Shown here one piece after another: positions 1-64,000 of a stretch of DNA of 64,000 nt; the stretch's first letter is position 1, and each line of letters starts with the position of its first letter. Source of the DNA: Candidatus Venteria ishoeyi (GTDB lineage: Bacteria > Pseudomonadota > Gammaproteobacteria > Beggiatoales > Beggiatoaceae); assembly GCF_030378065.1 (NCBI RefSeq), contig NZ_JAUCGJ010000012.1, positions 1 to 64,000 of the forward strand, written 5' to 3'. Below the pieces are notes generated by a model. That model saw only the letters and a program-made list of their open reading frames with translations, was not told the DNA's origin and searched no databases. Position numbers and translations under genes: made by a program.

Positions 1-844
1 GCTGACCGTCTACAGGAGGTTGACCATCAACAGGAGGTTGACCGTCAACAGGAGGTTGACCGTCAACAGGAGGTTGACCGTCTACAGGAGGCTGACCGTC
101 TACAGGAGGCTGACCATCAACAGGAGGTTGACCATCTACAGGAGGCTGACCGTCTACAGGAGGCTGACCATCTACAGGAGGCTGACCGTCTACAGGAGGT
201 TGACCATCAACAGGAGGCTGACCGTCTACAGGAGGTTGACCGTCTACAGGAGGCTGACCATCAACAGGAGGCTGACCGTCTACAGGAGGTTGACCATCAA
301 CAGGAGGCTGACCGTCTACAGGAGGCTGACCGTCTACAGGAGGCTGACCATCTACAGGAGGCTGACCGTCTACAGGAGGTTGACCATCAACAGGAGGCTG
401 ACCATCAACAGGAGGTTGACCGTCTACAGGAGGCTGACCGTCTACAGGAGGCTGACCGTCTACAGGAGGTTGACCGTTAGCACAGTTTTCTTTTTCTTGT
501 TCATCCACAAGGCCATCATGATTATGATCACATAAATCTGGATCATAATGCTCAACATCATCAAGTGAGCCATCGCATAAAGCCGAAGGTGAAACCTGAG
601 CATAAAAAGGCTGGAAACTAAATGATCTGGAACGGAATTGCCACAATGCATCATACTGCATTTGGACAGCACCCCCTAAAGGTCCAGACATTTCAACGGT
701 TAAACCACAAGTACGCATGATGTCATGGCGGGGAAAATCAACTTGTGTATCCGTAAATACTAAACGCATATCTTCTGCCAGTACCGCAGTAGAACATAGG
801 GTCAGGGTGGATAAAAGTAATCCTGATTTCAGCAAATTGTTCAT
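1..844 (-). CDS. Secreted GQPPVD-repeat protein with EF-hand-like loop (partial, C-terminus outside window)
   Basis: Reading the minus strand from the ATG at 844 gives an open frame to the window edge, so the 3' end is missing. A signal peptide (start MNNLLKSGLLLSTL, cleavage near VLA-ED) is followed by a domain of about 100 residues with cysteines, then DHNHDGLVDEQE, which fits the DxNxDGxxDxxE calcium loop of EF-hand/dockerin type, then ENCAN and at least 26 perfect GQPPVD hexapeptides (1 to about 475). The repeat units vary at the DNA level only at synonymous positions (CAG/CAA, GTA/GTT, GAC/GAT). An AAGAGGA ribosome site lies 8 nt before the ATG. The protein is probably exported and the proline-rich repeat may be a stalk or wall-spanning spacer. 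No family was recognised. The gene was recognised only from this frame; the apparent plus-strand frame over the repeat is its shadow. Confidence 0.85.
   Translation of the reverse strand, partial: MNNLLKSGLLLSTLTLCSTAVLAEDMRLVFTDTQVDFPRHDIMRTCGLTVEMSGPLGGAVQMQYDALWQFRSRSFSFQPFYAQVSPSALCDGSLDDVEHYDPDLCDHNHDGLVDEQEKENCANGQPPVDGQPPVDGQPPVDGQPPVDGQPPVDGQPPVDGQPPVDGQPPVDGQPPVDGQPPVDGQPPVDGQPPVDGQPPVDGQPPVDGQPPVDGQPPVDGQPPVDGQPPVDGQPPVDGQPPVDGQPPVDGQPPVDGQPPVDGQPPVDGQPPVDGQPPVDGQ
13..475. repeat. 18-bp tandem repeat, at least 26 copies, coding for GQPPVD
   Basis: Units share the core caggagg-t/c-tgacc-g/a-tc and are 18 bp, so the reading frame is never lost. Twenty-six caggagg cores are counted and the array runs off the left edge. 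Variation between units falls in three positions, all third codon positions on the minus strand. It lacks spacers, so it is not a CRISPR array. Confidence 0.95.
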
Positions 845-1194
845 AAACAAATCCTCTTGGGTTTAGTTCTAATAGCTTAGTGCATCGTTGTTTATTGATT
901 AATTTATCAAAAATTAAGATACGCTAATTATTCAAGATACCAATTAAGCAAAGTAGTACCTGGGATATATTTATAAATAATATTTTTTTATTGAAGTTAA
1001 AAAATCAGATAAAAGGTTAGGTTTTTTACATGACTGGGAATTTGCTGTATTTATTTTCTTTACTCCAAGTAAGACATATGAAGCTAACAACTATGAGGGG
1101 CTGGGGGTATCCCCCTCATTCAGCAAGCGGTCTTGGATGATTTTAATATGCTGGGTATACTGGCAGAAGATTTTAACTAAAAATAGTGCAAGGC
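845..1194. other. AT-rich intergenic region
   Basis: No gene is seen. It should hold the promoter of the repeat protein (minus strand) near 870-960, where AT-rich sequence lies upstream of the ribosome site, but no clear -35/-10 pair can be asserted. A hairpin with the arms TGAGGGG and CCCCCTCA around 1094-1120 lies downstream of the adenosyltransferase gene and may end its transcript, although a T-run is lacking. Confidence 0.4.
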
Positions 1195-1761
1195 TCAGTT
1201 AGTGCGAGATTGCCAGTAATGTTCCCCCTGTTGCTGCTGATATCCGGTAAAGCGTGCGGCGACAAACAAAAAATCTGACAAGCGATTGAGAAAACACAGA
1301 CTGTCTGGGTTAATCTCAGCTTGTTCATTATTTTCCCCTGTTGTATGTCGCCCTAAGGCGACTAAATGGCGTTCACAACGCCTACAGATGGTACGGCACA
1401 AATGACATAACGCCATACTGCGATTTCCGGCTGGCAGGATAAAACGGGTCAGTGGCGTTAATTTTGCCTGCATATGATCAATTGCAGTTTCCAAAGCTTG
1501 CGTGTCTGCCGTTTGAATCCGGGCTGCCTGAGTGGGCATGGATAATTCTGCACCCATTTCAAATAATAAAGATTGTGTGTGACGAAGCTGAGTTGCAACA
1601 GGTTCTGGTACTGTTTCACTTAGAAGCAGACCCAGGCTTGCATTAAGCTCGTCAATATCCCCTAACACTTCAATACGCAGCTTGTCTTTGCCAATACGTA
1701 TGCCTCCGGCTAATCCGGTTTCTCCCTGATCCCCGCGACGGGTATAAATCAAATTTTTCAT
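1195..1761 (-). CDS. Cob(I)alamin adenosyltransferase, PduO type
   Basis: Transfers the adenosyl group of ATP to cob(I)alamin to make coenzyme B12. The N-terminal IYTRRGDQGETGLAGG matches the PduO-family ATP-binding loop (TRxGDxGxTxL), LGDIDELNASLG follows, and the C-terminal half has CRTICRRCERH and FLNRLSDFLFVAAR, the usual helical-bundle motifs with the conserved arginines. The start at 1761 is chosen because AAAGGGA precedes it and the family begins at MKNLIYT; the ATG 20 codons upstream lies inside a repeat remnant. 188 residues is normal for the family. It is transcribed away from rlpA. Confidence 0.9.
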   Translation of the reverse strand: MKNLIYTRRGDQGETGLAGGIRIGKDKLRIEVLGDIDELNASLGLLLSETVPEPVATQLRHTQSLLFEMGAELSMPTQAARIQTADTQALETAIDHMQAKLTPLTRFILPAGNRSMALCHLCRTICRRCERHLVALGRHTTGENNEQAEINPDSLCFLNRLSDFLFVAARFTGYQQQQGEHYWQSRTN

Positions 1762-1783
1762 ATTTTTCCCTTTCATCCGTGTC

Positions 1784-1825
1784 AGGAGCAAGAATTTTAT
1801 AATTCCCGTAAAAATTCTCATTCCT
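1784..1825. repeat. Short remnant of the 163-bp MITE-like element (copy E)
   Basis: AGGAGCAAGAATTTTATAA at the left and CTCATTCCT at the right match the two ends of the full copies at 28 and 33 kb, with nearly the whole interior missing. It lies between the adenosyltransferase start and rlpA. Confidence 0.6.
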
Positions 1826-1864
1826 CGGTATATAATAACTCACCCATTCAGGATTTTACCGTTT

Positions 1865-2665
1865 ATGTTTTTGAATTATCTTAAGCTTATTGTTTTGTTA
1901 AGTTGCAGCCTGCTGTTAAGTAGTTTAACTGCCTGTTCTGCGCCGCCACCAGTTATACCGCAACCAACCGATAAACCTATAGCATCAGATGTTATGCCCA
2001 TGCCTGGCAAGATGGCGCTCATGGCAGCAATGCCGGAAGCCATGCTGGATAAGTCAATTTATCAACAAACTTTTCGCGGCACAGCGTCCTGGTACACCTT
2101 GGCAGAACATGGTTTGCAAACAAGCAGCGGTGAAGTATACGACCTTTATCGCCTAACTGCCGCCCATGCCAGTTTGCCGCTGGGTATGTATGTCCGGGTA
2201 AAAAACCGGCAACATACGGTCGTGGTGCGGATTAATGATCGCCTGCCCAAAGCCAATAACCATGCGCTCAAATTATCCTGGGAAGCGGCAAAACAACTGA
2301 AGCTGAAAAAAAATAAGACTCAAGTTATTTTCCAGGTACTGCAACCCCGAAGCATGCAACAAACAGCTGCGAGCATAAAAATCCAGGCAAATACACAATC
2401 AACTGGCACAGAAAAAGCAGGAAATGCTTTACTGAAGACTTCGCAAAAGGGTCTTTATTTGCAACTAGGGGCATTTTCCAGCTACCAGAATGCCTTACAA
2501 TATCAAGCACAATTACTTGCCAATCTGGAACAACCGGTAGAGGTTTATGCCGAACAGGGCTTGTTTCGGGTGCAAATCGGTCCCATTGCTGAAACAGATG
2601 TGAAAACATGGCAAACCTATTTACGTCAGCATGGCGTGGAAAAGAGCATTCTGGTTTCCCGGTAA
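1865..2665 (+). CDS. rlpA: RlpA-like septal lipoprotein (DPBB plus SPOR domains)
   Basis: RlpA is an outer-membrane lipoprotein that cleaves naked peptidoglycan glycan strands at the septum. A signal peptide ends in the lipobox LTAC (Cys near residue 24). The double-psi beta-barrel follows (GTASWYTLAEHG, SSGEVYD, LTAAHASLPLG, VVVRINDRLP), with the conserved glutamate in SSGE. A linker leads to a C-terminal SPOR domain (GLYLQLGAFSSYQNA to the end), which binds denuded glycan at division sites. The stop overlaps the first ATG of the D,D-carboxypeptidase gene (taATG). The rlpA-dacA pair is a classical gammaproteobacterial arrangement. Length 266 is slightly short, mainly in the linker. Confidence 0.92.
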   Translation: MFLNYLKLIVLLSCSLLLSSLTACSAPPPVIPQPTDKPIASDVMPMPGKMALMAAMPEAMLDKSIYQQTFRGTASWYTLAEHGLQTSSGEVYDLYRLTAAHASLPLGMYVRVKNRQHTVVVRINDRLPKANNHALKLSWEAAKQLKLKKNKTQVIFQVLQPRSMQQTAASIKIQANTQSTGTEKAGNALLKTSQKGLYLQLGAFSSYQNALQYQAQLLANLEQPVEVYAEQGLFRVQIGPIAETDVKTWQTYLRQHGVEKSILVSR

Positions 2666-3870
2666 TGCCTGTTATTTTTAACTTTTACTTTGATTTTCTT
2701 ATGTTATTTTCTTCGTTACGTTATTTATTTATCAGTTTTATTTTTTTCTTTAGCTTTGCAGCATTTGCTGACGCTGAAAAACCTGCCGTAGTGGTCGCAC
2801 CACCGCCGCCGCCACCAAACATTGCAGCAAAATCCTGGTTACTAATTGATTTTCTCAGTGGTCAGGTGATTATGGAAAAAAATGCCGACGAGCAAGTCGC
2901 ACCTGCCAGCCTGACCAAGCTGATGACGGCTTATGTGGTGTTTCATGAATTAAAATCCAAGCATTTGAGTTTAAGTGATAAGGTCAGGGTCAGTGAAAAA
3001 GCCTGGCGCATGGGTGGCTCGAAAATGTATATCAAAGTCGATAGCGAAGTCACTATTGAAGACTTGCTTAAAGGCATGATTATTCAATCGGGTAATGATG
3101 CCAGTGTTGCTTTAGCAGAGTTTGTCGCTGGCAGTGAAGATTCTTTTGCCAGCCTGATGAATCAATATGCAGCGCGTTTGCAACTGAAACAGACCCATTT
3201 TGATAACAGTACCGGAATGCCCGGCCCCAAACACCTGACCAGCGCCCGTGATATGGTGACGCTGGCTACCGCTCTGGTGCAGGATTTCCCGGAATATTAC
3301 AAGCTCTATTCGCAAAAAGAATTTACTTATAACAAAATCACCCAGCAAAACCGCAATTTATTATTATGGCGTGATAACAGTGTTGATGGCATGAAAACCG
3401 GTTATACAGAAAGTGCCGGTTATTGTCTGCTGGCATCTGCCAAACGCGATAATATGCGTCTGATTTCCGTGGTTATGGGCACGAAAAGTAAAAAAGCCAG
3501 AGCTTCGGAAAGCCAGAAAATGCTGAACTACGGCTTTCGTTTTTATGAAACCCATAAGGTCTACAGCGCAGGCCAGGATCTCTCCTCGCAACGCGTCTGG
3601 CAAGGTGCAAGCGAACAGGTATCTTTGGGTTTGGCTAAAGATCTGTATGTCACCACGCCTCGTGGTCAATACCAGCAAATTCAACCGATGTTAAATTTTA
3701 CCTCCACGCAGATTATGGCTCCGGTCAGTGCGGGTACTACTTATGGGCGGATCCGTTTATTGCTGGGTGGGCAGGAATTGGTCAGCAGACCGCTACTTGC
3801 AAAACAAGATATTGCCGAAGGCAACTGGTGGCAGATGGGTGTTGATTACTTGTTACTGCAATTTGAGTAA
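2665..3870 (+). CDS. dacA: D-alanyl-D-alanine carboxypeptidase, PBP5/6 family
   Basis: Removes the terminal D-Ala from peptidoglycan pentapeptides in the periplasm. All three penicillin-binding motifs are present: SLTK at 82-85 (nucleophile Ser82), SGN at 142-144 and KTG at 244-246. A hydrophobic N-terminal export signal (about residues 13-37) precedes a proline run. The C-terminal PBP5-C domain and an amphipathic tail (NWWQMGVDYLLLQFE) follow, as expected for membrane anchoring. The start at 2665 overlaps the rlpA stop; the in-frame ATG at 2701 is an equally possible start and gives a more usual signal peptide. It is translationally coupled with rlpA. Confidence 0.93.
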   Translation: MPVIFNFYFDFLMLFSSLRYLFISFIFFFSFAAFADAEKPAVVVAPPPPPPNIAAKSWLLIDFLSGQVIMEKNADEQVAPASLTKLMTAYVVFHELKSKHLSLSDKVRVSEKAWRMGGSKMYIKVDSEVTIEDLLKGMIIQSGNDASVALAEFVAGSEDSFASLMNQYAARLQLKQTHFDNSTGMPGPKHLTSARDMVTLATALVQDFPEYYKLYSQKEFTYNKITQQNRNLLLWRDNSVDGMKTGYTESAGYCLLASAKRDNMRLISVVMGTKSKKARASESQKMLNYGFRFYETHKVYSAGQDLSSQRVWQGASEQVSLGLAKDLYVTTPRGQYQQIQPMLNFTSTQIMAPVSAGTTYGRIRLLLGGQELVSRPLLAKQDIAEGNWWQMGVDYLLLQFE

Positions 3871-3876
3871 GGCAGA

Positions 3877-4419
3877 TTAATCTCGGCTGATTTCCCGGCT
3901 CAATACCTGCCCTTCCAGCAATTGCTTGTCTGGCGCTAATTCACCATCAATAATCAACGATAAATAGCTGTAAGCAACCCGCCATTTGGTGGTGCCGACT
4001 AATACGCCTGCGGTTTTGGGGTTTAATTTGACAACTTCACCAAATAACTCAACGCCATTTTTATCTTTGAAACATGCCTGATCGCCGACTTTCAGGCTGT
4101 TTCTGTCCAGTTTCTGACTGGTATTCAAGTCAACAGGCTGTTGCTCAAGATTAATGGAATGAAAGGGAATATTCCATAATTTGCCATCGTGTTTATTTTT
4201 AACCAATGCTCGGGTTCTTTTTAGTTTCACGATCACTGCTGCTATGAGTCGGTTTTCTTCCGACTCAAAATAAGTGATTTCATCGCCGGGAGACAGCGCC
4301 CGTTTAACCCGATTGATTCGCTCCGGGTCTTCCAGTTGCCGGTAAATCGCCTGACTTAAACGATGTAACTCAAATAATGAGGCATTGTTGAGCGCATTGA
4401 GTATTGCTGAGTAATCCAT
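3877..4419 (-). CDS. Conserved hypothetical protein with two Tudor/KOW-like repeats
   Basis: No function is recognised. The 180-residue protein has an N-terminal helical part (SLFELHRLSQAIYRQL), which resembles the start of small DNA- or RNA-associated proteins, and two related SH3-like segments: LSPGDEITYFESEENR...AAVIVKLKRTRALV...LWNIPFHSI and LKVGDQACFKDKNG...GEVVKLNPKTAGVL...WRVAYSYLSL. Both follow the pattern GD-strand-turn-G-x-V-x-KL-strand-W-x-(I/V), so an internal duplication is likely. Such folds often bind nucleic acid or translation partners. It is convergent with dacA and upstream of cca on the same strand, 27 bp away, so it is probably co-transcribed with neither dacA nor far genes. 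Confidence 0.7.
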   Translation of the reverse strand: MDYSAILNALNNASLFELHRLSQAIYRQLEDPERINRVKRALSPGDEITYFESEENRLIAAVIVKLKRTRALVKNKHDGKLWNIPFHSINLEQQPVDLNTSQKLDRNSLKVGDQACFKDKNGVELFGEVVKLNPKTAGVLVGTTKWRVAYSYLSLIIDGELAPDKQLLEGQVLSREISRD

Positions 4420-4446
4420 AATAATTCCTGAGAAGCTGTTTCCTCG

Positions 4447-5604
4447 TTATAACAGGTTCTTTAGCACTTCTTGTCTTGCAGCGAATAAGGCCTGTTTAAT
4501 TTCCCCGCCACGCAGTCCCTGTGCCACAAATTGTTTAGCTTCTACCTGAGATGCCAGTGCTTGGGCTTGTTGTAGTTGTTGTACGCAGTCGGGGTTCATT
4601 TCCCCCAGTATTGCGCAGCAGATGTCCAGAAATAATGCAAAGCGTTGGGGGCGGCGGAAAGCATCCAGGTTTTGCAGTAAGCTGAGTAAGTCACTGGCGG
4701 TGTTGACAGGATATTGGCAGCAAGCGGGATAATGGACGATTATCAGACGCGAAAGTTCAGCATATTCATTGGGAATTTTCATGCGTTTGAGCAGTTGTTT
4801 TAGCACATTTTCTGATAGCGGCTGAAGTAGTGCCGCAAAACGAATCAGGCTACATTTTTCTGCTTCCGGGTATAAGGCCGTTGCCACTTTCAGTCTTTCC
4901 AAAGCTGCTATTTCAGCACTGCCCTGGTTTTGTTTGTCATGACTACTTGCCACTGTTTCTGGAAATAAGCCAGCAAGTTCGGGGAAAATCCGGGATAAAG
5001 CGCCGCAACGATATAAAACTTCAAAAAAACGCTCAGGATTGGGGAGTTTCAGCGCGCGCTCGCATTCTTTCCAAACCCTTTCTGGCACCAGTGCGTCAAC
5101 CTCACCATTTGTCACCATTTTTTTCATCAGGGCGTGGGTATCGTGAGCCACTTTAAAACCCCGGTGGGCAAAACGGGCGGCAAAGCGGGCAATGCGTAAA
5201 ATGCGTACCGGATCTTCCTGGAAAGCGGGGGAAACATGGCGTAATAAGCCGTTGTCCAAATCTTCCTGGCCATTAAATGGATCAATTAATGCGCCATTTT
5301 CTGCCTTGGCAATGGCGTTAATCGTTAAGTCACGGCGTTTTAAGTCTTCGATCAGGGTGACATCAGGGCTGGCATGACATTCAAATCCACTGTAGCCTTT
5401 ACCGGTTTTACGTTCAGTGCGGGCTAAGGCATATTCTTCATGGGTTTGGGGATGTAGAAAAACCGGGAAGTCCTTTCCCACCTGTTCATAACCCAACTTC
5501 AGCAAGGTTTCAGGCGTACTGCCAACCACCACCCAGTCACGTTCGGTGACGGGTTCTCCCAGCAAGCTATCACGCACTGCGCCGCCAACTAAATATATTT
5601 TCAT
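4447..5604 (-). CDS. cca: CCA-adding tRNA nucleotidyltransferase
   Basis: Adds or repairs the 3' CCA of tRNA. The class II nucleotidyltransferase head is clear: LVGGAVRDSLLG, then ERDWVVVG (carboxylates for metal, with Glu where E. coli has its first Asp), the HEEYALARTERKTG strand and RRDLTINAIA, then DPFNGQEDL, the EDPVRILRIARFAAR motif and the ERVWKE neck. The C-terminal body has RFAALLQ where bifunctional enzymes have an HD phosphohydrolase motif, so the HD domain is absent or degenerate. Its 385 residues fit the shorter, HD-less group. Confidence 0.92.
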   Translation of the reverse strand: MKIYLVGGAVRDSLLGEPVTERDWVVVGSTPETLLKLGYEQVGKDFPVFLHPQTHEEYALARTERKTGKGYSGFECHASPDVTLIEDLKRRDLTINAIAKAENGALIDPFNGQEDLDNGLLRHVSPAFQEDPVRILRIARFAARFAHRGFKVAHDTHALMKKMVTNGEVDALVPERVWKECERALKLPNPERFFEVLYRCGALSRIFPELAGLFPETVASSHDKQNQGSAEIAALERLKVATALYPEAEKCSLIRFAALLQPLSENVLKQLLKRMKIPNEYAELSRLIIVHYPACCQYPVNTASDLLSLLQNLDAFRRPQRFALFLDICCAILGEMNPDCVQQLQQAQALASQVEAKQFVAQGLRGGEIKQALFAARQEVLKNLL

Positions 5605-5626
5605 TTTAATTAAGCACTCAGATACT

Positions 5627-6361
5627 TTAGAAGCGCAGACCTAGTTTAATGCTGTAACTGGTGACATTGTCGGTATGTTCAATTTCCGCATTGGCATTCA
5701 ATCCCAGCAGATTAAGATTAGCTCCAACAAAGGCTTTGATTTGTTCGGGTTTAACGTTATTAAGGTGTGGGCTGCGTTTAGCCTGGACGTGGCTCCAGAG
5801 GTGACCGATACCGGCATAAGGCGTCACCATGAGCACGCCTTTGGAAATCATCAATTCCAGCCCGATGGTGTCGAGATCCAGCACCGGGTTGTCCAGGGTT
5901 TTGTTATAACTGCCACGAATACTGATGGCAGGCAGTACGGCATTGCCTTGCATGATGGCATAACGCACTTCTCCACCCAGAGCCTTGAGGTTGCCATTGG
6001 GGACAAGGGTGTAGGATAAACCTACGTCAAAACCCAGGGGTAGGCCTTTGTGCGCATGCAGGCGGGTGGCGACCAGATATTTATTATTACTGCCACTGGT
6101 ACGGGTTTTGGCAAACAGTTCCCGGTGTTGCAGTTGGCTGGCAGAGCCGGAAACCGCAACATCAAAACCCAGGATGCCCAGCGGTTCTGCCGGTACCAGT
6201 CCTTTGTAATGTATCGCTGCGCTGAGATCGCTGGCAATATGGTTAAATTCATTCTGGCTTAATCCGCTTAAATCTTCAATGTTCTGATCCAGCGCAAAGG
6301 CATAAAATGGAAAGCCTGATAGACATAAACTGAGTAGAAGTTGTTGTGCAAGGTGCTTCAT
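5627..6361 (-). CDS. Predicted outer-membrane beta-barrel protein
   Basis: No named family is recognised. The protein has a signal peptide (MKHLAQQLLLSLCLSG...YAFA) and then alternating amphipathic strands such as YLVATRLHAHKGLPLGFDVGLSYTL in shape, ending in IKLGLRF with C-terminal Phe, the BamA recognition signature. Strand endings every 15-20 residues and glycine turns fit a barrel of about 8-10 strands. The ATG at 6361 is taken because GAGGAA lies 10 nt upstream; the longer frame would need a TTG. It is followed on the same strand by cca after 22 bp, so the two may share a transcript. Confidence 0.75.
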   Translation of the reverse strand: MKHLAQQLLLSLCLSGFPFYAFALDQNIEDLSGLSQNEFNHIASDLSAAIHYKGLVPAEPLGILGFDVAVSGSASQLQHRELFAKTRTSGSNNKYLVATRLHAHKGLPLGFDVGLSYTLVPNGNLKALGGEVRYAIMQGNAVLPAISIRGSYNKTLDNPVLDLDTIGLELMISKGVLMVTPYAGIGHLWSHVQAKRSPHLNNVKPEQIKAFVGANLNLLGLNANAEIEHTDNVTSYSIKLGLRF

Positions 6362-6482
6362 TATTATCAAATTCCTCTAAATAATCTTAATTTGTCGTAA
6401 TACCATTGATGATAAATAATCTGAGTTCGATATAAGTTTTTTTATCCCAAAATGCTGAAATCCAGCATACGTAGGACTCAGA

Positions 6483-7490
6483 TTAAACGCAGTGATAATC
6501 GCGAAACCAGTGTATAAATTGTGCCAAGCCATGTTCCAGTTCCGTATCCGGGTAAAAACCAATGCGCGCTTTTAAGTCTTTAATATTGGCACAGCTTGCG
6601 TGCATATAACCCTCTGGCATGGGCAGAAAATTTTTCTGGGCTTTTTTGCCTAATAATGCTTCCAGGGTTGCGATAAAATCTATCAGCGTAACTGTTTTGT
6701 GGTTGCCGATGTTGTGTATTTGATAAGGTGCCGGGCTGCTACCTGGATCGGGTGACATGCTTGACCATTTCTTGTTGCCTTGGGGTATACGTTGCAGCAG
6801 GCGTAGTGTGCTGGTGATAACATCATCAATATAGGTAAAATCCCGGCGTAGTTTACCGTGATTGTACAGATTGATCGGGCGATTTTCCAAAATGGCGCGG
6901 GTAAATTTATAATAGGCCATGTCAGGACGGCCCCAGGGGCCGTAAACTGTAAAAAAACGCAGACCGGTAACGGGTAAGCCATAAAGATGCGCGTAACTGT
7001 GTGCCAGTAGTTCATTGGCTTTTTTAGTGGCGGCACTCAGGTTAAGCGGATGCTCGGCGTGATCGTGCGTAGAAAAAGGCAACGCAGTATTGAGTCCATA
7101 AACCGAATCAGTCGAGGCAAATAATAAGTGTTCAACCCTATGCTGACGGCAAGCTTCCAGAATATTGGTAAATCCCAGCAGATTTGTTTCTATATAAGCA
7201 TGAGGGTTTTCCAGAGAATGTGCCGTACCGACTTGTGCCGCTAAATGAATAACCTGTTGAAAATTTTCAGTGGCAAATAAGTGCTCAATGGCAGGACGAT
7301 CATTGATATCCATTCTGACAAACTTGAAACGGGCGAACTCCTCCAGTTTTTTCAGTCGGTCTTGTTTAAGTGTGACGCTATAATAGGCATTCAGATTATC
7401 CAGCCCGATAACTTCTTCACCTTGTTTTAACAGTTTTTTTGCCAGATGCGCGCCGATAAAACCTGCTGCGCCGGTAATTAGAATTTTCAT
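6483..7490 (-). CDS. NAD-dependent sugar-nucleotide epimerase, UDP-glucuronate 4-epimerase type, catalytic Tyr replaced
   Basis: An extended short-chain dehydrogenase: the Rossmann motif TGAAGFIGAHLAKKL binds NAD, and DNLNAYYSVTLK, STDSVYG, ATKKANELLAHSYAHLYG and TGLRFFTVYGPWGRPDMA are the hallmarks of the UDP-glucuronate epimerase (CapI/LspL) group. These enzymes normally carry YxxxK, here expected as YAATK, but the sequence reads LNLSAATKK, so the tyrosine is serine (codon AGT around 7042). The lysine and the upstream serine are kept. The product may be inactive, use another base, or represent a sequencing error. It ends 6 bp from ribF territory and its start overlaps the gap to ribF by a few bases, so the two are probably one transcript. 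Confidence 0.85.
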   Translation of the reverse strand: MKILITGAAGFIGAHLAKKLLKQGEEVIGLDNLNAYYSVTLKQDRLKKLEEFARFKFVRMDINDRPAIEHLFATENFQQVIHLAAQVGTAHSLENPHAYIETNLLGFTNILEACRQHRVEHLLFASTDSVYGLNTALPFSTHDHAEHPLNLSAATKKANELLAHSYAHLYGLPVTGLRFFTVYGPWGRPDMAYYKFTRAILENRPINLYNHGKLRRDFTYIDDVITSTLRLLQRIPQGNKKWSSMSPDPGSSPAPYQIHNIGNHKTVTLIDFIATLEALLGKKAQKNFLPMPEGYMHASCANIKDLKARIGFYPDTELEHGLAQFIHWFRDYHCV

Positions 7491-7499
7491 GGCATATCA

Positions 7500-8432
7500 C
7501 TACCCCAATAATAAACTGCGTGCTTGTTCAACATCAATACTGATTTGCGCTTGCAGTGCATCCAATGAATCAAATTTAACTTCATCGCGCAGTTGCTCAA
7601 TAATTTCAACTTCAACATAAGCCCCATAAATATCCTGATTAAAGTCAAATAAATGGACTTCCAATAACGGTTTAACATCGCTGTTTTCAACTGTGGGACG
7701 ATAACCAATGTTGGCAACACCTGGCAGGGCTTGTGTTTGCAGGCCTTTTACCCGTACTGCAAAGACGCCGCGCAGTGGTGAGACTTTACGATGCAGGCAG
7801 ATATTTGCGGTAGGGAAGTTCAGGGTGCGGCCTAAAGCACGACCATGCGCAATGCGTCCGCACAAGGTGTAATAACGCCCTAATAAACGATGTACTTCAG
7901 CCATATTGCTGGTGGTCATGGCCTGGCGTACCCGGGTGCTACTGACGCGCTCGCCATCAAGTAGAAAGGTTTTCATGGCATGAACTTGAAAGCCGTGGTG
8001 TTCGCCGACGGTTTGCAACAAGCTAAAATCACCTGCACGACGATAACCAAAGCGAAAATCATCACCCACAATCAGATATTTTACGCCTAAGCCTTCCATT
8101 ATTACCTGATGGATAAAGTCATTGGGTTCAAGTCCTGCTAAGTACTGGTTAAAGCGCAGACACAACATGCGATCCAACGCAAAATGTCGTAATGCGAGTA
8201 CTTTTTCACGTAGACGGGTCAGTCGTGGCGGTGCTTTTTCTGGTGTAAAAAACTCTTGTGGCTGGGGTTCAAAACTGATGACTACGGAGGGAAGTTGTAG
8301 ACGTTTAGCTTCAATTTTTAAGTCTCTAAATACGGATTGATGCCCCAAATGCACCCCATCAAAATTACCTATGGTGGCGACACAACCCTGATGACGAGTA
8401 CGAAGCTGGGCTAAACTGCGAATAACTTCCAT
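7500..8432 (-). CDS. ribF: Bifunctional riboflavin kinase / FAD synthetase
   Basis: Makes FMN and then FAD from riboflavin. The N-terminal FAD synthetase domain has CVATIGNFDGVHLGHQSVF (nucleotidyltransferase HxGH signature) and the later VSSTRVRQAM motif. The C-terminal flavokinase domain has GRALGRTLNFPTANI, the PTAN metal/ATP site, and LLEVHLFDFNQDIYG with the catalytic Glu. Length 310 is typical. The next gene on the strand (epimerase) begins 10 bp after the stop. Confidence 0.95.
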   Translation of the reverse strand: MEVIRSLAQLRTRHQGCVATIGNFDGVHLGHQSVFRDLKIEAKRLQLPSVVISFEPQPQEFFTPEKAPPRLTRLREKVLALRHFALDRMLCLRFNQYLAGLEPNDFIHQVIMEGLGVKYLIVGDDFRFGYRRAGDFSLLQTVGEHHGFQVHAMKTFLLDGERVSSTRVRQAMTTSNMAEVHRLLGRYYTLCGRIAHGRALGRTLNFPTANICLHRKVSPLRGVFAVRVKGLQTQALPGVANIGYRPTVENSDVKPLLEVHLFDFNQDIYGAYVEVEIIEQLRDEVKFDSLDALQAQISIDVEQARSLLLG

Positions 8433-8493
8433 AATAATTGTTTTTTCTCATTTCCTGATGCTATGTAGTCCAGAAGCTTTTGTGTAACACCGG

Positions 8494-9027
8494 TTACTGC
8501 TTAAATCCGCCACTGATCTGGATTTGTAATAAGCTCTCCAATGCCAGAATGGTCATGAACGCCTCATTTACCTGGGCGATATTCTGGATAAAATGGCTGG
8601 GAATATGGCTGCCAAAAGGTGGTGGGGGTTCCAGTTGCTCAGTCTCCAGGCGAATCACATCATGTACGCTGCTGACCAGTAAACCTAATAAGGTACCAGC
8701 TTGCGTATTAAAGTTTTTATTATCATCAGATTCAATATAAGCATCAACAATGACAATGCAGCTTTGTTTATCCGGTTCAATGGCTGACAGACCCAGACGC
8801 ATGGAAAGGTCAATGACGGGGACGACATGACCGCGTAAATTCAGTACACCTTTGATATAGGCTTCGGTCATGGGTAAAAATGTCAGTGGCGTATACGCAA
8901 TAATTTCTTTTACGTCATAAATTGCGATACCATAGGTGTCATGCCCAAGATGAATGCTGAGATAGCGATTACCATCTGTCTTATGGGCTTCGTGCTTGCG
9001 CTGTAATGCGGGAAGTGTCGTTGGCAT
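8494..9027 (-). CDS. cheW: CheW chemotaxis coupling protein
   Basis: Links MCP receptors to CheA. The CheW beta-barrel is seen from YLSIHLGHDTYGIAIYDVKEI through PMTEAYIKGVLNLRGHVVPVIDL to a C-terminal part with EPPPPFG. 177 residues is normal. The ATG at 9027 is chosen over an in-frame TTG upstream because GGAGG sits 5 nt before it. It is transcribed away from cheR with about 50 bp between the likely starts, so the two promoters must overlap. Confidence 0.93.
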   Translation of the reverse strand: MPTTLPALQRKHEAHKTDGNRYLSIHLGHDTYGIAIYDVKEIIAYTPLTFLPMTEAYIKGVLNLRGHVVPVIDLSMRLGLSAIEPDKQSCIVIVDAYIESDDNKNFNTQAGTLLGLLVSSVHDVIRLETEQLEPPPPFGSHIPSHFIQNIAQVNEAFMTILALESLLQIQISGGFKQ

Positions 9028-9076
9028 CGTATCCTCCAAAAATGTACTGAATAGATTGAAGCTTTATCAGAATACA

Positions 9077-9934
9077 GTGGTTACTCAATTGCAAAATCAT
9101 ATCACACCCAGACTGTCTGCAAAGGAATTTGATGCATTGCGTCAGCGCTTTCAGGTCGTGACGGGAATTGCGCTGGCAGATCATAAAAAAATGTTGGTCA
9201 CGGGGCGTTTAAGTAAACGTTTGAAATATTATCAGTTATCCAGTTTTTCTCAATACCTGGAACTACTGAATGAGCCAGCAAATGAAGCTGAACGCCAGCT
9301 TATGGTGGATTTATTAACCACCAATGAAACCTATTTTTTTCGGGAACCTAATCATTTTGAGTATCTTAAGGAACAGGTGTTGTCGGAATACCGCTTAAAG
9401 GCGAATCATTTCAAGCCTTTTCGGGTATGGAGTGCAGCTTGTTCTTCCGGTGAAGAAGCTTACAGCTTATCAATGCTGTTAATGGATATACTGGGGTCGA
9501 ATATTCAGTGGGAAATTTTTGCCTCAGATGTCAGTTTAAGTATGTTGGAAATTGCAAAAACCCGATATTACCCTATGGTTGCAGCAAGAAAAATGCCGCA
9601 AAAATATTTGAAACGCTTTTGCTTAAAAGGCGTGCGTAGTCAGGAAGGCACTTTGCTGGTTAAACCGGAAGTCGCTGAACGTGTCCATTTCAGGCAGATA
9701 AACCTCAATCAGCCACTACCGGTTATTGGGAGCTTTGATTTGATTTTTTTGCGCAATATTCTGATTTATTATGACGTGCCTGCGCGTACCCGGATTCTCA
9801 AGCGTTTATTGCCGGTGTTACAGGAGCAGGGATATTTATTTCTGGGCCATGCCGAGAGTTTAACGGGCATGACGGATGCGTACATCCTGAAAAACCTACA
9901 TCCAATGGTTCCAACTGTTTTTAGAAAGTGCTGA
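9077..9934 (+). CDS. cheR: Chemotaxis protein methyltransferase CheR
   Basis: Methylates receptor glutamates with S-adenosylmethionine. The N-terminal helical domain (LSAKEFDALRQRFQVVTGI, LADHKKMLVTGRLSKRL) and the TNETYFFREPNHF motif precede the SAM-binding fold (VWSAACSSGEEAYSLSM and FDLIFLRNILIYYD). The C-terminal GHAESL is standard. The start is uncertain: GTG at 9077 gives a family-like length of 285, and a TTG at 9056 is also in frame. Further upstream the frame would run into cheW. It overlaps cheD by seven bases. Confidence 0.9.
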   Translation: MVTQLQNHITPRLSAKEFDALRQRFQVVTGIALADHKKMLVTGRLSKRLKYYQLSSFSQYLELLNEPANEAERQLMVDLLTTNETYFFREPNHFEYLKEQVLSEYRLKANHFKPFRVWSAACSSGEEAYSLSMLLMDILGSNIQWEIFASDVSLSMLEIAKTRYYPMVAARKMPQKYLKRFCLKGVRSQEGTLLVKPEVAERVHFRQINLNQPLPVIGSFDLIFLRNILIYYDVPARTRILKRLLPVLQEQGYLFLGHAESLTGMTDAYILKNLHPMVPTVFRKC

Positions 9935-10452
9935 TTGTGCCTAAAATTTTATCTTCCAGTCAAAATAATAAAGAAATATTTCTTTATCCGGGTGACTTGT
10001 ATTTTGGTCAGGCACCTGATCGGGTACGTACCTTATTAGGTTCTTGTGTTGCGATTACCTTATGGCACCCACGTAGACATTTAGGAGGAATGTGCCATTA
10101 TATGTTAAGAAACCCAAAAGAAGTTGATCCAGTTCACTTAAATGGACGTTATGCTGAAGATGCCGTTTTATTTTTTTTGCAGCAATTAAAGCACTATAAA
10201 ACACCCGTGCAGCAATATCAGGTAAAAATTTTTGGCGGCGGTAATATGTTTCCTAACACCTTAGGCAGAACTAAAAATAACATTGGTCAGCAAAATATGC
10301 GTGTTGGTCGTGCTTTATTACGGACGCATGGCTTTCAGGTTGAAAGCGAGCACTTAGGTGGACTGGGGCACCGACGTATTATTTTTGATTTAAAAACAGG
10401 ACAGGTTTTGGTGCATCATACCCAGAATAGTTATGCGGATCGAAAATTATGA
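9928..10452 (+). CDS. cheD: Chemoreceptor glutamine deamidase CheD
   Basis: Deamidates receptor glutamines and in some species interacts with CheC. The sequence has LYPGDLYFGQ, TLLGSCVAITLW with the catalytic Cys and GGMCHYML with the catalytic His, then KIFGGGNMF and IGQQNMRV. 174 residues is usual. A GTG start at 9928 overlaps the cheR stop; GTG at 9937 is the alternative. It shares ATGA with cheB, showing translational coupling. Confidence 0.92.
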   Translation: MLIVPKILSSSQNNKEIFLYPGDLYFGQAPDRVRTLLGSCVAITLWHPRRHLGGMCHYMLRNPKEVDPVHLNGRYAEDAVLFFLQQLKHYKTPVQQYQVKIFGGGNMFPNTLGRTKNNIGQQNMRVGRALLRTHGFQVESEHLGGLGHRRIIFDLKTGQVLVHHTQNSYADRKL

Positions 10453-11639
10453 AAATGATACACGTTTTTATCATAGATGATTCTGCGGTGGTGAGACAGG
10501 CGTTTACCAATATCCTGAATGATGCGCCGGGTTTTAATTTGCTGGGAACGGCGGCAAATCCGCTGATTGCCATGCGTAAAATGCAAAAACAATGGCCGGA
10601 TGTCATTATTCTGGATATTGAAATGCCACAGATGGATGGCCTGACATTTTTACGCAAATTAATGAATGAGCGTCCAACGCCAGTCGTGATGTGCTCATCT
10701 CTGACGCAAGATGGTGCCAGTGTCACGGTGCAGGTGTTATCTGCCGGGGCTGTGGATATTATTACCAAACCGGAATCGGGTTTGCAGGATTTTTTATATG
10801 AAAGTCATCGCCAGTTACTGGATGCTTTAAGGGCGGCTTCGCAGGCAAATCTTAAGAAACTTAAACATAACCGGCAACTCTTAAATAGACCGACACCAGC
10901 GCAGAAAGTGACTGAGCTTATGCCAAAACCGGTTTCAGCGGTTAAGCCAGGGGGGATGTCAGCTACAAAAAAACAGTCTCGTAGCATCAAGATTAAAGCC
11001 GAACCCAAGTTGAGTGCTGATGCCTTATTACCGGCATTAGCACCAAGCCTGTATCCCTCATCAATGTCCGGGCGTATTATCGGTATTGGCGCATCAACAG
11101 GGGGGACGCTGGCATTAGAACTGGTTTTGCGCCAACTTCCTGTTGATATGCCGGGCATTTTAGTTGTGCAGCATATGTCAGAAAGTTTTACCGCAGCATT
11201 TGCAGCGCGTCTAAATAGTATTTGCGCTTTGGAAATCAAAGAAGCGGCGCATATGGATGATGTAAAACCGGGACGTGTGCTCATTGCACCCGGAGGTCAG
11301 CATTTATTACTAAAATATGCGCAGGGGAAATATTTTGTTGAGTTAAAAAAAGGCCCTCTGATTAATCGCCACCGGCCTTCTGTTGACATTTTATTTCGTT
11401 CAATTGCGCAAACCGCAGGTGCAATGGCGACGGGTTTGATTATGACTGGCATGGGCGATGATGGTGCCAGAGGCTTAAAAGAAATGCATAATGCCGGCGC
11501 AACAACTTTTGCACAGGATGAGGCCAGTTGCGTTGTGTTTGGGATGCCTAAAGAGGCGATTAAACTGGGGGGGGTCGATAAGGTCGTGGCTCTGGAAGCG
11601 GTTGCGAACTATTTGATGCAAGAGAGAAGCGGCGTATAA
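10449..11639 (+). CDS. cheB: Chemotaxis response regulator protein-glutamate methylesterase CheB
   Basis: Removes receptor methyl groups when phosphorylated by CheA. The receiver domain has the phospho-Asp in VIILDIEMPQMDG (Asp56). After a long linker rich in K, P and S, the catalytic domain carries the Ser-His-Asp triad: GIGASTGG (Ser216), VVQHMSESF (His242) and TGMGDDGA (Asp337/338). The 396-residue length exceeds the usual 350 because of the linker (about 135-205). It starts within the cheD stop (ATGA). Confidence 0.95.
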   Translation: MKMIHVFIIDDSAVVRQAFTNILNDAPGFNLLGTAANPLIAMRKMQKQWPDVIILDIEMPQMDGLTFLRKLMNERPTPVVMCSSLTQDGASVTVQVLSAGAVDIITKPESGLQDFLYESHRQLLDALRAASQANLKKLKHNRQLLNRPTPAQKVTELMPKPVSAVKPGGMSATKKQSRSIKIKAEPKLSADALLPALAPSLYPSSMSGRIIGIGASTGGTLALELVLRQLPVDMPGILVVQHMSESFTAAFAARLNSICALEIKEAAHMDDVKPGRVLIAPGGQHLLLKYAQGKYFVELKKGPLINRHRPSVDILFRSIAQTAGAMATGLIMTGMGDDGARGLKEMHNAGATTFAQDEASCVVFGMPKEAIKLGGVDKVVALEAVANYLMQERSGV

Positions 11640-11738
11640 CAAGGTTGATGGCAAAAGCCCTGCTATACTTAAGAAATCTTACCTTAAAAATTCAGCTTTG
11701 ATTGGATAGAAGGTAAAAAATCAGACCGGATCACCATC

Positions 11739-12068
11739 ATGCAAATTCACATTGAAAACTTACCTAATCACAGCATTTTGCATCTGAGTGGGCATTTTAC
11801 CTTGCCTCAGATAAAAAAATTAAAAAGTGAGTTATTGGAAGCATTGCTGCAACAGCGTGTGTTGGAATTGGATTTATCTGCCGTTGCCGACATGGATTCT
11901 GCCGGGTTTCAGTTATTGGTGTTGCTCAAACGTGAAGCAAAAGCACACCAAAAAAGCTTACGTTTGACAGGGCATAGTGCAGCCGTGTTGTCAGTATTGG
12001 ACAGTTATCAGGTTTCCGCTTATTTTGGAGATCCTCAGGTGTTGCCAAAAGAGGTTGATATCTTATGA
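11739..12068 (+). CDS. STAS-domain protein (anti-sigma-factor antagonist-like)
   Basis: The 109-residue protein is one STAS domain with the conserved VLELDLSAVADMDSAGFQ, whose serine (DSAG) is the residue phosphorylated in SpoIIAA-type proteins. In chemotaxis clusters such proteins often act as phosphorylation-dependent partners or switches. It shares ATGA with the start of cheA, so it is made together with it. A regulatory role near CheA is inferred from this arrangement. The 99 bp before it, after cheB, contain no gene. Confidence 0.88.
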   Translation: MQIHIENLPNHSILHLSGHFTLPQIKKLKSELLEALLQQRVLELDLSAVADMDSAGFQLLVLLKREAKAHQKSLRLTGHSAAVLSVLDSYQVSAYFGDPQVLPKEVDIL

Positions 12069-15061
12069 GTATGGAACAACTGCGCCAGCTTTTCATTATG
12101 GAGAGCGGCGAAACACTGAATAAAATGGAAGATGCGCTGCTATTGTTAGAAAATGACAAGGATAATAAAGAAGCGCTTAATGTGGTTTTTCGCGCTGTTC
12201 ACACTATCAAAGGCTCTGCGGGTATTGTGAACTTGTCAGAAGTGTCGCAATTTGCGCATGGCGTGGAAAATCTGCTGGATCGGGTACGCAAAGGCCAGTT
12301 ACAGTTTGATACAGATTTGATTCAGTTGATTCTGGCTTGCCAGGATTATTTGCAAAATAGTTTAAATGCGATTGCTGATGATGCTGATGAAGATGTTATT
12401 GCTAGTTTGCAACAGCAGGCGCAAAAACTCAATCAAAACATTAGTCAATACCTTGAGGCATCGGAAAAAGCGCAAAGCGTGCAAACGCAGCCCAGTTCAG
12501 AGGCAATGCCTGATAATACGGCTAAAGCTGAGAAAATAGTTGAGCAGCCAATAAGAAAAGAAACGAATAAGCCTGGTGAAGATAAGACCGCAAGTGAAAA
12601 TATAGCAGTCGCTGTTCCTCCATCTGTGCAGGCTTCGGCAGCGACTGATAATATTGTTGAGGGTACATCGGAAGCGTTGTCCGATATGATTGCGGTGGAA
12701 GACGAGCATTGGCATATTTCTTTGCGTTTTGGTTTAGATGCGTTGCGTAATGGCGTTGAGCCGTTGGCAACGCTGGATTATCTTAAACAATATGGCGATA
12801 TTGTTAACCTGACAACGCTGTGCGAGCATATGCCTTTGGCAGAGGAAATGGATCCGGAAAATTGTTATCTGGGTTTTGAGATCGCTTTTGCTGTTGATCC
12901 GACCAATAATGTGACTAAAGCAGATATTGAAGCTTTGTTTGAACTCATTATTGATGATTGTCAGGTACAGATTTTACCGCCACATGCACAATTATCTCAA
13001 TATATTCATCTTATTCAGGAATTGCCTGAAGACACCTTTATGCTGGGCGAGATTTTACAGAAAATTGGCACCCTGACAGAACGGGAACTTGAGACAGGCC
13101 TGGAACAACAAGATATTAAACCTGCGGAAGGTGCCGTTAAAACAGTCCGAAAACTGGGAGAAATTCTGGTTGATGGTGGCATGGTTAATCCTGATGTGGT
13201 GACTGCGGCACTGCATAAACAGCAGCAGATTAAAGAGCATAAAATCACCCCGGAATCCTTATTAAAAATTAAAGCAGAAAAACTTGATCGCCTGATTAAT
13301 CAGGTAGGGGAGTTGGTGATTGCCACAGCCCGTATCAAAACCCTGTTGGAAACCTCATCTGATACTAAAGTGGTTGATGAAGAGCGTGAATATGAACAAC
13401 AACAGCAGGGGCAACATAACGCCCTGAAAGAGTCAGTCTCTTTTATGTCAAGACTGGTTGAAGAAATCCGTAACAGTGCGCTGGGTATGCGCATGGTTCA
13501 AATTGGCTCGTCTTTTAACCGCTTTAACCGCTTAGTGCATGATCTCAGTCAGGCCCAGGGTAAAAAAATTGAACTGCAAATCCAGGGCGCGGATACAGAA
13601 CTTGATAAAAGCATGGTGGAAAAAATTCATGATCCATTGATGCATCTGGTGCGTAATGCGATTGATCATGGCCTGGAAACGCCGCAACAACGTCTGGCAC
13701 AAGGCAAGTCGGAACGGGGGCTGCTACAGTTAAACGCATATCACGATGCAGGCAATATCGTAATTGAAATCAGTGATGACGGGCAAGGTCTGGATCGACA
13801 GGCAATTTTTAATGCTGCGGTTAAAAAGGGTATTATTGGCAGTGAACAATCACTTGAAAGCTTGAGTGAAAGCTTTCTTGATTCTTTGATTTTTGAGCCG
13901 GGTTTAACCACCAGTAGTATCGTTACCAGTCTTTCCGGGCGCGGTGTTGGTATGGATGTGGTGCAATATGAAATCACCCGGCTCAACGGCTCTGTCAATA
14001 TCAAAAGTCAAACTGGGCAAGGCACCCGGATACAGATGTATTTACCATTGACCCTGGCAATTATTGATGGTTTTTTGGTTAATATTGGTGATTATGCTTA
14101 TGTCATTCCTCTGGACAAGGTGGTGGAATGTGCGGCACTGACCGTAGCGGCAGGTGAAGAATGCCCGGATTATCTGCATTTACGTGACAAGGGTTTGCCC
14201 TTATTGTATTTGCGCAAGTTGTTTGATATTCAATCAGCACTGCCCGAGCGTCAGCATGTGATTGTGGTGCGTTATGGGCAGCAAGAGATCGGGGTGGTGG
14301 TAGAAGGTATCCAGGGCGAATTTCAGGCCGTGATTAAACCCTTGGGTGCTTTGTTTAATGATTTATCAGGCATTAGTGGCGCAACGGTGTTGGGCAATGG
14401 TGAGGTTGCGCTGATTCTGGATGTTGCAGCATTAATTGCGCATGTTTCAGAAATTAAGCAATATAACAGTCATGCAGATGTCAGTCAGCAGACAACGGCT
14501 ATGGTTGCCGATAAATCGGAAGAATATCTCATTTTTGAGTTAGCCGAACAATTGCAGGCCGATCAACTGACGCATCGTTATGGTATACCCGTACGTTATA
14601 TTCATCAGGTAATGGGCAAACAACGCTTATTGCCAGCTCCCGGTATGCCGCCTTTTATTTCAGGTTTATTAAATTTATCAGATGCCACTTTACCAGTGCT
14701 GGATTTATATGCTTATTTTGGGCATGAAACGGCTAAGGTGGATCAGCATAACAGTTTAATAGTGGTTGAAGTCGAGCAAGATGGCGAGCAGGTGCGCCTG
14801 GCACTGCAAGCACATCATGTGTATCAGGTTACCGCATTTGATAGTACGCAAATCAGCCCTGCGACCCAGTTGCTAGAACATTGGAGTGAACTGATGTCCA
14901 CTGAGGAAGGTTTTAGTTCAGAATACACGCTGGCCTCTAAACCGCATTATTTTATTCAGGGTGTCAGTCAATTTAAGGATATTCCAGTATTGTTGCTGGA
15001 TATTCCTGAATTATTTTCCAGGCAGGATCTATCTTTTGGTTTGACTCAAGAGTCTACTTAA
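12065..15061 (+). CDS. cheA: Chemotaxis histidine kinase CheA with two C-terminal CheW-like domains
   Basis: Phosphorylates CheB/CheY-type regulators. The N-terminal HPt domain has [10 protein letters not shown] with phospho-acceptor His46. An acidic linker follows, then a domain ([15 protein letters not shown]...PLATLDYL) typical of gammaproteobacterial CheA. The dimerisation helix ([20 protein letters not shown]), the ATPase domain ([16 protein letters not shown] and [11 protein letters not shown]) and a CheW-like P5 are in order. A further CheW-like segment (about residues 820-950, with [20 protein letters not shown]) extends the tail, so the protein is 998 residues against about 650 in E. 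coli. It starts in the STAS stop. Confidence 0.93.
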
Positions 15062-15099
15062 ATGTTTCTTTTGATAGTATTATGAAAGGGGTTCTAGAA

Positions 15100-17922
15100 A
15101 TGAAAAACTTCATCGGAAATCTATCAATAGGTACCAAGGTGCTTACCAGTGCTTTGGTTATTGGCTTATTGCCCTTTTTTGTAATGGCATTTTATGCATG
15201 GCAATCCAGTCAGGTCACTTTACAGCAGGCCGCATTTAATCACCTTACTGCGATCCGTGAGGCAAAAAAAGTAGAGATTAAAAACTTTTTTACAACAAAT
15301 ATCACGGAAGCCCAGGTTCTAGGTGAGACCGTTGCCATGCTGTATGAGCGTGAACACCACATTATGGTAATCGAACAAGCTTATAAAACGACGCAGCTTA
15401 AACAATATTTGGATAAGGTACTGGAAGATACTGAATCATTTGCTCAAAGCCCTCATGTTAGCTCCATATTAAACAGCTTTAAGCCGATTGAAGACAATAT
15501 TCAGATTGATGAAAAAGCAATGCAGGCTTATCAGGAATTATTGAATTATCAAGAGTTATATATTCTGAATATGGCAGGTGATATTACTTATTCTACAATT
15601 AAAAAGGTAAAGCAGGGGCAATCTGTCTACGATGATTCCAATAACAAGATGCTGGCAAAAGCATTTGAACAAGGGCAGAAAATTACGAGCATACAGGATT
15701 TTTCTTTTCATCAAGTCAATGGAAAAGCACAATATCTGGCTTTTATTAGTGCTCCGGTGAAACACAATGAACAACTGATTGGTGTTGTGGTGCTCAGTAT
15801 TCCACCTAAGGTAATTAATCAGATCATAAACTTGCGAGAGACTATGGGGGAATCAGAAGAAACCTATCTGATTGGCAGGGCTGATGGTGAAATCACCTAT
15901 CGCAGTAACCGGCAGATAAAATCCAAGGATAAAAAAACCCAGGGCGTTAAAAAGGATGGTCAGGATATTCAAAAGGCCTTGACCGGAGAGCGAGGGATTA
16001 TGCTAAAAGTCGGAAGTACCGGGGAAATTGAGATCAGTACTTATTCGCCGATACAAATACATAATTTGGACTGGGTTCTGATTACCACCGCGTCTTTGGA
16101 AAAGACTCTCACTGAAATGAGTGATAATAAAGACAGTGATTTTTTCCATTATTATATTCAAAGCCATGATTATCATGATCTGTTTTTGATTCACCCCCAA
16201 GGACAAATATTTTACACCGTGGCGCAGGAAAAAGATTACAGCACCAATATCTTAAACGGCAAATATGCCAACACTCATTTTGCTGAAGCTGTTAAAAAAG
16301 CATTGGTGACGCAGCAGATACAACTCAGTGATTACGCCGCTTATGCTCCCAGTAATAATGAGCCGTCCGCTTTTTTGGTGATACCCATTATTAAGAATAA
16401 TCAACCCCTGTTGGTGGTAGCACTGCAAATAAGTGATAAGGCATTAAATGCGATTACCGGGCAGCGTGAAGGCATGGGAGAGCGTGGTGAAGTTTATCTG
16501 GTGGGGCAGGATAACTTGATGCGCTCTAATTCGCTGTTGGATGCCGAACATCATACGGTAAAAGCATCTTTTGCAAATCCTGAACAAGGGGCAGTGGATA
16601 CCGTCAGCAGCAGGGCTGGACAGGCGGGAGAGGTGGGTGTGATGATAACCAAAGATTATCTGGGTAACGCAGTGTTATCTGCCTATGCGCCATTACAAAT
16701 AAATGATAAAGTCCAATGGGTCATCCTGGCTGAAATGGATGAAGTAGAGGCTTTAGCCAGTGTTAATACTTTACAGTCCTGGGTACTGCTTATTGCCGGG
16801 ATCTGTATTGTGATGATTTTGTGGCTGGCGTATTTACTGGCAAATAATATTAAAAAACCATTGCAGCAAGTGGTGGAAGTGGTGCATAAAATTGCTGATG
16901 GTGATTTGGCAGTTAAAATTGCAAAAGGCAATCGCAGCGAAACCGGGCAGATTCTCGATGCCATGCGCAATATGAATGGGCGGGTATCTACGGTGCTTAA
17001 TAATGTACAGGATAAAGCGAATGCCCTGGTCAGCGCTTCTGAAGAGCTCAGCGCCACTTCACAGTCAATGAGCCAGGGGGCTACGGAACAAGCTGCCAGC
17101 GTGGAACAAACCAGCGCCTCATTGGAACAAATGAGTAGTTCTATTACGCAAAATACCGAGAATGCGAAAGTTACCAATACGACAGCGCAGCAAAGTTCAA
17201 AACAGGCTGAGGAAGGAGGGAATGTGGTCTCCCATACCGTTGATGCCATGCAGAATATCGCAAAAAAAATTATGATTATTGAAGATATTGCCTATAAAAC
17301 AAATATCCTGGCCTTAAATGCTGCGATTGAAGCCGCGCGCGCAGGCGAGCATGGGCATGGTTTTGCCGTGGTTGCGGCGGAAGTTCAGAAGTTGGCGGAA
17401 AACAGTCAGACGGCAGCGCAAGAAATCAGGAAATCGGCTGCAAACAGTGTGGATGTTGCCAAACATGCTGGGGATTTATTGGAGCATATCGTACCCAGTA
17501 TTCAAAAAACTGCAGAACTGGTTCAGGAAATTGCTTCAACGTCTGAAGAGCAGGCCATTGGTGTTGGGCAAATTAACAATGCAATGGGGCAATTAGATCA
17601 GTCTGCGCAACAATCAGCCTCAGCCGCAGAGGAGCTTGCAGCAACAGCCGAAGAAGTGAATAGTCAGGCGATGCATTTAAAACAATTAATAGGGTTTTTT
17701 AACTTATCGCAAGACTTGGCAACTGAGCAAAAAATTCAAGATGAGCTTATTACAATTAATAAGGATGTAACAGATAATACTGTAATAGATAGTTCACACA
17801 ATACCAGGGCTAAACAAAGCATGGCAAAACCCAGCCTACATTCCAAACCAACACAAGTTCCCTTGTCTCATGTGCAACACGTTCATGTGCACCCTAATGA
17901 GAAAGATTTTGAACGGTTCTAA
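15100..17922 (+). CDS. Methyl-accepting chemotaxis protein with duplicated Cache-like sensor
   Basis: A membrane receptor: TM helix at about 13-33, a periplasmic sensor of about 530 residues, TM2 near 565-585, HAMP ([19 protein letters not shown]) and the signalling hairpin with the conserved [19 protein letters not shown]. The sensor contains two related halves: LVVVLSIP-like strands with [14 protein letters not shown]...[14 protein letters not shown] and [15 protein letters not shown]...[15 protein letters not shown], so it looks like a tandem duplication. The C-terminus ends in DFERF, resembling the NWETF-type docking pentapeptide of high-abundance receptors. The ATG at 15100 has AAAGGGG upstream and is preferred to the ATG at 15082. 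The final gene in the che operon order is the hybrid kinase, 3 bp after the stop. Confidence 0.9.
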
Positions 17923-17925
17923 ATA

Positions 17926-19221
17926 ATGGAAAAGTCAGCTGTGAGCAATGAGGGGGCTGAAAAAGCCACTATTTTGGTGGTAGATGACCAGTTGACGAAT
18001 TTAGCTTTTCTTGATGATATGCTAGAAACAGCAGGTTATTTTGTATTACTGGCAAAATCCGGAGAAATGGCTTTGGATGTTGCATTAAAAAAACCGCCAG
18101 ATTTAATTTTACTGGATGTCACCATGCCTGGCTGGGATGGTTATGAAACCTGTCAACACTTTAAGCAGGAAAAAACCCTGTCCCATGTGCCGATATTATT
18201 TTTATCGGCATTAACCACTGAAGAATATAAATTGCAGGCATTTCGTGCTGGTGGCGTAGATTATGTCAGTAAGCCTTTTAATCAGGAAGAGTTACTGGCA
18301 CGCGTACGTACGCATGTTGAATTGTTTCATCTGCGCAACGATCTGGAAAAAGGCATCGTGCGTAGAGATGCGCAACTCTCTTTTTATAAAACTGATTTTG
18401 GGCAAAAAATTCAGCGTTATACGGAGGAGTTGATTAAAGCCAGGGATAAAGCTGAAGCGGCTAACCAGGCAAAAAGTCAGTTTCTAGCGAATATGAGTCA
18501 TGAACTGCGCACGCCAATGAATGCCATTATTGGTTACAGTGAACTGGTTATGGAAGATATTGAGGAGATGGGGTGTCATGAAGTGGCTCCGGATCTGGAA
18601 AAAATTATTGCCTCTGCCAAGCACTTATTAGGTTTGATTAATGGTGTGCTGGATTTGGCAAAAATTGAAGCAGGAAAAATTCAGCTTTATCCTGAGGCCA
18701 TTCAAATTAAAGACATGCTTGAAGATGTATTGGGCATGACGGAAACTTTAATTACTGAAAAAAATAATAAAATGATCTTGCACATTGAGCCGGATGTGGA
18801 TGCATTAAGCGCAGATTTGGTTAAAGTTCGGCAAATTCTGTTTAATCTGCTCAGTAATGCGGCAAAATTTACCGAAAACGGGGAAATTATTTTATATGCC
18901 AAATACTTGGTTGAAAATGGGGAAGTATATGTGCAGTTTATAGTGTCAGATACTGGTATTGGCATGACAGATGAGCAACAAGCCAAAATATTTAAACCAT
19001 TCAGTCAGGCGGATACTTCAACAACCCGACGTTTTGGCGGAACCGGGCTGGGTCTGGTAATCAGTCGTGAATTTGCCAGATTAATGGGGGGGAAGTTAAC
19101 CATGTCCAGTATTTTTGGCAAGGGTAGTCAGTTTCATCTATGTTTACCGAAAACAGCAAAGGCCAGTGAAGAGCGCGTTACGATTGTCCGACTTGATGAA
19201 GATAATGCAGCCAAGGAGTAG
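17926..19221 (+). CDS. Receiver-fused histidine kinase
   Basis: Receiver domain first (phospho-Asp64 in [13 protein letters not shown], with KPF later), then a coiled linker, the HisKA motif [16 protein letters not shown] (His192) and the HATPase motifs [21 protein letters not shown] and [14 protein letters not shown]. It lacks any membrane helix, so it acts in the cytoplasm. It is 3 bp downstream of the MCP and likely part of the same transcript. A role in adapting or cross-regulating the chemotaxis kinase is inferred from position only. Confidence 0.9.
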
Positions 19222-19331
19222 GGTGAATTGCCCAATATTTTTATGCTGCTTTATTTTAAATAATTTAACCCAACTATAAAAAAATTGATACAAGGCCTAT
19301 CAAATAAGGCTAAGTTTTTTATGATGCCCAC

Positions 19332-21530
19332 ATGAACACAGACTCACCAACTCAGCCAGCAAGTGGCGGCAGCCCCGCACCAGCTCAGGAAATGCCCTTA
19401 TTAAAACTCCGGGATGACCTGGTTTTTACGGTGCAAAGTTATGGTGATCAGCCCTGTTATCTCGTCGAAGATCCCGTCAATGGCAGTTTTTTCAGAATAG
19501 GTGTACCCGAATATAAGCTGTTGCAACACTTAAACGGCGAGCACACGCTGGAACAAGCCCTGGATCAGGTCAACAGTCACCGACTGGAAGACATGCCCTT
19601 ACTGGAAATGGATGTGGCGCAGCCCTTGGCGCAATGGCTGGTGCATTCCCAACTGGCTTATATGCAGCACCCGGAAACTAAAAACTGGCAACTGGCAGCA
19701 CCACCGGATGACACTTTGCAGAAAGTCGCCAAACGCATTAATGTATTGTTTATCAAATTACCACTGGGCAGCCCGGATCGCTGGCTGGAGCGTTTATATC
19801 CGAAATTAAGCTGGATGCTGGGCGCACGTTTCTTCTGGGTCTGGCTGTTGCTGGTGATAACCGGAACTTATCAGATTGCCAGCCACAGCACGCGTTTTGC
19901 ACAGGCTGCCAGCAGTTTGTTATCAATTAACAACGCCGTGTGGCTGCTGCTGGCCTGGGTATTTATTAAAACCATCCATGAGTTTTTTCATGGTCTGGTG
20001 TGTAAAAAATATGGCGGTTTTGTGCATGAAGCGGGCATTTTCCTGATTCTGTTCGCACCTCTGGGCGGTTATGTCAATGCCACTTCCATGTGGCGTTTTA
20101 CATCCCGCTGGCAGCGTATGCACGTATCCGTGGCGGGTATGTTTATTGAGTTGTTAATTGCAGCAATCGCGGCCTGGGTGTGGGTTTACAGTCAACCCGG
20201 CATGGTCAATTATCTGGCGTATAATATGATTATTATCGCCGGTATTGGCACCTTGTTATTTAACGCCAATCCCTTGATGCGTTTTGATGGTTATTATGTG
20301 CTGTCAGATGGCTGGGATATCCCCAACCTGTATGCTTCCGGGCAGCGTTATATGCGTTATTTGTGGCGGCGATATTTGCAAGGGCGCACAGAGAAAAAAC
20401 CGGATTTCCCAGCTGACAAGCGTACAAGAATCCAGGCTTATGGCATTGCAAGCTGGTTGTGGCGCATTCTGATCATGCTGGGTCTGCTGGTGGCGGCAAC
20501 GCTCTTGTTTCACGGTGCCGGGGTGGTGATTGCGACCATTGGCCTGGTATCCTGGCTGGCCTTGCCTGCTTTACGTTTTTTAATACAACTGAATAAAGAT
20601 CCACAAAAGAGAGCTGTTATGAAACATTTGTTGCTGGTGTCTGTCATTGCTGGCGCACTGTTGGCAGTAGTGTTATTACAGGTACAGTGGTCACGCAACT
20701 TGTCCGCACCAGCCCTGTTGGATTATGCTGATGCCACGGTGATTCGTGCTGATAGTCCGGGTTTTATCAAAATGCTGCCGGTGAAAAATGGCGATTATGT
20801 GCAGGCAGGTGAGATGCTGCTGCAATTGCAAAATCATGAACTGGAAATGGAGTTACAAGATTTAGCCCTGCAACTGAAAATTCATGAATTAAAACGCCAG
20901 CAATATTTTCAGGATGAACTGCTCAGCGCAGCGCAGGTGGAACAGGAAAAACTTCAGGAACTGGAAACTAAATACCGGGAAATCAGGCGCCAAGTCGAAG
21001 GCTTAAAAATTACTGCGTCAGTTGCCGGTCATGTGATTGCGCCGGAATTGGAAAAGTTGCAGGATGCCTATGTATCACGGGGCATGGAAATTCTGACGCT
21101 GGGTAATCTGGAACAGATTGAAGTGAATGTATCCATTGCGCAAAATGATATTGATTATTTTCGTGCAGGTATTGGTAACAGCGCAGAAATGTATACCGAC
21201 AGCCAGCCTTTAACTGCGCTGGATGTGGTATTAGAACGGGTTAATCCGGCAGCAAGCCAGGATATTATGTACCCGATGCTGACGGCTGTGGCAGGGGGGG
21301 ACTTGGCGGTTAAACCCAAAGCGGATGCCGGAGAAAACGATCCACAATATGAACACCTCAGTCCTCGTTTCAGCGGCGTGATTCAATTATCCCCGGAACA
21401 GGCAAAAAAGGTACACGCTGGTGAACGCGCCCAAGTGTTAATCACCACCGCACCGCAACCGCTGTGGAATTGGTTATCACAAGGTGTACGGCGTTATTTC
21501 AAACATTTGGAAGCAATAAGTCAGGGGTAA
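19332..21530 (+). CDS. PqqD-like / M50 metalloprotease / HlyD-like membrane fusion protein
   Basis: The 732-residue protein combines three parts. The N-terminus (about 25-120) resembles a winged PqqD-like peptide-recognition domain (NGSFFRIGVPEYKLLQHL). The middle is a multi-helix M50 (site-2 protease) domain with the zinc motif IHEFFHG and the third-ligand motif NPLMRFDGYYVLSD. The C-terminal third (from about 460) looks like a membrane-fusion adaptor: a TM helix, a lipoyl-like strand pair (VIRADSPGFIKMLPVKNGDYVQAGEMLL in pieces), a coiled coil and a barrel. Such fusions are known from export or peptide-processing settings. It is 6 bp upstream of the TamB-like gene, so the two are one operon. 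Substrate unknown. Confidence 0.85.
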   Translation: MNTDSPTQPASGGSPAPAQEMPLLKLRDDLVFTVQSYGDQPCYLVEDPVNGSFFRIGVPEYKLLQHLNGEHTLEQALDQVNSHRLEDMPLLEMDVAQPLAQWLVHSQLAYMQHPETKNWQLAAPPDDTLQKVAKRINVLFIKLPLGSPDRWLERLYPKLSWMLGARFFWVWLLLVITGTYQIASHSTRFAQAASSLLSINNAVWLLLAWVFIKTIHEFFHGLVCKKYGGFVHEAGIFLILFAPLGGYVNATSMWRFTSRWQRMHVSVAGMFIELLIAAIAAWVWVYSQPGMVNYLAYNMIIIAGIGTLLFNANPLMRFDGYYVLSDGWDIPNLYASGQRYMRYLWRRYLQGRTEKKPDFPADKRTRIQAYGIASWLWRILIMLGLLVAATLLFHGAGVVIATIGLVSWLALPALRFLIQLNKDPQKRAVMKHLLLVSVIAGALLAVVLLQVQWSRNLSAPALLDYADATVIRADSPGFIKMLPVKNGDYVQAGEMLLQLQNHELEMELQDLALQLKIHELKRQQYFQDELLSAAQVEQEKLQELETKYREIRRQVEGLKITASVAGHVIAPELEKLQDAYVSRGMEILTLGNLEQIEVNVSIAQNDIDYFRAGIGNSAEMYTDSQPLTALDVVLERVNPAASQDIMYPMLTAVAGGDLAVKPKADAGENDPQYEHLSPRFSGVIQLSPEQAKKVHAGERAQVLITTAPQPLWNWLSQGVRRYFKHLEAISQG

Positions 21531-21535
21531 AGCCC

Positions 21536-24500
21536 ATGCGAAAAAGCCTGCGTAATGCTTTGCTGGCGTTATTAATTATTATATGTCTGTTGGCAGCGGG
21601 TTTGTTCTGGCTGACGGGGACAACATCCGGCCTGCACTGGACAATGCAGCAGGCACAGCACTGGGTGCCTGGGGAATTGCATATCCGGGAAACCCACGGC
21701 CAGAGCCTCAGCCAGTTTCAACTGTCGGGTCTGTCTTATCAGCAGGATGATTTATCTGTTGCACTGGAACAACTGACTTTAGCGTTTAATGTCGAGGTCT
21801 CAGCCGATACTGCCTGGTTGCCGCGTTTACGTATCCGTAAATTGCTGGCAAAACAGCTTGATTTACACCTGCCGCCCGGACAAGCTGAAACCAGCCAACC
21901 TGCTTTAGAAAAAATTCCTGCCATTGAACTAAAGTTACCTTTTTCCGTGATTTTAGAGCAGGCACAATTACGCGAAGCCAAAATTTATCAATCCCAGCCA
22001 GCCAAACAACAAACGACTACAGCAACGCAGTTGCTGGCACATATCCAGCAGGCGGATTTACAAGCACAATTAACCGATAGTCTGGAGATTCAACAATTTT
22101 CCTGTACTCTGGAAAAACGCCCAGCCGCCCTCAAAAACACCCAATTAAGCTTACAGGCAAAACTGGGCTTGCAAAAACCCAACCCTTTGACGCTTAAGGC
22201 AAACTGGTCAACGCAATGGCAACAAGCGGCAAAGCCGTTGCCGCTTGCCGGTCAAGTGCATATCAGTGGTGATTTTTTAAAATTAAAGTTGCAACATGTC
22301 TTAAAACAACCACAATCGTTAGATTTACAAATAGAAGCCCACAATTTATATGAAAAACCACAATGGTCAGCCACACTCAATGGGCAGTCTTTAAGTTGGC
22401 CTGTTGAACCAGCCGTTGAACCAATAGAAGCCACAGCTTTTGCGCTGGGCGCGCTGCAACTACAAGCTGAAGGGGACTTAAAAACCTATCAATTTCAGCT
22501 TAATACAGAACAACTGCAAACGACAGCTTTAAGCCAGTTAAAACTGCCGCCCCTGGATGCAATGCTAAAAGCTGCGGGGAATCTGCAATCCATTCATATC
22601 CAAAAGCTGGAAATCCCTTATTTACAAGGCTTGTTACAGGCACAGGGGGATATTCACTGGGCAGAAAAACTGCGGGCTAATCTGCAAATAGAAACCCAAC
22701 AACTGAACCTGCAAGCCTTGTGGGCCGACTGGCCGCAAACCCTGTCACTTAATAGCCGGGTGCAGGCACAGTTTGAAAATAATCAACTGCATTTGCAGCA
22801 TTTACAACTAAATTTACCCCGATTAGATGACATTGGCTTAGACAGCACTGCGCCCATTGCCCAATTACAAGGCACAGGTGTTGTTGATCTCAATCAGGAA
22901 CCCATCACGCTACAGACGCAACTGGATTGGCAGCACTTGCAATGGCCGCTGACGGGTGTCGCGCAAGTACAAAGCCCACAAGGCAGCGCCCAGCTACAAG
23001 GCTCACCGGTAGACTGGCAATGGCAATTGGCAACACAAGTACAAGGCGGGAAAATTCCTCCCGGCAACTGGTCTGCCAAGGGACGCGGCAATAGCAAACA
23101 AGTCAGTATAAGCAGTTTGCAAGGTGATTTATTACAAGGTCAGATGCAGGCAACGGGACAGGCACAGTGGGCACCTGCGCTACAGGCGCAATTACAGCTT
23201 AAGCTTAAATCGCTACGCCCCGGCTCTTATCTGGCAGAAAATTTTGCCGAGATTGCCGCGCAACTGCCGCCAGAGCAACAAATAAACGCGCAGCTTGAGC
23301 TGAATTATCTGCAACAACAGCTTAAAATCAAACAACTGCAACTGCACCTGCCAGCCGTTAGCAAACAAAACAAAGACAGCCGCTTGAGCTTGCAGGCCCA
23401 TGCCGATTTCACTGAAGGTTTTGAACTATCGGCATTGCCTGTCAGCAGCCGGATTCAGTGGTCGGATTTACGCTATCCGCTGCACAATAAGGCGCAGTTT
23501 GCCAGTGCTGAAGGACAAATTCAGCTATCCGGTAAAACCAATGACTGGCAGTTACAGGGTAACTGGGATTTTAAGGGTGAAAACCTGCCAACCAGTCAAT
23601 GGAACATTCAAGGACAAGGCGATTTACAACAGGCAAAACTGCAACGCCTGCAAGCCAAATTACTGGGTGGTAGTACAGCCCTGGCAGGGCAGGTGGCGTG
23701 GTTGCCGCAACCAAGCTGGAAACTTAAACTACACGCTAAAAACATCAATCCCGGTCAACAATGGTCGCAATGGCCCGGCAAGCTTAAATTAAAGCTGGAC
23801 AGCCAGGGTCAAATCCACAATGGCCTGGTTAAATATCAAGCCAAATTACAACAATTAGCCGGTAAACTGCGCGGGCAAAAACTGACTATGCAGGGCAAAA
23901 CCCAGGGTCAGGGCAAAACACTGCAAAGCCAGCTTAAACTGAACATCGGCAACAGCCAACTCAAACTGGTAGCAAAGCTGGGCAAGCAATTACAAGCCGA
24001 TTGGCAGTTACAAGCCCCGGATTTAAGTCGTTTATTGCCACAGGCGCAAGGTACATTCAAAGCTGATGGAAAACTCAGTGGCAGCGGTACAAAATGGTTG
24101 ATGCAAGCCAAAGCGCAGGGTGAAAATCTGGGATTTGAGCAGTTCCAACTGGAAAATATCAATCTGGCACTGGATTTCAAAAAAAACCGTTTATTGCTGG
24201 ATCTGGCAGCCAACAATTTACGCCAGGGCAGCCAAACCCTGCTGGATGCGCTTAAAGTCAAACTCACCGGCAAACCCGAAAAACACCAACTAACACTAAA
24301 TGCGCTGGCCCCGAACAAGCAACTGGCATTAAAACTTAACGGTAAGCTGGATAAACAGTGGCAGCAATGGCAGGGTGCATTAAACACCCTGCAAGCCCAG
24401 GCAGCGCCCTGGGGGCAATGGGACTTGCAAAAGCCGGTGGTAGTAAAAGCCAGCCTTAAAAAAATCTATATGGATAAGCTGTGTCTGGCACAAAATCAGT

Positions 24501-26122
24501 GGTCGGATGACAAATCTGCCATTTGCGCCCAACTGAACTGGCAACAACAAAAGGGCAGTGATGTAAATATCCATCTTGCGCAAGTGCCTTTGCAACTGAT
24601 ACAGCCGATTATACCTGCTGACAGTCAGGTGCAGGGCAAGCTGGATGGCAAGCTACAAGTGCGTTTAAACCCGCAGGGGCGCTTACACACACAAGCTTTG
24701 CTGAGTATGTCGCCTGGAAAAATCCGCGCCATTTTGGCGGATGAATGGCGAACATTTGATTTTAAAGGCGGTGATGTGCGCCTAAATACCGATGCCCAGG
24801 GCATACACGGCAAGGTTGATCTGGTGCTGATTCCCGGCAGCCATATTCAAGGCGAAATGCACCTGCCCGGTGCAAAAATAGCATTACCACTGGCAGAAAA
24901 TCAGGCACTGCAAGGGCAGTTAAATATGCTGTTCAGTGATTTACGTCTGATTCCGGGTTTGGTGCCTGCTTTAGAAGAAATTGAAGGCCGTATCCGTCTG
25001 GAAAGCAAGATTTCCGGCACCATCGCTAGCCCCAAACTCAGCGGTCAGCTCAATGTTGCTGATGTCAATACACACATTCCACAACTGGGACTAAAGCTGG
25101 AACAACTGCATCTGGTGTTATGGTCGGATCAGGAAAACCAGATTCAACTGGCTGCCGGGATGCAATCCGGTGATGGCGAGGTTCACGCAGTGGGTAAAGG
25201 CACTTTAACCAGCCTGGATGATTGGTTAATGGCGGTTGAGATTAAAGGTGACGGGCTTAAGGTGATTGATACCCCGGATATTCAGGGCTATGCCTCGCCT
25301 GACTTGAAATTCCGGATGGAACCGGGGAAACTGGAACTGAGCGGCACGCTGGAAATTCCCAAGGCGGAAATTACCCCGAATCTGGTCATTGGCGAATCCA
25401 GCAACCACCCCCAGGCGGTGGCCTATTCTGAAGACGTACAGATTATTGAACAGCAAATGCCCGTCAAGCAAACCAAAAAAGCCGATAAATGGCAGTCGCA
25501 TATTAATGTTTTAATTAAACTGGGAAATGAGATTAATCTGGATGTGGTCGGTTTTCAAAGTCAACTGGGTGGCGCGGTGCAGATTTTCCAAAATCCACAG
25601 CAGGCAGGCTTGCTGCGTGGCAACGGCGCTTTATATATCACCAAAGGTATTTACCGCGCTTACGGACAGGATTTAGCGATTCGTCAGGGGCTGGTGATTT
25701 TTGCCGATGGCCCGGTGGATAATCCCGCGCTGGACATCAAAGCCGAGCGTACCATCCGCAAAGATCAAAACAGTCCACCCGTCACCAAAGCCGGAGTGCA
25801 TATCACCGGTACGGTGAAAACTCCAAAAATCGGCCTGTTTTCCGAGCCGATGGTGGAAGATGGGCAAATCCTGTCCTATCTGCTGACAGGCTCAGCGTTT
25901 AATTCCGGGGCTGAACAACGGGCGCTGTCACTGGGAGCCTATATCACCCGTGATTTTTACGCCGGTTTTTCTTTTAACTTGTTTGGCAGTAATAAAATTT
26001 CCGTTGAAGATGCCAGCAAGGTGTTTAATTTGCGTTATGATATTAATGAAAAGTGGGGTGTGGAAGCGACCGTAGGCGATAAAGACAGTGGCGTGGATTT
26101 ATCTTACACACTGGGACGATGA
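21536..26122 (+). CDS. tamB: TamB-like translocation and assembly module protein (DUF490)
   Basis: A 1528-residue protein with one N-terminal membrane anchor (ALLALLIIICLLAAGLFWL) and a very long beta-rich region with many Q/L repeats and the LNA-type short strands of AsmA/TamB proteins. The C-terminal DUF490 domain has VVGFQSQLGGAVQIF, GLLRGNGALYITKGIYRAYG, IRQGLVIFADGPVDNPALDIKAER in part and LSYLLTG, the region that contacts its barrel partner. TamB spans the periplasm and moves lipids or outer-membrane proteins. The usual upstream tamA is not present; the M50/HlyD fusion takes that place. Start 21536 has AGGGG upstream; the longer frame overlaps the preceding gene. Confidence 0.9.
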   Translation: MRKSLRNALLALLIIICLLAAGLFWLTGTTSGLHWTMQQAQHWVPGELHIRETHGQSLSQFQLSGLSYQQDDLSVALEQLTLAFNVEVSADTAWLPRLRIRKLLAKQLDLHLPPGQAETSQPALEKIPAIELKLPFSVILEQAQLREAKIYQSQPAKQQTTTATQLLAHIQQADLQAQLTDSLEIQQFSCTLEKRPAALKNTQLSLQAKLGLQKPNPLTLKANWSTQWQQAAKPLPLAGQVHISGDFLKLKLQHVLKQPQSLDLQIEAHNLYEKPQWSATLNGQSLSWPVEPAVEPIEATAFALGALQLQAEGDLKTYQFQLNTEQLQTTALSQLKLPPLDAMLKAAGNLQSIHIQKLEIPYLQGLLQAQGDIHWAEKLRANLQIETQQLNLQALWADWPQTLSLNSRVQAQFENNQLHLQHLQLNLPRLDDIGLDSTAPIAQLQGTGVVDLNQEPITLQTQLDWQHLQWPLTGVAQVQSPQGSAQLQGSPVDWQWQLATQVQGGKIPPGNWSAKGRGNSKQVSISSLQGDLLQGQMQATGQAQWAPALQAQLQLKLKSLRPGSYLAENFAEIAAQLPPEQQINAQLELNYLQQQLKIKQLQLHLPAVSKQNKDSRLSLQAHADFTEGFELSALPVSSRIQWSDLRYPLHNKAQFASAEGQIQLSGKTNDWQLQGNWDFKGENLPTSQWNIQGQGDLQQAKLQRLQAKLLGGSTALAGQVAWLPQPSWKLKLHAKNINPGQQWSQWPGKLKLKLDSQGQIHNGLVKYQAKLQQLAGKLRGQKLTMQGKTQGQGKTLQSQLKLNIGNSQLKLVAKLGKQLQADWQLQAPDLSRLLPQAQGTFKADGKLSGSGTKWLMQAKAQGENLGFEQFQLENINLALDFKKNRLLLDLAANNLRQGSQTLLDALKVKLTGKPEKHQLTLNALAPNKQLALKLNGKLDKQWQQWQGALNTLQAQAAPWGQWDLQKPVVVKASLKKIYMDKLCLAQNQWSDDKSAICAQLNWQQQKGSDVNIHLAQVPLQLIQPIIPADSQVQGKLDGKLQVRLNPQGRLHTQALLSMSPGKIRAILADEWRTFDFKGGDVRLNTDAQGIHGKVDLVLIPGSHIQGEMHLPGAKIALPLAENQALQGQLNMLFSDLRLIPGLVPALEEIEGRIRLESKISGTIASPKLSGQLNVADVNTHIPQLGLKLEQLHLVLWSDQENQIQLAAGMQSGDGEVHAVGKGTLTSLDDWLMAVEIKGDGLKVIDTPDIQGYASPDLKFRMEPGKLELSGTLEIPKAEITPNLVIGESSNHPQAVAYSEDVQIIEQQMPVKQTKKADKWQSHINVLIKLGNEINLDVVGFQSQLGGAVQIFQNPQQAGLLRGNGALYITKGIYRAYGQDLAIRQGLVIFADGPVDNPALDIKAERTIRKDQNSPPVTKAGVHITGTVKTPKIGLFSEPMVEDGQILSYLLTGSAFNSGAEQRALSLGAYITRDFYAGFSFNLFGSNKISVEDASKVFNLRYDINEKWGVEATVGDKDSGVDLSYTLGR

Positions 26123-26218
26123 TGCTAAAATAATATGAGTTCAACCTAAGCTTCTTGCAACCGTTGCACGGTTGAAAACCGCTTTCGTCTCACGCTCAGT
26201 TTTAAAAATGGAGTATTT

Positions 26219-26992
26219 ATGCCTGTTGAGTTTTATAACGAAGGGCAGCACCTGTGTGTTGGTTTTTATGATTTAGTTGAAGGTGATGGCGTGCAGGCAA
26301 ATCAGTTTCTGATTATTAATGAGCAGCATTCTGTATTACTGGATCCCGGTGGAGATTTAACCTTTCATGGCCTTTATACCGGTTCTTACCGTTATATGAT
26401 GGGCAAAGAGCTGGAATATGTCGTCGGCTCGCATCAAGACCCGGATATCCTCTCTTCGCTGAACCAATGGTTATTAGGCAGCAAATGTAAAATCGTTGTA
26501 CCCAAACTCTGGGCGCATTTTATTCCGCATTTTGCACCAAAAGCCAATGTCAAAGATCGTCTGATTGAAATCCCCGATCAAGGGATGCGTATTGACATGG
26601 GCAGCGGTCACTCACTTTATGCCCTGCCCGCGCATTTTCTGCACTCCGAAGGTAACTTCCAGTTTTATGACCCATTGTCTAAAATCCTGTTTTCAGGCGA
26701 CTTGGGCGCTTCCCTTGTGGAAACGGATGTGGATAAACCAGTCGAGAATTTTGAATTACACCTTAGCAGCATGGAAGCCTTTCATCAGCGTTATATGAGT
26801 GGACAAAAAGCCGGGCAATTGTGGGCTAACATGGTCAGGGAACTGGATATTGAATGGATAGTGCCGCAACATGGTCGCCCGTTTCACGGCAAAGAGATGG
26901 TGGATAAGTTTATTCAATGGGTGGAAGATACCCCCTGCGGTTTGGATTTAATGACCCAGGACCATTATAAGGTTCCCGATATCTTATTATAG
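26219..26992 (+). CDS. ODP-type metallo-beta-lactamase-fold diiron protein
   Basis: The fold matches the diiron half of flavodiiron proteins without the flavodoxin part: LLDPGGDL, SHQDPDIL (metal-binding H, D, D where most have HxExD), ALPAHFLHSEGNFQFYDP, LFSGDLGA and IVPQHGRPF supply the ligands. The group includes ODP proteins known to act as oxygen sensors for chemotaxis in spirochaetes. With a che cluster 7 kb away a similar role is possible, but the gene is not in the che transcript. A TGGAG ribosome site precedes the ATG. Alternative reading: an oxygen- or NO-scavenging enzyme. Confidence 0.85.
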   Translation: MPVEFYNEGQHLCVGFYDLVEGDGVQANQFLIINEQHSVLLDPGGDLTFHGLYTGSYRYMMGKELEYVVGSHQDPDILSSLNQWLLGSKCKIVVPKLWAHFIPHFAPKANVKDRLIEIPDQGMRIDMGSGHSLYALPAHFLHSEGNFQFYDPLSKILFSGDLGASLVETDVDKPVENFELHLSSMEAFHQRYMSGQKAGQLWANMVRELDIEWIVPQHGRPFHGKEMVDKFIQWVEDTPCGLDLMTQDHYKVPDILL

Positions 26993-27017
26993 GCGCTGCT
27001 ATGCTACACAGCGCCTA
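26990..27017 (+). terminator. Hairpin overlapping the ODP gene stop
   Basis: TAGGCGCTG (26990-26998) pairs with CAGCGCCTA (27009-27017) across a 10-nt loop, and the first three bases are the stop codon. There is no strong T-run, so termination activity is inferred. Confidence 0.5.
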
Positions 27018-27084
27018 TCATGACTATAAAATTATCTGCTTCGCGTGGGAACGAGGGAATTGAGCACCTTTAAACCGTAAACTG

Positions 27085-28041
27085 CTAAGCATCCGCTACC
27101 CGTCGCTGATACAACTCCGCCGCCAGTTTCTGCACCTGACGCGGATTCCCCCCGCTTTGCTGCCAAATCGCCGTCATTTCCCCGGCGCTGAAGGCCACCC
27201 CGCTATCCACCAGACGGCTTTCCAGAAAGGCACGGATTTCCATCTCAGAAAATGGCGGCAATTCCAAAGTATGACAAACCCCCGCCAGCGGCGAGCTTTC
27301 CTTTGGGTTGTCGGGAAACAAACTGCCCAGTGAGCTGCGGCTGGCAATCAGCAGGGTGAGCGGGGCATTGCTACCATCGGCAAGACTGCGTAAATGATCC
27401 CGCGCCATGCGGCTGAACTGGGTCGCGCACAGGCATTCGATTTCATCCAGACACAACACAAATGGCTGCTGCATGGCTTGCTGCTGTAAGGCGCGGGTCA
27501 GTTTGTATCCGCTGAGTTCCTGCGGCAGGCCGGTTTCACAGCATAAGGCACTGAAAAAATCCTCATCATTGTTGATGCCTTGCAAGTTCAGATACACAAA
27601 ACGCGAGGCTTCCCGTTGCAGTTGCTGTGGGCCAAGATGCCACACTGCTTCCAATAGACTGGATTTGCCACTTTGACTGGGGCCTAGCAGTGAGATATTC
27701 ATGCCTTTGCGCAGACTCTCAAAGATTTCGTGCTGAATAGCCTGCCGCGTAAAATACAGCGCAGGATCGGTAATACGCCCAATGTCGCCAAATGGGTTGT
27801 GACTATTTTGCAAAACAGCCGTGGGGGCTTGTTCAGGAATAAAATCTGCAATAACCGTCAGCAGCTTTTCCAGACTATTTTGTTGTATGGCGTAGTTGAT
27901 AAGGTTGATTGCTTGTTGGGCCTGGGTGCCGGGATGCTGGTATTCGGTCGGCATTTCAAAGCGGAATACCACGGTGTCAAACTGACCGGGTAACAGGCAA
28001 TTGAGTTTATCCAGGGCTTGCAGGTGCAGCGCTTTGCTCAT
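27085..28041 (-). CDS. AAA/STAND-like ATPase with N-terminal effector-associated-like domain
   Basis: The N-terminal 75 residues (ALDKLNCLLPGQFDTVVF ... LEKLLTVIADFIP) look like the small helical effector-associated domains (EAD) found in bacterial conflict and signalling proteins; this is a pattern judgement. The ATPase follows: Walker A LLGPSQSGKSSL, Walker B FVLCLDEIECL, an arginine-rich sensor region and a winged-helix-like tail (WQQSGGNPRQVQKLAAELYQRR). No effector is fused, so a partner protein in trans is expected. It is transcribed away from yjbQ. Caspase-like proteins lie 23 kb away; a link is speculative. Confidence 0.7.
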   Translation of the reverse strand: MSKALHLQALDKLNCLLPGQFDTVVFRFEMPTEYQHPGTQAQQAINLINYAIQQNSLEKLLTVIADFIPEQAPTAVLQNSHNPFGDIGRITDPALYFTRQAIQHEIFESLRKGMNISLLGPSQSGKSSLLEAVWHLGPQQLQREASRFVYLNLQGINNDEDFFSALCCETGLPQELSGYKLTRALQQQAMQQPFVLCLDEIECLCATQFSRMARDHLRSLADGSNAPLTLLIASRSSLGSLFPDNPKESSPLAGVCHTLELPPFSEMEIRAFLESRLVDSGVAFSAGEMTAIWQQSGGNPRQVQKLAAELYQRRVADA

Positions 28042-28176
28042 AATATGGGTTCTAGGTCGCTATTTGTTGTTAGTTTTTCAGTATAAACTGAAACGATGCA
28101 CATTAAAATCAACATCAATATAGAGGCGCGTAGCATGTAGGTTGCATAAGCGCAGCGCCATGCGACATTTATGACT

Positions 28177-28339
28177 TAGGAGTGAGAATTTTATAACTTC
28201 AGCAACCTGGCTGGTCTTTTTCTCCATTTTCTACGTTGTGAAAACAGTTACATAGCTTGCTATGCGCCTGTTTTCACGCCTTGAAAATGAATAAAAATCC
28301 TGCGCCCAGTTTCTGTATTTATTTTATCCTCACTCCTTA
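28177..28339 (+). mobile_element. 163-bp MITE-like element, copy A
   Basis: Ends AGGAGTGAG and CTCACTCCT form a terminal inverted repeat. The inside has CATAGC-TT-GCTATG and the arms GAAAACAG and CTGTTTTC around it. No coding potential. It lies between the divergent AAA-ATPase and yjbQ genes, so it may contain or change their promoters. Copies B (32925) and C (33939, reversed) have the same length and internal sequence. Confidence 0.85.
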
Positions 28340-28368
28340 CCAAGAAACCAGAGAGATAATATTTTTCC

Positions 28369-28770
28369 ATGATTAAACACCTTCGTATTACCACTGGGCA
28401 TAAAGGTTTTTATGACATCACCTCACAGCTTGCGCATACCGTGCAGGAAGCTGCTGTGGATGAGGCCTTATGCACTGTATTTATTCAACACACTTCCGCC
28501 AGCCTGCTGATTCAGGAAAATGCTGATCCTGCCGTGCGCCATGACTTGGAAAACTGGTTTGATCGGCTGGTGCCGCGTAATGATCCATTGTACACCCACA
28601 CCAACGAAGGCCCGGATGATATGCCGGGACACATTCGCAGTGCTTTGACTGCCAGCAATCTGTCTATTCCCGTGCAAAAAGGGCGTTTGCTGCTGGGCAC
28701 CTGGCAGAGCATTTACCTGTGGGAGCACCGGGATCACAGCGGGCAACGTTCGGTGGTGGTGCATCTGTAA
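28369..28770 (+). CDS. yjbQ: YjbQ family protein (UPF0047)
   Basis: The 133-residue protein shows the YjbQ signature: HTSASLLIQENADPAVRHDLE, followed by HTNEGPDDMPGHIRSALTASNLSIPV and a C-terminal GTWQSIYLWEHRDH. Members have been reported to have weak thiamine-phosphate synthase activity and bind metal by these His residues, but the true function is unsettled. Its stop overlaps the next start (taATG), so the two form an operon. Confidence 0.93.
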   Translation: MIKHLRITTGHKGFYDITSQLAHTVQEAAVDEALCTVFIQHTSASLLIQENADPAVRHDLENWFDRLVPRNDPLYTHTNEGPDDMPGHIRSALTASNLSIPVQKGRLLLGTWQSIYLWEHRDHSGQRSVVVHL

Positions 28771-29744
28771 TGTCACAACTGCATTTATATCTTCCCTCGT
28801 CCTTAAAAGACAGTGAAGCCTTTCCCCCGGCCTTGCAGGCATTTTTTCGTTATGCCGGAAAACAGCACTGGCAGACAAAAGCCCTGGAGCCGCATGAAGC
28901 GCCGGATCAGGAAACTGGTTTGTTTCAATTGTTTGGGGTTGGGAAACACAGCCAACAATATCCGATTGCAGCTATCACCGCTTTAATTGATTTCCCACAG
29001 CAGGTAGAAAATCAAAATAAAATCTGGATGCGCGCCGATCCCGTGCATTTACGCGCTGACAGACGTTTTTTACATATATTTGATGCACGTTTTCTGGCTA
29101 TTCAAGCCGAAGAAGCACAAAGCTGGCTTGCGCAACTCAATGATTTTTATGTACAAGAAAATCTGCTGTTCAGTGCGCCAGTGCCGGAGCGCTGGTATGT
29201 GCCGCTGGACAGTACAGCCGATTTAGTGACATTTCGACTGGCGCAGGTGGCTGGCGATGCCATTCACGATAAGATGCCGCAAGGCGCAGCGGGTAGCGTA
29301 TGGCGGCGGCGCATGAATGAAATCCAGATGTTATTACATGATCATCCCTGTAATACGCAACGCGCCCAAAACCAGCAACAGGCAATGAACAGTCTATGGT
29401 TCTGGGGACAAGGCGCGTTAGCCGATGTCAGCGCGCCAGCGGAACCCTTGTGGCAACAGGTCTGGGCTGATGATGCGCTGAGCCGGGGGCTGGCGCAACT
29501 CAGCCGCAGCCCGTGTCAGCCATTGCCGGAAAAGCTGGATGCTGCTTTGCTTACAGAGCAAAAGCACTTGTTTATCTTAGCCAATCAAAGCCTGGAAGCC
29601 CTGGCTGATAACTGGATAGCCCCGGCAATGGCGGCTTTGCGGCAAAAACATGTATCACAGATATATGTTTATCCCGGATTTGGCTCACGTTTTTCATTAA
29701 CACGCTGGGATTTAAGGTGCTTCTGGCGCAAACGCACAATTTAA
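28770..29744 (+). CDS. RpfE-like / phosphoglycerate-mutase-related protein
   Basis: The 324-residue protein resembles the uncharacterised proteobacterial family that includes Xanthomonas RpfE (LHLYLPSSLKD at the start, MRADPVHLRADRRFL in the middle, SLWFWGQGALAD and QSLEALADNW later). The DPVHLR and WFWGQG motifs recall alkaline-phosphatase-fold phosphoglycerate mutase relatives, but no activity can be assigned. The ATG at 28770 is coupled to yjbQ; an upstream frame is inside yjbQ and not used. It ends by overlapping thiS on the other strand by four bases. Confidence 0.75.
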   Translation: MSQLHLYLPSSLKDSEAFPPALQAFFRYAGKQHWQTKALEPHEAPDQETGLFQLFGVGKHSQQYPIAAITALIDFPQQVENQNKIWMRADPVHLRADRRFLHIFDARFLAIQAEEAQSWLAQLNDFYVQENLLFSAPVPERWYVPLDSTADLVTFRLAQVAGDAIHDKMPQGAAGSVWRRRMNEIQMLLHDHPCNTQRAQNQQQAMNSLWFWGQGALADVSAPAEPLWQQVWADDALSRGLAQLSRSPCQPLPEKLDAALLTEQKHLFILANQSLEALADNWIAPAMAALRQKHVSQIYVYPGFGSRFSLTRWDLRCFWRKRTI

Positions 29745-29944
29745 CCCCCGCCAATCGCCCGTACAATTTCCACCTGATCGCCTGCGCTAAACCGGGTTTC
29801 TGCAAACTGGCTGCGCGGCACGATGTCTTGATTTAACTCTACTGCAATGCGCTGATCTTCCATTGCCAGAGCAGCCAATAACTCACTGACATTATAGGTT
29901 TCCGGTATTTGCCGGGACTCACCATTAACTTGTATTTCTATCAT
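29741..29944 (-). CDS. thiS: Sulfur carrier protein ThiS
   Basis: 67 residues with the ubiquitin-like fold (IEIQVNGESRQIP, then VAVELNQDIVPRSQF) and the C-terminal GGG needed for thiocarboxylation in thiazole synthesis of thiamine. thiG normally follows on the same strand, but here the next gene is on the opposite strand, so thiS stands alone. The final residues are IVRAIGGG. Confidence 0.92.
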   Translation of the reverse strand: MIEIQVNGESRQIPETYNVSELLAALAMEDQRIAVELNQDIVPRSQFAETRFSAGDQVEIVRAIGGG

Positions 29945-30100
29945 AATTGATGTGCTATAAATAAAAGGATGTTGGTTAATTAATTTTGAATAAATGCATG
30001 GTAACGTAACGCTTTATCGAAGCCAAGAAGAATACACTTTGAATAAAACGCCATATTCAGGCAAAGTGTCAAACCACTCACATTTGCAGCGTGTCAGAAA

Positions 30101-30934
30101 ATGCCAGAATTACCCGAAGTTGAAACCATACGCAGTGGCATCACGCCTCACATACAAAGCCGGACAATCACGCAGCTTATCGTGCGTGAATCGCGCCTGC
30201 GCTGGGCGGTTGATAGTAATTTACCCCTGTTATTACAAGATTTGGAAGTATGGCAGGTCAGGCGGCGTGGAAAATATCTGCTGTTAGATTGTTTGCATCC
30301 GCAACAGGCTGGGCGTGATGGTTGTTTGTTGATACATTTGGGCATGTCCGGTAATTTGCGTATTCTGCCAAAGCAAACACCCGTGCAAAAACATGATCAT
30401 ATTGATATTGTGTTTGATAATGGTTCTTGCCTGCGTTATCACGATCCCCGCCGTTTTGGTTGTATGCTGTGGACAACAACACCGGCACAACATGATTTAT
30501 TAAAAAACCTGGGGCCGGAGCCATTGTCTGCTGAATTTACTGCGGAATATCTGTATGCCAGGAGCCGCAAACGTAACTGTGCGATTAAATCCTTGATTAT
30601 GGACAGTCATATTGTGGTGGGGGTGGGGAATATTTATGCCAGTGAGAGTTTGTTTCAGGCAAAAATTCACCCTAAACGCGCAGCGGGTAAGATTGCTTTC
30701 AGGCGTTATGAAAGCTTGGTGCAGCACATAAAAAACACCCTGCAAGCCGCGATTAAACAAGGCGGCACCACCTTAAAGGATTTTGTCAATGAAACCGGGA
30801 AACCGGGTTATTTCAGTTTGTCTTTGCAGGTGTATGGGCGTAAGGGCAAAGCCTGTCCGGTGTGCGGCACCGCCATTAAAGAAATCAAGCTGGGGCAGCG
30901 AAGCACTTGTTATTGTCCGGCTTGCCAGCATTGA
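30101..30934 (+). CDS. mutM: Formamidopyrimidine-DNA glycosylase MutM (Fpg)
   Basis: Removes oxidised purines such as 8-oxoguanine and nicks the abasic site. PELPEVET supplies the N-terminal proline nucleophile and Glu, RRRGKYLLLD has the conserved lysine, IHLGMSGN the H-L-G-M loop, DPRRFGCM the DNA-contact motif and the C-terminal zinc finger is CPVC...CYCPAC. 277 residues is standard. The methionine before PELPE is processed off in the active enzyme. Confidence 0.96.
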   Translation: MPELPEVETIRSGITPHIQSRTITQLIVRESRLRWAVDSNLPLLLQDLEVWQVRRRGKYLLLDCLHPQQAGRDGCLLIHLGMSGNLRILPKQTPVQKHDHIDIVFDNGSCLRYHDPRRFGCMLWTTTPAQHDLLKNLGPEPLSAEFTAEYLYARSRKRNCAIKSLIMDSHIVVGVGNIYASESLFQAKIHPKRAAGKIAFRRYESLVQHIKNTLQAAIKQGGTTLKDFVNETGKPGYFSLSLQVYGRKGKACPVCGTAIKEIKLGQRSTCYCPACQH

Positions 30935-30977
30935 GATCTGTGGGAAAAATAAAACAAGCCTCAAAACCTCACCCCAT

Positions 30978-31655
30978 TTACTTGAGCATATACCCCGCGC
31001 CGCGCACGGTATGCAATAAAGGTTTGGGAAACTCCTTATCAATTTTCCGGCGCAGACGGCTGATGTGCACGTCAATGACATTGGTTTGTGGGTCGAAATG
31101 ATAATCCCAGACATTTTCCAGCAGCATGGTACGGCTGACCACCTGACCGGCATGGCGCATGAGGTATTCCAGCAGGCGAAATTCCCTGGGTTGTAAGTCA
31201 ATTTTCTGCTCAGCGCGAGTGACAACCCGTGCCAGACAGTCCATTTTTAGATCAACCACTTGTAAATGGGTTTCATTTAGCCCATTTGTCGGTCGGCGTA
31301 ATAAGGCTTCAATACGTGCCAACAATTCACTAAATGCAAAAGGTTTGGTAAGATAATCGTCACCACCAGCACGTAAGCCACTAACGCGGTCTTCAACTTC
31401 CCCTAAGGCGCTTAAAAACAGAATCGGGGTGCGATTACCGGATTCGCGCAGCTTTTCCACGATGGATAAGCCATCAATGCCGGGTAACATGCGATCAATA
31501 ATCATTAGATCACAATTTCCTGCATTTGCCAGACGCAGACCATCACGACCATTGGCAGCGCTTTCGACTTCATAATCTTGTTCTTGCAGGCGCTGATGGA
31601 GATAGGTACGGACTTCAGTATCGTCTTCTATCAATAAGATTGCGGTTGAGTTCAT
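30978..31655 (-). CDS. OmpR/PhoB-type response regulator
   Basis: Receiver domain with the acidic pair EDD, phospho-Asp in LMIIDRMLPGIDG and the conserved lysine in TKPFAFSEL, followed by a winged-helix DNA-binding domain (LQPREFRLLEYLMRHAGQVVSR..VWDYHFDPQTNVIDVHISRLRRKID). It resembles the QseB/CopR group in the receiver part. No sensor kinase sits next to it in the window, so it appears as an orphan regulator. Convergent with mutM. Confidence 0.93.
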   Translation of the reverse strand: MNSTAILLIEDDTEVRTYLHQRLQEQDYEVESAANGRDGLRLANAGNCDLMIIDRMLPGIDGLSIVEKLRESGNRTPILFLSALGEVEDRVSGLRAGGDDYLTKPFAFSELLARIEALLRRPTNGLNETHLQVVDLKMDCLARVVTRAEQKIDLQPREFRLLEYLMRHAGQVVSRTMLLENVWDYHFDPQTNVIDVHISRLRRKIDKEFPKPLLHTVRGAGYMLK

Positions 31656-31887
31656 GATGCTGGGAAAATCCTGTTAATAAAAAAACAAGTTGAATATATA
31701 AGCAAACAGACTTATTTACTGATGTCACGCAAAAGCTTCTTCGCGGGTTTTGAAGGTTTAAAATGCGAAAAAACCACTTTTGCTCCACGCTGGCTTTCAT
31801 TTCCACCTTGGCAAACTTTATTTTGCACTAAAAAACGGCGGTTGCGTAACATCAGTTAATCATTTTACAACATAATGGAATAAAATC

Positions 31888-32907
31888 ATGTCGTGTCAGA
31901 TTCATATTCGTCCCAGTGAGCATACTTTTTCGGCAGAAACGGATGAAACCCTGCTGGATGCCGCATTGCGGGAAGGTCACAGTTTTTCTTATGGTTGCCG
32001 TAATGGTGCTTGTGGAAAATGCACCGGCAAGGTGCTGGATGGACAGTTTCATTATGCGCGTGAACGTGATGAACTGGGGGCTTTGCCACGCATTGATGAA
32101 GCCGGTGGTGAAATTTTGTTATGTCAGGCTGTTGCCGACACGGATTTAACCCTGGAAGTGCAGGAAGTTGAAACCACCAAAGAAATTGAAATTCAGACCC
32201 TGCCATGCCGGGTGGTCAAACATGAACAACTGGCGCATGATGTCATCTTATTGGGCGTCAAAATACCTGAAAATAAACGTTTGCAGTTTATGGCCGGACA
32301 ATATGTGGACTTTCTGCTCAAAGACGGACGCCGCCGCAGTTTTTCTCTGGCTAACGCGCCGCATGATGATGAGATGCTGGAATTTCATATCCGTCATGTT
32401 GCAGGTGGTATCTTTACCGATCACGTTTTTCAGGACATGCAGGAAAAAGAAATGCTGCGCCTGGAAGGGCCGCTGGGCAGCTTTTTTGTACGTGAAGACT
32501 CTGAGCGCCCCATCATCATGGTGGCTGGCGGTACTGGCTTTGCACCCTTAAAAGGTATTATCGAGCATTTATTGTACGTTGGTCTGACACGCTCCATCGA
32601 AATTTACTGGGGTGCGCGCAGCCTGCGTGATTTGTACGCAGATAACACTGCTAAACAATGGGCTGAACAAAACGATTTAATTCGTTATATTCCAGTTTTA
32701 TCGGAACCACTGGCGGAAGACAACTGGCGTGGGCGCACGGGTTTTGTCCATGAAGCAGTGCAAACCGATCACAGTGATTTAAGTGGACATGATGTGTATG
32801 CCTGTGGGCCACCGGTGATGACCAATGCCGCAGCGGAAGCTTTTGTTGCTCAGGGGCTGCCAAAAGCGCATTTTTATTCAGATGCGTTTGAGTTTTCTAA
32901 AGACTAA
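31888..32907 (+). CDS. Ferredoxin-reductase-like oxidoreductase ([2Fe-2S], FAD, NAD domains)
   Basis: N-terminal ferredoxin domain with CRNGACGKC and the later fourth Cys in LLCQA, then a FAD-binding barrel (RRSFSLANAP, GGIFTDHVF) and an NAD(P)-binding domain (MVAGGTGFAPLKGIIEHLL, VYACGPPVM). The order fits the CDP-6-deoxy-delta-3,4-glucoseen reductase / RfbI-like group and electron-transfer partners of oxygenases. Partner enzyme not found nearby. Stands alone between an orphan regulator and thyA. Confidence 0.9.
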   Translation: MSCQIHIRPSEHTFSAETDETLLDAALREGHSFSYGCRNGACGKCTGKVLDGQFHYARERDELGALPRIDEAGGEILLCQAVADTDLTLEVQEVETTKEIEIQTLPCRVVKHEQLAHDVILLGVKIPENKRLQFMAGQYVDFLLKDGRRRSFSLANAPHDDEMLEFHIRHVAGGIFTDHVFQDMQEKEMLRLEGPLGSFFVREDSERPIIMVAGGTGFAPLKGIIEHLLYVGLTRSIEIYWGARSLRDLYADNTAKQWAEQNDLIRYIPVLSEPLAEDNWRGRTGFVHEAVQTDHSDLSGHDVYACGPPVMTNAAAEAFVAQGLPKAHFYSDAFEFSKD

Positions 32908-32924
32908 CACAGTTGGGTTCTACT

Positions 32925-33087
32925 TAGGAACGAGGATTTTATAATTCCCGAAACCAAGCTGGCCTTTTTCTCCATTTTCTGCGTTATAAAAACAGTTACA
33001 TAGCTTGCTATGCGCCTGTTTTCATGCCTTGAAAATGAACAAAAATCCTGCGCCCGGTTTCGGTTCTTATTTCATCCTCGTTCCTTA
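32925..33087 (+). mobile_element. 163-bp MITE-like element, copy B
   Basis: Same length and internal sequence as copy A, but the ends read AGGAACGAG and CTCGTTCCT. Both ends changed together, so pairing of the termini is kept. It sits between the reductase and thyA genes. Confidence 0.85.
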
Positions 33088-33146
33088 CAGGCTTGTTAGC
33101 TGCCAAAGATAACACAGCTCGGTAGGACGCATAAACGAGTTACGAT

Positions 33147-33941
33147 ATGAAACAATACCACGATTTGATGCAAACCATCCTGGAGCAGGGCGTAGAGCGA
33201 GGTGATCGTACCGGCACTGGCACGCTGTCGATTTTTGGGCATCAGATGCGCTTTGATTTAGCCGCAGGATTTCCGCTGCTCACCACCAAAAAACTACATT
33301 TACGCTCTATCATTTATGAATTATTGTGGTTTCTCAATGGCGATACCAATATCCGCTATCTACAGGAAAACAAGGTTTCTATCTGGGATGAATGGGCGGA
33401 TGAAAATGGGAATTTAGGCCCGGTTTATGGCTATCAATGGCGTTCATGGCCCACCCCCGATGGTGGTCATATCGACCAGATCAGCAATGTCTTAAACCAG
33501 TTAAAAAATAATCCTTACAGCCGCCGTCATCTGGTGGTGGCTTATAATCCGGGATTTGTTGATAACATGGCGCTGCCGCCCTGCCATGCATTGTTCCAGT
33601 TTTATGTGGCTAATGGTCGCTTATCCTGCCAATTATACCAGCGCAGTTGTGATGTCTTTTTAGGACTGCCGTTTAATATCGCATCTTATGCTTTATTAAC
33701 GCATATGATGGCGCAGCAATGTGACCTGGAAGTTGGTGAGTTTATCTGGACGGGCGGCGATACCCATCTGTATCTCAATCATCTGCAACAGGCAAAGCTG
33801 CAACTCAGTCGTGCGCCTTACCCCCTGCCAAAGCTTGAAATCAAACGTAAGCCGGATTCACTGTTTAACTATGCGTTTGAAGACTTTGTGATACAGGATT
33901 ATCAGGCGCACCCGCATATTAAAGCGGCAGTTTCTGTTTAG
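33147..33941 (+). CDS. thyA: Thymidylate synthase
   Basis: Methylates dUMP to dTMP using methylenetetrahydrofolate. 264 residues as in E. coli; Cys146 in [11 protein letters not shown] is the nucleophile, and [23 protein letters not shown] and the folate-contact HLYLNH motifs are intact. Its TAG stop lies inside the end of MITE-like copy C. No operon partner. Confidence 0.97.
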
Positions 33942-34101
33942 GAGTGAGGATAAAATAAATACAGAAACTGGGCGCAGGATTTTTATTCATTTTCAAGGCG
34001 TGAAAACAGGCGCATAGCAAGCTATGTAACTGTTTTCACAACGCAGAAAATGGAGAAAAAGACCAGCCAAGTTGCTGAAGTTATAAAATTCTCACTCCTT
34101 A
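33939..34101 (-). mobile_element. 163-bp MITE-like element, copy C (reversed)
   Basis: Reverse complement of copy A with few changes: AGGAGTGAG at 33940 and CTCACTCCT before 34101. It lies between the convergent thyA and the secreted protein gene at 34116 and supplies the stop codon of thyA. It may act as a two-way terminator. Confidence 0.85.
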
Positions 34102-34115
34102 ATCAATATAATGTT

Positions 34116-35867
34116 CTAAGATACTTTCCATACATGCACCACCGGTTTGCTATTGTCCGCATACAATTCCAACACATAGAGCAGTCCATGATTTCGATCA
34201 TAAGCCACATCACCGATTTTCAGTCGGCGTTGCGGGCCTGTGCCTAACATGGCAGTTTCCACGCCATCTGGATTTAACAGCAAATGCTCCTCAATATCCA
34301 GACTGGCATAGGGTTGTGGCTCCCACGATTGCTTTTGGCCTGTGGCAACCAGCGCCAAGTCCGCCGGATCATACAAAATAAAACGCGCACTGAAACGGGA
34401 ACTCCACCAGCCACGATAATCAGAATGCCCCGTACAACCGGTCAAATCAGTTGTTGGGCAGGGGCTGCCATCCGCCAGACGGCACAGGGTAAACTGTCCC
34501 AGAAATGCTGTTTCCACGCAAACCTGTTCCGCCCCGGCGGGATGTTGCCAACCGTACCAATATTTATCCCCCACGGCCTTATTACCGGCAAACAATACCG
34601 CTGATTTAGCACTGCTGGAGGTCAGCCATGCGCCACCTTCCCATTCATCAGGGTGTTGATAGCCCTGCAAGGCTTTACTGACCGTATCATCGCTGCCGCT
34701 TGAGCTTTCATACAACAACAAGGGGATTTCTGCCAGGTGGCTGCCATCAGGTGCGGGTGCGCCTTCAGCCATCCAGGGTACATAGGCAAACAATGCAGGG
34801 CCTTGCCCGGACCAACCACCGTCACGGTAACGACCGGTTGCCAGATAGCGTCCGGCAGTATAAATATCAGCCCAGGCGGCGGGTATCTCAAATAGATAAT
34901 CATTGACGCTGTAAGGTGACTGGTTGCCGATAAACCAAGTACCCTGGAAATCAGGGGCAGAAAGATTGGGAGCAAACCAGGCGTGGCTTGCGATATTGGT
35001 TGCGGCATCATCCTGGAAATGCTGGCCCCAAGTCAGGTGAATTTTGGGGCCGGTTAACGGATGATCCAGATATGCCATACCGGCGCGCACGATTTCCGCC
35101 AGCGTGCTGAAAGCGCCTTGCGCAACATCCTGAAAATCCTGAACAAACTGCGCTTGTGGCAGGTCTTGCGGGGTTTTGGAAATGACCGGTACGGGAATTG
35201 ACACTTCCGCAACCTGATTGCCATCTTGCAATTCACCATAAGCCAGACGACCATGCCCCATGATAAACAAGGAGCCGGGATAATCATCCACCGCGCCATT
35301 GTTGTCGCCATTAGGATTAAAGGTCATGGCATTACCGCCATAAGCAAAGGTTTGTGGGCGTATATCTTCACCGGGCAGACGAAATGCACCCTGATACTGA
35401 AAATCACTGGTTTGCAGGGTTTGACCCGTAGCAGGCGCAGTAAGACTGACGCTGACATGGCTGTAAAACAGGCTGTCCATATCCAGCAGCCCATTCATTT
35501 GCGTGTCCACGGCAAAATAAAACTGATAATCACCCGGTGACCAAGCGGTAAGACTGGAAACCGGTATGACAGGGAAATCAAACAAAGCACCTTGATAAGT
35601 CACAGCCAAATCAGGCAGCCACTGGCCTGATAAATCAAAGTGCAACCAGCCCGCAGGCCCATAAACCGCCAACCACCAATCCGCATCAGCAGCGCTGCTA
35701 TTAGCCGTCGTGAGGCTGATGCTGACTTGCAAGGTTTCATTGCTTGCCACCGCAACGTTCCCCGTGCTGCCATTGACTTGAATCGAGGGTAACGGCTGTG
35801 CGATAGCAATTTGGCTATAAAAAATGATTGCCATAATAATAAATAATCGGTTATAAACACTGTTCAT
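34116..35867 (-). CDS. Secreted protein of unknown function
   Basis: A signal peptide (MNSVYNRLFIIMAIIFYSQIAIA-QPLP) starts a 583-residue protein with a beta-rich N-terminal region containing DPL/DMDS loops (NGLLDMDSLFY) and a second part with GDNNGAVDDYPGSLFIMGHGR and many W and G residues (WYGWQHPAGAEQV). The pattern suggests a beta-propeller- or lectin-like extracellular protein. No family was recognised. It ends near copy C and points towards thyA; it is transcribed away from the ceramidase-like gene. Confidence 0.65.
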   Translation of the reverse strand: MNSVYNRLFIIMAIIFYSQIAIAQPLPSIQVNGSTGNVAVASNETLQVSISLTTANSSAADADWWLAVYGPAGWLHFDLSGQWLPDLAVTYQGALFDFPVIPVSSLTAWSPGDYQFYFAVDTQMNGLLDMDSLFYSHVSVSLTAPATGQTLQTSDFQYQGAFRLPGEDIRPQTFAYGGNAMTFNPNGDNNGAVDDYPGSLFIMGHGRLAYGELQDGNQVAEVSIPVPVISKTPQDLPQAQFVQDFQDVAQGAFSTLAEIVRAGMAYLDHPLTGPKIHLTWGQHFQDDAATNIASHAWFAPNLSAPDFQGTWFIGNQSPYSVNDYLFEIPAAWADIYTAGRYLATGRYRDGGWSGQGPALFAYVPWMAEGAPAPDGSHLAEIPLLLYESSSGSDDTVSKALQGYQHPDEWEGGAWLTSSSAKSAVLFAGNKAVGDKYWYGWQHPAGAEQVCVETAFLGQFTLCRLADGSPCPTTDLTGCTGHSDYRGWWSSRFSARFILYDPADLALVATGQKQSWEPQPYASLDIEEHLLLNPDGVETAMLGTGPQRRLKIGDVAYDRNHGLLYVLELYADNSKPVVHVWKVS

Positions 35868-35891
35868 TTTATTTTCCTCCGGTCAAGTTTT

Positions 35892-36671
35892 ATGATGTCA
35901 GCAAAAAATAAAGAAACTTTAGGTTTTAGTCTGATTTTTGTTTTTCTCTTGTTTGCCCTCATCGTTTTGTTTTCACAAAATCCGATTGCACAAGATCTCA
36001 GCTATCACTTATTTAAAGATACAAGAGAAATCAGCGGGGTGCCGAATTTCTGGAATGTCTTTTCCAACTTGCCTTTTTTGCTGCTTGGACTGTTGGGTTT
36101 ATATAAAATCAATAAGCTGCAATTAGTCAGTGACTTAAAAATAGCCTATATTTTGTTGTTTATGGGCAGCGCGCTGGTGGCTTTGGGTTCAGCTTATTAT
36201 CACCTGTGGCCCAATAATCAGACTTTGGTTTGGGATCGATTGCCCATGACCATTGCCTTTATGGCGCTGTTTAGCATTATTATTGCGGAGTTTATTTCAA
36301 TCCGGCTTGGCAGATGGTTATTGTGGCCTTTAATCCTGCTGGGCATGGCATCGGTGGTTTACTGGCATTTGACTGAATCCTGGGGGCAGGGTGATCTAAG
36401 ATATTACGCGCTGGTGCAGTTTTTCCCTATTCTGGCGATTCCCGTGATTTTGTTGTGCTTCCGTCCGTCTTATACCAGGGTGTTCGCCTATTGGTGGTTA
36501 TTGCTGGCTTATCTGCTTGCCAAGCTGTTTGAAATGTTGGATGCAGAAATTTATCAGATTTTGCCTGTCAGCGGTCATTCCTTAAAACATGTACTGGCTG
36601 CACTGGGCTTGTATATTTTGCTGAAGGCTTATGAGCAACGCCACCTAACGACTGCTGAGCGTGAAACTTAA
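35892..36671 (+). CDS. Ceramidase-like membrane hydrolase (CREST superfamily)
   Basis: A multi-pass membrane protein with about seven helices. SAYYHLWPNNQTLVWDRLPM contains the S-x-x-x-H and W-D motif (H near residue 101) and DAEIYQILPVSGHSLKHVLAALG carries the C-terminal H-x3-H metal site of alkaline ceramidase-type enzymes. The family hydrolyses amide bonds of lipids in membranes. The substrate here is unknown. The start is one of two adjacent ATG codons. It follows the secreted protein gene with 24 bp between divergent starts. Confidence 0.85.
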   Translation: MMSAKNKETLGFSLIFVFLLFALIVLFSQNPIAQDLSYHLFKDTREISGVPNFWNVFSNLPFLLLGLLGLYKINKLQLVSDLKIAYILLFMGSALVALGSAYYHLWPNNQTLVWDRLPMTIAFMALFSIIIAEFISIRLGRWLLWPLILLGMASVVYWHLTESWGQGDLRYYALVQFFPILAIPVILLCFRPSYTRVFAYWWLLLAYLLAKLFEMLDAEIYQILPVSGHSLKHVLAALGLYILLKAYEQRHLTTAERET

Positions 36672-36966
36672 ACAATGCCAAATATGGCTTTATCAAACCG
36701 AATGCGGCAGTGCTGAAATTAAAACCCTATGAAATCGGGTGTTCCATAGACCTGACAGGTTTTTAAAAACCTGTCAGGTCTTTGCTCCGGTAGTTCCATT
36801 TGAAGCTAACCTTCAAAGTCATGATCTTGAACATTTTATCGCTAAAACCCAGCATAAGGTTTTTTTAGGCAAAAAGCACAAAATTCAGCACACATTGCAT
36901 CCTGGCTACCTGATACGGTATCATGCCAGTTTTGCATAATTCACTTGAACCTTACGGAGTCATTTA
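36672..36966. other. Intergenic region with a 32-bp perfect palindrome
   Basis: Holds GACCTGACAGGTTTTT paired with AAAAACCTGTCAGGTC at 36749-36780, followed by TTT. A related 31-bp copy lies at 63445-63475. The rest should contain the hflK promoter, with a GGAG ribosome site just before its ATG. Confidence 0.8.
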
Positions 36967-38133
36967 ATGGCCTGGAACGAACCAGGTGGCAACGGGAAAG
37001 ATCCCTGGGGCCACCGTAATAACGAACAAGGTCCCCCCGACCTCGATGAACTGATTAAAAAAATGCAGGACAAACTTGGCGGCCTGTTTGGTGGTTCAGG
37101 AGACGGTGGCGGTAGTAGCAATCAGAATAATAACGGGTGGAATTTTAAAATTATCCTGGTGTTATCGATCATAGGTTTAATGATCTGGATGCTATTTGGT
37201 TTTTACACCATTCAACCCGCTTACCAAGGGCTGGTATTACGTTTTGGTGCATACGAACGTACTTCAGAGCAAGGTTTGAACTGGCATTTCCCTTATCCGG
37301 TTGAACGTGTTATCAAGCTCAATGTAGATGAGCGTCGGGTTGTTCAGCATCAGGCATTGATGCTGACTAAAGATGAAAACATCGTTGATGTATCGCTTGC
37401 GGTGCAATTTAAGGTGGAAAATTCTGAGTATTATTTATTCAATGTACGTGACCCTGAAGATACCTTAAAACAAGCCACAGAAAGCGCTTTACGCGAAGTT
37501 GTTGGCACCAGTACCATGGATGATGTCTTAACCACCGGACGGGATTTGGTGGCAGAACAAACCCGTGAGCTGACCCAGGATATTTTGGGACGCTATAAAA
37601 CCGGCTTGTTGGTGCTCAGCGTGAATATGCAAAATGCACAACCACCGGAAGAAGTGCAGGGTGCTTTTGCTGATGTGATTAAAGCCCGTGAAGATGAAGA
37701 ACGTCTGAAGAACAAAGCGGATGCCTACCGCAATGAAGTGGTACAAAAAGCTGGGGGTGTGTCTGATCGCATGACTCAGGAAGCGGAAGCCTATCGCGCT
37801 GAAGTTGTTGAACGCGCCAATGGTGAAACCCGGCGTTTCCTTAGTATCTTAAAAGAATATCAAGCTGCCCCGGATATCACTCGCGAGCGTCTTTATCTGG
37901 AAATGATGGAAGGTGTTTTATCCAATACCAGTAAGGTCATGATTAATACCCAGCAAAGTAATCCCTTATTATTTTTACCCTTAGAGCAAATGATGAAAGG
38001 CAAATATAGTGCTGCAACGTCAAGAGACGGCTCTGAAATCGGGCAGTTGGTACAACCCAGTGCGCCGCAGGCCGGTTCCGTTGAAACGCGACCATCCAGA
38101 GAAACATCACGTTCTGGCAGGAGATCACGCTAA
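36967..38133 (+). CDS. hflK: HflK membrane protease regulator subunit
   Basis: Subunit of the HflKC complex that surrounds the FtsH protease. A glycine- and asparagine-rich cytoplasmic stretch (GGLFGGSGDGGGSSNQNN) is followed by one TM helix (about 58-80), then the SPFH domain (LRFGAYERTSEQGLNWHFPYPVERV) and coiled-coil C-terminus. 388 residues. Its stop overlaps the hflC start by one base (taATG), giving translational coupling. Confidence 0.95.
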   Translation: MAWNEPGGNGKDPWGHRNNEQGPPDLDELIKKMQDKLGGLFGGSGDGGGSSNQNNNGWNFKIILVLSIIGLMIWMLFGFYTIQPAYQGLVLRFGAYERTSEQGLNWHFPYPVERVIKLNVDERRVVQHQALMLTKDENIVDVSLAVQFKVENSEYYLFNVRDPEDTLKQATESALREVVGTSTMDDVLTTGRDLVAEQTRELTQDILGRYKTGLLVLSVNMQNAQPPEEVQGAFADVIKAREDEERLKNKADAYRNEVVQKAGGVSDRMTQEAEAYRAEVVERANGETRRFLSILKEYQAAPDITRERLYLEMMEGVLSNTSKVMINTQQSNPLLFLPLEQMMKGKYSAATSRDGSEIGQLVQPSAPQAGSVETRPSRETSRSGRRSR

Positions 38134-39005
38134 TGGGTAATAAACAAACGTTTCAATTAGTATTGGCAGTTATTGTTTTCATGCTGTTTCTGGCTTCTCT
38201 GTTTACCGTACAGCAAACAGAATATGCCTTAAAACTGCGTTTTGGTAAGGTGGTCAGTGCCGACTTTGATCCTGGGTTAAATTTTAAATTACCGTTTGTG
38301 GATCGCATTCGTTATTTTGAACGCCGTATCCAAACCCTGGATGCACCACCTGAGCGTTTCCTGACCAGCGAAAAGAAAAACCTGATTGTTGATTCTTTCG
38401 TTAAATGGCGCATTGTCAATGTTGAAAAATTCTATACCTCGGTTGGTGGTAATGAATTACGTGCAGGTCAGCGTCTGGCGGAAATTATTGCCGGTGTGCT
38501 GCGCAGTAAAATTGCTTCGCGCACGATTAAGGAAGTTGTTTCCGGTGATCGCGCCGAGATTATGAGTTCCATCGCGGAAGATACCCAGAAAAATGCCGAT
38601 GGCATGGGCATTAAAGTCGTTGATGTGCGGATTAAACAAATCGACCTGCCGCAGGAAGTCAGCCAGTCGGTTTATAAACGTATGGAAGCCGAGCGTGAGC
38701 GTGTCGCTAAAGACCTGCGCTCTCGCGGTGAAGCGGAAGCCGTGCGTATCCAGGCAGATGCCGACCGCCAGAAAATTGTATTACTGGCGGAAGCCCATCG
38801 TAAATCAGAAGAAATTCGGGGTTTAGGTGATGCAGAATCGGCTAAGATTTATGCCGATGCATTTTCTCAGGATAAAGAATTTTATTCTTTATACCGCAGT
38901 CTGAATGCCTATGAGAAAACCTTTAATAATAAATCAGATGTGCTGGTAGTGGAGCCAGATTCTGAGTTCTTTAAATACTTTAATCAGTCTAAACAGAAGG
39001 ATTGA
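38133..39005 (+). CDS. hflC: HflC membrane protease regulator subunit
   Basis: Partner of HflK. A single N-terminal TM helix (LVLAVIVFMLFLASLF) precedes an SPFH domain (LKLRFGKVVSADFDPGLNFKLPF) and a long coiled coil (RMEAERERVAKDLRSRGEAEA, 21-residue run shown only in part elsewhere). 290 residues, standard. Ends in an acidic-lysine tail. Convergent with the transglycosylase gene. Confidence 0.95.
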   Translation: MGNKQTFQLVLAVIVFMLFLASLFTVQQTEYALKLRFGKVVSADFDPGLNFKLPFVDRIRYFERRIQTLDAPPERFLTSEKKNLIVDSFVKWRIVNVEKFYTSVGGNELRAGQRLAEIIAGVLRSKIASRTIKEVVSGDRAEIMSSIAEDTQKNADGMGIKVVDVRIKQIDLPQEVSQSVYKRMEAERERVAKDLRSRGEAEAVRIQADADRQKIVLLAEAHRKSEEIRGLGDAESAKIYADAFSQDKEFYSLYRSLNAYEKTFNNKSDVLVVEPDSEFFKYFNQSKQKD

Positions 39006-39026
39006 TTGAGTAGAGACGTAGCAGTT

Positions 39027-39059
39027 TAGTAGAGACGTAGCATTGCTACGTCTCTACTA
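39027..39059. terminator. 16-bp-arm palindrome between hflC and the transglycosylase gene
   Basis: TAGTAGAGACGTAGCA (39027-39042) and TGCTACGTCTCTACTA (39044-39059) pair around one T, with a partial half-copy at 39008-39022. Between convergent genes it may end both transcripts. It belongs to the GAGACGTAGC palindrome family found again around 54-61 kb. Confidence 0.7.
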
Positions 39060-39062
39060 TAA

Positions 39063-39782
39063 TTATTGATAACGCGCATACAAATCCATGACCTTGACAA
39101 CATAATTCTGGGTTTCCCGATAGGGCGGAATTTTATTACCATAACGCATCACCGCGCCTTCCCCGGCATTATAAGCCGCCAAAGCCAGTTTAATATCATT
39201 AAAACGCCCCAGTAGTTGTTTCAGATAACGGGTGCCACCATCTAAATTATCCGCCGGATCATAACGATCCCGCACGCCTAAGTGTTTTGCCGTAGCGGGC
39301 ATTAACTGCATTAAACCAACCGCGCCTTTAGGTGAAATGGCATCGGCGTTATACGCCGACTCCGCTGTGACCACAGCATGAATTAACGCCGGATCAAGTT
39401 GATACAGATTGGCTGTTTGGCGGATTAATGGCGCGTAATGCTCAGAGAGTTTACCTAATGCCGTGACCGCAACCCCCAAATCAATATTCTCAGGTAATCC
39501 CGGGCTATCACCAGAATAAATCAATTGATAACGCATATCTGGCGGTTGATCGGTCAGATGCACTATGCCTTTGGGGTCAATATATTTATAAATTTCCACG
39601 CTGGCAACAAAGCCGGTTTTTTTCAAAGCCCGCTTGGTTAAGGTGGGTTTGGGCTTTGCATTCCGTGGCTGATTGGTAAAATACATATTACCGTTGGCAT
39701 CGGTATAACTGTAAATTTCACTGGCCTGTCCCGTAGAAAAAGCCAAAAAGCAAAGCAATAAGACTATCCTGTGATTTTTCAT
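39063..39782 (-). CDS. SLT-type lytic transglycosylase with two DUF4124 segments
   Basis: Cleaves peptidoglycan in the periplasm. A signal peptide precedes two DUF4124-like repeats (IYSYTDANGNMYFTNQP and IYKYIDPKGIVHLTDQP), then the transglycosylase domain: AVVTAESAYNADAISPKGA with catalytic Glu, GLMQLMPATAKHLGV and LAAYNAGEGAV. The ATG at 39782 is chosen over a TTG upstream. 239 residues. Confidence 0.9.
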   Translation of the reverse strand: MKNHRIVLLLCFLAFSTGQASEIYSYTDANGNMYFTNQPRNAKPKPTLTKRALKKTGFVASVEIYKYIDPKGIVHLTDQPPDMRYQLIYSGDSPGLPENIDLGVAVTALGKLSEHYAPLIRQTANLYQLDPALIHAVVTAESAYNADAISPKGAVGLMQLMPATAKHLGVRDRYDPADNLDGGTRYLKQLLGRFNDIKLALAAYNAGEGAVMRYGNKIPPYRETQNYVVKVMDLYARYQ

Positions 39783-39894
39783 GTCATTTCTCTCATGCAA
39801 ATGTTTGTTTTATTTTTAAAGAATAATTGATTGCAAAACTAATGCAAACCACTTATTTTCTCATTCCACATTCAGTGCTTTGGTATCGATACTC

Positions 39895-41085
39895 ATGAAT
39901 CCTGATCTCGCAAAACTGCAAGCTTACCCGTTTGAAAAACTCAGAAAATTAAAAGCCGGTATAAAACCTGCCAAAGATTCACCAATTTTACTGTCAATTG
40001 GTGAGCCTAAACACCCTACGCCGGAAATAATTAAACAAGCCATTATTGACAATCTTGACGGTTTGGCAAAGTACCCCCTGACCAAAGGTGATACGGCATT
40101 GCGTGAAGCCATCAGTCATTGGTTAGTTGAGCGTTTCAGCCTGTCTGCGGCCAATCCTGAAACTCAGGTATTACCCGTTAACGGCACCCGCGAAGCATTA
40201 TTTGCTTTTGCCCAGGCGGTTTTAGATCGTACTCAGGTTAATGCAAGAGTATTATTGCCCAATCCGTTTTATCAGATTTATGAAGGTGCGGCATTGCTCG
40301 CCGGGGTGCAGCCGGAATTTATTAATATCAGTGAGCGCAGTGGTTTAATCCCAGATTTTGACAGCATTACCGAATCAACCTGGCAGCAATGTCAGTTGCT
40401 GTATATTTGCACCCCAGGCAATCCTACCGGTGCAGTGATTCCGCTGGCAACCTTAAAACATTTGATTGAACTGGCGCAGCGTTATGATTTTATCATCGCC
40501 TCTGATGAATGTTATTCTGAATTATACCAGGATGAAAATCAGCCTCCACCGGGTTTATTGCAGGCTGCAACAGAAATGGGCAACACGGAATTTAAACAGT
40601 GCGTGGTATTCCACAGCCTGTCCAAACGCTCGAATGCACCGGGGCTGCGTTCCGGTTTTGTTGCCGGGGATGCCACTATTTTACAAAAATTTTTACTCTA
40701 TCGCACTTATCACGGCTGCGCCATGCCTCCCGCCATGCAAGCCGCCAGTACCGCTGCCTGGTCAGATGAAAGCCATGTGCGCCAAAATCGTTTGTGGTAT
40801 CAGGAAAAATTTATTGCGGTTGAGGAAATTTTAGCCCCCGTATTGAAGTTTTCACGGCCTCCTGCGGGTTTTTATCTGTGGCCGCAAACACCGATGCCTG
40901 ATGCGCTATTCACCCGCGAATTATATGCCCAGGAAAATGTGACAGTGTTACCGGGTTCGTATTTATCGCGGGATACAGTGCAAGGCAACCCCGGCGCGGG
41001 ACATGTGCGTATTGCCCTGGTTGCGCCGCTGGAGGAGTGTTTGGAAGCGGCACGGCGGATTGTGCATTTTATTGAAGCGCAATAG
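39895..41085 (+). CDS. dapC: Succinyldiaminopimelate transaminase DapC
   Basis: PLP-dependent aminotransferase of the lysine/diaminopimelate pathway. The start MNPDLAKLQAYPFEKLRKL matches the proteobacterial DapC group. The class I/II motifs are ILLSIGEPKHPTP, NGTREALFAFAQ, CTPGNPTGAVI, ASDECYSELY and the Schiff-base lysine in SLSKRSNAPGLRSGF, with the substrate-binding Arg in HVRIALV. 396 residues; the ATG at 39895 is used because an in-frame non-ATG is the only earlier candidate. Confidence 0.9.
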   Translation: MNPDLAKLQAYPFEKLRKLKAGIKPAKDSPILLSIGEPKHPTPEIIKQAIIDNLDGLAKYPLTKGDTALREAISHWLVERFSLSAANPETQVLPVNGTREALFAFAQAVLDRTQVNARVLLPNPFYQIYEGAALLAGVQPEFINISERSGLIPDFDSITESTWQQCQLLYICTPGNPTGAVIPLATLKHLIELAQRYDFIIASDECYSELYQDENQPPPGLLQAATEMGNTEFKQCVVFHSLSKRSNAPGLRSGFVAGDATILQKFLLYRTYHGCAMPPAMQAASTAAWSDESHVRQNRLWYQEKFIAVEEILAPVLKFSRPPAGFYLWPQTPMPDALFTRELYAQENVTVLPGSYLSRDTVQGNPGAGHVRIALVAPLEECLEAARRIVHFIEAQ

Positions 41086-41137
41086 GTTTTTCTGGCGTTT
41101 TCTTATGCTTGAAATCAATATCCATGCAAGATGGGCT

Positions 41138-43141
41138 TTATCCATTTTTCACAAATGCTGCATACTGCCCTAAATCACTGTGCGGTTTACCAATATAAAA
41201 ACCTTGCGAGTAATTGATACCAATTTCTATTACGCTGTCCAACACCGCTTTGGAGTGGACATGTTCGGCAATGGTTTTTATGCCCAGTTGGGTGGCAAAA
41301 TTCTGAATGGTTTTGACAATCAGGCGCGAGCTTTCATCCTGATCCAGATCACGCACCAGTGAAGCGTCAATTTTTAGATAATCAACATCCAATTTCAGAA
41401 TATAGTCAAAATTAGAATACCCCGAGCCAAAGTCATCAATGGCGATACGACAGCCCAGTTGCTTGGCGCGGTGGATAAAAGCTGTCACTTCAGGAAAGTT
41501 TTCTATGCCTTCAGACTCCAGCAATTCAATCACCAGTTGTTTACCGATATTGTATTGTTTGATGCAATTCAGGATGAAAGCAACGGTTTCCTGATCCAGA
41601 ATATCATCAGTGCTGAGATTAAGTGAAAACTGGTAGCATGAAGTATCCTGAATTTTTTCTAATATCTGCTCCAGCATCATGCGGGTGATGTGGTGATAAA
41701 GTTTGGTAGTTTTTGCCGCGTTGATAAAACGCCCCGGTAAAACCAGTTGGTTTTGTTCATCAAATAAACGTGCCAGACATTCATATTTTTCGACATTCAG
41801 CGTTTTATTATTCAGAATCGGCTGGAAATGCGCATGAACCTTTCCTTGTTGGATGGCGGTTTTAACCAGCCGTGCTTCCTCCAGATTACGCGCATAGATT
41901 TGGTGCATTTCAATACCGGGGTTATAGACCAGCATTGGTTTGCGTGTGCGTTTTGCCGTTTTCAGGGCTAAGGCAGCAGCGGATAATAAATGGGATTTTG
42001 CCACTGGCGGGTGGAGCGACAGGCCCAGACTAACGCCCAGCAGAATTTCTGAATCACTTTGGGTTGTAAAAGTATGCGTTTCCAGTAACTGGTGCAGTTC
42101 CTGGCAAAATGCCAATAATTGTGCTTCTGAATCCAGTTGTAAGGCAGTGATAGCAAACTCATCAGCAGATAAGCGATATAACTCACTATTACTGTTTTGA
42201 ATATAAGGTTGCAGATAATCTGCAATGCCACAGAGAATTTCATCACCATTTTGATGACCAAAAAAATTATTAATTTCCCGAAAACCATCAATATCCACCA
42301 GAATGAGTACCTTGATAGCAACTTGTTCCAGGTCATTTAATAATTTTGTGCGGTTGGGCAGGCCCGTCAGATGGTCAGTGAATAGCTCTTCACGTAAGGC
42401 TTTGGAGGTAATTTCCAATTGATTTTTATAGGCAATAATTTCGCTGATGTCGGTAAATGTTGCCACATAAAGTTTTTCCTTACCTTGCTGGCGTGAGGCG
42501 CGCACTTTAACATCAAAAATATAATCCCGACCATGATATAAAATCCGCACTTTATGTGACTGTTTTGGGCGTGAGGCAATATATTCTACCCACAACTCAT
42601 CACCCATATATTCTAATACGCAGGCATCCTTATCATGGACGCAAGCAATAAAAAAATTACAAATACAATTATATTCAGTGAGAAATGCCTTTAAATCCGG
42701 GTATTCTGAAAAAAGTTGAAAAAATGCCAGATTTACATTGCGCAGTTGCTTGCCATCGGTCAACATCACAATATTGATTTGTGAATCGAGAATGTTTTGA
42801 GTCAGCGATTGCGTTACTGCAAGTTCACGGGTGCGGTGTTTAACTTTTTCTTCCAACTGGATATTCAAGCGTTGCAGGGCTTCATCTTTCGCTGTCAATT
42901 GCACCACTTGTCTTGAAGAGTCCTGCTGCAATATTTTGATTTTACCCAGCAAAAACCCAAAAATCATACCCACCACGACAGGTATGATGAAAAAACGAAT
43001 GGGAATTTCGGCAGCACCCAGCTTTAACACATACCAATACTGAAACAAGGCAAAGGGCAAAATATATAGGATTGCAATTGAAATATATCTTGCGTAAATC
43101 CAATGTTTTTGTATTTTATTCACTGACCGTATCATTTTCAT
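41138..43141 (-). CDS. Membrane GGDEF-EAL protein, GGDEF degenerate
   Basis: Two TM helices near the N-terminus (about 15-60), a coiled coil (residues 75-110), a PAS-like region, then a GGDEF domain whose motif reads RLSADEF, so GG is SA and cyclase activity is unlikely. The EAL domain keeps YECLARL (E present), IAIDDFGSGYSN, LKIDASLV and the late IAEHV glutamate, so phosphodiesterase activity is plausible. It may degrade cyclic di-GMP, with the GGDEF part as a GTP sensor. Its start overlaps the dolP end by 26 bp on the same strand. Confidence 0.87.
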   Translation of the reverse strand: MKMIRSVNKIQKHWIYARYISIAILYILPFALFQYWYVLKLGAAEIPIRFFIIPVVVGMIFGFLLGKIKILQQDSSRQVVQLTAKDEALQRLNIQLEEKVKHRTRELAVTQSLTQNILDSQINIVMLTDGKQLRNVNLAFFQLFSEYPDLKAFLTEYNCICNFFIACVHDKDACVLEYMGDELWVEYIASRPKQSHKVRILYHGRDYIFDVKVRASRQQGKEKLYVATFTDISEIIAYKNQLEITSKALREELFTDHLTGLPNRTKLLNDLEQVAIKVLILVDIDGFREINNFFGHQNGDEILCGIADYLQPYIQNSNSELYRLSADEFAITALQLDSEAQLLAFCQELHQLLETHTFTTQSDSEILLGVSLGLSLHPPVAKSHLLSAAALALKTAKRTRKPMLVYNPGIEMHQIYARNLEEARLVKTAIQQGKVHAHFQPILNNKTLNVEKYECLARLFDEQNQLVLPGRFINAAKTTKLYHHITRMMLEQILEKIQDTSCYQFSLNLSTDDILDQETVAFILNCIKQYNIGKQLVIELLESEGIENFPEVTAFIHRAKQLGCRIAIDDFGSGYSNFDYILKLDVDYLKIDASLVRDLDQDESSRLIVKTIQNFATQLGIKTIAEHVHSKAVLDSVIEIGINYSQGFYIGKPHSDLGQYAAFVKNG

Positions 43142-43742
43142 GAACGATCAACTTGACGTATTCGATCAGTGGAATCACCTTTTTCACCCCATCAACCCGG
43201 CGGATAGTATCAATCGCGGCATCGGCTTCTTCCCGACTTAACAGCCCCATGACATATACGGTGCGGTTGGAGAGTGTCATATGCACATGGCTGGCATTAA
43301 AAAACTGTTTACCCACTAAAGCTGCGGTGATGCGGATGCGTAAATTGGAATCATATTCACGACTTTCCTGAGACAGTAGTGGTGCAATATGGATTTCATT
43401 GTGAATTTTACGAATATTAGGCACATGGTCTAAAATTTGTTTAATTGCTTGCTGACGCACCGCATCACTGGGCGCTTCCCCGGCTAACAGCACAATGCGG
43501 TTATAAGATAAAAATTTAATCCGCGCTTGTGTGGCCACCGTTTTATCTTTTTCCAGGGCCGTCTGGATGGCCTGGATAATGTTATCATCCAGCTCGGAAA
43601 TTTCCGCGCTGCGGCGATCTGTAAACACCCGGGTAGCCGCTGCACCCGTTGCAAAAAGGGCTGTGCCCACCGCCAAGGTACCGCAGCCCTGTAGCGATAA
43701 ATTAACAAGAATAAGACAAAAAACAGCAATAAACTTTTTCAT
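43116..43742 (-). CDS. dolP: BON-domain outer-membrane lipoprotein, DolP-like
   Basis: Signal peptide with lipobox LQGC, then two BON domains (LSYNRIVLLAGEAPSDAVRQQ and LSNRTVYVMGLLSREEADA with VDGVKKVIPLIEYV). DolP binds anionic phospholipids at division sites and supports outer-membrane integrity. 208 residues. It follows diaA, as in E. coli yraO-yraP. It overlaps the GGDEF-EAL gene start. Confidence 0.9.
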   Translation of the reverse strand: MKKFIAVFCLILVNLSLQGCGTLAVGTALFATGAAATRVFTDRRSAEISELDDNIIQAIQTALEKDKTVATQARIKFLSYNRIVLLAGEAPSDAVRQQAIKQILDHVPNIRKIHNEIHIAPLLSQESREYDSNLRIRITAALVGKQFFNASHVHMTLSNRTVYVMGLLSREEADAAIDTIRRVDGVKKVIPLIEYVKLIVHENDTVSE

Positions 43743-43812
43743 GAGATTTCCTTTTTGGCATGGGTTAAAGCTGTTTGCAGCAGCTTTAGGGCTGAATGAA
43801 ATTACATCAGAC

Positions 43813-44427
<615 letters not shown>

Positions 44428-44428
44428 T

Positions 44429-44490
44429 TAGGAACAAGCATTTTATAATACTCAAAACTGGATTAGTCTTTATTTTATTCTCACTCCTTA
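44429..44490. repeat. Deleted MITE-like element (copy D)
   Basis: TTAGGAACAAG...TTTTATAATACT...GGATTAGTCTT at the left and TATTTTATTCTCACTCCTTA at the right match the ends of the 163-bp copies, with about 100 bp of interior missing. It lies just past the Sel1 lipoprotein stop and before the diaA start. Confidence 0.7.
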
Positions 44491-45545
44491 GCTTGAACTT
44501 CCCGCGCCAGTCGCTGCGCTTCAGCAATTTGTTCACTGGTTAAACGACCTGCCAGGGTTTGCCTTGATTCCAATGCGCCTTTAGCGCCTTGCGCTGTTGC
44601 CAACAAATACCACTGATATGCCAGCACAAAATCCTGCGGCACCCCTTGCCCCAGTTCATACATGACCCCCAGGATAAACTGGGCTTCAGGATAACCCTGG
44701 TTCGCCGCGCGCGTCTGCCAGTAAGCGGCTTTGCTATAATCCTGAACAACACCTTCTCCCGTATAATGACGCACCCCCAGCACGGATTGTGCTGCACTGT
44801 GACCTTGCTTTGCCGCCTGTTGATACCAGTCCAGCGCTGTGCTGTCATTTTTTGCCACACCTTTGCCCTGTTCATACATTTGGCCCAGCATAAACTGAGC
44901 TTTGGCTTTGCCCTGTTTGGCTAAAGGCTGACAATAGGACAAGGCTTGTGCATAATTTTTTTGCTTCAGCACTTGCTGACATTCAGCCAAAGAATGTACG
45001 GGTGCGGTTGTTGTGTCGCTTGTTTCATGCGTTGCCACTTCTGCTTCTTCTGCTTCTGCTTCTGTTGTTTGTGCGGTCTCTTGTTCAGCAAGGGGCTCAG
45101 CAACAGTTTCAGCAACGATTTTCTCTTCAGCAGCGACTGTTTCGGTGTTTTTCACAACCACTTCAGTGCCTAAACGCTGTTTAAAGTCTTTGACTACTTG
45201 CAAACAGGAAAATGCATAACCACGTTTTAACTTATCCAGGGTTTCTGCTGTTTTTGGTTTTTTTGCAAAACGTTGTTTAATTTTCTTACAACGCTTATCC
45301 CGCTCTTTCTCCACTTTGGTAAACTGTGTCTTGAGATGAGAATCCTCGTGATGCGTTTGTAAATAACGAGTCAGTGGATCGATATATTTTTGTGCAAATA
45401 ACTTATCCACTTCAGCATCAGCACGGGATTTGAGATTTGCCGCTTCCGTCTCAATAGTAGCTTCATCCACTGTAGCCTTCTCAGGCATCGTTTCACAAGC
45501 GCCTAGAAATAGACTCAGGGCAATAATCAGGATGTGTTTTTTCAT
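44481..45545 (-). CDS. Sel1-repeat lipoprotein
   Basis: Lipobox LGAC after a hydrophobic signal (start MKKHILIIALSLFLG); an acidic, alanine-rich spacer with many E/T residues, then at least three Sel1 (TPR-like) repeats ending in the pattern AQFMLGQMYEQGKGVAKND, AQSVLGVRHYTGEGVVQDY and AQFILGVMYELGQGVPQDF. Such proteins are protein-protein adaptors in the periplasm. The start at 45545 is chosen; the earlier in-frame start precedes a long unlikely N-terminus. Its stop lies within the deleted element's right end. A second Sel1 gene is divergent. Confidence 0.88.
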   Translation of the reverse strand: MKKHILIIALSLFLGACETMPEKATVDEATIETEAANLKSRADAEVDKLFAQKYIDPLTRYLQTHHEDSHLKTQFTKVEKERDKRCKKIKQRFAKKPKTAETLDKLKRGYAFSCLQVVKDFKQRLGTEVVVKNTETVAAEEKIVAETVAEPLAEQETAQTTEAEAEEAEVATHETSDTTTAPVHSLAECQQVLKQKNYAQALSYCQPLAKQGKAKAQFMLGQMYEQGKGVAKNDSTALDWYQQAAKQGHSAAQSVLGVRHYTGEGVVQDYSKAAYWQTRAANQGYPEAQFILGVMYELGQGVPQDFVLAYQWYLLATAQGAKGALESRQTLAGRLTSEQIAEAQRLAREVQAKE

Positions 45546-45676
45546 ATTCTGTTGTCTCCACCTGTCCAGGCAATAGGTCTGGGGCTCAGTAGTATAATAC
45601 CAATCCCAATAGAAGACGATTTTTGTCACAAAATAGCAATATCTATTTTTTTCGCCGTCACAATCAGGAGTTTAAT

Positions 45677-46102
45677 ATGTCCAAAGAAATCAACATGGAC
45701 CTTAACAGCGGTATTTCCGCTTTTGAAACCAAAAATTTTGCCTTGTCTTATCAATTACTGGCACCGCTTGCCGAACAAGGCGAAGCCGAAGCACAGTATC
45801 GCATGGCTATCATGCTGCAAAATGGTCTTGGTATGGTGGCAAATGAAGCAAAAGCCGTGCAACTTATGCAACAAGCCGCCGAACAAGGCCACGCCTTGGC
45901 CCAGCATGGCCTGGGTTTTATGTACATGGAAGGCGAATGCGTGGAACAAGATGGCAAAACAGCCGCCAAATGGTTTAAACAAGCAGCGGAACAAGGTCTG
46001 GTTGGCTCCCTGACCACGTTGGCAAGTCTCTATGAACAAGGCATAGGCGTGGAAAAAAATCTGGAAGAAGCGCAGCGTTTATATAAACTGGCGGGATTTT
46101 AA
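45677..46102 (+). CDS. Small Sel1-repeat protein
   Basis: 141 residues with about three Sel1 repeats (AQYRMAIMLQNGLGM, AQHGLGFMYMEGECVEQDGK and SLTTLASLYEQGIGVEKNLEE). No signal peptide, so cytoplasmic. An AGGAG site lies before the ATG at 45677; an earlier TTG is disfavoured. It faces away from the lipoprotein Sel1 gene, so the two may be related by duplication. Confidence 0.85.
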   Translation: MSKEINMDLNSGISAFETKNFALSYQLLAPLAEQGEAEAQYRMAIMLQNGLGMVANEAKAVQLMQQAAEQGHALAQHGLGFMYMEGECVEQDGKTAAKWFKQAAEQGLVGSLTTLASLYEQGIGVEKNLEEAQRLYKLAGF

Positions 46103-46139
46103 GAATAACTTCTGCGTAATGAATTATGTTCTGGAACTG

Positions 46140-46350
46140 AATAGGGTATAAGGAAGAAAACAAAATTTCCAGGACATCGCTAACATGCAGGTATTGTTTG
46201 GCTGTAATTGCTGCATAAGCCTGTTTTTCGAGTTTGGAACACAATTGGCTCCATCCTCTGAACTCATGGAAATGTTCTGAAGACCAAACTGCATCCTGAT
46301 AAGCTGCTTTATACCCCTGTACCAAGCCATTTTCCCGGTCACTGCCGAGA
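46140..46350 (-). pseudogene. Possible transposase fragment
   Basis: An isolated minus-strand frame reads LVQGYKAAYQDAVWSSEHFHEFRG, then LEKQAYAAITAKQYLHVSDVL, which resembles internal helices of some insertion-sequence transposases. It is bounded on one side by the direct repeat at 46353 and has no start or end of its own. Only the pattern is offered; no family is proved. Confidence 0.3.
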
Positions 46351-46352
46351 CT

Positions 46353-46785
46353 TTGTCTCGCTCCCACGCGCCTTGCGTGGGAGCAAGCCGTGACGCGCCT
46401 GCGTCACGAATCAACACACGGCACAGGCGCGCCTCTACGGGAAATCTATTTTATAAAAAAGCAGCACTGTTCAGGTGCCGGTTCTTGCAGGCCAATACAC
46501 CCAATGCCCCGGTTTCATTTCCTGTTCCAGATAGACTAACACCGGCTTGATTTTTTCCGCTTCATCAAAAAATTCCAGTGCAATCGGTAAGTCCAGCGAT
46601 AAATCCAGTAAATGCGCCTCATGTAGTTGTCTGGAATCACCAAAACCGCTGATGCCACGAAACAAGGTCACGCCGCTGATGTGATAGTCATCATGCAGCA
46701 CTTTCAGCAGTTGTTTAAGTTGCGCCTGTTTGGCTTCGGTTAAATACACCCGCACAAATAACACGTCCTGATGATTCATTATTAA
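46353..46785. repeat. 433-bp direct repeat, copy 1
   Basis: Nearly identical to 47315-47747 with an offset of 962 bp; two mismatches were noticed. It includes two hairpins (GCTCCCACGC/GCGTGGGAGC and CGTGACGC/GCGTCACG) and a complete DUF190 gene. Confidence 0.93.
46471..46779 (-). CDS. DUF190 family protein, copy 1
   Basis: 102 residues of the PII-like DUF190 fold: VLFVRVYLTEAKQAQLKQLL, GVTLFRGISGFGDSR and LSLDLPIALEFFDEAEKI. The function is not known; members are often near CrcB or ion-transport genes. The start corresponds to MNHQDV, exactly as in copy 2, because the longer frame continues into unique sequence outside the repeat. It is the duplicated copy, since copy 2 sits next to polA in the natural way. 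Confidence 0.9.
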   Translation of the reverse strand: MNHQDVLFVRVYLTEAKQAQLKQLLKVLHDDYHISGVTLFRGISGFGDSRQLHEAHLLDLSLDLPIALEFFDEAEKIKPVLVYLEQEMKPGHWVYWPARTGT

Positions 46786-46786
46786 C

Positions 46787-46824
46787 ACAAAATTTACAGA
46801 CATCCACAAAATTTACAGACATCC
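46787..46824. repeat. 19-bp perfect tandem pair
   Basis: ACAAAATTTACAGACATCC occurs at 46787-46805 and 46806-46824, immediately after direct-repeat copy 1. It may mark an insertion or slip site. Confidence 0.9.
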
Positions 46825-46846
46825 ATGTTTTTGATTGGTTCAAAAC

Positions 46847-46960
46847 ATGAGTGTCTCCAAATTTAACATCTCCAAATTTAACACTGAATTTGAAACTGAA
46901 ATCAATGAGATGATTGAAGCTGTTTTAGCGGGAATGTACACTGGAATAAGAGAGACTTAA
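46847..46960 (+). CDS. Small open frame of 37 residues
   Basis: ATG at 46847, stop TAA at 46958; the sequence begins MSVSKFNISKFNTEFETE and ends AGMYTGIRET. A 15-bp tandem repeat encodes SKFNI/SKFNT. It is two bases from the MNT start. It might be a leader or a remnant; there is no independent proof of expression. Confidence 0.3.
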   Translation: MSVSKFNISKFNTEFETEINEMIEAVLAGMYTGIRET

Positions 46961-46962
46961 CC

Positions 46963-47298
46963 ATGAACTTGATGATGGACTCGGACAATACCATGAATAA
47001 AGATGCTTTACATTTAACTGGCATTCTGCGGATTCTACGGGTGCATAAAAAACAGCTACAGGCACATTACGGAATTCGCCGCTTGGCGGTATTCGGCTCG
47101 CGTGCGCGCGGAGAGCAAGACTCTGAAAGCGATATTGACATTCTCGTGGAATTGGGCGACACGCCGTTGGGTCTCCGCTATTTTGCGCTGGTGCGCGAAA
47201 TTGCCGCACTGTTTCCGGTAAAAACTGATGTGGTTTCTCGCGCTGCGCTCAAGCCCCGTTATTTTGAAGCGATAAAAGAGGATTTACACTATGCCTAA
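46963..47298 (+). CDS. MNT-domain nucleotidyltransferase, MntA-like antitoxin
   Basis: The minimal nucleotidyltransferase core AVFGSRARGEQDSESDIDILVE has the GSxARG and DxD motifs. In HEPN-MNT modules this protein neutralises a HEPN toxin, by AMP addition in characterised cases. 111 residues; a shorter start at 46993 is possible. It is flanked by the two direct repeats, and the HEPN frame that begins at 47291 overlaps its end (8 bp) but is cut after eight codons, so this antitoxin is an orphan here. Confidence 0.85.
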   Translation: MNLMMDSDNTMNKDALHLTGILRILRVHKKQLQAHYGIRRLAVFGSRARGEQDSESDIDILVELGDTPLGLRYFALVREIAALFPVKTDVVSRAALKPRYFEAIKEDLHYA

Positions 47299-47314
47299 GC
47301 GTGAAGCTGCTTTG
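47291..47314 (+). pseudogene. Truncated HEPN (DUF86-like) toxin gene start
   Basis: The frame starts MPKREAAL, like the N-terminus of DUF86/HEPN proteins (MPKR...), overlapping the MNT stop by eight bases in the standard toxin-antitoxin arrangement. It then runs straight into the direct repeat at 47315. The rest of the frame to 47512 is repeat sequence with no HEPN character, including the RxxxxH motif, which is missing. Only eight codons support this, but gene order is strong. Confidence 0.55.
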
Positions 47315-47747
47315 TTGTCTCGCTCCCACGCGCCTTGCGTGGGAGCAAGCCGTGACGCGCCTGCGTCACGAATCAACACGCGGCACAGGCGCGCCTCTAC
47401 GGGAAATCTATTTTATAAAAAAGCAGCACTGTTCAGGTGCCGGTTCTTGCAGGCCAATACACCCAATGCCCCGGTTTCATTTCCTGTTCCAGATAGACTA
47501 ACACCGGCTTGATTTTTTCCGCTTCATCAAAAAATTCCAGTGCAATCGGTAAGTCCAGCGATAAATCCAGTAAATGCGCCTCATGTAGTTGTCTGGAATC
47601 ACCAAAACCGCTGATGCCGCGAAACAAGGTCACGCCGCTGATGTGATAGTCATCATGCAGCACTTTCAGCAGTTGTTTAAGTTGCGCCTGTTTGGCTTCG
47701 GTTAAATACACCCGCACAAATAACACGTCCTGATGATTCATTATTAA
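47315..47747. repeat. 433-bp direct repeat, copy 2
   Basis: Starts at the junction with the HEPN fragment and ends within the polA stop region. Same content as copy 1: hairpins and DUF190 gene. Confidence 0.93.
47433..47741 (-). CDS. DUF190 family protein, copy 2
   Basis: Identical protein to copy 1 as far as read (same 102 residues). Its ATG lies two bases after the polA stop (TAATAATG), so it is translated from the polA transcript. This arrangement makes it the likely original copy. Confidence 0.92.
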   Translation of the reverse strand: MNHQDVLFVRVYLTEAKQAQLKQLLKVLHDDYHISGVTLFRGISGFGDSRQLHEAHLLDLSLDLPIALEFFDEAEKIKPVLVYLEQEMKPGHWVYWPARTGT

Positions 47748-50488
47748 TGCGCCTCATCCCAGTTTTTGCCATAACCCGCGTCCACTCGTAGTGGTACTTT
47801 CAAGCTGGCAGCCTGCTCCATAATGGTGCAAATCTGTTTACTGTATGCTGTCACATGCTCCGCTGGCAGTTCAAACACCAGTTCATCATGCACCTGCATG
47901 ATCATGGTCACATCCGGGTGGCTTTGTGAAATCCAGGCATCCACGTCTATCATGGCGCGTTTGATAATATCCGCCGCCGTGCCCTGCATGGGTGCGTTAA
48001 TCGCAGCACGTTCGGCGGCTTTGCGGCGGGCGACATTACGCGAATTGATTTCCGTAATCTGCAAACGCCGCCCGAATACAGTTTCTACATAACCCAAGTC
48101 CAGCGCATGTTGGCGGGTTTCGTCCATATAATTGAGCACACCGGGATAACGTTCAAAATATTCATCCACATAATGCTGTGCCACCTTGCGGGTGATATTG
48201 AGTTGTTTGGCTAAACCAAACGCCGACATGCCATAAATCAGGCCAAAGTTGATGGCTTTTGCGCTACGGCGCTGGTCTTTATCCACCTCCGCCAGTGCCA
48301 CGCCAAAAATTTCTGCCGCTGTTGCGCTGTGTACGTCCAAGTCATTGGCAAAAGCCTCCAGCAAGGCTGCATCACCGGATAAATGCGCCATGATGCGCAG
48401 TTCTATCTGGGAATAATCCGCCGCCACTAACACCTTGCCTTGTGGTGGAATAAACGCCTGGCGTATTTTGCGGCCTTCTTCCGTGCGTATCGGGATATTC
48501 TGCAAGTTGGGGTTGCTGGAAGACAAGCGCCCGGTGACGGTGACGGCCTGATGATAGGAGGTATGCACGCGCCCGGTTTCGGGGTTAATCTGCGCGGGCA
48601 GCTTGTCGGTATAAGTGGATTTGAGTTTGCTCAGGCGGCGGTGTTCCATGATGAGATGCGGCAGTGGGTAGTCCTGCGCCAGTTCCTGCAACACGGATTC
48701 TGCCGTAGACGGCTGACCTTTGGGGGTTTTGCTCAAAACCGGCAGCCCCATTTTTTCAAATAAAATGACTTGTAATTGTTTGGGTGAGCCGAGGTTAAAT
48801 TCTTCCCCCGCCAGTTCATAACTTTCCTGCTCCAGCGTTTGCAGGCGTTGCGCCAGTTGTTTGCTTTGCTGAAACAAGGCATTGGCATCAATCAAAACCC
48901 CGTGATGCTCGATTTTTTGTAACACCGATAACAAGGGCAGTTCATAGTTTTCAAAAATACCCTGTAACTTCTTATCCGCTTGTAATTGTGGCCAGAGGTT
49001 TTCATGCAAACGCAGGGTAATATCAGCATCTTCCGCAGCATAAGGCGCGGCCTGTTCCAGCGCTATCTGGTTAAAGGTCAGTTGTTTTTTACCCTTGCCA
49101 GCAATGTCTTCAAACTTAATCGTCTGATGCCCCAGATAATTAAAAGCCAGTGTATCCATATCAAAACGCCTGCCGGTGCTGTCCAGGGCGTAAGCTTCCA
49201 GCATGGTATCGTAAGCGATGCCGCGTAGCATGATACCTTCATGTTGCAATATATGGGCATCATATTTGATATGCTGCCCGATTTTTTTCAATTCAGAATT
49301 TTCCAGCAAAGGTTTGAGTTCCGCCAGCATTTGCGCCCTGTCCAGTTGCTGCGGTACACCCAGATAATCATGAGCCAAAGGTAAATAAGCCGCTTCGCCG
49401 CTGGCAACCGCAAAAGACACCCCGACTAAACGCGCTTCCATATAATCCAGCGCGGTAGTTTCGGTATCAAAGGCAAAATATGGGGCTTGCTCCAGTTTTT
49501 GTTTCCAGACCAGCCATTGTTCATGGCTTAAAATGGTCTGGTAATCATGGCTTGGCTCGGGCGCTGTTGTGGTTTGTTCTGAAACCAGGGTAAAAACCGT
49601 ATGATCGCCCAGTTCCAACTCTTCCAGCCAGCTTTTAAAGGCCAAATCACGATAATACTCACTCAGTTGCTGGATATTGGTTTCACCGCGTTTTAAGTCC
49701 AGCGGCATTTCCCGTAGCGGCAAATCACAACGAATCGTCACCAGTTTTTCAGACAAGGGAATTTGTTCCAGGCTGTTGCGCAGATTCTCGCCAACCTTGC
49801 CTTTAATCTGCTCCGCCTGTTCCAGTATCGCTGCCAGCGAGCCGTATTGTTTCAGCCATTTAACGGCAGTTTTCGGCCCGACTTTTGGCACACCCGGCAC
49901 GTTATCCGAGGTATCCCCCACCAAGGCCAGATAATCAATAATCTGTGCTGGCAATATGCCAAATTTATCTTCCACCCCGGCTTCATCCAGCACGGTTTCC
50001 TGCATGGTGTCAATTAAACACACCTGCGGGTTCACCAGTTGCGCCATGTCCTTATCACCGGTGAAGATTTTAACCGGCATGTCCAAAGCCTGCGCCTGCC
50101 GGGTTAAGCTGCCAATCACATCATCAGCCTCGACCCCAGGCTCCATCAATAAGGGCAGCCCCATTGCCTTGACAATCTGATGAATAGGCTCGATTTGTGC
50201 GCGCAACTCTTCCGGCATGGGTGGGCGGTTGGCTTTATATTCGGGATACCAGTCATCACGAAAGGTTTTGCCCTTGGCATCAAACACCACGGCGATATAC
50301 TGCGGATGATGCTCTTTAAGCAAACGCCGCAGCATATTGGTAATACCATAAATCGCCCCGGTGGGCTGTCCACTGGTATTACTGAGCGATGGCATGGCGT
50401 AAAAAGCGCGATACAAATACGCAGAGCCATCAACCAAATACAACGTTGCGGGTTCTGAATGCGTAGGGGTGTGAGTTTCAGTATTCAT
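47744..50488 (-). CDS. polA: DNA polymerase I
   Basis: Three domains in order: 5'-3' exonuclease (LYLVDGSAYLYRAFYAMP, GDTSDNVPGVPKVGPKTA), 3'-5' exonuclease with FAFDTETTALDY, GQHIKYD and AAEDADI, so proofreading looks intact, and the polymerase (VAADYSQIELRIMAHLSGD, RRSAKAINFGLIYGMS, MQVHDELVFE). 914 residues from the ATG at 50488; a GTG 12 codons upstream is disfavoured. It is followed by DUF190 in the same transcript. Confidence 0.95.
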   Translation of the reverse strand: MNTETHTPTHSEPATLYLVDGSAYLYRAFYAMPSLSNTSGQPTGAIYGITNMLRRLLKEHHPQYIAVVFDAKGKTFRDDWYPEYKANRPPMPEELRAQIEPIHQIVKAMGLPLLMEPGVEADDVIGSLTRQAQALDMPVKIFTGDKDMAQLVNPQVCLIDTMQETVLDEAGVEDKFGILPAQIIDYLALVGDTSDNVPGVPKVGPKTAVKWLKQYGSLAAILEQAEQIKGKVGENLRNSLEQIPLSEKLVTIRCDLPLREMPLDLKRGETNIQQLSEYYRDLAFKSWLEELELGDHTVFTLVSEQTTTAPEPSHDYQTILSHEQWLVWKQKLEQAPYFAFDTETTALDYMEARLVGVSFAVASGEAAYLPLAHDYLGVPQQLDRAQMLAELKPLLENSELKKIGQHIKYDAHILQHEGIMLRGIAYDTMLEAYALDSTGRRFDMDTLAFNYLGHQTIKFEDIAGKGKKQLTFNQIALEQAAPYAAEDADITLRLHENLWPQLQADKKLQGIFENYELPLLSVLQKIEHHGVLIDANALFQQSKQLAQRLQTLEQESYELAGEEFNLGSPKQLQVILFEKMGLPVLSKTPKGQPSTAESVLQELAQDYPLPHLIMEHRRLSKLKSTYTDKLPAQINPETGRVHTSYHQAVTVTGRLSSSNPNLQNIPIRTEEGRKIRQAFIPPQGKVLVAADYSQIELRIMAHLSGDAALLEAFANDLDVHSATAAEIFGVALAEVDKDQRRSAKAINFGLIYGMSAFGLAKQLNITRKVAQHYVDEYFERYPGVLNYMDETRQHALDLGYVETVFGRRLQITEINSRNVARRKAAERAAINAPMQGTAADIIKRAMIDVDAWISQSHPDVTMIMQVHDELVFELPAEHVTAYSKQICTIMEQAASLKVPLRVDAGYGKNWDEAH

Positions 50489-50633
50489 TAACAGGATTCG
50501 TTTTATGATAAATGAAGTTTCCACCGTAAACGGTGGCCATGCTGCATATTTGAGTAAAAATAATGGAATGCTTGTGGATATTTTAACGAATTGATAGTAT
50601 TCAATCTTGGATATTTATACGATATTGGCTTCA

Positions 50634-50896
50634 TTCGTTACCCGCAACGCCATTGACGATATCGATAATGCCTTCAAACATTTCTTCAGGCGTATAAAAG
50701 CAGGGGAAAAATCAGGTTTTCCAAAATTCAAACGCAAAGATGTCAAAGATTCGTTTGCTCTGCGGAAAAAGCCAAATTTGACATAATCGGGTGCGAACTT
50801 CGCATTGAAAAACTCAATATTTCAGCTTTCGTTAAAACTAAACCAGACGTAAAAACAGGTATTCTTGAAGCAAAAAGTGCAATTTTTCTTGACTAA
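50634..50896 (+). pseudogene. Remnant of IS200/IS605 TnpB
   Basis: The plus strand reads RNAIDDIDNAFKHFFRR, then GEKSGFPKFKRKDVKDSF, which is the conserved N-terminal half of TnpB/OrfB. A frameshift near 50760-50770 (run ctgcggaaaaagcc) moves to a second frame, IIGCELRIEKLNISAF, and the frame stops at 50894. The catalytic RuvC and zinc parts are absent. It is an old insertion between polA and the first DGR target. Confidence 0.8.
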
Positions 50897-51060
50897 AGCG
50901 TTCTTCGACATTTGAGACATTGCAGTGCAACGTCTTGACGAGAAAAATCAATACAAAAATATCGCGAGCGGGGGGGGACTATCGTCCCCCCTCTCCCCCC
51001 CTTAAATTTTTGCAGGGCAAAAATTTAATAATAAAGGGTTAAAGGGCAAAGCCCAAAGTG
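50897..51060. other. 3' region of DGR target 1 with hairpins
   Basis: Contains a worn GAGACATTGCA/TGCAACGTCT palindrome (50914-50936), a hairpin GGGGGGAC/GTCCCCCC at 50972-50991 and the VR-proximal hairpin at 51002-51028. Matching structures follow targets 2 and 3. Confidence 0.8.
51002..51028 (-). other. VR-proximal hairpin, target 1
   Basis: TTAAATTTTTGC pairs with GCAAAAATTTAA around the 3-nt loop AGG (12-bp stem), 41 nt beyond the VR. Targets 2 and 3 have an 11-bp stem in the same place with a different sequence (TAAATATTCGC), so pairing is kept while sequence changed. Confidence 0.8.
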
Positions 51061-52737
51061 CTAATAAATCCTGGCGACACGAAAACCAACATCGAGGCTG
51101 CGTTCCGAAGGCCCCCCGCCGCTGCGGTAAGCAGAACGCACCCAGTCCGGTTTGCTGTTCCAGGAGCCGCCGCGCAACACGCGCCTTTCATTATCTTTTT
51201 TATTCAACAAACAGGTTTGTTCCTGTCCCTGATATTTCTTTTCATAAACGGAACAAGTCCATTCCCAGACATTGCCCACAGTATCAAACAAACCAAAAGC
51301 ATTAGCGCTGAAACTGCCCACCGGGGCGGTTTGTTTGCCATCCCAAGTGCTGCCGCAACCGTTACAGTTGGCTTTGTTTTTGCCGATGGCATTACCCCAC
51401 CAGTATTTGCTTTCGCTGCCCGCCCGCGCCGCATATTCCCATTGCGTTTCCGTCGGCAGGCGGTAGCTGTTGCCGGTTTCCCGGCTCAGCCATTGCGTAT
51501 AAGCCACTGCGTCCAGCCAGGTCACGCAAACCACAGGATGTTTTGTGCTTTGCTGAAAATTCGCTTGCATGAAATCCTGACAGCCCCATTCATACTTAGG
51601 TTTAATGCCTTGATAATTCGTTGCCGTAACAAAAGCCTGGAATTCCTCCAGGGTGATTTCATAGCGGCTCATGGCAAAAGCCGCAACTGATACCGGATGC
51701 ACGGGTTGTTCGTCATCGCTCCCGCCGCCCTGAATATCCCCCATGCGGAAATGACCGGCAGGAATTGAAACCATTTGCGGGCCTTGCTGAGCATTGCGCA
51801 ACTTGTCCTGAAAAATTTCACCCGCAACCGGTTCTGCCTGGATTTTTTCCCTTACCTGCCCACAGCTTCCCAGACACACCTGCCCGAACAACATCCCCTC
51901 CACCACCGGATGCTGCTGATAGACCGCAGGCAACCCCTGATTCTGCTGTTCCATTTGCTGCACTGCGTTGCCTATGGCCTGCATCAAATGCGTATTCGCG
52001 CCGCCGCGCAGGGCTGGCAACAAATGCCGGGTAAAATCACTGTTGCGCCGTTTATCATCGCTCCAGGCGCGGTAACTGTGCAAAGTCGCGTGTACCACCA
52101 TCATGCCATTGATAGGGTTCATCGGGCGGAATTCGCCGCCGCCGCTGAAACCTTTGCTTTTTTTAAGGATAAACTTGTCGCGGCAGGCATCTAATATCAT
52201 CAGGCGGGTACGGGTGGAAGCGGCTTCAAGCCTATCCTTGATATTGTGGGCATTAACGCCATGCCCTTTGAATTTTGCCGGGTCTTCCTTGGGAAAATTC
52301 ACCCCCACCGGCAACAGATAATTGGCGCTTTCCTGGGGGCGGTTTAAGTCCTGTACATACACGCCATGCCCGGAATAATAAAAAATCACTTCACTGTCGG
52401 GATGTTGATGCAAACGCGCAAGCAGTTGATCCACGGCATTATCCATTTGCATTTTTGTGGCATTAATCAGAGGGCGGTTTTTGCCCTGCTGATTGACCAG
52501 CGTAAAACCAAAGCCTTTAAGCAGCTTTGCCACATCCCGTGCATCATTCGCCGGATTAGGCAGAGGCGGCGCGTCATTGATAAAATCCCGGCGCTGCGGG
52601 TAATCGCCATTGCCAATGACCAGCGCATAACGGTTTTGCGCGTGGACGGAGGCCATCAACAGCATAAAACCCAAAAAAATATACATTTTTAGCATTAATA
52701 AAACCCTCATCGTATAAATATTTTTCGACATTTTCAT
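51061..52737 (-). CDS. DGR target 1: exported caspase-like / FGE-sulfatase-domain protein
   Basis: 558 residues from the ATG at 52737 (GGGGGAG site 5 nt upstream). A signal peptide (about residues 10-33) is followed by a C14-type caspase domain with RYALVIGNGDYP, FYYSGHG (His124) and MILDACRD (Cys185). A linker leads to an FGE-sulfatase domain: MVSIPAGHFRMGDI, CVTWLDAVAYTQWLSRETG, YRLPTETQWEYAARAG, GLFDTVGNVWEW and RRVLRGGSW. The last ~38 residues are the variable repeat. The FGE fold is a C-type-lectin-like platform known from DGR-diversified proteins. It is divergent from the HTH-like gene with 55 bp between starts. Confidence 0.93.
   Translation of the reverse strand: MKMSKNIYTMRVLLMLKMYIFLGFMLLMASVHAQNRYALVIGNGDYPQRRDFINDAPPLPNPANDARDVAKLLKGFGFTLVNQQGKNRPLINATKMQMDNAVDQLLARLHQHPDSEVIFYYSGHGVYVQDLNRPQESANYLLPVGVNFPKEDPAKFKGHGVNAHNIKDRLEAASTRTRLMILDACRDKFILKKSKGFSGGGEFRPMNPINGMMVVHATLHSYRAWSDDKRRNSDFTRHLLPALRGGANTHLMQAIGNAVQQMEQQNQGLPAVYQQHPVVEGMLFGQVCLGSCGQVREKIQAEPVAGEIFQDKLRNAQQGPQMVSIPAGHFRMGDIQGGGSDDEQPVHPVSVAAFAMSRYEITLEEFQAFVTATNYQGIKPKYEWGCQDFMQANFQQSTKHPVVCVTWLDAVAYTQWLSRETGNSYRLPTETQWEYAARAGSESKYWWGNAIGKNKANCNGCGSTWDGKQTAPVGSFSANAFGLFDTVGNVWEWTCSVYEKKYQGQEQTCLLNKKDNERRVLRGGSWNSKPDWVRSAYRSGGGPSERSLDVGFRVARIY
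51070..51183 (-). repeat. DGR variable repeat 1
   Basis: 114 nt matching the TR at 59946-60060 (without its first base); 16 differences within the variable core, all at TR adenines. The invariant 3' part is GTTGGTTTTCGTGTCGCCAG-G. The target gene stop follows six bases later. Confidence 0.95.
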
Positions 52738-52792
52738 TTTTCTCCCCCGCCAGTGATACATTAAGCCCAAACTAAAATCTAAGGAAGACATC

Positions 52793-53794
52793 ATGATGGA
52801 TGAAACCGATCACAGTGTGGACAAAACCCTCAAAAAACACTTGCATCAGCTTTGCGTGGACAGCTACGGCGAGGATTTGCTGGATTTATTATGCACCATT
52901 GCCAGCGACAGCAGCCGGGAAAGTATGGCGGCACTGGTGGAACAATGGATAGACAAGCTTATTTTACCTGCCCTGCAACAGGCTGCGCAAAAAAAACAAC
53001 AGCACTTAGCGCATGGATTATGGGGGGATGCACAACAAAAAGCCACTTTTAGCCTGATGTTCAGCCGCCGTCTGGATGCCAACACCTGCGCAAAACTGCA
53101 AGCTTACTGGTGCATGGAGCAACAGGAAATTCAGCAACTGGAACCTGCGCAAAAAATTCTGCACAATCTGTTGAATCAATATCTTTCTGATTTAAATCCT
53201 TTTTCCAACAAGGAAAAAATCTGGCGACAAATTGATAAAGCAATCAAACACCTGGAAAATGAAAAAAAACACCAGGATTTATTTTTTTATAAGGATTCCG
53301 CACGTCTGGCAAGTGATTTACTCGCACTCTACCAAAGGCCGCAACCGCCTAAAGGCATCACCATTCCCGAGCCTTTCCGCACGCAGCAAAGCCCTCGTGA
53401 ACTGAAAGAAAAAATGCTGGCCTATTTATATGAATTTCGTGTTTACAACCAGGGGCAGACTGCTGTGGATACGCAATTAATCGGTCGGCATGTGCCGGTC
53501 ATGCAACTGGACTGGGAAAATATGCAGCCCTGCTTTGAACGCCTGCCAGCAAAAGAGCGCAAAGCGGCTGAAGCCAAAGTTCAGGAATACCGCGATACGC
53601 AAAGCAAAAAATGGAGCCAGCGCCAACTGGCAAAAGTGGCAGGCATGAACCGCGAAACCTGGAAAAAACATTACGATCTGGCGCAGCCTAAGTTACTGGA
53701 CTGCCTGAAACAATTAATGCTTGAAATTGGCGATGAAAACATTGAAACCAGCGGTGATGGCTATGTCGTGACCCCGGAACAGGACAAGGAGTAA
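52793..53794 (+). CDS. Unknown protein with HTH-like C-terminus, first gene of the DGR-linked run
   Basis: 333 residues with mostly helical sequence. No family recognised. The C-terminal part KKWSQRQLAKVAGMNRETWKK looks like a helix-turn-helix, as in sigma-factor region 4 or a regulator, and the helical N-terminus could be a sigma-like core; this is inference. AAGGA lies before two adjacent ATG codons. Next gene starts 5 bp after the stop, so they are co-transcribed. Its start is 55 bp from target 1. Confidence 0.6.
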   Translation: MMDETDHSVDKTLKKHLHQLCVDSYGEDLLDLLCTIASDSSRESMAALVEQWIDKLILPALQQAAQKKQQHLAHGLWGDAQQKATFSLMFSRRLDANTCAKLQAYWCMEQQEIQQLEPAQKILHNLLNQYLSDLNPFSNKEKIWRQIDKAIKHLENEKKHQDLFFYKDSARLASDLLALYQRPQPPKGITIPEPFRTQQSPRELKEKMLAYLYEFRVYNQGQTAVDTQLIGRHVPVMQLDWENMQPCFERLPAKERKAAEAKVQEYRDTQSKKWSQRQLAKVAGMNRETWKKHYDLAQPKLLDCLKQLMLEIGDENIETSGDGYVVTPEQDKE

Positions 53795-53798
53795 AACC

Positions 53799-54341
53799 AT
53801 GAACCAGCAACAACACGGCGCACAAGATTTTTTTTACGAACTGCTGGCAAACCAGACAGTCGAAAATGACTGCCAACAAATTAGTGATACGCGGATGTAC
53901 GCGATATTAACAAAAAATAGGCAGTTCACTCCGCAGGAACAACAAGCCCTGCTGGACTCCCCTTGCACCCAGGCGCGTTTTACCCTGCTGGCGGATGTGG
54001 TGAAAATGGAGCAACATGAACAACAAGCCGCATGGCCGCCCATTGAAGCACTCGCCGCCGCTGAGAAAAGCATACATAAACTGGAATTTGAAGTAAGCGA
54101 TTATTATCACCTGACTTTATTCCCTATAGATGCCAAAGGTACAGACTGGGAAATCCTGCTGACAATTGCTCCAAAGCAACGCGCAATGTTTCAGGCGGGT
54201 ATACAACTGCTTGACGAGCAGGGGCTGGTCTGGTTACAGGGGCAATTAGACGCACAAGGACAAATCAGTGGTTTCTGGGAGCAGGAGGTTAATTTGTGGG
54301 ATTATATACACGACCATACCCTGCGTATCCAGGCTCTGTAG
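53799..54341 (+). CDS. Unknown protein co-transcribed with the HTH-like gene
   Basis: 180 residues, acidic and glutamine-rich, without signal peptide or membrane helix; begins MNQQQHGAQDFFYELLANQ. The pairing with the preceding protein could mean a regulator/anti-regulator pair, which is only a suggestion. Its stop TAG is the first base triplet of a palindrome (GAGACGTAGC...GCTACGTCTC), which may act as a terminator. Confidence 0.6.
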   Translation: MNQQQHGAQDFFYELLANQTVENDCQQISDTRMYAILTKNRQFTPQEQQALLDSPCTQARFTLLADVVKMEQHEQQAAWPPIEALAAAEKSIHKLEFEVSDYYHLTLFPIDAKGTDWEILLTIAPKQRAMFQAGIQLLDEQGLVWLQGQLDAQGQISGFWEQEVNLWDYIHDHTLRIQAL

Positions 54342-54363
54342 AGACGTAGCACGGCTACGTCTC
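54341..54363. repeat. GAGACGTAGC palindrome overlapping a stop codon
   Basis: GAGACGTAGC (54341-54350) and GCTACGTCTC (54354-54363) with three bases between. Family member; see 39027, 58403, 58481, 61141 and 61290. Confidence 0.85.
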
Positions 54364-54397
54364 ACCCCAAACGAAGCCACCAAAAAGGAGTATTCAA

Positions 54398-55630
54398 ATG
54401 GCAAGCCTTATTGATTATGACGTGTATTTCCCCCTTAAAGGTCATGTCTCGCGTTTAATGCCGGTGACAGTCACCAATTATAGAGAAAATGCCAAAGAGT
54501 ATGATCGGGCGCGTTGCGCGAATAAAAGCAAAAATCAGGAAGTCAACCAGATACTGGAATGCAGCCGTGAACGGGAAAGCCCGACAAGCGCCGCCTTATC
54601 GGTTTATGTCACGTTTGATAAGAATAAACGCGCCACATTCAACAGCAGCAGCTACACGCTGGCACTGGCGTTGGCGGATAAATGCGCCCGTTTTACCCCC
54701 TTTCCCGGCAAACTGGTGGCAACAGGTCGCCTGCTGGCGGAAAACAGGATAGGTAAAATCGGACATTTTCAGGAAAAACTGCAAACCATTGCCCAGGCAC
54801 TGGCGGCAAAGGAACTGCACCAAGGCGATGTGCTGATTTATCCGGCGGAAAATGAACAACAGGCCAGCGGGGAAGAACGGCAGTTATTAAAACAACTCCG
54901 GCAACAAGGTCTGCAACTGCGCGCGGCAAACAATCTTGAAGCATTAAGCGATCTCTGGAGCCAGCGCCGACAGCCGGAAAAGCGCAGCACGCAGCACTTT
55001 GCCCTGCTGAGTGTTGTATTGCTGCTGGCAACTGCCAGCGTCTTCTTCTGGCCGGCAAGTGCCGTGAAAAATACCCCGCCGGTTGTCATGCCGGTTATCA
55101 CAAAGGCAAGCGACTGCACCAGCCTGCCGCTGGATGTGGCAAGGCTGCAACGCTGCATTGAACCGGACTTGCTCAATCCGGCGGATTTTCAAGTGGATTA
55201 CAGCTACCGCCAGGTTAAGGAGAATTATGCCCAGGTCTACCCCTTGTTAGATAAAGCCGTTTTACACGTCCATGATCGTTTCAAGATTCACCTCACCTCA
55301 CCACAGGACGCTTATGTTTATCTCTATCTATACGACAGCCACGGAGAACTGCATGACTTAATGACACTCTCAAAAAAATCTCACGCCATCAGTCGTGATC
55401 AATCCATCACCCTGCCCTCGGCAAAAACTAACTTCACCCTGGATGATCAAACCGGTACGGAAACCTTATATTTTCTCGCCAGCCGGGTGCCGGAAACGGC
55501 CTTGCAGGCACAATATCAGGCACTGAAAACCGCCCGTGACCAGGGACGGCACGAACAAGTTAAACAACTGCAACAACCGCTGCTGGCGTACCTGCAAAAG
55601 CACCAGCAACGTTATTTTTTACACCAGTAG
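54398..55630 (+). CDS. Lon-like protease-fold / TM / DUF4384 protein
   Basis: 410 residues. The N-terminal 160 residues resemble the Lon S16 proteolytic domain (SSSYTLALALADK, GKLVATGRLL, GDVLIYPAENEQ); the position of the catalytic Lys reads GHFQEK instead of GGLKEK, so the site may be inactive. A TM helix near 207-225 (FALLSVVLLLATASVFFW) places the C-terminal DUF4384 domain (FKIHLTSPQDAYVYLYLYDS, TLDDQTGTETLYFLAS) outside the inner membrane. It sits in the run leading to DGR target 2. Confidence 0.75.
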   Translation: MASLIDYDVYFPLKGHVSRLMPVTVTNYRENAKEYDRARCANKSKNQEVNQILECSRERESPTSAALSVYVTFDKNKRATFNSSSYTLALALADKCARFTPFPGKLVATGRLLAENRIGKIGHFQEKLQTIAQALAAKELHQGDVLIYPAENEQQASGEERQLLKQLRQQGLQLRAANNLEALSDLWSQRRQPEKRSTQHFALLSVVLLLATASVFFWPASAVKNTPPVVMPVITKASDCTSLPLDVARLQRCIEPDLLNPADFQVDYSYRQVKENYAQVYPLLDKAVLHVHDRFKIHLTSPQDAYVYLYLYDSHGELHDLMTLSKKSHAISRDQSITLPSAKTNFTLDDQTGTETLYFLASRVPETALQAQYQALKTARDQGRHEQVKQLQQPLLAYLQKHQQRYFLHQ

Positions 55631-55717
55631 AACCTGTTCGATATAAGCTTCTTTCAACATTTAACAGGCTGAAAACCGCTGATATCTCACATTAAATTAA
55701 TCTCAAGGAGAACAAAC

Positions 55718-56422
55718 ATGTTCAAACCAATAGTGTTTATCACCCTGCTGCTGAGCGCCAGTTTTTCAGCGCAAGCCAGTTCCCGCATTGGAAAAGGCGT
55801 TATCGTCTGCCCGGATGATCCACAGATTTGCATTGGCGTTAATCCCGTAGCACTGCTGGATACACAAACGGTATCTGGTATAAGCAAAGCTCAACAGCCA
55901 GTCACGGATATGGATATCCGCTATCACTACAGCGATGCCAGCGGCAATGGCAAGGCCGACAAGCTCGACAATGGTAAAACCCTGCATTCCGGGGACAAGT
56001 TCACCATTGAAATCAGCGCGCATGAAGACCTGTATGTGTACCTGTATCATTTTGACAGCCACAAACAACTCAATGAACTGGTAACACTGTCAGGCCAAAG
56101 CAATCACCTGAAAGCCGGAGACAAACGCACGCTGCCTGCAAAAAACAAACATTTCCGGCTGGATGACAAAACCGGCACTGAAACCCTGCACACCATTGTG
56201 TCCAAAAAACCACTGAGTAATCTGGAAAGTCTGTACCACAAAAAAGTTCTGGGGGAAGCTCAAATCCAGCGGGTCAGCAAAGGCGTGACGGTGGGAACGG
56301 ACAGTGTGAAAAAATTGGAGCCAATCGCGGAGTCAATCGTGGAAAAGGCAGATGCTGGACGGGTGATTAGCTGCCTGAAAGCCGACCATTGCCGGGAAAG
56401 TTTTATCATTTATCACCGTTAA
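55718..56422 (+). CDS. Secreted DUF4384 protein
   Basis: Signal peptide (MFKPIVFITLLLSASFSAQA) and a DUF4384 domain: FTIEISAHEDLYVYLYHFDSHK and FRLDDKTGTETLHTIVS, closely like the C-terminal part of the preceding gene. The tail has a Cys pair (SCLKADHC). DUF4384 is often found with caspase-like proteins; here that is true of the next gene. AAGGAG precedes the ATG. Confidence 0.8.
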   Translation: MFKPIVFITLLLSASFSAQASSRIGKGVIVCPDDPQICIGVNPVALLDTQTVSGISKAQQPVTDMDIRYHYSDASGNGKADKLDNGKTLHSGDKFTIEISAHEDLYVYLYHFDSHKQLNELVTLSGQSNHLKAGDKRTLPAKNKHFRLDDKTGTETLHTIVSKKPLSNLESLYHKKVLGEAQIQRVSKGVTVGTDSVKKLEPIAESIVEKADAGRVISCLKADHCRESFIIYHR

Positions 56423-56479
56423 AGATTATCCCCTGCGCGGTTGTTCATTGAGCGCCGATTGAAATAGCGGGGCATCGCC

Positions 56480-56560
56480 GTAGAGACGTATCGTTTTTCA
56501 TAGCAAGACTTTCACGGATAACACCCCTTCAAAGGGGTGTTATCCGTCATACGTCTCTAC
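56480..56560 (+). promoter_or_regulatory. Nested palindrome between the DUF4384 gene and DGR target 2
   Basis: Outer arms GTAGAGACGTA (56480-56490) and TACGTCTCTAC (56550-56560) enclose a stronger hairpin CGGATAACACCCCTT (56515-56529) / AAGGGGTGTTATCCG (56532-56546) with a 2-nt loop. It could be a terminator or attenuator controlling target 2; no T-run follows. Confidence 0.6.
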
Positions 56561-56633
56561 AGGGTGATACAGGTGGCGCATCACAAACACATCAGCGATA
56601 ATCAGGTTTCGCGTAAAAATCGGAGAAATCAAC

Positions 56634-58286
56634 ATGAAACGCCGTCAGGCATTATCCATAGTCTGCTTATTGCTGTTCACCTTATCCGCCCAGGCCAGCA
56701 ATAAAATTGCCCTGCTCATTGGCAACGGGGCTTACCCGCGCGCCAACAATCAAAACCTGTTCGGCCCCTTGCCCAATCCCAAAAACGACATTGCAGACAT
56801 GCAAAACGTATTACAAGGCTTTGGCTATCAGGTGTACGCGCTGCCCGATGCCAATAAAAAAATCATGGAAAAGGCGGTCAAATGTCTGGCGGGACAAATT
56901 AGCAGCCAGCGCCAGTGTCCGCAAAAATACCGTATCCAGAGTGGTGACACGGTGATTTTTTATTACTCCGGTCACGGTGCGCAAGCCAAAGTCCAGGGCG
57001 CGGTTAAAAATTATCTGGTGCCGGTGGGCAGACGCTACGCCGATGCCGCCGACCTGGTGGAATACGGCATCAGTGCGCGCTGGATACTGAGCAAACTGGA
57101 AAACAGCAGGGCGAAGGTTAAAGTCATGATACTGGATGCCTGCCGCGACCGCATACAACTCTCCACCGGCAAAGGTTTCGGCGACAGTGGTTTCACCCGT
57201 ATGCACCCACAGGGCGCGTTTGTCGCCTACGCCACGCAGTCCGGGCATATCGCCTGGGGCGATGACAAGCGCCGTAACAGTTTATATACCGAAAAACTGC
57301 TGGAAAACCTGAAAACCGGTGGCGGCAAGACCATTCATGAAGTGTTTCGCAAAACCCGCGACGCGGTGTTTCTTGCCACCCGTGATGACCAGGGCAAACA
57401 ACGCCAGATTCCCTGGGAGGAAGAGCAACTCATCGGCGATTTTTGTTTTGCCGGGTGCGGGCGGTTTAGCGCACAAACCGGCAGTCAGGATACGCCGCCA
57501 ACACAAATTCAGACCGGACAAACCCTGCAACGGGAAGCCAAGGGTTTTCGTGAACCACTGAAATCCGGCGGCTACGGCCCTCTGATGGTGCGCATCCCCG
57601 GCGCAGATTATGCGATGGGCACTTATGAAATCAGCGTAGGCGAATACCGCCGTTTCGAGCAAAGCAGTGGTTATCGCTCCAAAGGCGATGATTGTTATGT
57701 CGATAAAGATCAGGACGGTTCCTGGGGAAAGGTCAAAGATGCTTCCTGGCAAAAGCCTTATTTTAAGCAGAGCGCACAGCATCCGGTGGTCTGCGTCAGT
57801 TGGTCTGATGCCGTGGCCTACAGCAAATGGCTGAGCCGGGAAACCGGCAACCACTATCGCCTGCCCACCAGCGAGGAATGGGAACGGGCGGCGCGGGCGG
57901 AAACCACCACAGAGCGTTATTGGGGGGATGATGCGGACTTGGCCTGTGCTTATGCCAATGTGGGTGATCAAACGGCTAAACAAAAGTATTCAGACTGGAT
58001 GATTCATAATTGCCGGGATGGTTATGTGTATACTGCCCCGGTCGGTCAATTCAAACCCAATGCCTGGGGGTTATATGATGTATTGGGTAATGCCTGGGAA
58101 TGGACTTGTTCGCTTTATGATGGGGAACAATCTGCTTGTGCGCCGGAAAAGGGTAATGAAAGCCGCGTGTTGCGCGGCGGCTCCTGGAACTACAGACCGT
58201 ACGGGGTGCGTTCTGCTTCCCGCTTCTCCGGGAGGCCCTCGCCTCGCAACTACGATGTTGGTTTTCGTGTCGCCAGGATTTATTAG
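56634..58286 (+). CDS. DGR target 2: exported caspase-like / FGE-sulfatase-domain protein
   Basis: 550 residues with signal peptide (to about Ala21), caspase-like domain with NKIALLIGNGAYP, FYYSGHGAQ (His114) and VMILDACRDR (Cys170), then an FGE domain (MVRIPGADYAMGTYEI, VCVSWSDAVAYSKWLSRETG, YRLPTSEEWERAARA, GLYDVLGNAWEWT, RVLRGGSW) and the variable tail. This is the target immediately upstream of avd and the RT on the same strand, the usual cis target of a DGR. The FGE part lacks the IPAGxFxMG glycine pattern of targets 1 and 3, so it is more divergent. Confidence 0.94.
   Translation: MKRRQALSIVCLLLFTLSAQASNKIALLIGNGAYPRANNQNLFGPLPNPKNDIADMQNVLQGFGYQVYALPDANKKIMEKAVKCLAGQISSQRQCPQKYRIQSGDTVIFYYSGHGAQAKVQGAVKNYLVPVGRRYADAADLVEYGISARWILSKLENSRAKVKVMILDACRDRIQLSTGKGFGDSGFTRMHPQGAFVAYATQSGHIAWGDDKRRNSLYTEKLLENLKTGGGKTIHEVFRKTRDAVFLATRDDQGKQRQIPWEEEQLIGDFCFAGCGRFSAQTGSQDTPPTQIQTGQTLQREAKGFREPLKSGGYGPLMVRIPGADYAMGTYEISVGEYRRFEQSSGYRSKGDDCYVDKDQDGSWGKVKDASWQKPYFKQSAQHPVVCVSWSDAVAYSKWLSRETGNHYRLPTSEEWERAARAETTTERYWGDDADLACAYANVGDQTAKQKYSDWMIHNCRDGYVYTAPVGQFKPNAWGLYDVLGNAWEWTCSLYDGEQSACAPEKGNESRVLRGGSWNYRPYGVRSASRFSGRPSPRNYDVGFRVARIY
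58163..58277 (+). repeat. DGR variable repeat 2
   Basis: 115 nt aligned base for base with TR 59946-60060; 18 differences within the core, all where the TR has A (for example TR AAA, VR CCT; TR AAC, VR TTC). Flanks are identical to TR. Confidence 0.97.
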
Positions 58287-58319
58287 CACTTTGGGCTTTG
58301 CCCTTTAACCCTTTATTGA

Positions 58320-58344
58320 TAAATATTCGCTGTGCGAATATTTA
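58320..58344 (+). other. VR-proximal hairpin, target 2
   Basis: TAAATATTCGC pairs with GCGAATATTTA around loop TGT, 42 nt after the VR. In other DGRs a hairpin or cruciform near the VR helps homing. Confidence 0.85.
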
Positions 58345-58402
58345 CAGGGGGATTCAGGGGGACGGTAGTCCCCCGATCGCGGCATTTTTTGCCCCCCCTG
58401 TA

Positions 58403-58425
58403 GAGACGTTGCACTGCAACGTCTC
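58403..58425. repeat. GAGACGTTGCA palindrome
   Basis: GAGACGTTGCA / TGCAACGTCTC around one C. Confidence 0.9.
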
Positions 58426-58480
58426 AAACGCAGCCGTAAACCTAAATGCTCACAATTAACGTATTCATGGTAGCGGAGTT

Positions 58481-58503
58481 GAGACGTAGCAGTGCTACGT
58501 CTC
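58481..58503. repeat. GAGACGTAGCA palindrome
   Basis: GAGACGTAGCA / TGCTACGTCTC around one G, just upstream of avd. Confidence 0.9.
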
Positions 58504-58526
58504 TACGAGCCGCAAGGTAAAAAATC

Positions 58527-58877
58527 ATGCAGAAAAAACAGAAAAATCAATACGCGCAAGCCGTGCAAAATTGCCATGAATTACTGATCTGGCTGATTCA
58601 TCATCTGGATAAATTTCCCCGTGCCAGACGTTATACTCTGGGCGCGCATTTGGAAAATCGCCTACTGGAAATCCTCGAATGCCTAGTGGATGCCGCTTAC
58701 AGTCGACAAAAAACCGCGCCACTGAAACAGGCCAACAAACATCTGGAAATCTGTCGTCATCTATGGCGTATAGCATTGGAATTGCGGCTGATTTCCATGA
58801 AAAGCTATGAGCATGGTATTTTGCAGATGGATAATATCGGTCGCCAGATTGGCGGCTGGATCAGGTCATGCCAATGA
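58527..58877 (+). CDS. avd: DGR accessory variability determinant (Avd-like) protein
   Basis: 116 residues, basic and helical (QYAQAVQNCHELLIWLIHHL, RYTLGAHLENRLLEILECL, LKQANKHLEICRHLWRIA), fitting the four-helix bundle Avd that works with the RT in mutagenic cDNA synthesis. Its last codons overlap the RT start by 10 bases, so the two are coupled. Position between target 2 and the RT supports the assignment. Confidence 0.9.
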   Translation: MQKKQKNQYAQAVQNCHELLIWLIHHLDKFPRARRYTLGAHLENRLLEILECLVDAAYSRQKTAPLKQANKHLEICRHLWRIALELRLISMKSYEHGILQMDNIGRQIGGWIRSCQ

Positions 58878-59941
58878 AACGTTACGGTCATTTATGGCCT
58901 GAAATTGTCAGCCTGGATAATTTATACCTGGCCTATCGCAAAGCCCGTAAAGGCAAGCAAAATCGTGACAGCGTGGCGGACTTTTCCCTGCGCTTAGAAG
59001 CGCAATTATTGGCTTTGCAAAATGAATTAAGCAATGGCACTTATATACCCGGAGAATACCGCTTATTCACCATTTATGAAGGCAAACCGCGTTTGATTGC
59101 CGCCGCGCCATTTCGGGATCGGGTGGTGCATCATGCCTTGATGAATCTAATTGAGCCTTTGCTTGATCCCCATTTCATTGATCAGTCCTACGCTTGCCGC
59201 AAAGGAAAAGGCGTGCATAAAGCCGTTGATTATTACCAGCAGCAGGCAAAACAATATGCTTATGCCTTAAAAATGGATGTACAGGCTTATTTTCCCAGTA
59301 TTGATCATCAAATTTTGCAGACAAAAATTTCTCGTTATGTGAAAGATAAAAAAGTGTTGGATTTATTCGGGTGTATCATTGCCGGTTCACCCACTTATCC
59401 GCATCCACCTTGTTATTTTCCGGGGGATGATTTGTTTACCCCGCTTGAGCGACGGCACGGTATTCCGATTGGAAACTTAACCAGCCAGTTTCTGGCAAAT
59501 CTGTATTTGAATGATCTGGATCATCATTTTCGTTCAACCCTTAAAGTTCCGGCTTATCTGCGCTACGTTGATGATATTATCGTGCTGGCTGACAGTAAAA
59601 AATATTTATCTGAAATTCGCAAAATTACAGAAGATTATTTATTGAGTTTGCGTTTAAATCTGCATCCACGCAAAGCCCATATTGTACCCGTTAGTAAAGG
59701 CGTGGATGTGTTCGGTTATTTTGTGTATCCGCATTGCCGCCGTCTGCGCAATGAAAACGGCTATCGCTTTGTCCGTAAATTACGAAGGTTCTCCAAGGCT
59801 TATGCGCGTAATGATCTGGATTGGATAGATTTTAACGCCAGTGTACAAAGTTGGATTGGTCATGCCAGCCATGCTGATACAAAAGCCTTGCGTGAAACGC
59901 TATTTTCTGCAATGATTTTTCAGCGGGAATCCGGCAACTGA
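58868..59941 (+). CDS. DGR reverse transcriptase
   Basis: 357 residues. RT motifs: LKMDVQAYFPSID (Asp137), IPIGNLTSQFLANLYLND (motif 4, where DGR RTs have GNxxSQ) and YLRYVDDIIVLA (catalytic Asp pair, 235-236), followed by LNLHPRKAHIVPVSKGVDVFGY. No maturase or endonuclease domain, unlike group II introns. Overlaps avd and ends 4 nt before the template repeat. It should copy the TR with errors at adenines. Confidence 0.96.
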   Translation: MPMKRYGHLWPEIVSLDNLYLAYRKARKGKQNRDSVADFSLRLEAQLLALQNELSNGTYIPGEYRLFTIYEGKPRLIAAAPFRDRVVHHALMNLIEPLLDPHFIDQSYACRKGKGVHKAVDYYQQQAKQYAYALKMDVQAYFPSIDHQILQTKISRYVKDKKVLDLFGCIIAGSPTYPHPPCYFPGDDLFTPLERRHGIPIGNLTSQFLANLYLNDLDHHFRSTLKVPAYLRYVDDIIVLADSKKYLSEIRKITEDYLLSLRLNLHPRKAHIVPVSKGVDVFGYFVYPHCRRLRNENGYRFVRKLRRFSKAYARNDLDWIDFNASVQSWIGHASHADTKALRETLFSAMIFQRESGN

Positions 59942-59945
59942 GAAT

Positions 59946-60060
59946 CCGCGTGTTGCGCGGCGGCTCCTGGAACAACAAACCGAACAGGGTGCGTTCTGCT
60001 AACCGCAACAACAGGAGGCCAACGAAACGCAACAACAATGTTGGTTTTCGTGTCGCCAGG
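59946..60060 (+). repeat. DGR template repeat (TR)
   Basis: 115 nt, not in an expressed frame, 4 nt downstream of the RT stop. Between TCCTGG and GTTGG it holds 29 adenines in 69 nt, mostly as AAC codons, which cannot become stop codons by adenine changes. It matches the three VRs except at adenines, and its 3' 21 nt (GTTGGTTTTC to CCAGG) is invariant, followed by a different downstream sequence (ctacccagc) from the VRs (atttattag). Confidence 0.97.
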
Positions 60061-60247
60061 CTACCCAGCCCATACACCCGGAATATCTACGTTCAAGGAT
60101 GCAGATAGCGTGGTGATTGGGTATCCATGACCGGATTTCCCTGCCTCGCAAGGATGGGATCGCAAAATAAATTGTCAGGGATGATAGCCCTGTTGCTGGT
60201 AGCGTAATGCGAAGGTGACGGGGCTTTTTACATTTAGGGAACTTATC
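60061..60247 (+). ncRNA. Non-coding region after the TR, possible priming RNA part
   Basis: Free of open frames. In characterised DGRs the RNA just past the TR is needed for cDNA priming. Short potential pairs: TACCCA (60062-60067) with TGGGTA (60118-60123) and CAGGG/CCCTG (60176-60192). Function is inferred. Confidence 0.45.
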
Positions 60248-61102
60248 ATGCCAAGAAAACTTATCAGCTTTGATTGGGCGATTAAAAAAATCCTCAGAAG
60301 CAAGGCCAACTTCGGCATACTCGAAGGCTTTTTAAGCGAATTGCTGTTTACTGAAATCCGCATCCTTGAGGTTTTGGAAAGCGAAAGTAATCAGGATAAA
60401 GGTTTTGATAAATATAACCGGGTTGATATTAAAGTCATTGATGCCGATCAGCAGATTATTATCATTGAAATACAGTATTTGCGGGAACTGGACTATTTGC
60501 AAAGAATCCTGTTCGCCAGCGCCAAAACCATCAGCGAACACTTGACGGAAGGCACTGCCTACGCGGAAGTCAGTAAAGTGATTTCAGTGAATATTTTGTA
60601 TTTTGACTTCGGCAAGGGCGATGATTATATCTATCATGGCACCACCAACTTTATCGGAATGCACAATCACAGCGTTTTGGAACTCAACGAAGACCAGAAA
60701 AAGCTGTATAAAGCGGAGAAAATTGCGGATATTTATCCGGAATATTACTTGATTGAAGTTAAAAACTTTAATGATATTGCCAAAGACAGCCTGGATGAAT
60801 GGATTTATTTTTTTAAAAATGAGCAAATCAAGGAAGATTTTACCGCAAGAGGACTCAGGCAGGCAAAAGAAACGCTGGATGTACTGAAAATGAATGAGCA
60901 GGAACGCTACGCTTATGAATACCATCAGGAACAACTGCATTATGAAGCCAGTATGTATGAATCCAGCTATATTGCGGCAAAACTGGAAGGCAAAGCAGAA
61001 GGCATTTTAATCACCGCTAAAAATATGAAACAAGCTGGCATTCCCGTTGCAACCATTGCCCAGGTGACGGGTTTATCAATAGCGCAAATAGAAGTGCTGT
61101 AA
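60248..61102 (+). CDS. PD-(D/E)XK nuclease-fold protein, Rpn family
   Basis: 284 residues: ISFDWAIKKILRSKANFGILEGF at the start, then RVDIKVIDADQQIIIIEIQY, the D...ExQ core of the Rpn (recombination-promoting nuclease) / PDDEXK transposase-like family, and RILFASAKTI. C-terminal KAEGILITAKNMKQAGIPVATIAQVTGLSIAQIE is a helix-turn-helix-like tail common in this group. Immediately past the DGR TR. It is usually found among mobile DNA. Confidence 0.85.
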   Translation: MPRKLISFDWAIKKILRSKANFGILEGFLSELLFTEIRILEVLESESNQDKGFDKYNRVDIKVIDADQQIIIIEIQYLRELDYLQRILFASAKTISEHLTEGTAYAEVSKVISVNILYFDFGKGDDYIYHGTTNFIGMHNHSVLELNEDQKKLYKAEKIADIYPEYYLIEVKNFNDIAKDSLDEWIYFFKNEQIKEDFTARGLRQAKETLDVLKMNEQERYAYEYHQEQLHYEASMYESSYIAAKLEGKAEGILITAKNMKQAGIPVATIAQVTGLSIAQIEVL

Positions 61103-61140
61103 CATAAGCGGGTGCCGGTGCTGTATGCTATTGGATAACG

Positions 61141-61167
61141 TAAAGACGTAGCACTGCTACGTCTTTA
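61141..61167. repeat. Palindrome with compensatory change
   Basis: TAAAGACGTAGCA/TGCTACGTCTTTA; elsewhere in the family the outer pair is TAGAGAC/GTCTCTA, so G-C became A-T on both sides. Confidence 0.85.
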
Positions 61168-61369
61168 CCGCTACGCCTCGGAATTTCAAGCTGCGCTCAC
61201 ATTAACAAGCGTGAATAGCAAGCTGCTTTGTTTGATAGTATTAGCTGCGTTCAGGATTGCGCTGGTTGTGGGTTGAGACGTTGCGGGTTGAGACGTTGCA
61301 GTGCAACGTCTCTACGGGGGGGCAAAAAATGCCGCGATCGGGGGACTATCGTCCCCCTGAATCCCCCTA

Positions 61370-61394
61370 TAAATATTCGCGCGGCGAATATTTA
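61370..61394 (-). other. VR-proximal hairpin, target 3
   Basis: TAAATATTCGC pairs with GCGAATATTTA with loop GCG, 42 nt beyond the VR. Same stem sequence as target 2, different loop. Confidence 0.85.
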
Positions 61395-61427
61395 TCAATA
61401 AAGGGTTAAAGGGTAAAGCCCAAAGCG

Positions 61428-63299
61428 CTAATAAATCCTGGCGACACGAAAACCAACACTGACGTAGCGAGACGAAGGCCTCCCGGTGTAGCGGTAAGCA
61501 GAACGCACCCTGTCCGGCCCGTTGTCCCAGGAGCCGCCGCGCAACACGCGGTTTTTATTATCTTTTTTATCCGGCAAACAGGTTTTTTCCTGACCTTTAT
61601 ACTTATTTTCATAAGCCGAACAGCTCCATTCCCAGGCATTACCCACAGTATCAAATAAACCAAAAGCATTAGCACTGAAACTACCCACAGGCGCTGTTTG
61701 TTTAGCATCCCAACGGCTGCCGCAACCACGACAATTGGCTTTATTGTTGCCAATGGCATTGCCCCACCAGTATTTGCTCTCGCTGCCCACCCGCGCCGCG
61801 TATTCCCATTGCGCTTCCGTTGGCAGGTGGTAGCCGTTGCCGGTTTCCCGGCTCAGCCACTCAGTATAAGCCACAGCATCCAGCCAGGTGATACAGACAA
61901 CAGGATGATTGGCAGTTTGGCTGAAATGGGGCTGCATAAATGCCTTGCAGCCCCATTCATTGCTAGGTTTTACGCCTTGATAGCCCGTTGCCTGCACAAA
62001 AGACTGAAACTCCCCCAGGGTGATTTCATGGCGACTCATGGCAAACGCCGCAACAGATACCTGATGCACAGGTTGCTCATCACTACCCCCACCACCCTGA
62101 ATATCCCCCATGCGAAAACTACCGGCGGGAATCGAGGCCATTTGCGGGCCTTTTGTGCCATTGCGCAACGTATCCTGAAAAAAGCTGCTGGCACTACCGG
62201 TGCTGGTTGGCAAAACTGGCGGTGTTGTTGGCGCATTTTGCGCAAACTGGCGCGCCACTGGCGTGGTGGTCACTACCTGCGCCCTTTTTTCCATCGCTTC
62301 TGCCGTCTGCCGCGCTGCCAGCAACTGTTGTTGCAAACGGCTGTTTTCCTCGCGTAAGCCTTGTGCTTGCGCTTGTTCTTGCAGCCGCGCCTGTTTTGCG
62401 CCCAGTTGCTGTTTCAAACGGTTGTTTTCCTGGCGTATACGCTGTGTCTGTGACCAGTCAAGACATTGCCCCAGGCAGAAATCACCGCTCAGGGTGCCGG
62501 TTTCCACGCGCGGCATTTGCGCGCTGCCGTGGGCTTTGGCATCGGTAACCACCGCCGCGCCCGCGTATTTGAGCAGTTGTTCAAAAGGCAGCGCGGCATA
62601 GTCGGACATGGCTTGCAGCACCTTGCCGGTGTAGACGCTGGTGCTTAAATTGTGATCCACGTAAGCCGCCGTGCCCAGCGTGCTGGCAAAACCGATAATG
62701 GAGCCTTCCGGCTGCATATCCCGCATCCCCCGTTCGCCAACACCTTTGCTGTTGCCGACATATTCCCGGCAGGCATCGAGCAGCATAATACGCACCCCGG
62801 CGTTGGAGGCTTCCAAATCACGTTTAATGGCGTGGGCGCTGACGGCGGCAGATTTAATACTGCCTTCGGTGTGAATTGTTCGCCCTACCGGAATCAGGTA
62901 ATTTTCACTGTTGCCGCGATAATGTACGCCGTGACCGGAATAATAAAATAATACTGTGCCGCCACGGGGAATATTTTTGATAAAATTAGCAATCTGCCTG
63001 TCCATTTGGCCTAAGTTGGCATCTTTGAGCACGGTGCTTTGGAAACCATAAGCCGCCAGTGCTTTTTGCATGTGTTCAACATCATTGCGCGGGTTATGAC
63101 CGAGGCTGCGGAACATGCCTTGATTGCCATAGTTGCTGTTGCCTATCAGCAGCGCCAGACGCGGGCCGCTATGCCGGGCGGCATTGCCTGTGGCGTTGGC
63201 GGCAGGTGATTGAGTACTGCCTTTGCCGGTTTGCTTGGCGCTGCCGCTACAGGCTGAAAGCAGCACGGTACACAGCAATAAAGCCATCAGAGTTTTCAT
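61428..63299 (-). CDS. DGR target 3: caspase-like / coiled-coil / FGE-sulfatase lipoprotein
   Basis: 623 residues. Lipobox LLSAC (Cys17) makes it a lipoprotein. Caspase-like domain with LALLIGNSNYG, FYYSGHGVHY (His123) and IMLLDACREY (Cys177), then a coiled coil (about 275-340: QTQRIRQENNRLKQQLGAKQ), then the FGE domain (MASIPAGSFRMGDIQGGGG, CITWLDAVAYTEWLSRETG, YHLPTEAQWEYAARVG, GLFDTVGNAWEWS, RVLRGGSWDN) with the variable tail. The FGE part is close to target 1. It is the trans target on the other side of the RT. Confidence 0.94.
   Translation of the reverse strand: MKTLMALLLCTVLLSACSGSAKQTGKGSTQSPAANATGNAARHSGPRLALLIGNSNYGNQGMFRSLGHNPRNDVEHMQKALAAYGFQSTVLKDANLGQMDRQIANFIKNIPRGGTVLFYYSGHGVHYRGNSENYLIPVGRTIHTEGSIKSAAVSAHAIKRDLEASNAGVRIMLLDACREYVGNSKGVGERGMRDMQPEGSIIGFASTLGTAAYVDHNLSTSVYTGKVLQAMSDYAALPFEQLLKYAGAAVVTDAKAHGSAQMPRVETGTLSGDFCLGQCLDWSQTQRIRQENNRLKQQLGAKQARLQEQAQAQGLREENSRLQQQLLAARQTAEAMEKRAQVVTTTPVARQFAQNAPTTPPVLPTSTGSASSFFQDTLRNGTKGPQMASIPAGSFRMGDIQGGGGSDEQPVHQVSVAAFAMSRHEITLGEFQSFVQATGYQGVKPSNEWGCKAFMQPHFSQTANHPVVCITWLDAVAYTEWLSRETGNGYHLPTEAQWEYAARVGSESKYWWGNAIGNNKANCRGCGSRWDAKQTAPVGSFSANAFGLFDTVGNAWEWSCSAYENKYKGQEKTCLPDKKDNKNRVLRGGSWDNGPDRVRSAYRYTGRPSSRYVSVGFRVARIY
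61437..61550 (-). repeat. DGR variable repeat 3
   Basis: 114 nt aligned with the TR; 18 differences in the core, all at TR adenines (for example TR AAA, VR GGG; TR AAA, VR TCT). Confidence 0.97.
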
Positions 63300-63444
63300 G
63301 ATATTCGCTTCCAGTTTAAGGTGAAACAGAATGTACCACAGAGACGCGGGGAGCGCAGAAGAAAAGTTTTTATGCCGTGACCTCTGCGGGAGAAAATTTG
63401 ACAGCCTCCTAGGACATCAGCAAGCTTATTTTGACGGAAGTGCA

Positions 63445-63475
63445 GACCTGACAGGTTTTAAAAACCTGTCAGGTC
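63445..63475. repeat. 31-bp palindrome shared with 36749-36780
   Basis: GACCTGACAGGTTTT and AAAACCTGTCAGGTC with one A in the centre. Lies downstream of the OmpA-like gene and upstream of target 3, so could end the former. Confidence 0.85.
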
Positions 63476-63521
63476 TTTGGTATGAAGCCCGACAATAGAA
63501 TGTTGCTGATGTACTAGGACA

Positions 63522-64000
63522 TCATGGCATTTTGACAAACTCCACCCGCCGGTTCCAGCGCCGGTCGTGATCGCTTTGTTGTTGTAAATTGCCGCGCAGG
63601 GGTTGGGATTCACCATAGGCGGCAATTTGTAGCCGCGCCGGGTCAATTTGATACATCCTCACCAGATAGTCTTTGACACTTTGCGCGCGTTGTTGGGAGA
63701 GTTGTAAGTTATAGGCAGCATCGCCAATATAATCCGTATGCCCGTGAATGCTGAAGTGCATGTCGGCAAGGTTTTGCAAGGCGCTGCCCCATTCAGCCAG
63801 CAGCGCATAAAATTCGGGTTTTAATGCGCTGGCATCAAATTCAAACAAAACGCCAACCCGATCCGGTTGGATGCTGACACCTTTACTGACACCTTTGGCA
63901 ACCCGTGTGCTGCGGCCTGCGCAGTGTCCGTGACGGTAAAAGTTTTCAATTTCTGCCTGGGTTTTGAGAAAACATAAACCATTTTGCACATCTGCGCGTG
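63522..64000 (-). CDS. OmpA-family C-terminal domain protein (5' end outside window)
   Basis: The frame stays open to the window edge; the apparent start at 63989 (GTG) is inside the real gene because upstream codons continue. The C-terminal peptidoglycan-binding OmpA domain is plain: LFEFDASALKPEFYALLAEW, HFSIHGHTDYIGDAAYNLQLSQ, RAQSVKDYLV, LQIAAYGESQPL and RRWNRRVEF. It is transcribed in the same direction as target 3. Confidence 0.9.
   Translation of the reverse strand, partial: RADVQNGLCFLKTQAEIENFYRHGHCAGRSTRVAKGVSKGVSIQPDRVGVLFEFDASALKPEFYALLAEWGSALQNLADMHFSIHGHTDYIGDAAYNLQLSQQRAQSVKDYLVRMYQIDPARLQIAAYGESQPLRGNLQQQSDHDRRWNRRVEFVKMP

What the first reader, a model, noticed from the sequence alone, without database searches (positions are those of the whole stretch)
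51061..63299. Complete diversity-generating retroelement with three target genes
Seen: avd (58527), RT (58868, YVDD, IGNLTSQ), TR (59946-60060) and three VRs (51070, 58163, 61437) that match the TR except at adenines. Known: TR-to-VR adenine mutagenesis, an Avd-like protein and this RT type define DGRs. Inference: one RT diversifies three genes, one in cis and two in trans on the opposite strand.
Basis: partly seen in the sequence, partly recalled or inferred. Interest (0 to 1): 0.97.

Follow-up and report, generated by a model that had tools for sequence, protein, structure and literature searches.

The report
Bacterial hypermutation cassette diversifying three caspases
This bacterial chromosome carries an intact diversity-generating retroelement, a reverse transcriptase system that rewrites chosen gene ends at random, aimed at three neighbouring genes for apparently exported caspase-like sensor proteins; the kind of system is known, but its landing sites carry a regular 7-8-base repeat that I found described nowhere and that recurs in many related systems.

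Summary
The TR (59947-60060) and three VRs agree at all 84 non-adenine positions and differ at 16, 18 and 18 of 30 adenines, with no other mismatch. Avd matches the DGR Avd family. The RT groups with DGR RTs, apart from group II introns (100/100). All three targets are signal-bearing caspase (Peptidase_C14) plus FGE-type C-type-lectin proteins with an intact His-Cys dyad; the VR covers the stretch that holds the catalytic cysteines in true FGE.
The TR is followed by an RNA hairpin that covaries strongly across 12 loci.
Comparing about 100 DGR loci, a 7-8-nt array recurs widely (CTTT core in cellular DGRs, TCTG core in viral ones), well above shuffles and ordinary gene ends. I found no paper describing it, but only one open-access library was searched.
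The locus is a new member of a known kind (cellular DGR diversifying putative antigen sensors). Activity in the population was not testable.

The parts
51061..52737 (-). target gene 1: signal peptide + caspase (Peptidase_C14) + FGE-type C-type-lectin domain, 558 aa from the likely start (577 aa from the upstream ATG at 52794)
   Evidence: Pfam PF00656 1.1e-25 and PF03781 6.2e-63; dyad His124/Cys185 and hydrophobic N-terminus
51070..51183 (-). VR1
   Evidence: 16 of 30 TR adenines changed, 0 of 84 other positions
51033..51058 (-). periodic CTTT array after VR1
   Evidence: same offsets as VR2 and VR3
51002..51028 (-). AT-rich hairpin after VR1, stem 12, loop 3, both arms changed relative to VR2 and VR3
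50972..50991 (-). GRNA-loop hairpin GGGGGGAC[GATA]GTCCCCCC
   Evidence: consensus of PMC3240598
54398..55630 (+). neighbour with DUF4384, role unknown
   Evidence: PF14326
55718..56422 (+). neighbour with DUF4384 and a signal-like N-terminus, directly upstream of target 2
   Evidence: DUF4384 also beside the caspase target in L046
56634..58286 (+). target gene 2: signal peptide + caspase + FGE-type C-type-lectin domain, 550 aa
   Evidence: PF00656 2.5e-32, PF03781 1.9e-49; dyad His114/Cys170
58164..58277 (+). VR2
   Evidence: 18 of 30 TR adenines changed, 0 of 84 others
58289..58314 (+). periodic CTTT array after VR2
58320..58344 (+). AT-rich hairpin TAAATATTCGC[TGT]GCGAATATTTA
58357..58374 (+). 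GRNA-loop hairpin GGGGGAC[GGTA]GTCCCCC
58527..58877 (+). avd
   Evidence: NF033474 3.7e-26 over cut-off, PF22296, phrog_3206
58868..59941 (+). DGR reverse transcriptase
59947..60060 (+). TR, 30 adenines, 17 variable codons, about 5e15 possible peptides per VR
60084..60107 (+). conserved hairpin in the TR RNA spacer, TATCTACGT[TCAAGG]ATGCAGATA
   Evidence: 9 of 9 pairs with double-sided changes over 12 loci, 91.7% of cells paired, score 1.113 against 0.248 shuffled, 0/500
61428..63299 (-). target gene 3: lipoprotein-type signal (LSAC) + caspase + coiled coil + FGE-type C-type-lectin domain, 623 aa
   Evidence: PF00656 1.3e-25, PF03781 1e-59; dyad His123/Cys177, lipobox
61437..61550 (-). VR3
   Evidence: 18 of 30 TR adenines changed, 0 of 84 others
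61400..61425 (-). periodic CTTT array after VR3
61369..61395 (-). AT-rich hairpin ATAAATATTCGC[CGC]GCGAATATTTAT
61340..61357 (-). GRNA-loop hairpin GGGGGAC[GATA]GTCCCCC
63522..63998 (-). OmpA-family neighbour (runs off the window), also beside the caspase target in L046
   Evidence: PF00691

Best explanation
A chromosomal diversity-generating retroelement. RNA from the TR and its structured 3' spacer is copied by the RT-Avd complex with errors opposite adenines, and the cDNA replaces the VR at the 3' end of three neighbouring genes, one on the same strand and two on the opposite strand. Each VR is marked as a target by its own 3' elements (shared IMH-like end GTTGGTTTTCGTGTCGCCAGG, a CTTT array and hairpins), which the TR lacks, so transfer runs one way. 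The products are caspase-lectin proteins with export or lipoprotein signals; the hypervariable lectin face most likely binds ligands in the periplasm or at the surface and controls the caspase domain, as an antigen sensor of a conflict or cell-death system. Shown from sequence: the anatomy, adenine-only divergence, RT kinship, domain make-up. Inferred: retrohoming activity, export, ligand sensing, link to death or defence.
For: Adenine-only TR/VR divergence; Avd and RT families; RT tree; GRNA hairpin after all three VRs, found after 20% of 54 VRs but 0.5% of 398 ordinary gene ends and 0 of 54 TRs and after 63% of 60 distinct viral DGR flanks; the 143 bp downstream of VR2 occurs in the genome only after the three VRs, apart from a short palindrome; spacer RNA hairpin with covariation; caspase dyads intact and signal sequences; VR replaces the FGE cysteine stretch; DGR-diversified caspase domains and putative sensors in other multicellular bacteria (PMC7517822; PMC10907252).
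Against: No population variation could be examined. The two opposite-strand targets are called targets by sequence alone. Signal peptides were judged by inspection, not by a trained predictor. AlphaFold gave no usable model (pLDDT 44). None of the MoxR, vWA, VMAP or STAND partners of the best-described systems was found in the neighbours searched.
Confidence: 0.9

Rival explanations
1. A once-active DGR, now silent: the VRs record past mutagenesis and no transfer happens today.
For: No population data; in Thiohalocapsa PB-PSB1 many DGR loci are degenerate (PMC10907252), and this genome also holds a likely RT-less remnant on C9.
Against: avd, RT with YVDD, TR, spacer hairpin and all three VR 3' element sets are intact; not one non-A difference in 3 x 84 positions, whereas flanking coding DNA of VR1 and VR3 differs by about 16%. 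A long-silent locus should have gathered some.
Confidence: 0.15
2. Only the same-strand target 2 is a retrohoming target; targets 1 and 3 arose by gene duplication followed by ordinary divergence or gene conversion.
For: Targets 1 and 3 are 56% identical; DNA beyond the VR is also similar (95% and 81% to that of target 2).
Against: All three VRs differ from the TR and from each other only at TR adenines (16-19 differences pairwise, 0 elsewhere), which duplication or conversion does not give; each has its own array and hairpins.
Confidence: 0.05
3. The FGE-type domain is a real enzyme and the VR tunes catalysis rather than binding.
For: Strong FGE-family homology.
Against: The VR covers the stretch that carries cysteines in FGE and none is present in the three VRs or the TR translation; known DGR targets use this fold for binding (TvpA 2y3c and 5nxl among the matches).
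Confidence: 0.03
4. The 7-8-nt array after the VR is not a DGR element but a by-product, such as slippage repeats or a terminator-like tract.
For: The core differs between cellular (CTTT) and viral (TCTG) DGRs; the prototype BPP-1 has only a 4-bp VR-hairpin spacer whose sequence can be swapped (PMC3240598); own DGR2 (L040) scores low.
Against: Same period in both groups and almost the same offsets in the window, L045 and L047, whose RTs are only 59-60% identical; 3.19 and 4.83 recurrences against 0.50 at ordinary gene ends; absent after TRs.
Confidence: 0.35

Closest known systems
BPP-1 DGR of Bordetella phage (prototype)
   Same: avd, RT, TR, VR, adenine mutagenesis, IMH-like 3' end, GC-rich hairpin with GRNA loop after the VR, structured spacer RNA
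   Different: gene order here is VR-avd-RT-TR, not VR-avd-TR-RT; chromosomal; three targets; hairpin about 79 nt rather than 4 nt from the VR, behind an array and a second hairpin; targets are caspase-lectins, not a tail fibre protein
Clade 5 cellular DGRs of multicellular bacteria, Thiohalocapsa PB-PSB1 (PMC10907252)
   Same: cellular RT lineage shared with a cyanobacterial DGR RT in my tree, FGE/CLec targets, several DGRs in one genome, DGR loci with MITE-like palindromes, effector-type domains
   Different: the targets themselves are caspase-CLec fusions with export signals; no MoxR, vWA or STAND partner in the neighbours searched; DUF4384 and OmpA neighbours instead
Orthocaspase-CLec variable proteins of cyanobacterial DGRs (PMC7517822) and metacaspase-FGE proteins (PMC3501461)
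   Same: N-terminal caspase domain joined to an FGE/CLec domain, diversified by a DGR in the cyanobacterial case
   Different: here in a gammaproteobacterium-like genome; three copies under one TR; putative secretion, one a lipoprotein; PMC3501461 read the FGE part as an enzyme
TvpA of Treponema denticola (2y3c) and the 5nxl variable protein
   Same: C-type-lectin fold with VR at the C-terminus, matched by sequence
   Different: different N-terminal parts

Membership tests
Diversity-generating retroelement | TR and VR that differ almost only at TR adenines | tested here: met
   0 of 252 non-A positions changed, 52 of 90 A positions changed
Diversity-generating retroelement | RT of the DGR lineage | tested here: met
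   ML tree of 60 RTs, 100/100 apart from group II introns; phrog_1423 391 bits
Diversity-generating retroelement | accessory Avd protein | tested here: met
   NF033474 over cut-off
Diversity-generating retroelement | target with C-type-lectin-type fold and C-terminal VR | tested here: met
   PF03781 and matches to 5nxl, 2y3c reaching the VR; by sequence only, own model failed
Diversity-generating retroelement | hairpin or cruciform downstream of VR with GRNA loop (BPP-1 type) | tested here: met
   all three VRs, absent after TR; farther from the VR than in phages
Diversity-generating retroelement | adenine-linked VR variation in a population, dependent on RT | not testable with these tools
   one genome in the genus; no reads
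Clade 5 cellular DGRs | RT inside the clade 5 of Roux et al. | tested here: inconclusive
   groups with a cyanobacterial DGR RT and with cellular RTs, apart from BPP-1-like phages, but the reference clade 5 set was not at hand
VMAP or iSTAND ternary conflict system | MoxR ATPase, vWA and VMAP or STAND partner beside the target | tested here: not met
   none among the proteins of 47.7-64 kb scanned with Pfam; genes before 47.7 kb were not scanned
Caspase-like peptidase (C14) | His-Cys dyad | tested here: met
   YYSGHG and DAC in all three; activity not testable
Formylglycine-generating enzyme | active-site cysteine pair | tested here: not met
   no cysteine in the three VRs, which cover that stretch

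The most novel reading that the evidence does not exclude
DGR target sites carry a previously undescribed recognition element: an array of 3-6 copies of a short motif every 7-8 nt between the VR and the recognition hairpin (CTTT core in this cellular group, TCTG core in viral DGRs), read by a DGR component, perhaps by the subunits of the Avd ring, and needed for efficient homing in DGRs other than BPP-1. With the TR-side spacer hairpin it would tell targets from template and allow orphan targets to be predicted.
Probability: 0.45. Interest if true: 0.72.

Novelty: new member of a known kind. Interest (0 to 1): 0.52.

Why it matters
The locus is a clean, intact example of one template diversifying three effector-type proteins at once, in a form (apparently exported caspase-lectin sensors) that would put an adaptive receptor outside the cytoplasm. 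How the mutated cDNA finds its target is described as incompletely understood (PMC12875486). If the 7-8-nt array is a real target signal, it is a simple handle on that question: it can be scrambled, moved to a reporter, and used to find targets far from any RT, as the remnant on C9 suggests.

Tried and rejected
Rfam for the spacer RNA: only chance miRNA-type matches to the palindrome near 58400-58510. Single-sequence folding of the window spacer: z = -0.55, not informative; the covariation test is what counts. Base-pairing of the array with the spacer hairpin loop (AAGG to CCTT): considered by eye, not consistent because many loops read ACGG or ATGG; dropped, not tested statistically. GRNA-only view of the hairpin in the cellular group: not general there, where 3-nt-loop hairpins are about as common. 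RT in viral contigs with the single sequence: nothing; with the alignment: 80 loci. Defence-system library: generic RT and a weak caspase match only. Orphan neighbour 52793-53794: only one weak relative in 42 other genomes of the order.
Full report
1. Observation. Over 114 bp the TR (59947-60060) has 30 adenines. VR1 differs from it at 16, VR2 at 18 and VR3 at 18 positions, every one a TR adenine; the 84 other positions are identical in all three. The VRs differ from each other at 16-19 positions, again only at TR adenines. The chance of such placement is 1e-11 to 2e-13 per VR. A scan for repeats of at least 50 bp that mismatch only at A in the last 14 kb of the window gives these three pairs and nothing else. 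A search of the whole 4.4 Mb draft genome with the TR finds no further full-length VR.

2. Proteins. Avd is over the curated cut-off of NF033474. The RT is RVT_1, with phrog_1423 at 391 bits, and its best solved relative is 8ub7, deposited as a reverse transcriptase. In a maximum-likelihood tree of 60 RTs, four annotated group II intron RTs and the C86 RT of the same genome fall outside with 100/100; the window RT sits in an 8-row clade (100/99) with RTs of the same family and a Nitrospira MAG, apart from BPP-1-like and other phage RTs. All relatives with intact loci in that clade show adenine-only TR/VR pairs of their own.

3. Targets. All three are Peptidase_C14 followed by FGE-sulfatase, with the caspase His and Cys kept. 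The N-termini look like signal sequences in targets 1 and 2 and a lipoprotein signal (LSAC) in target 3 (inspection, not a trained predictor). In alignments to solved FGE structures the VR lies on the stretch that has the FGE cysteines, and the VRs have none, so a binding rather than catalytic role is likely. The TR gives 17 variable codons and about 5e15 peptides per VR; two AAA codons could become stops. The same caspase plus FGE design is a DGR target in two other genomes of the family (L046, L052). In L046, as here, DUF4384 and OmpA-family genes stand close by, which fits an envelope location. Other relatives use nSTAND1, kinase or no recognised N-terminal domain.

4. Target marks. The DNA after each VR differs from that after the TR. 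The 143 bp after VR2 recur in the genome only after VR1 and VR3, short palindrome excepted. They hold, in order, CTTT motifs at about +11, +18, +25 and +33, an AT-rich hairpin of 11-12 bp with a 3-nt loop whose two arms both change between VR1 and VR2/VR3, and a GC-rich 7-8-bp hairpin with loop GATA or GGTA at about +79. The last fits the BPP-1 rule of a 7-10-bp GC-rich stem with loop GRNA (PMC3240598), though there it lies 4-34 bp from the VR. A GRNA hairpin follows 20% of 54 VRs in my first set, 0 of 54 TRs and 0.5% of 398 other gene ends, and 63% of 60 distinct viral flanks, mostly near +35.

5. The array. In the first 39 loci CTTT occurs 2.05 times in 75 nt after the VR and AAAG 0.21 times (p = 5e-5); 38 of 56 successive spacings are 7 or 8 nt, and 6-8 nt spacings number 40 against 16.8 expected (0 of 2000 placements). 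These loci were where I first saw the pattern, so the 80 viral loci fetched afterwards served as a fresh test of period, not of motif. They show a different core, TCTG (82% of flanks against 12% of controls), with the same period. On flanks less than 60% identical to each other, 4-mer recurrences at lag 7 and 8 are 3.19 (31 viral) and 4.83 (24 cellular) against 0.44 and 1.27 in dinucleotide shuffles and 0.50 at 1023 other gene ends (p = 6e-15 and 5e-17). Viral TR flanks lack it (0.23 at lag 7). It is not universal: BPP-1 has only a 4-bp spacer whose sequence can be swapped, and several GC-rich cellular loci score near zero. Four library searches found no description; many DGR papers are not in that library, so this is weak evidence of novelty. 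Metric and window length (4-mers, 48 nt) were chosen by me after seeing the pattern.

6. Template mark. A hairpin 24-47 nt after the TR (60084-60107) is conserved in 12 loci: 91.7% of cells paired, 9 of 9 pairs with changes on both sides, score 1.113 against 0.248 in shuffles and at most 0.244 in slid controls. The loop usually reads TYAMGG. The register was drawn from these sequences, which favours it, but slid registers fall to about 40% paired. It fits the published statement that the spacer folds to recruit RT-Avd (PMC12875486) and is probably part of that element; it has no Rfam family.

7. Comparison. The system meets every testable DGR criterion. It matches the cellular DGRs of multicellular bacteria thought to diversify antigen sensors (PMC10907252) and the orthocaspase variable proteins of cyanobacteria (PMC7517822). 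It lacks the MoxR, vWA or STAND partners in the neighbours scanned. New here are the set of three apparently exported caspase-lectins under one template, and the array, which concerns DGRs in general.

8. Limits. No reads, no second strain, a draft genome of 115 contigs, no usable structure model, organism not named by the tools. Function as a death or defence sensor is inference from domains and literature.

Noticed in passing
L040 (G000:C27:104000-122000), TR 9255-9380, VRs 8442-8567 and 11270-11366: A second, unrelated DGR in the same genome: avd-like gene overlapping the target end, 525-aa RT, targets of 1057 aa (fn3 + Lcl_C) and 163 aa (Lcl_C). Its RT falls in a different DGR branch.
   Followed up: partly
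L041 (G000:C4:1-3386), TR 969-1100 (-), VR 1389-1520 (-): A third DGR on a short contig: avd-like gene, part of an RT, collagen-like target with Lcl_C end; its VR is followed by a strongly periodic T-rich array.
   Followed up: partly
G000:C9:57552-59367 (L044, L005, L006): Two tandem FGE-type genes whose ends are identical except for a VR-like block with 23 differences. One is followed by a CTTT array, the other by a TR-spacer-like hairpin (ATTGGTAT[TTATGG]ATACCAAT); no RT match on this contig. Looks like a remnant DGR in which the TR became coding.
   Followed up: partly
window 54343, 58405, 58483, 61145, 61292 (and G000:C10:64082): Palindrome GACGTNGCANNGCNACGTC, about two dozen sites in the 4.4 Mb genome, six of them within about 10 kb at this DGR; recalls the MITE-like repeats at DGR loci in PMC10907252.
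   Followed up: partly
window 60215-61102: Rpn/PD-(D/E)XK transposase-like nuclease gene lies between the TR and target 3.
   Followed up: no
window 52793-54341: Two genes without any family match, the first with one weak relative among 42 other genomes of the order.
   Followed up: partly
L042 (G000:C86, RT at 85038-85727): 996-aa open frame with an RT part, possibly a CRISPR-associated RT fusion; outside the DGR RTs in the tree, on a long branch.
   Followed up: no
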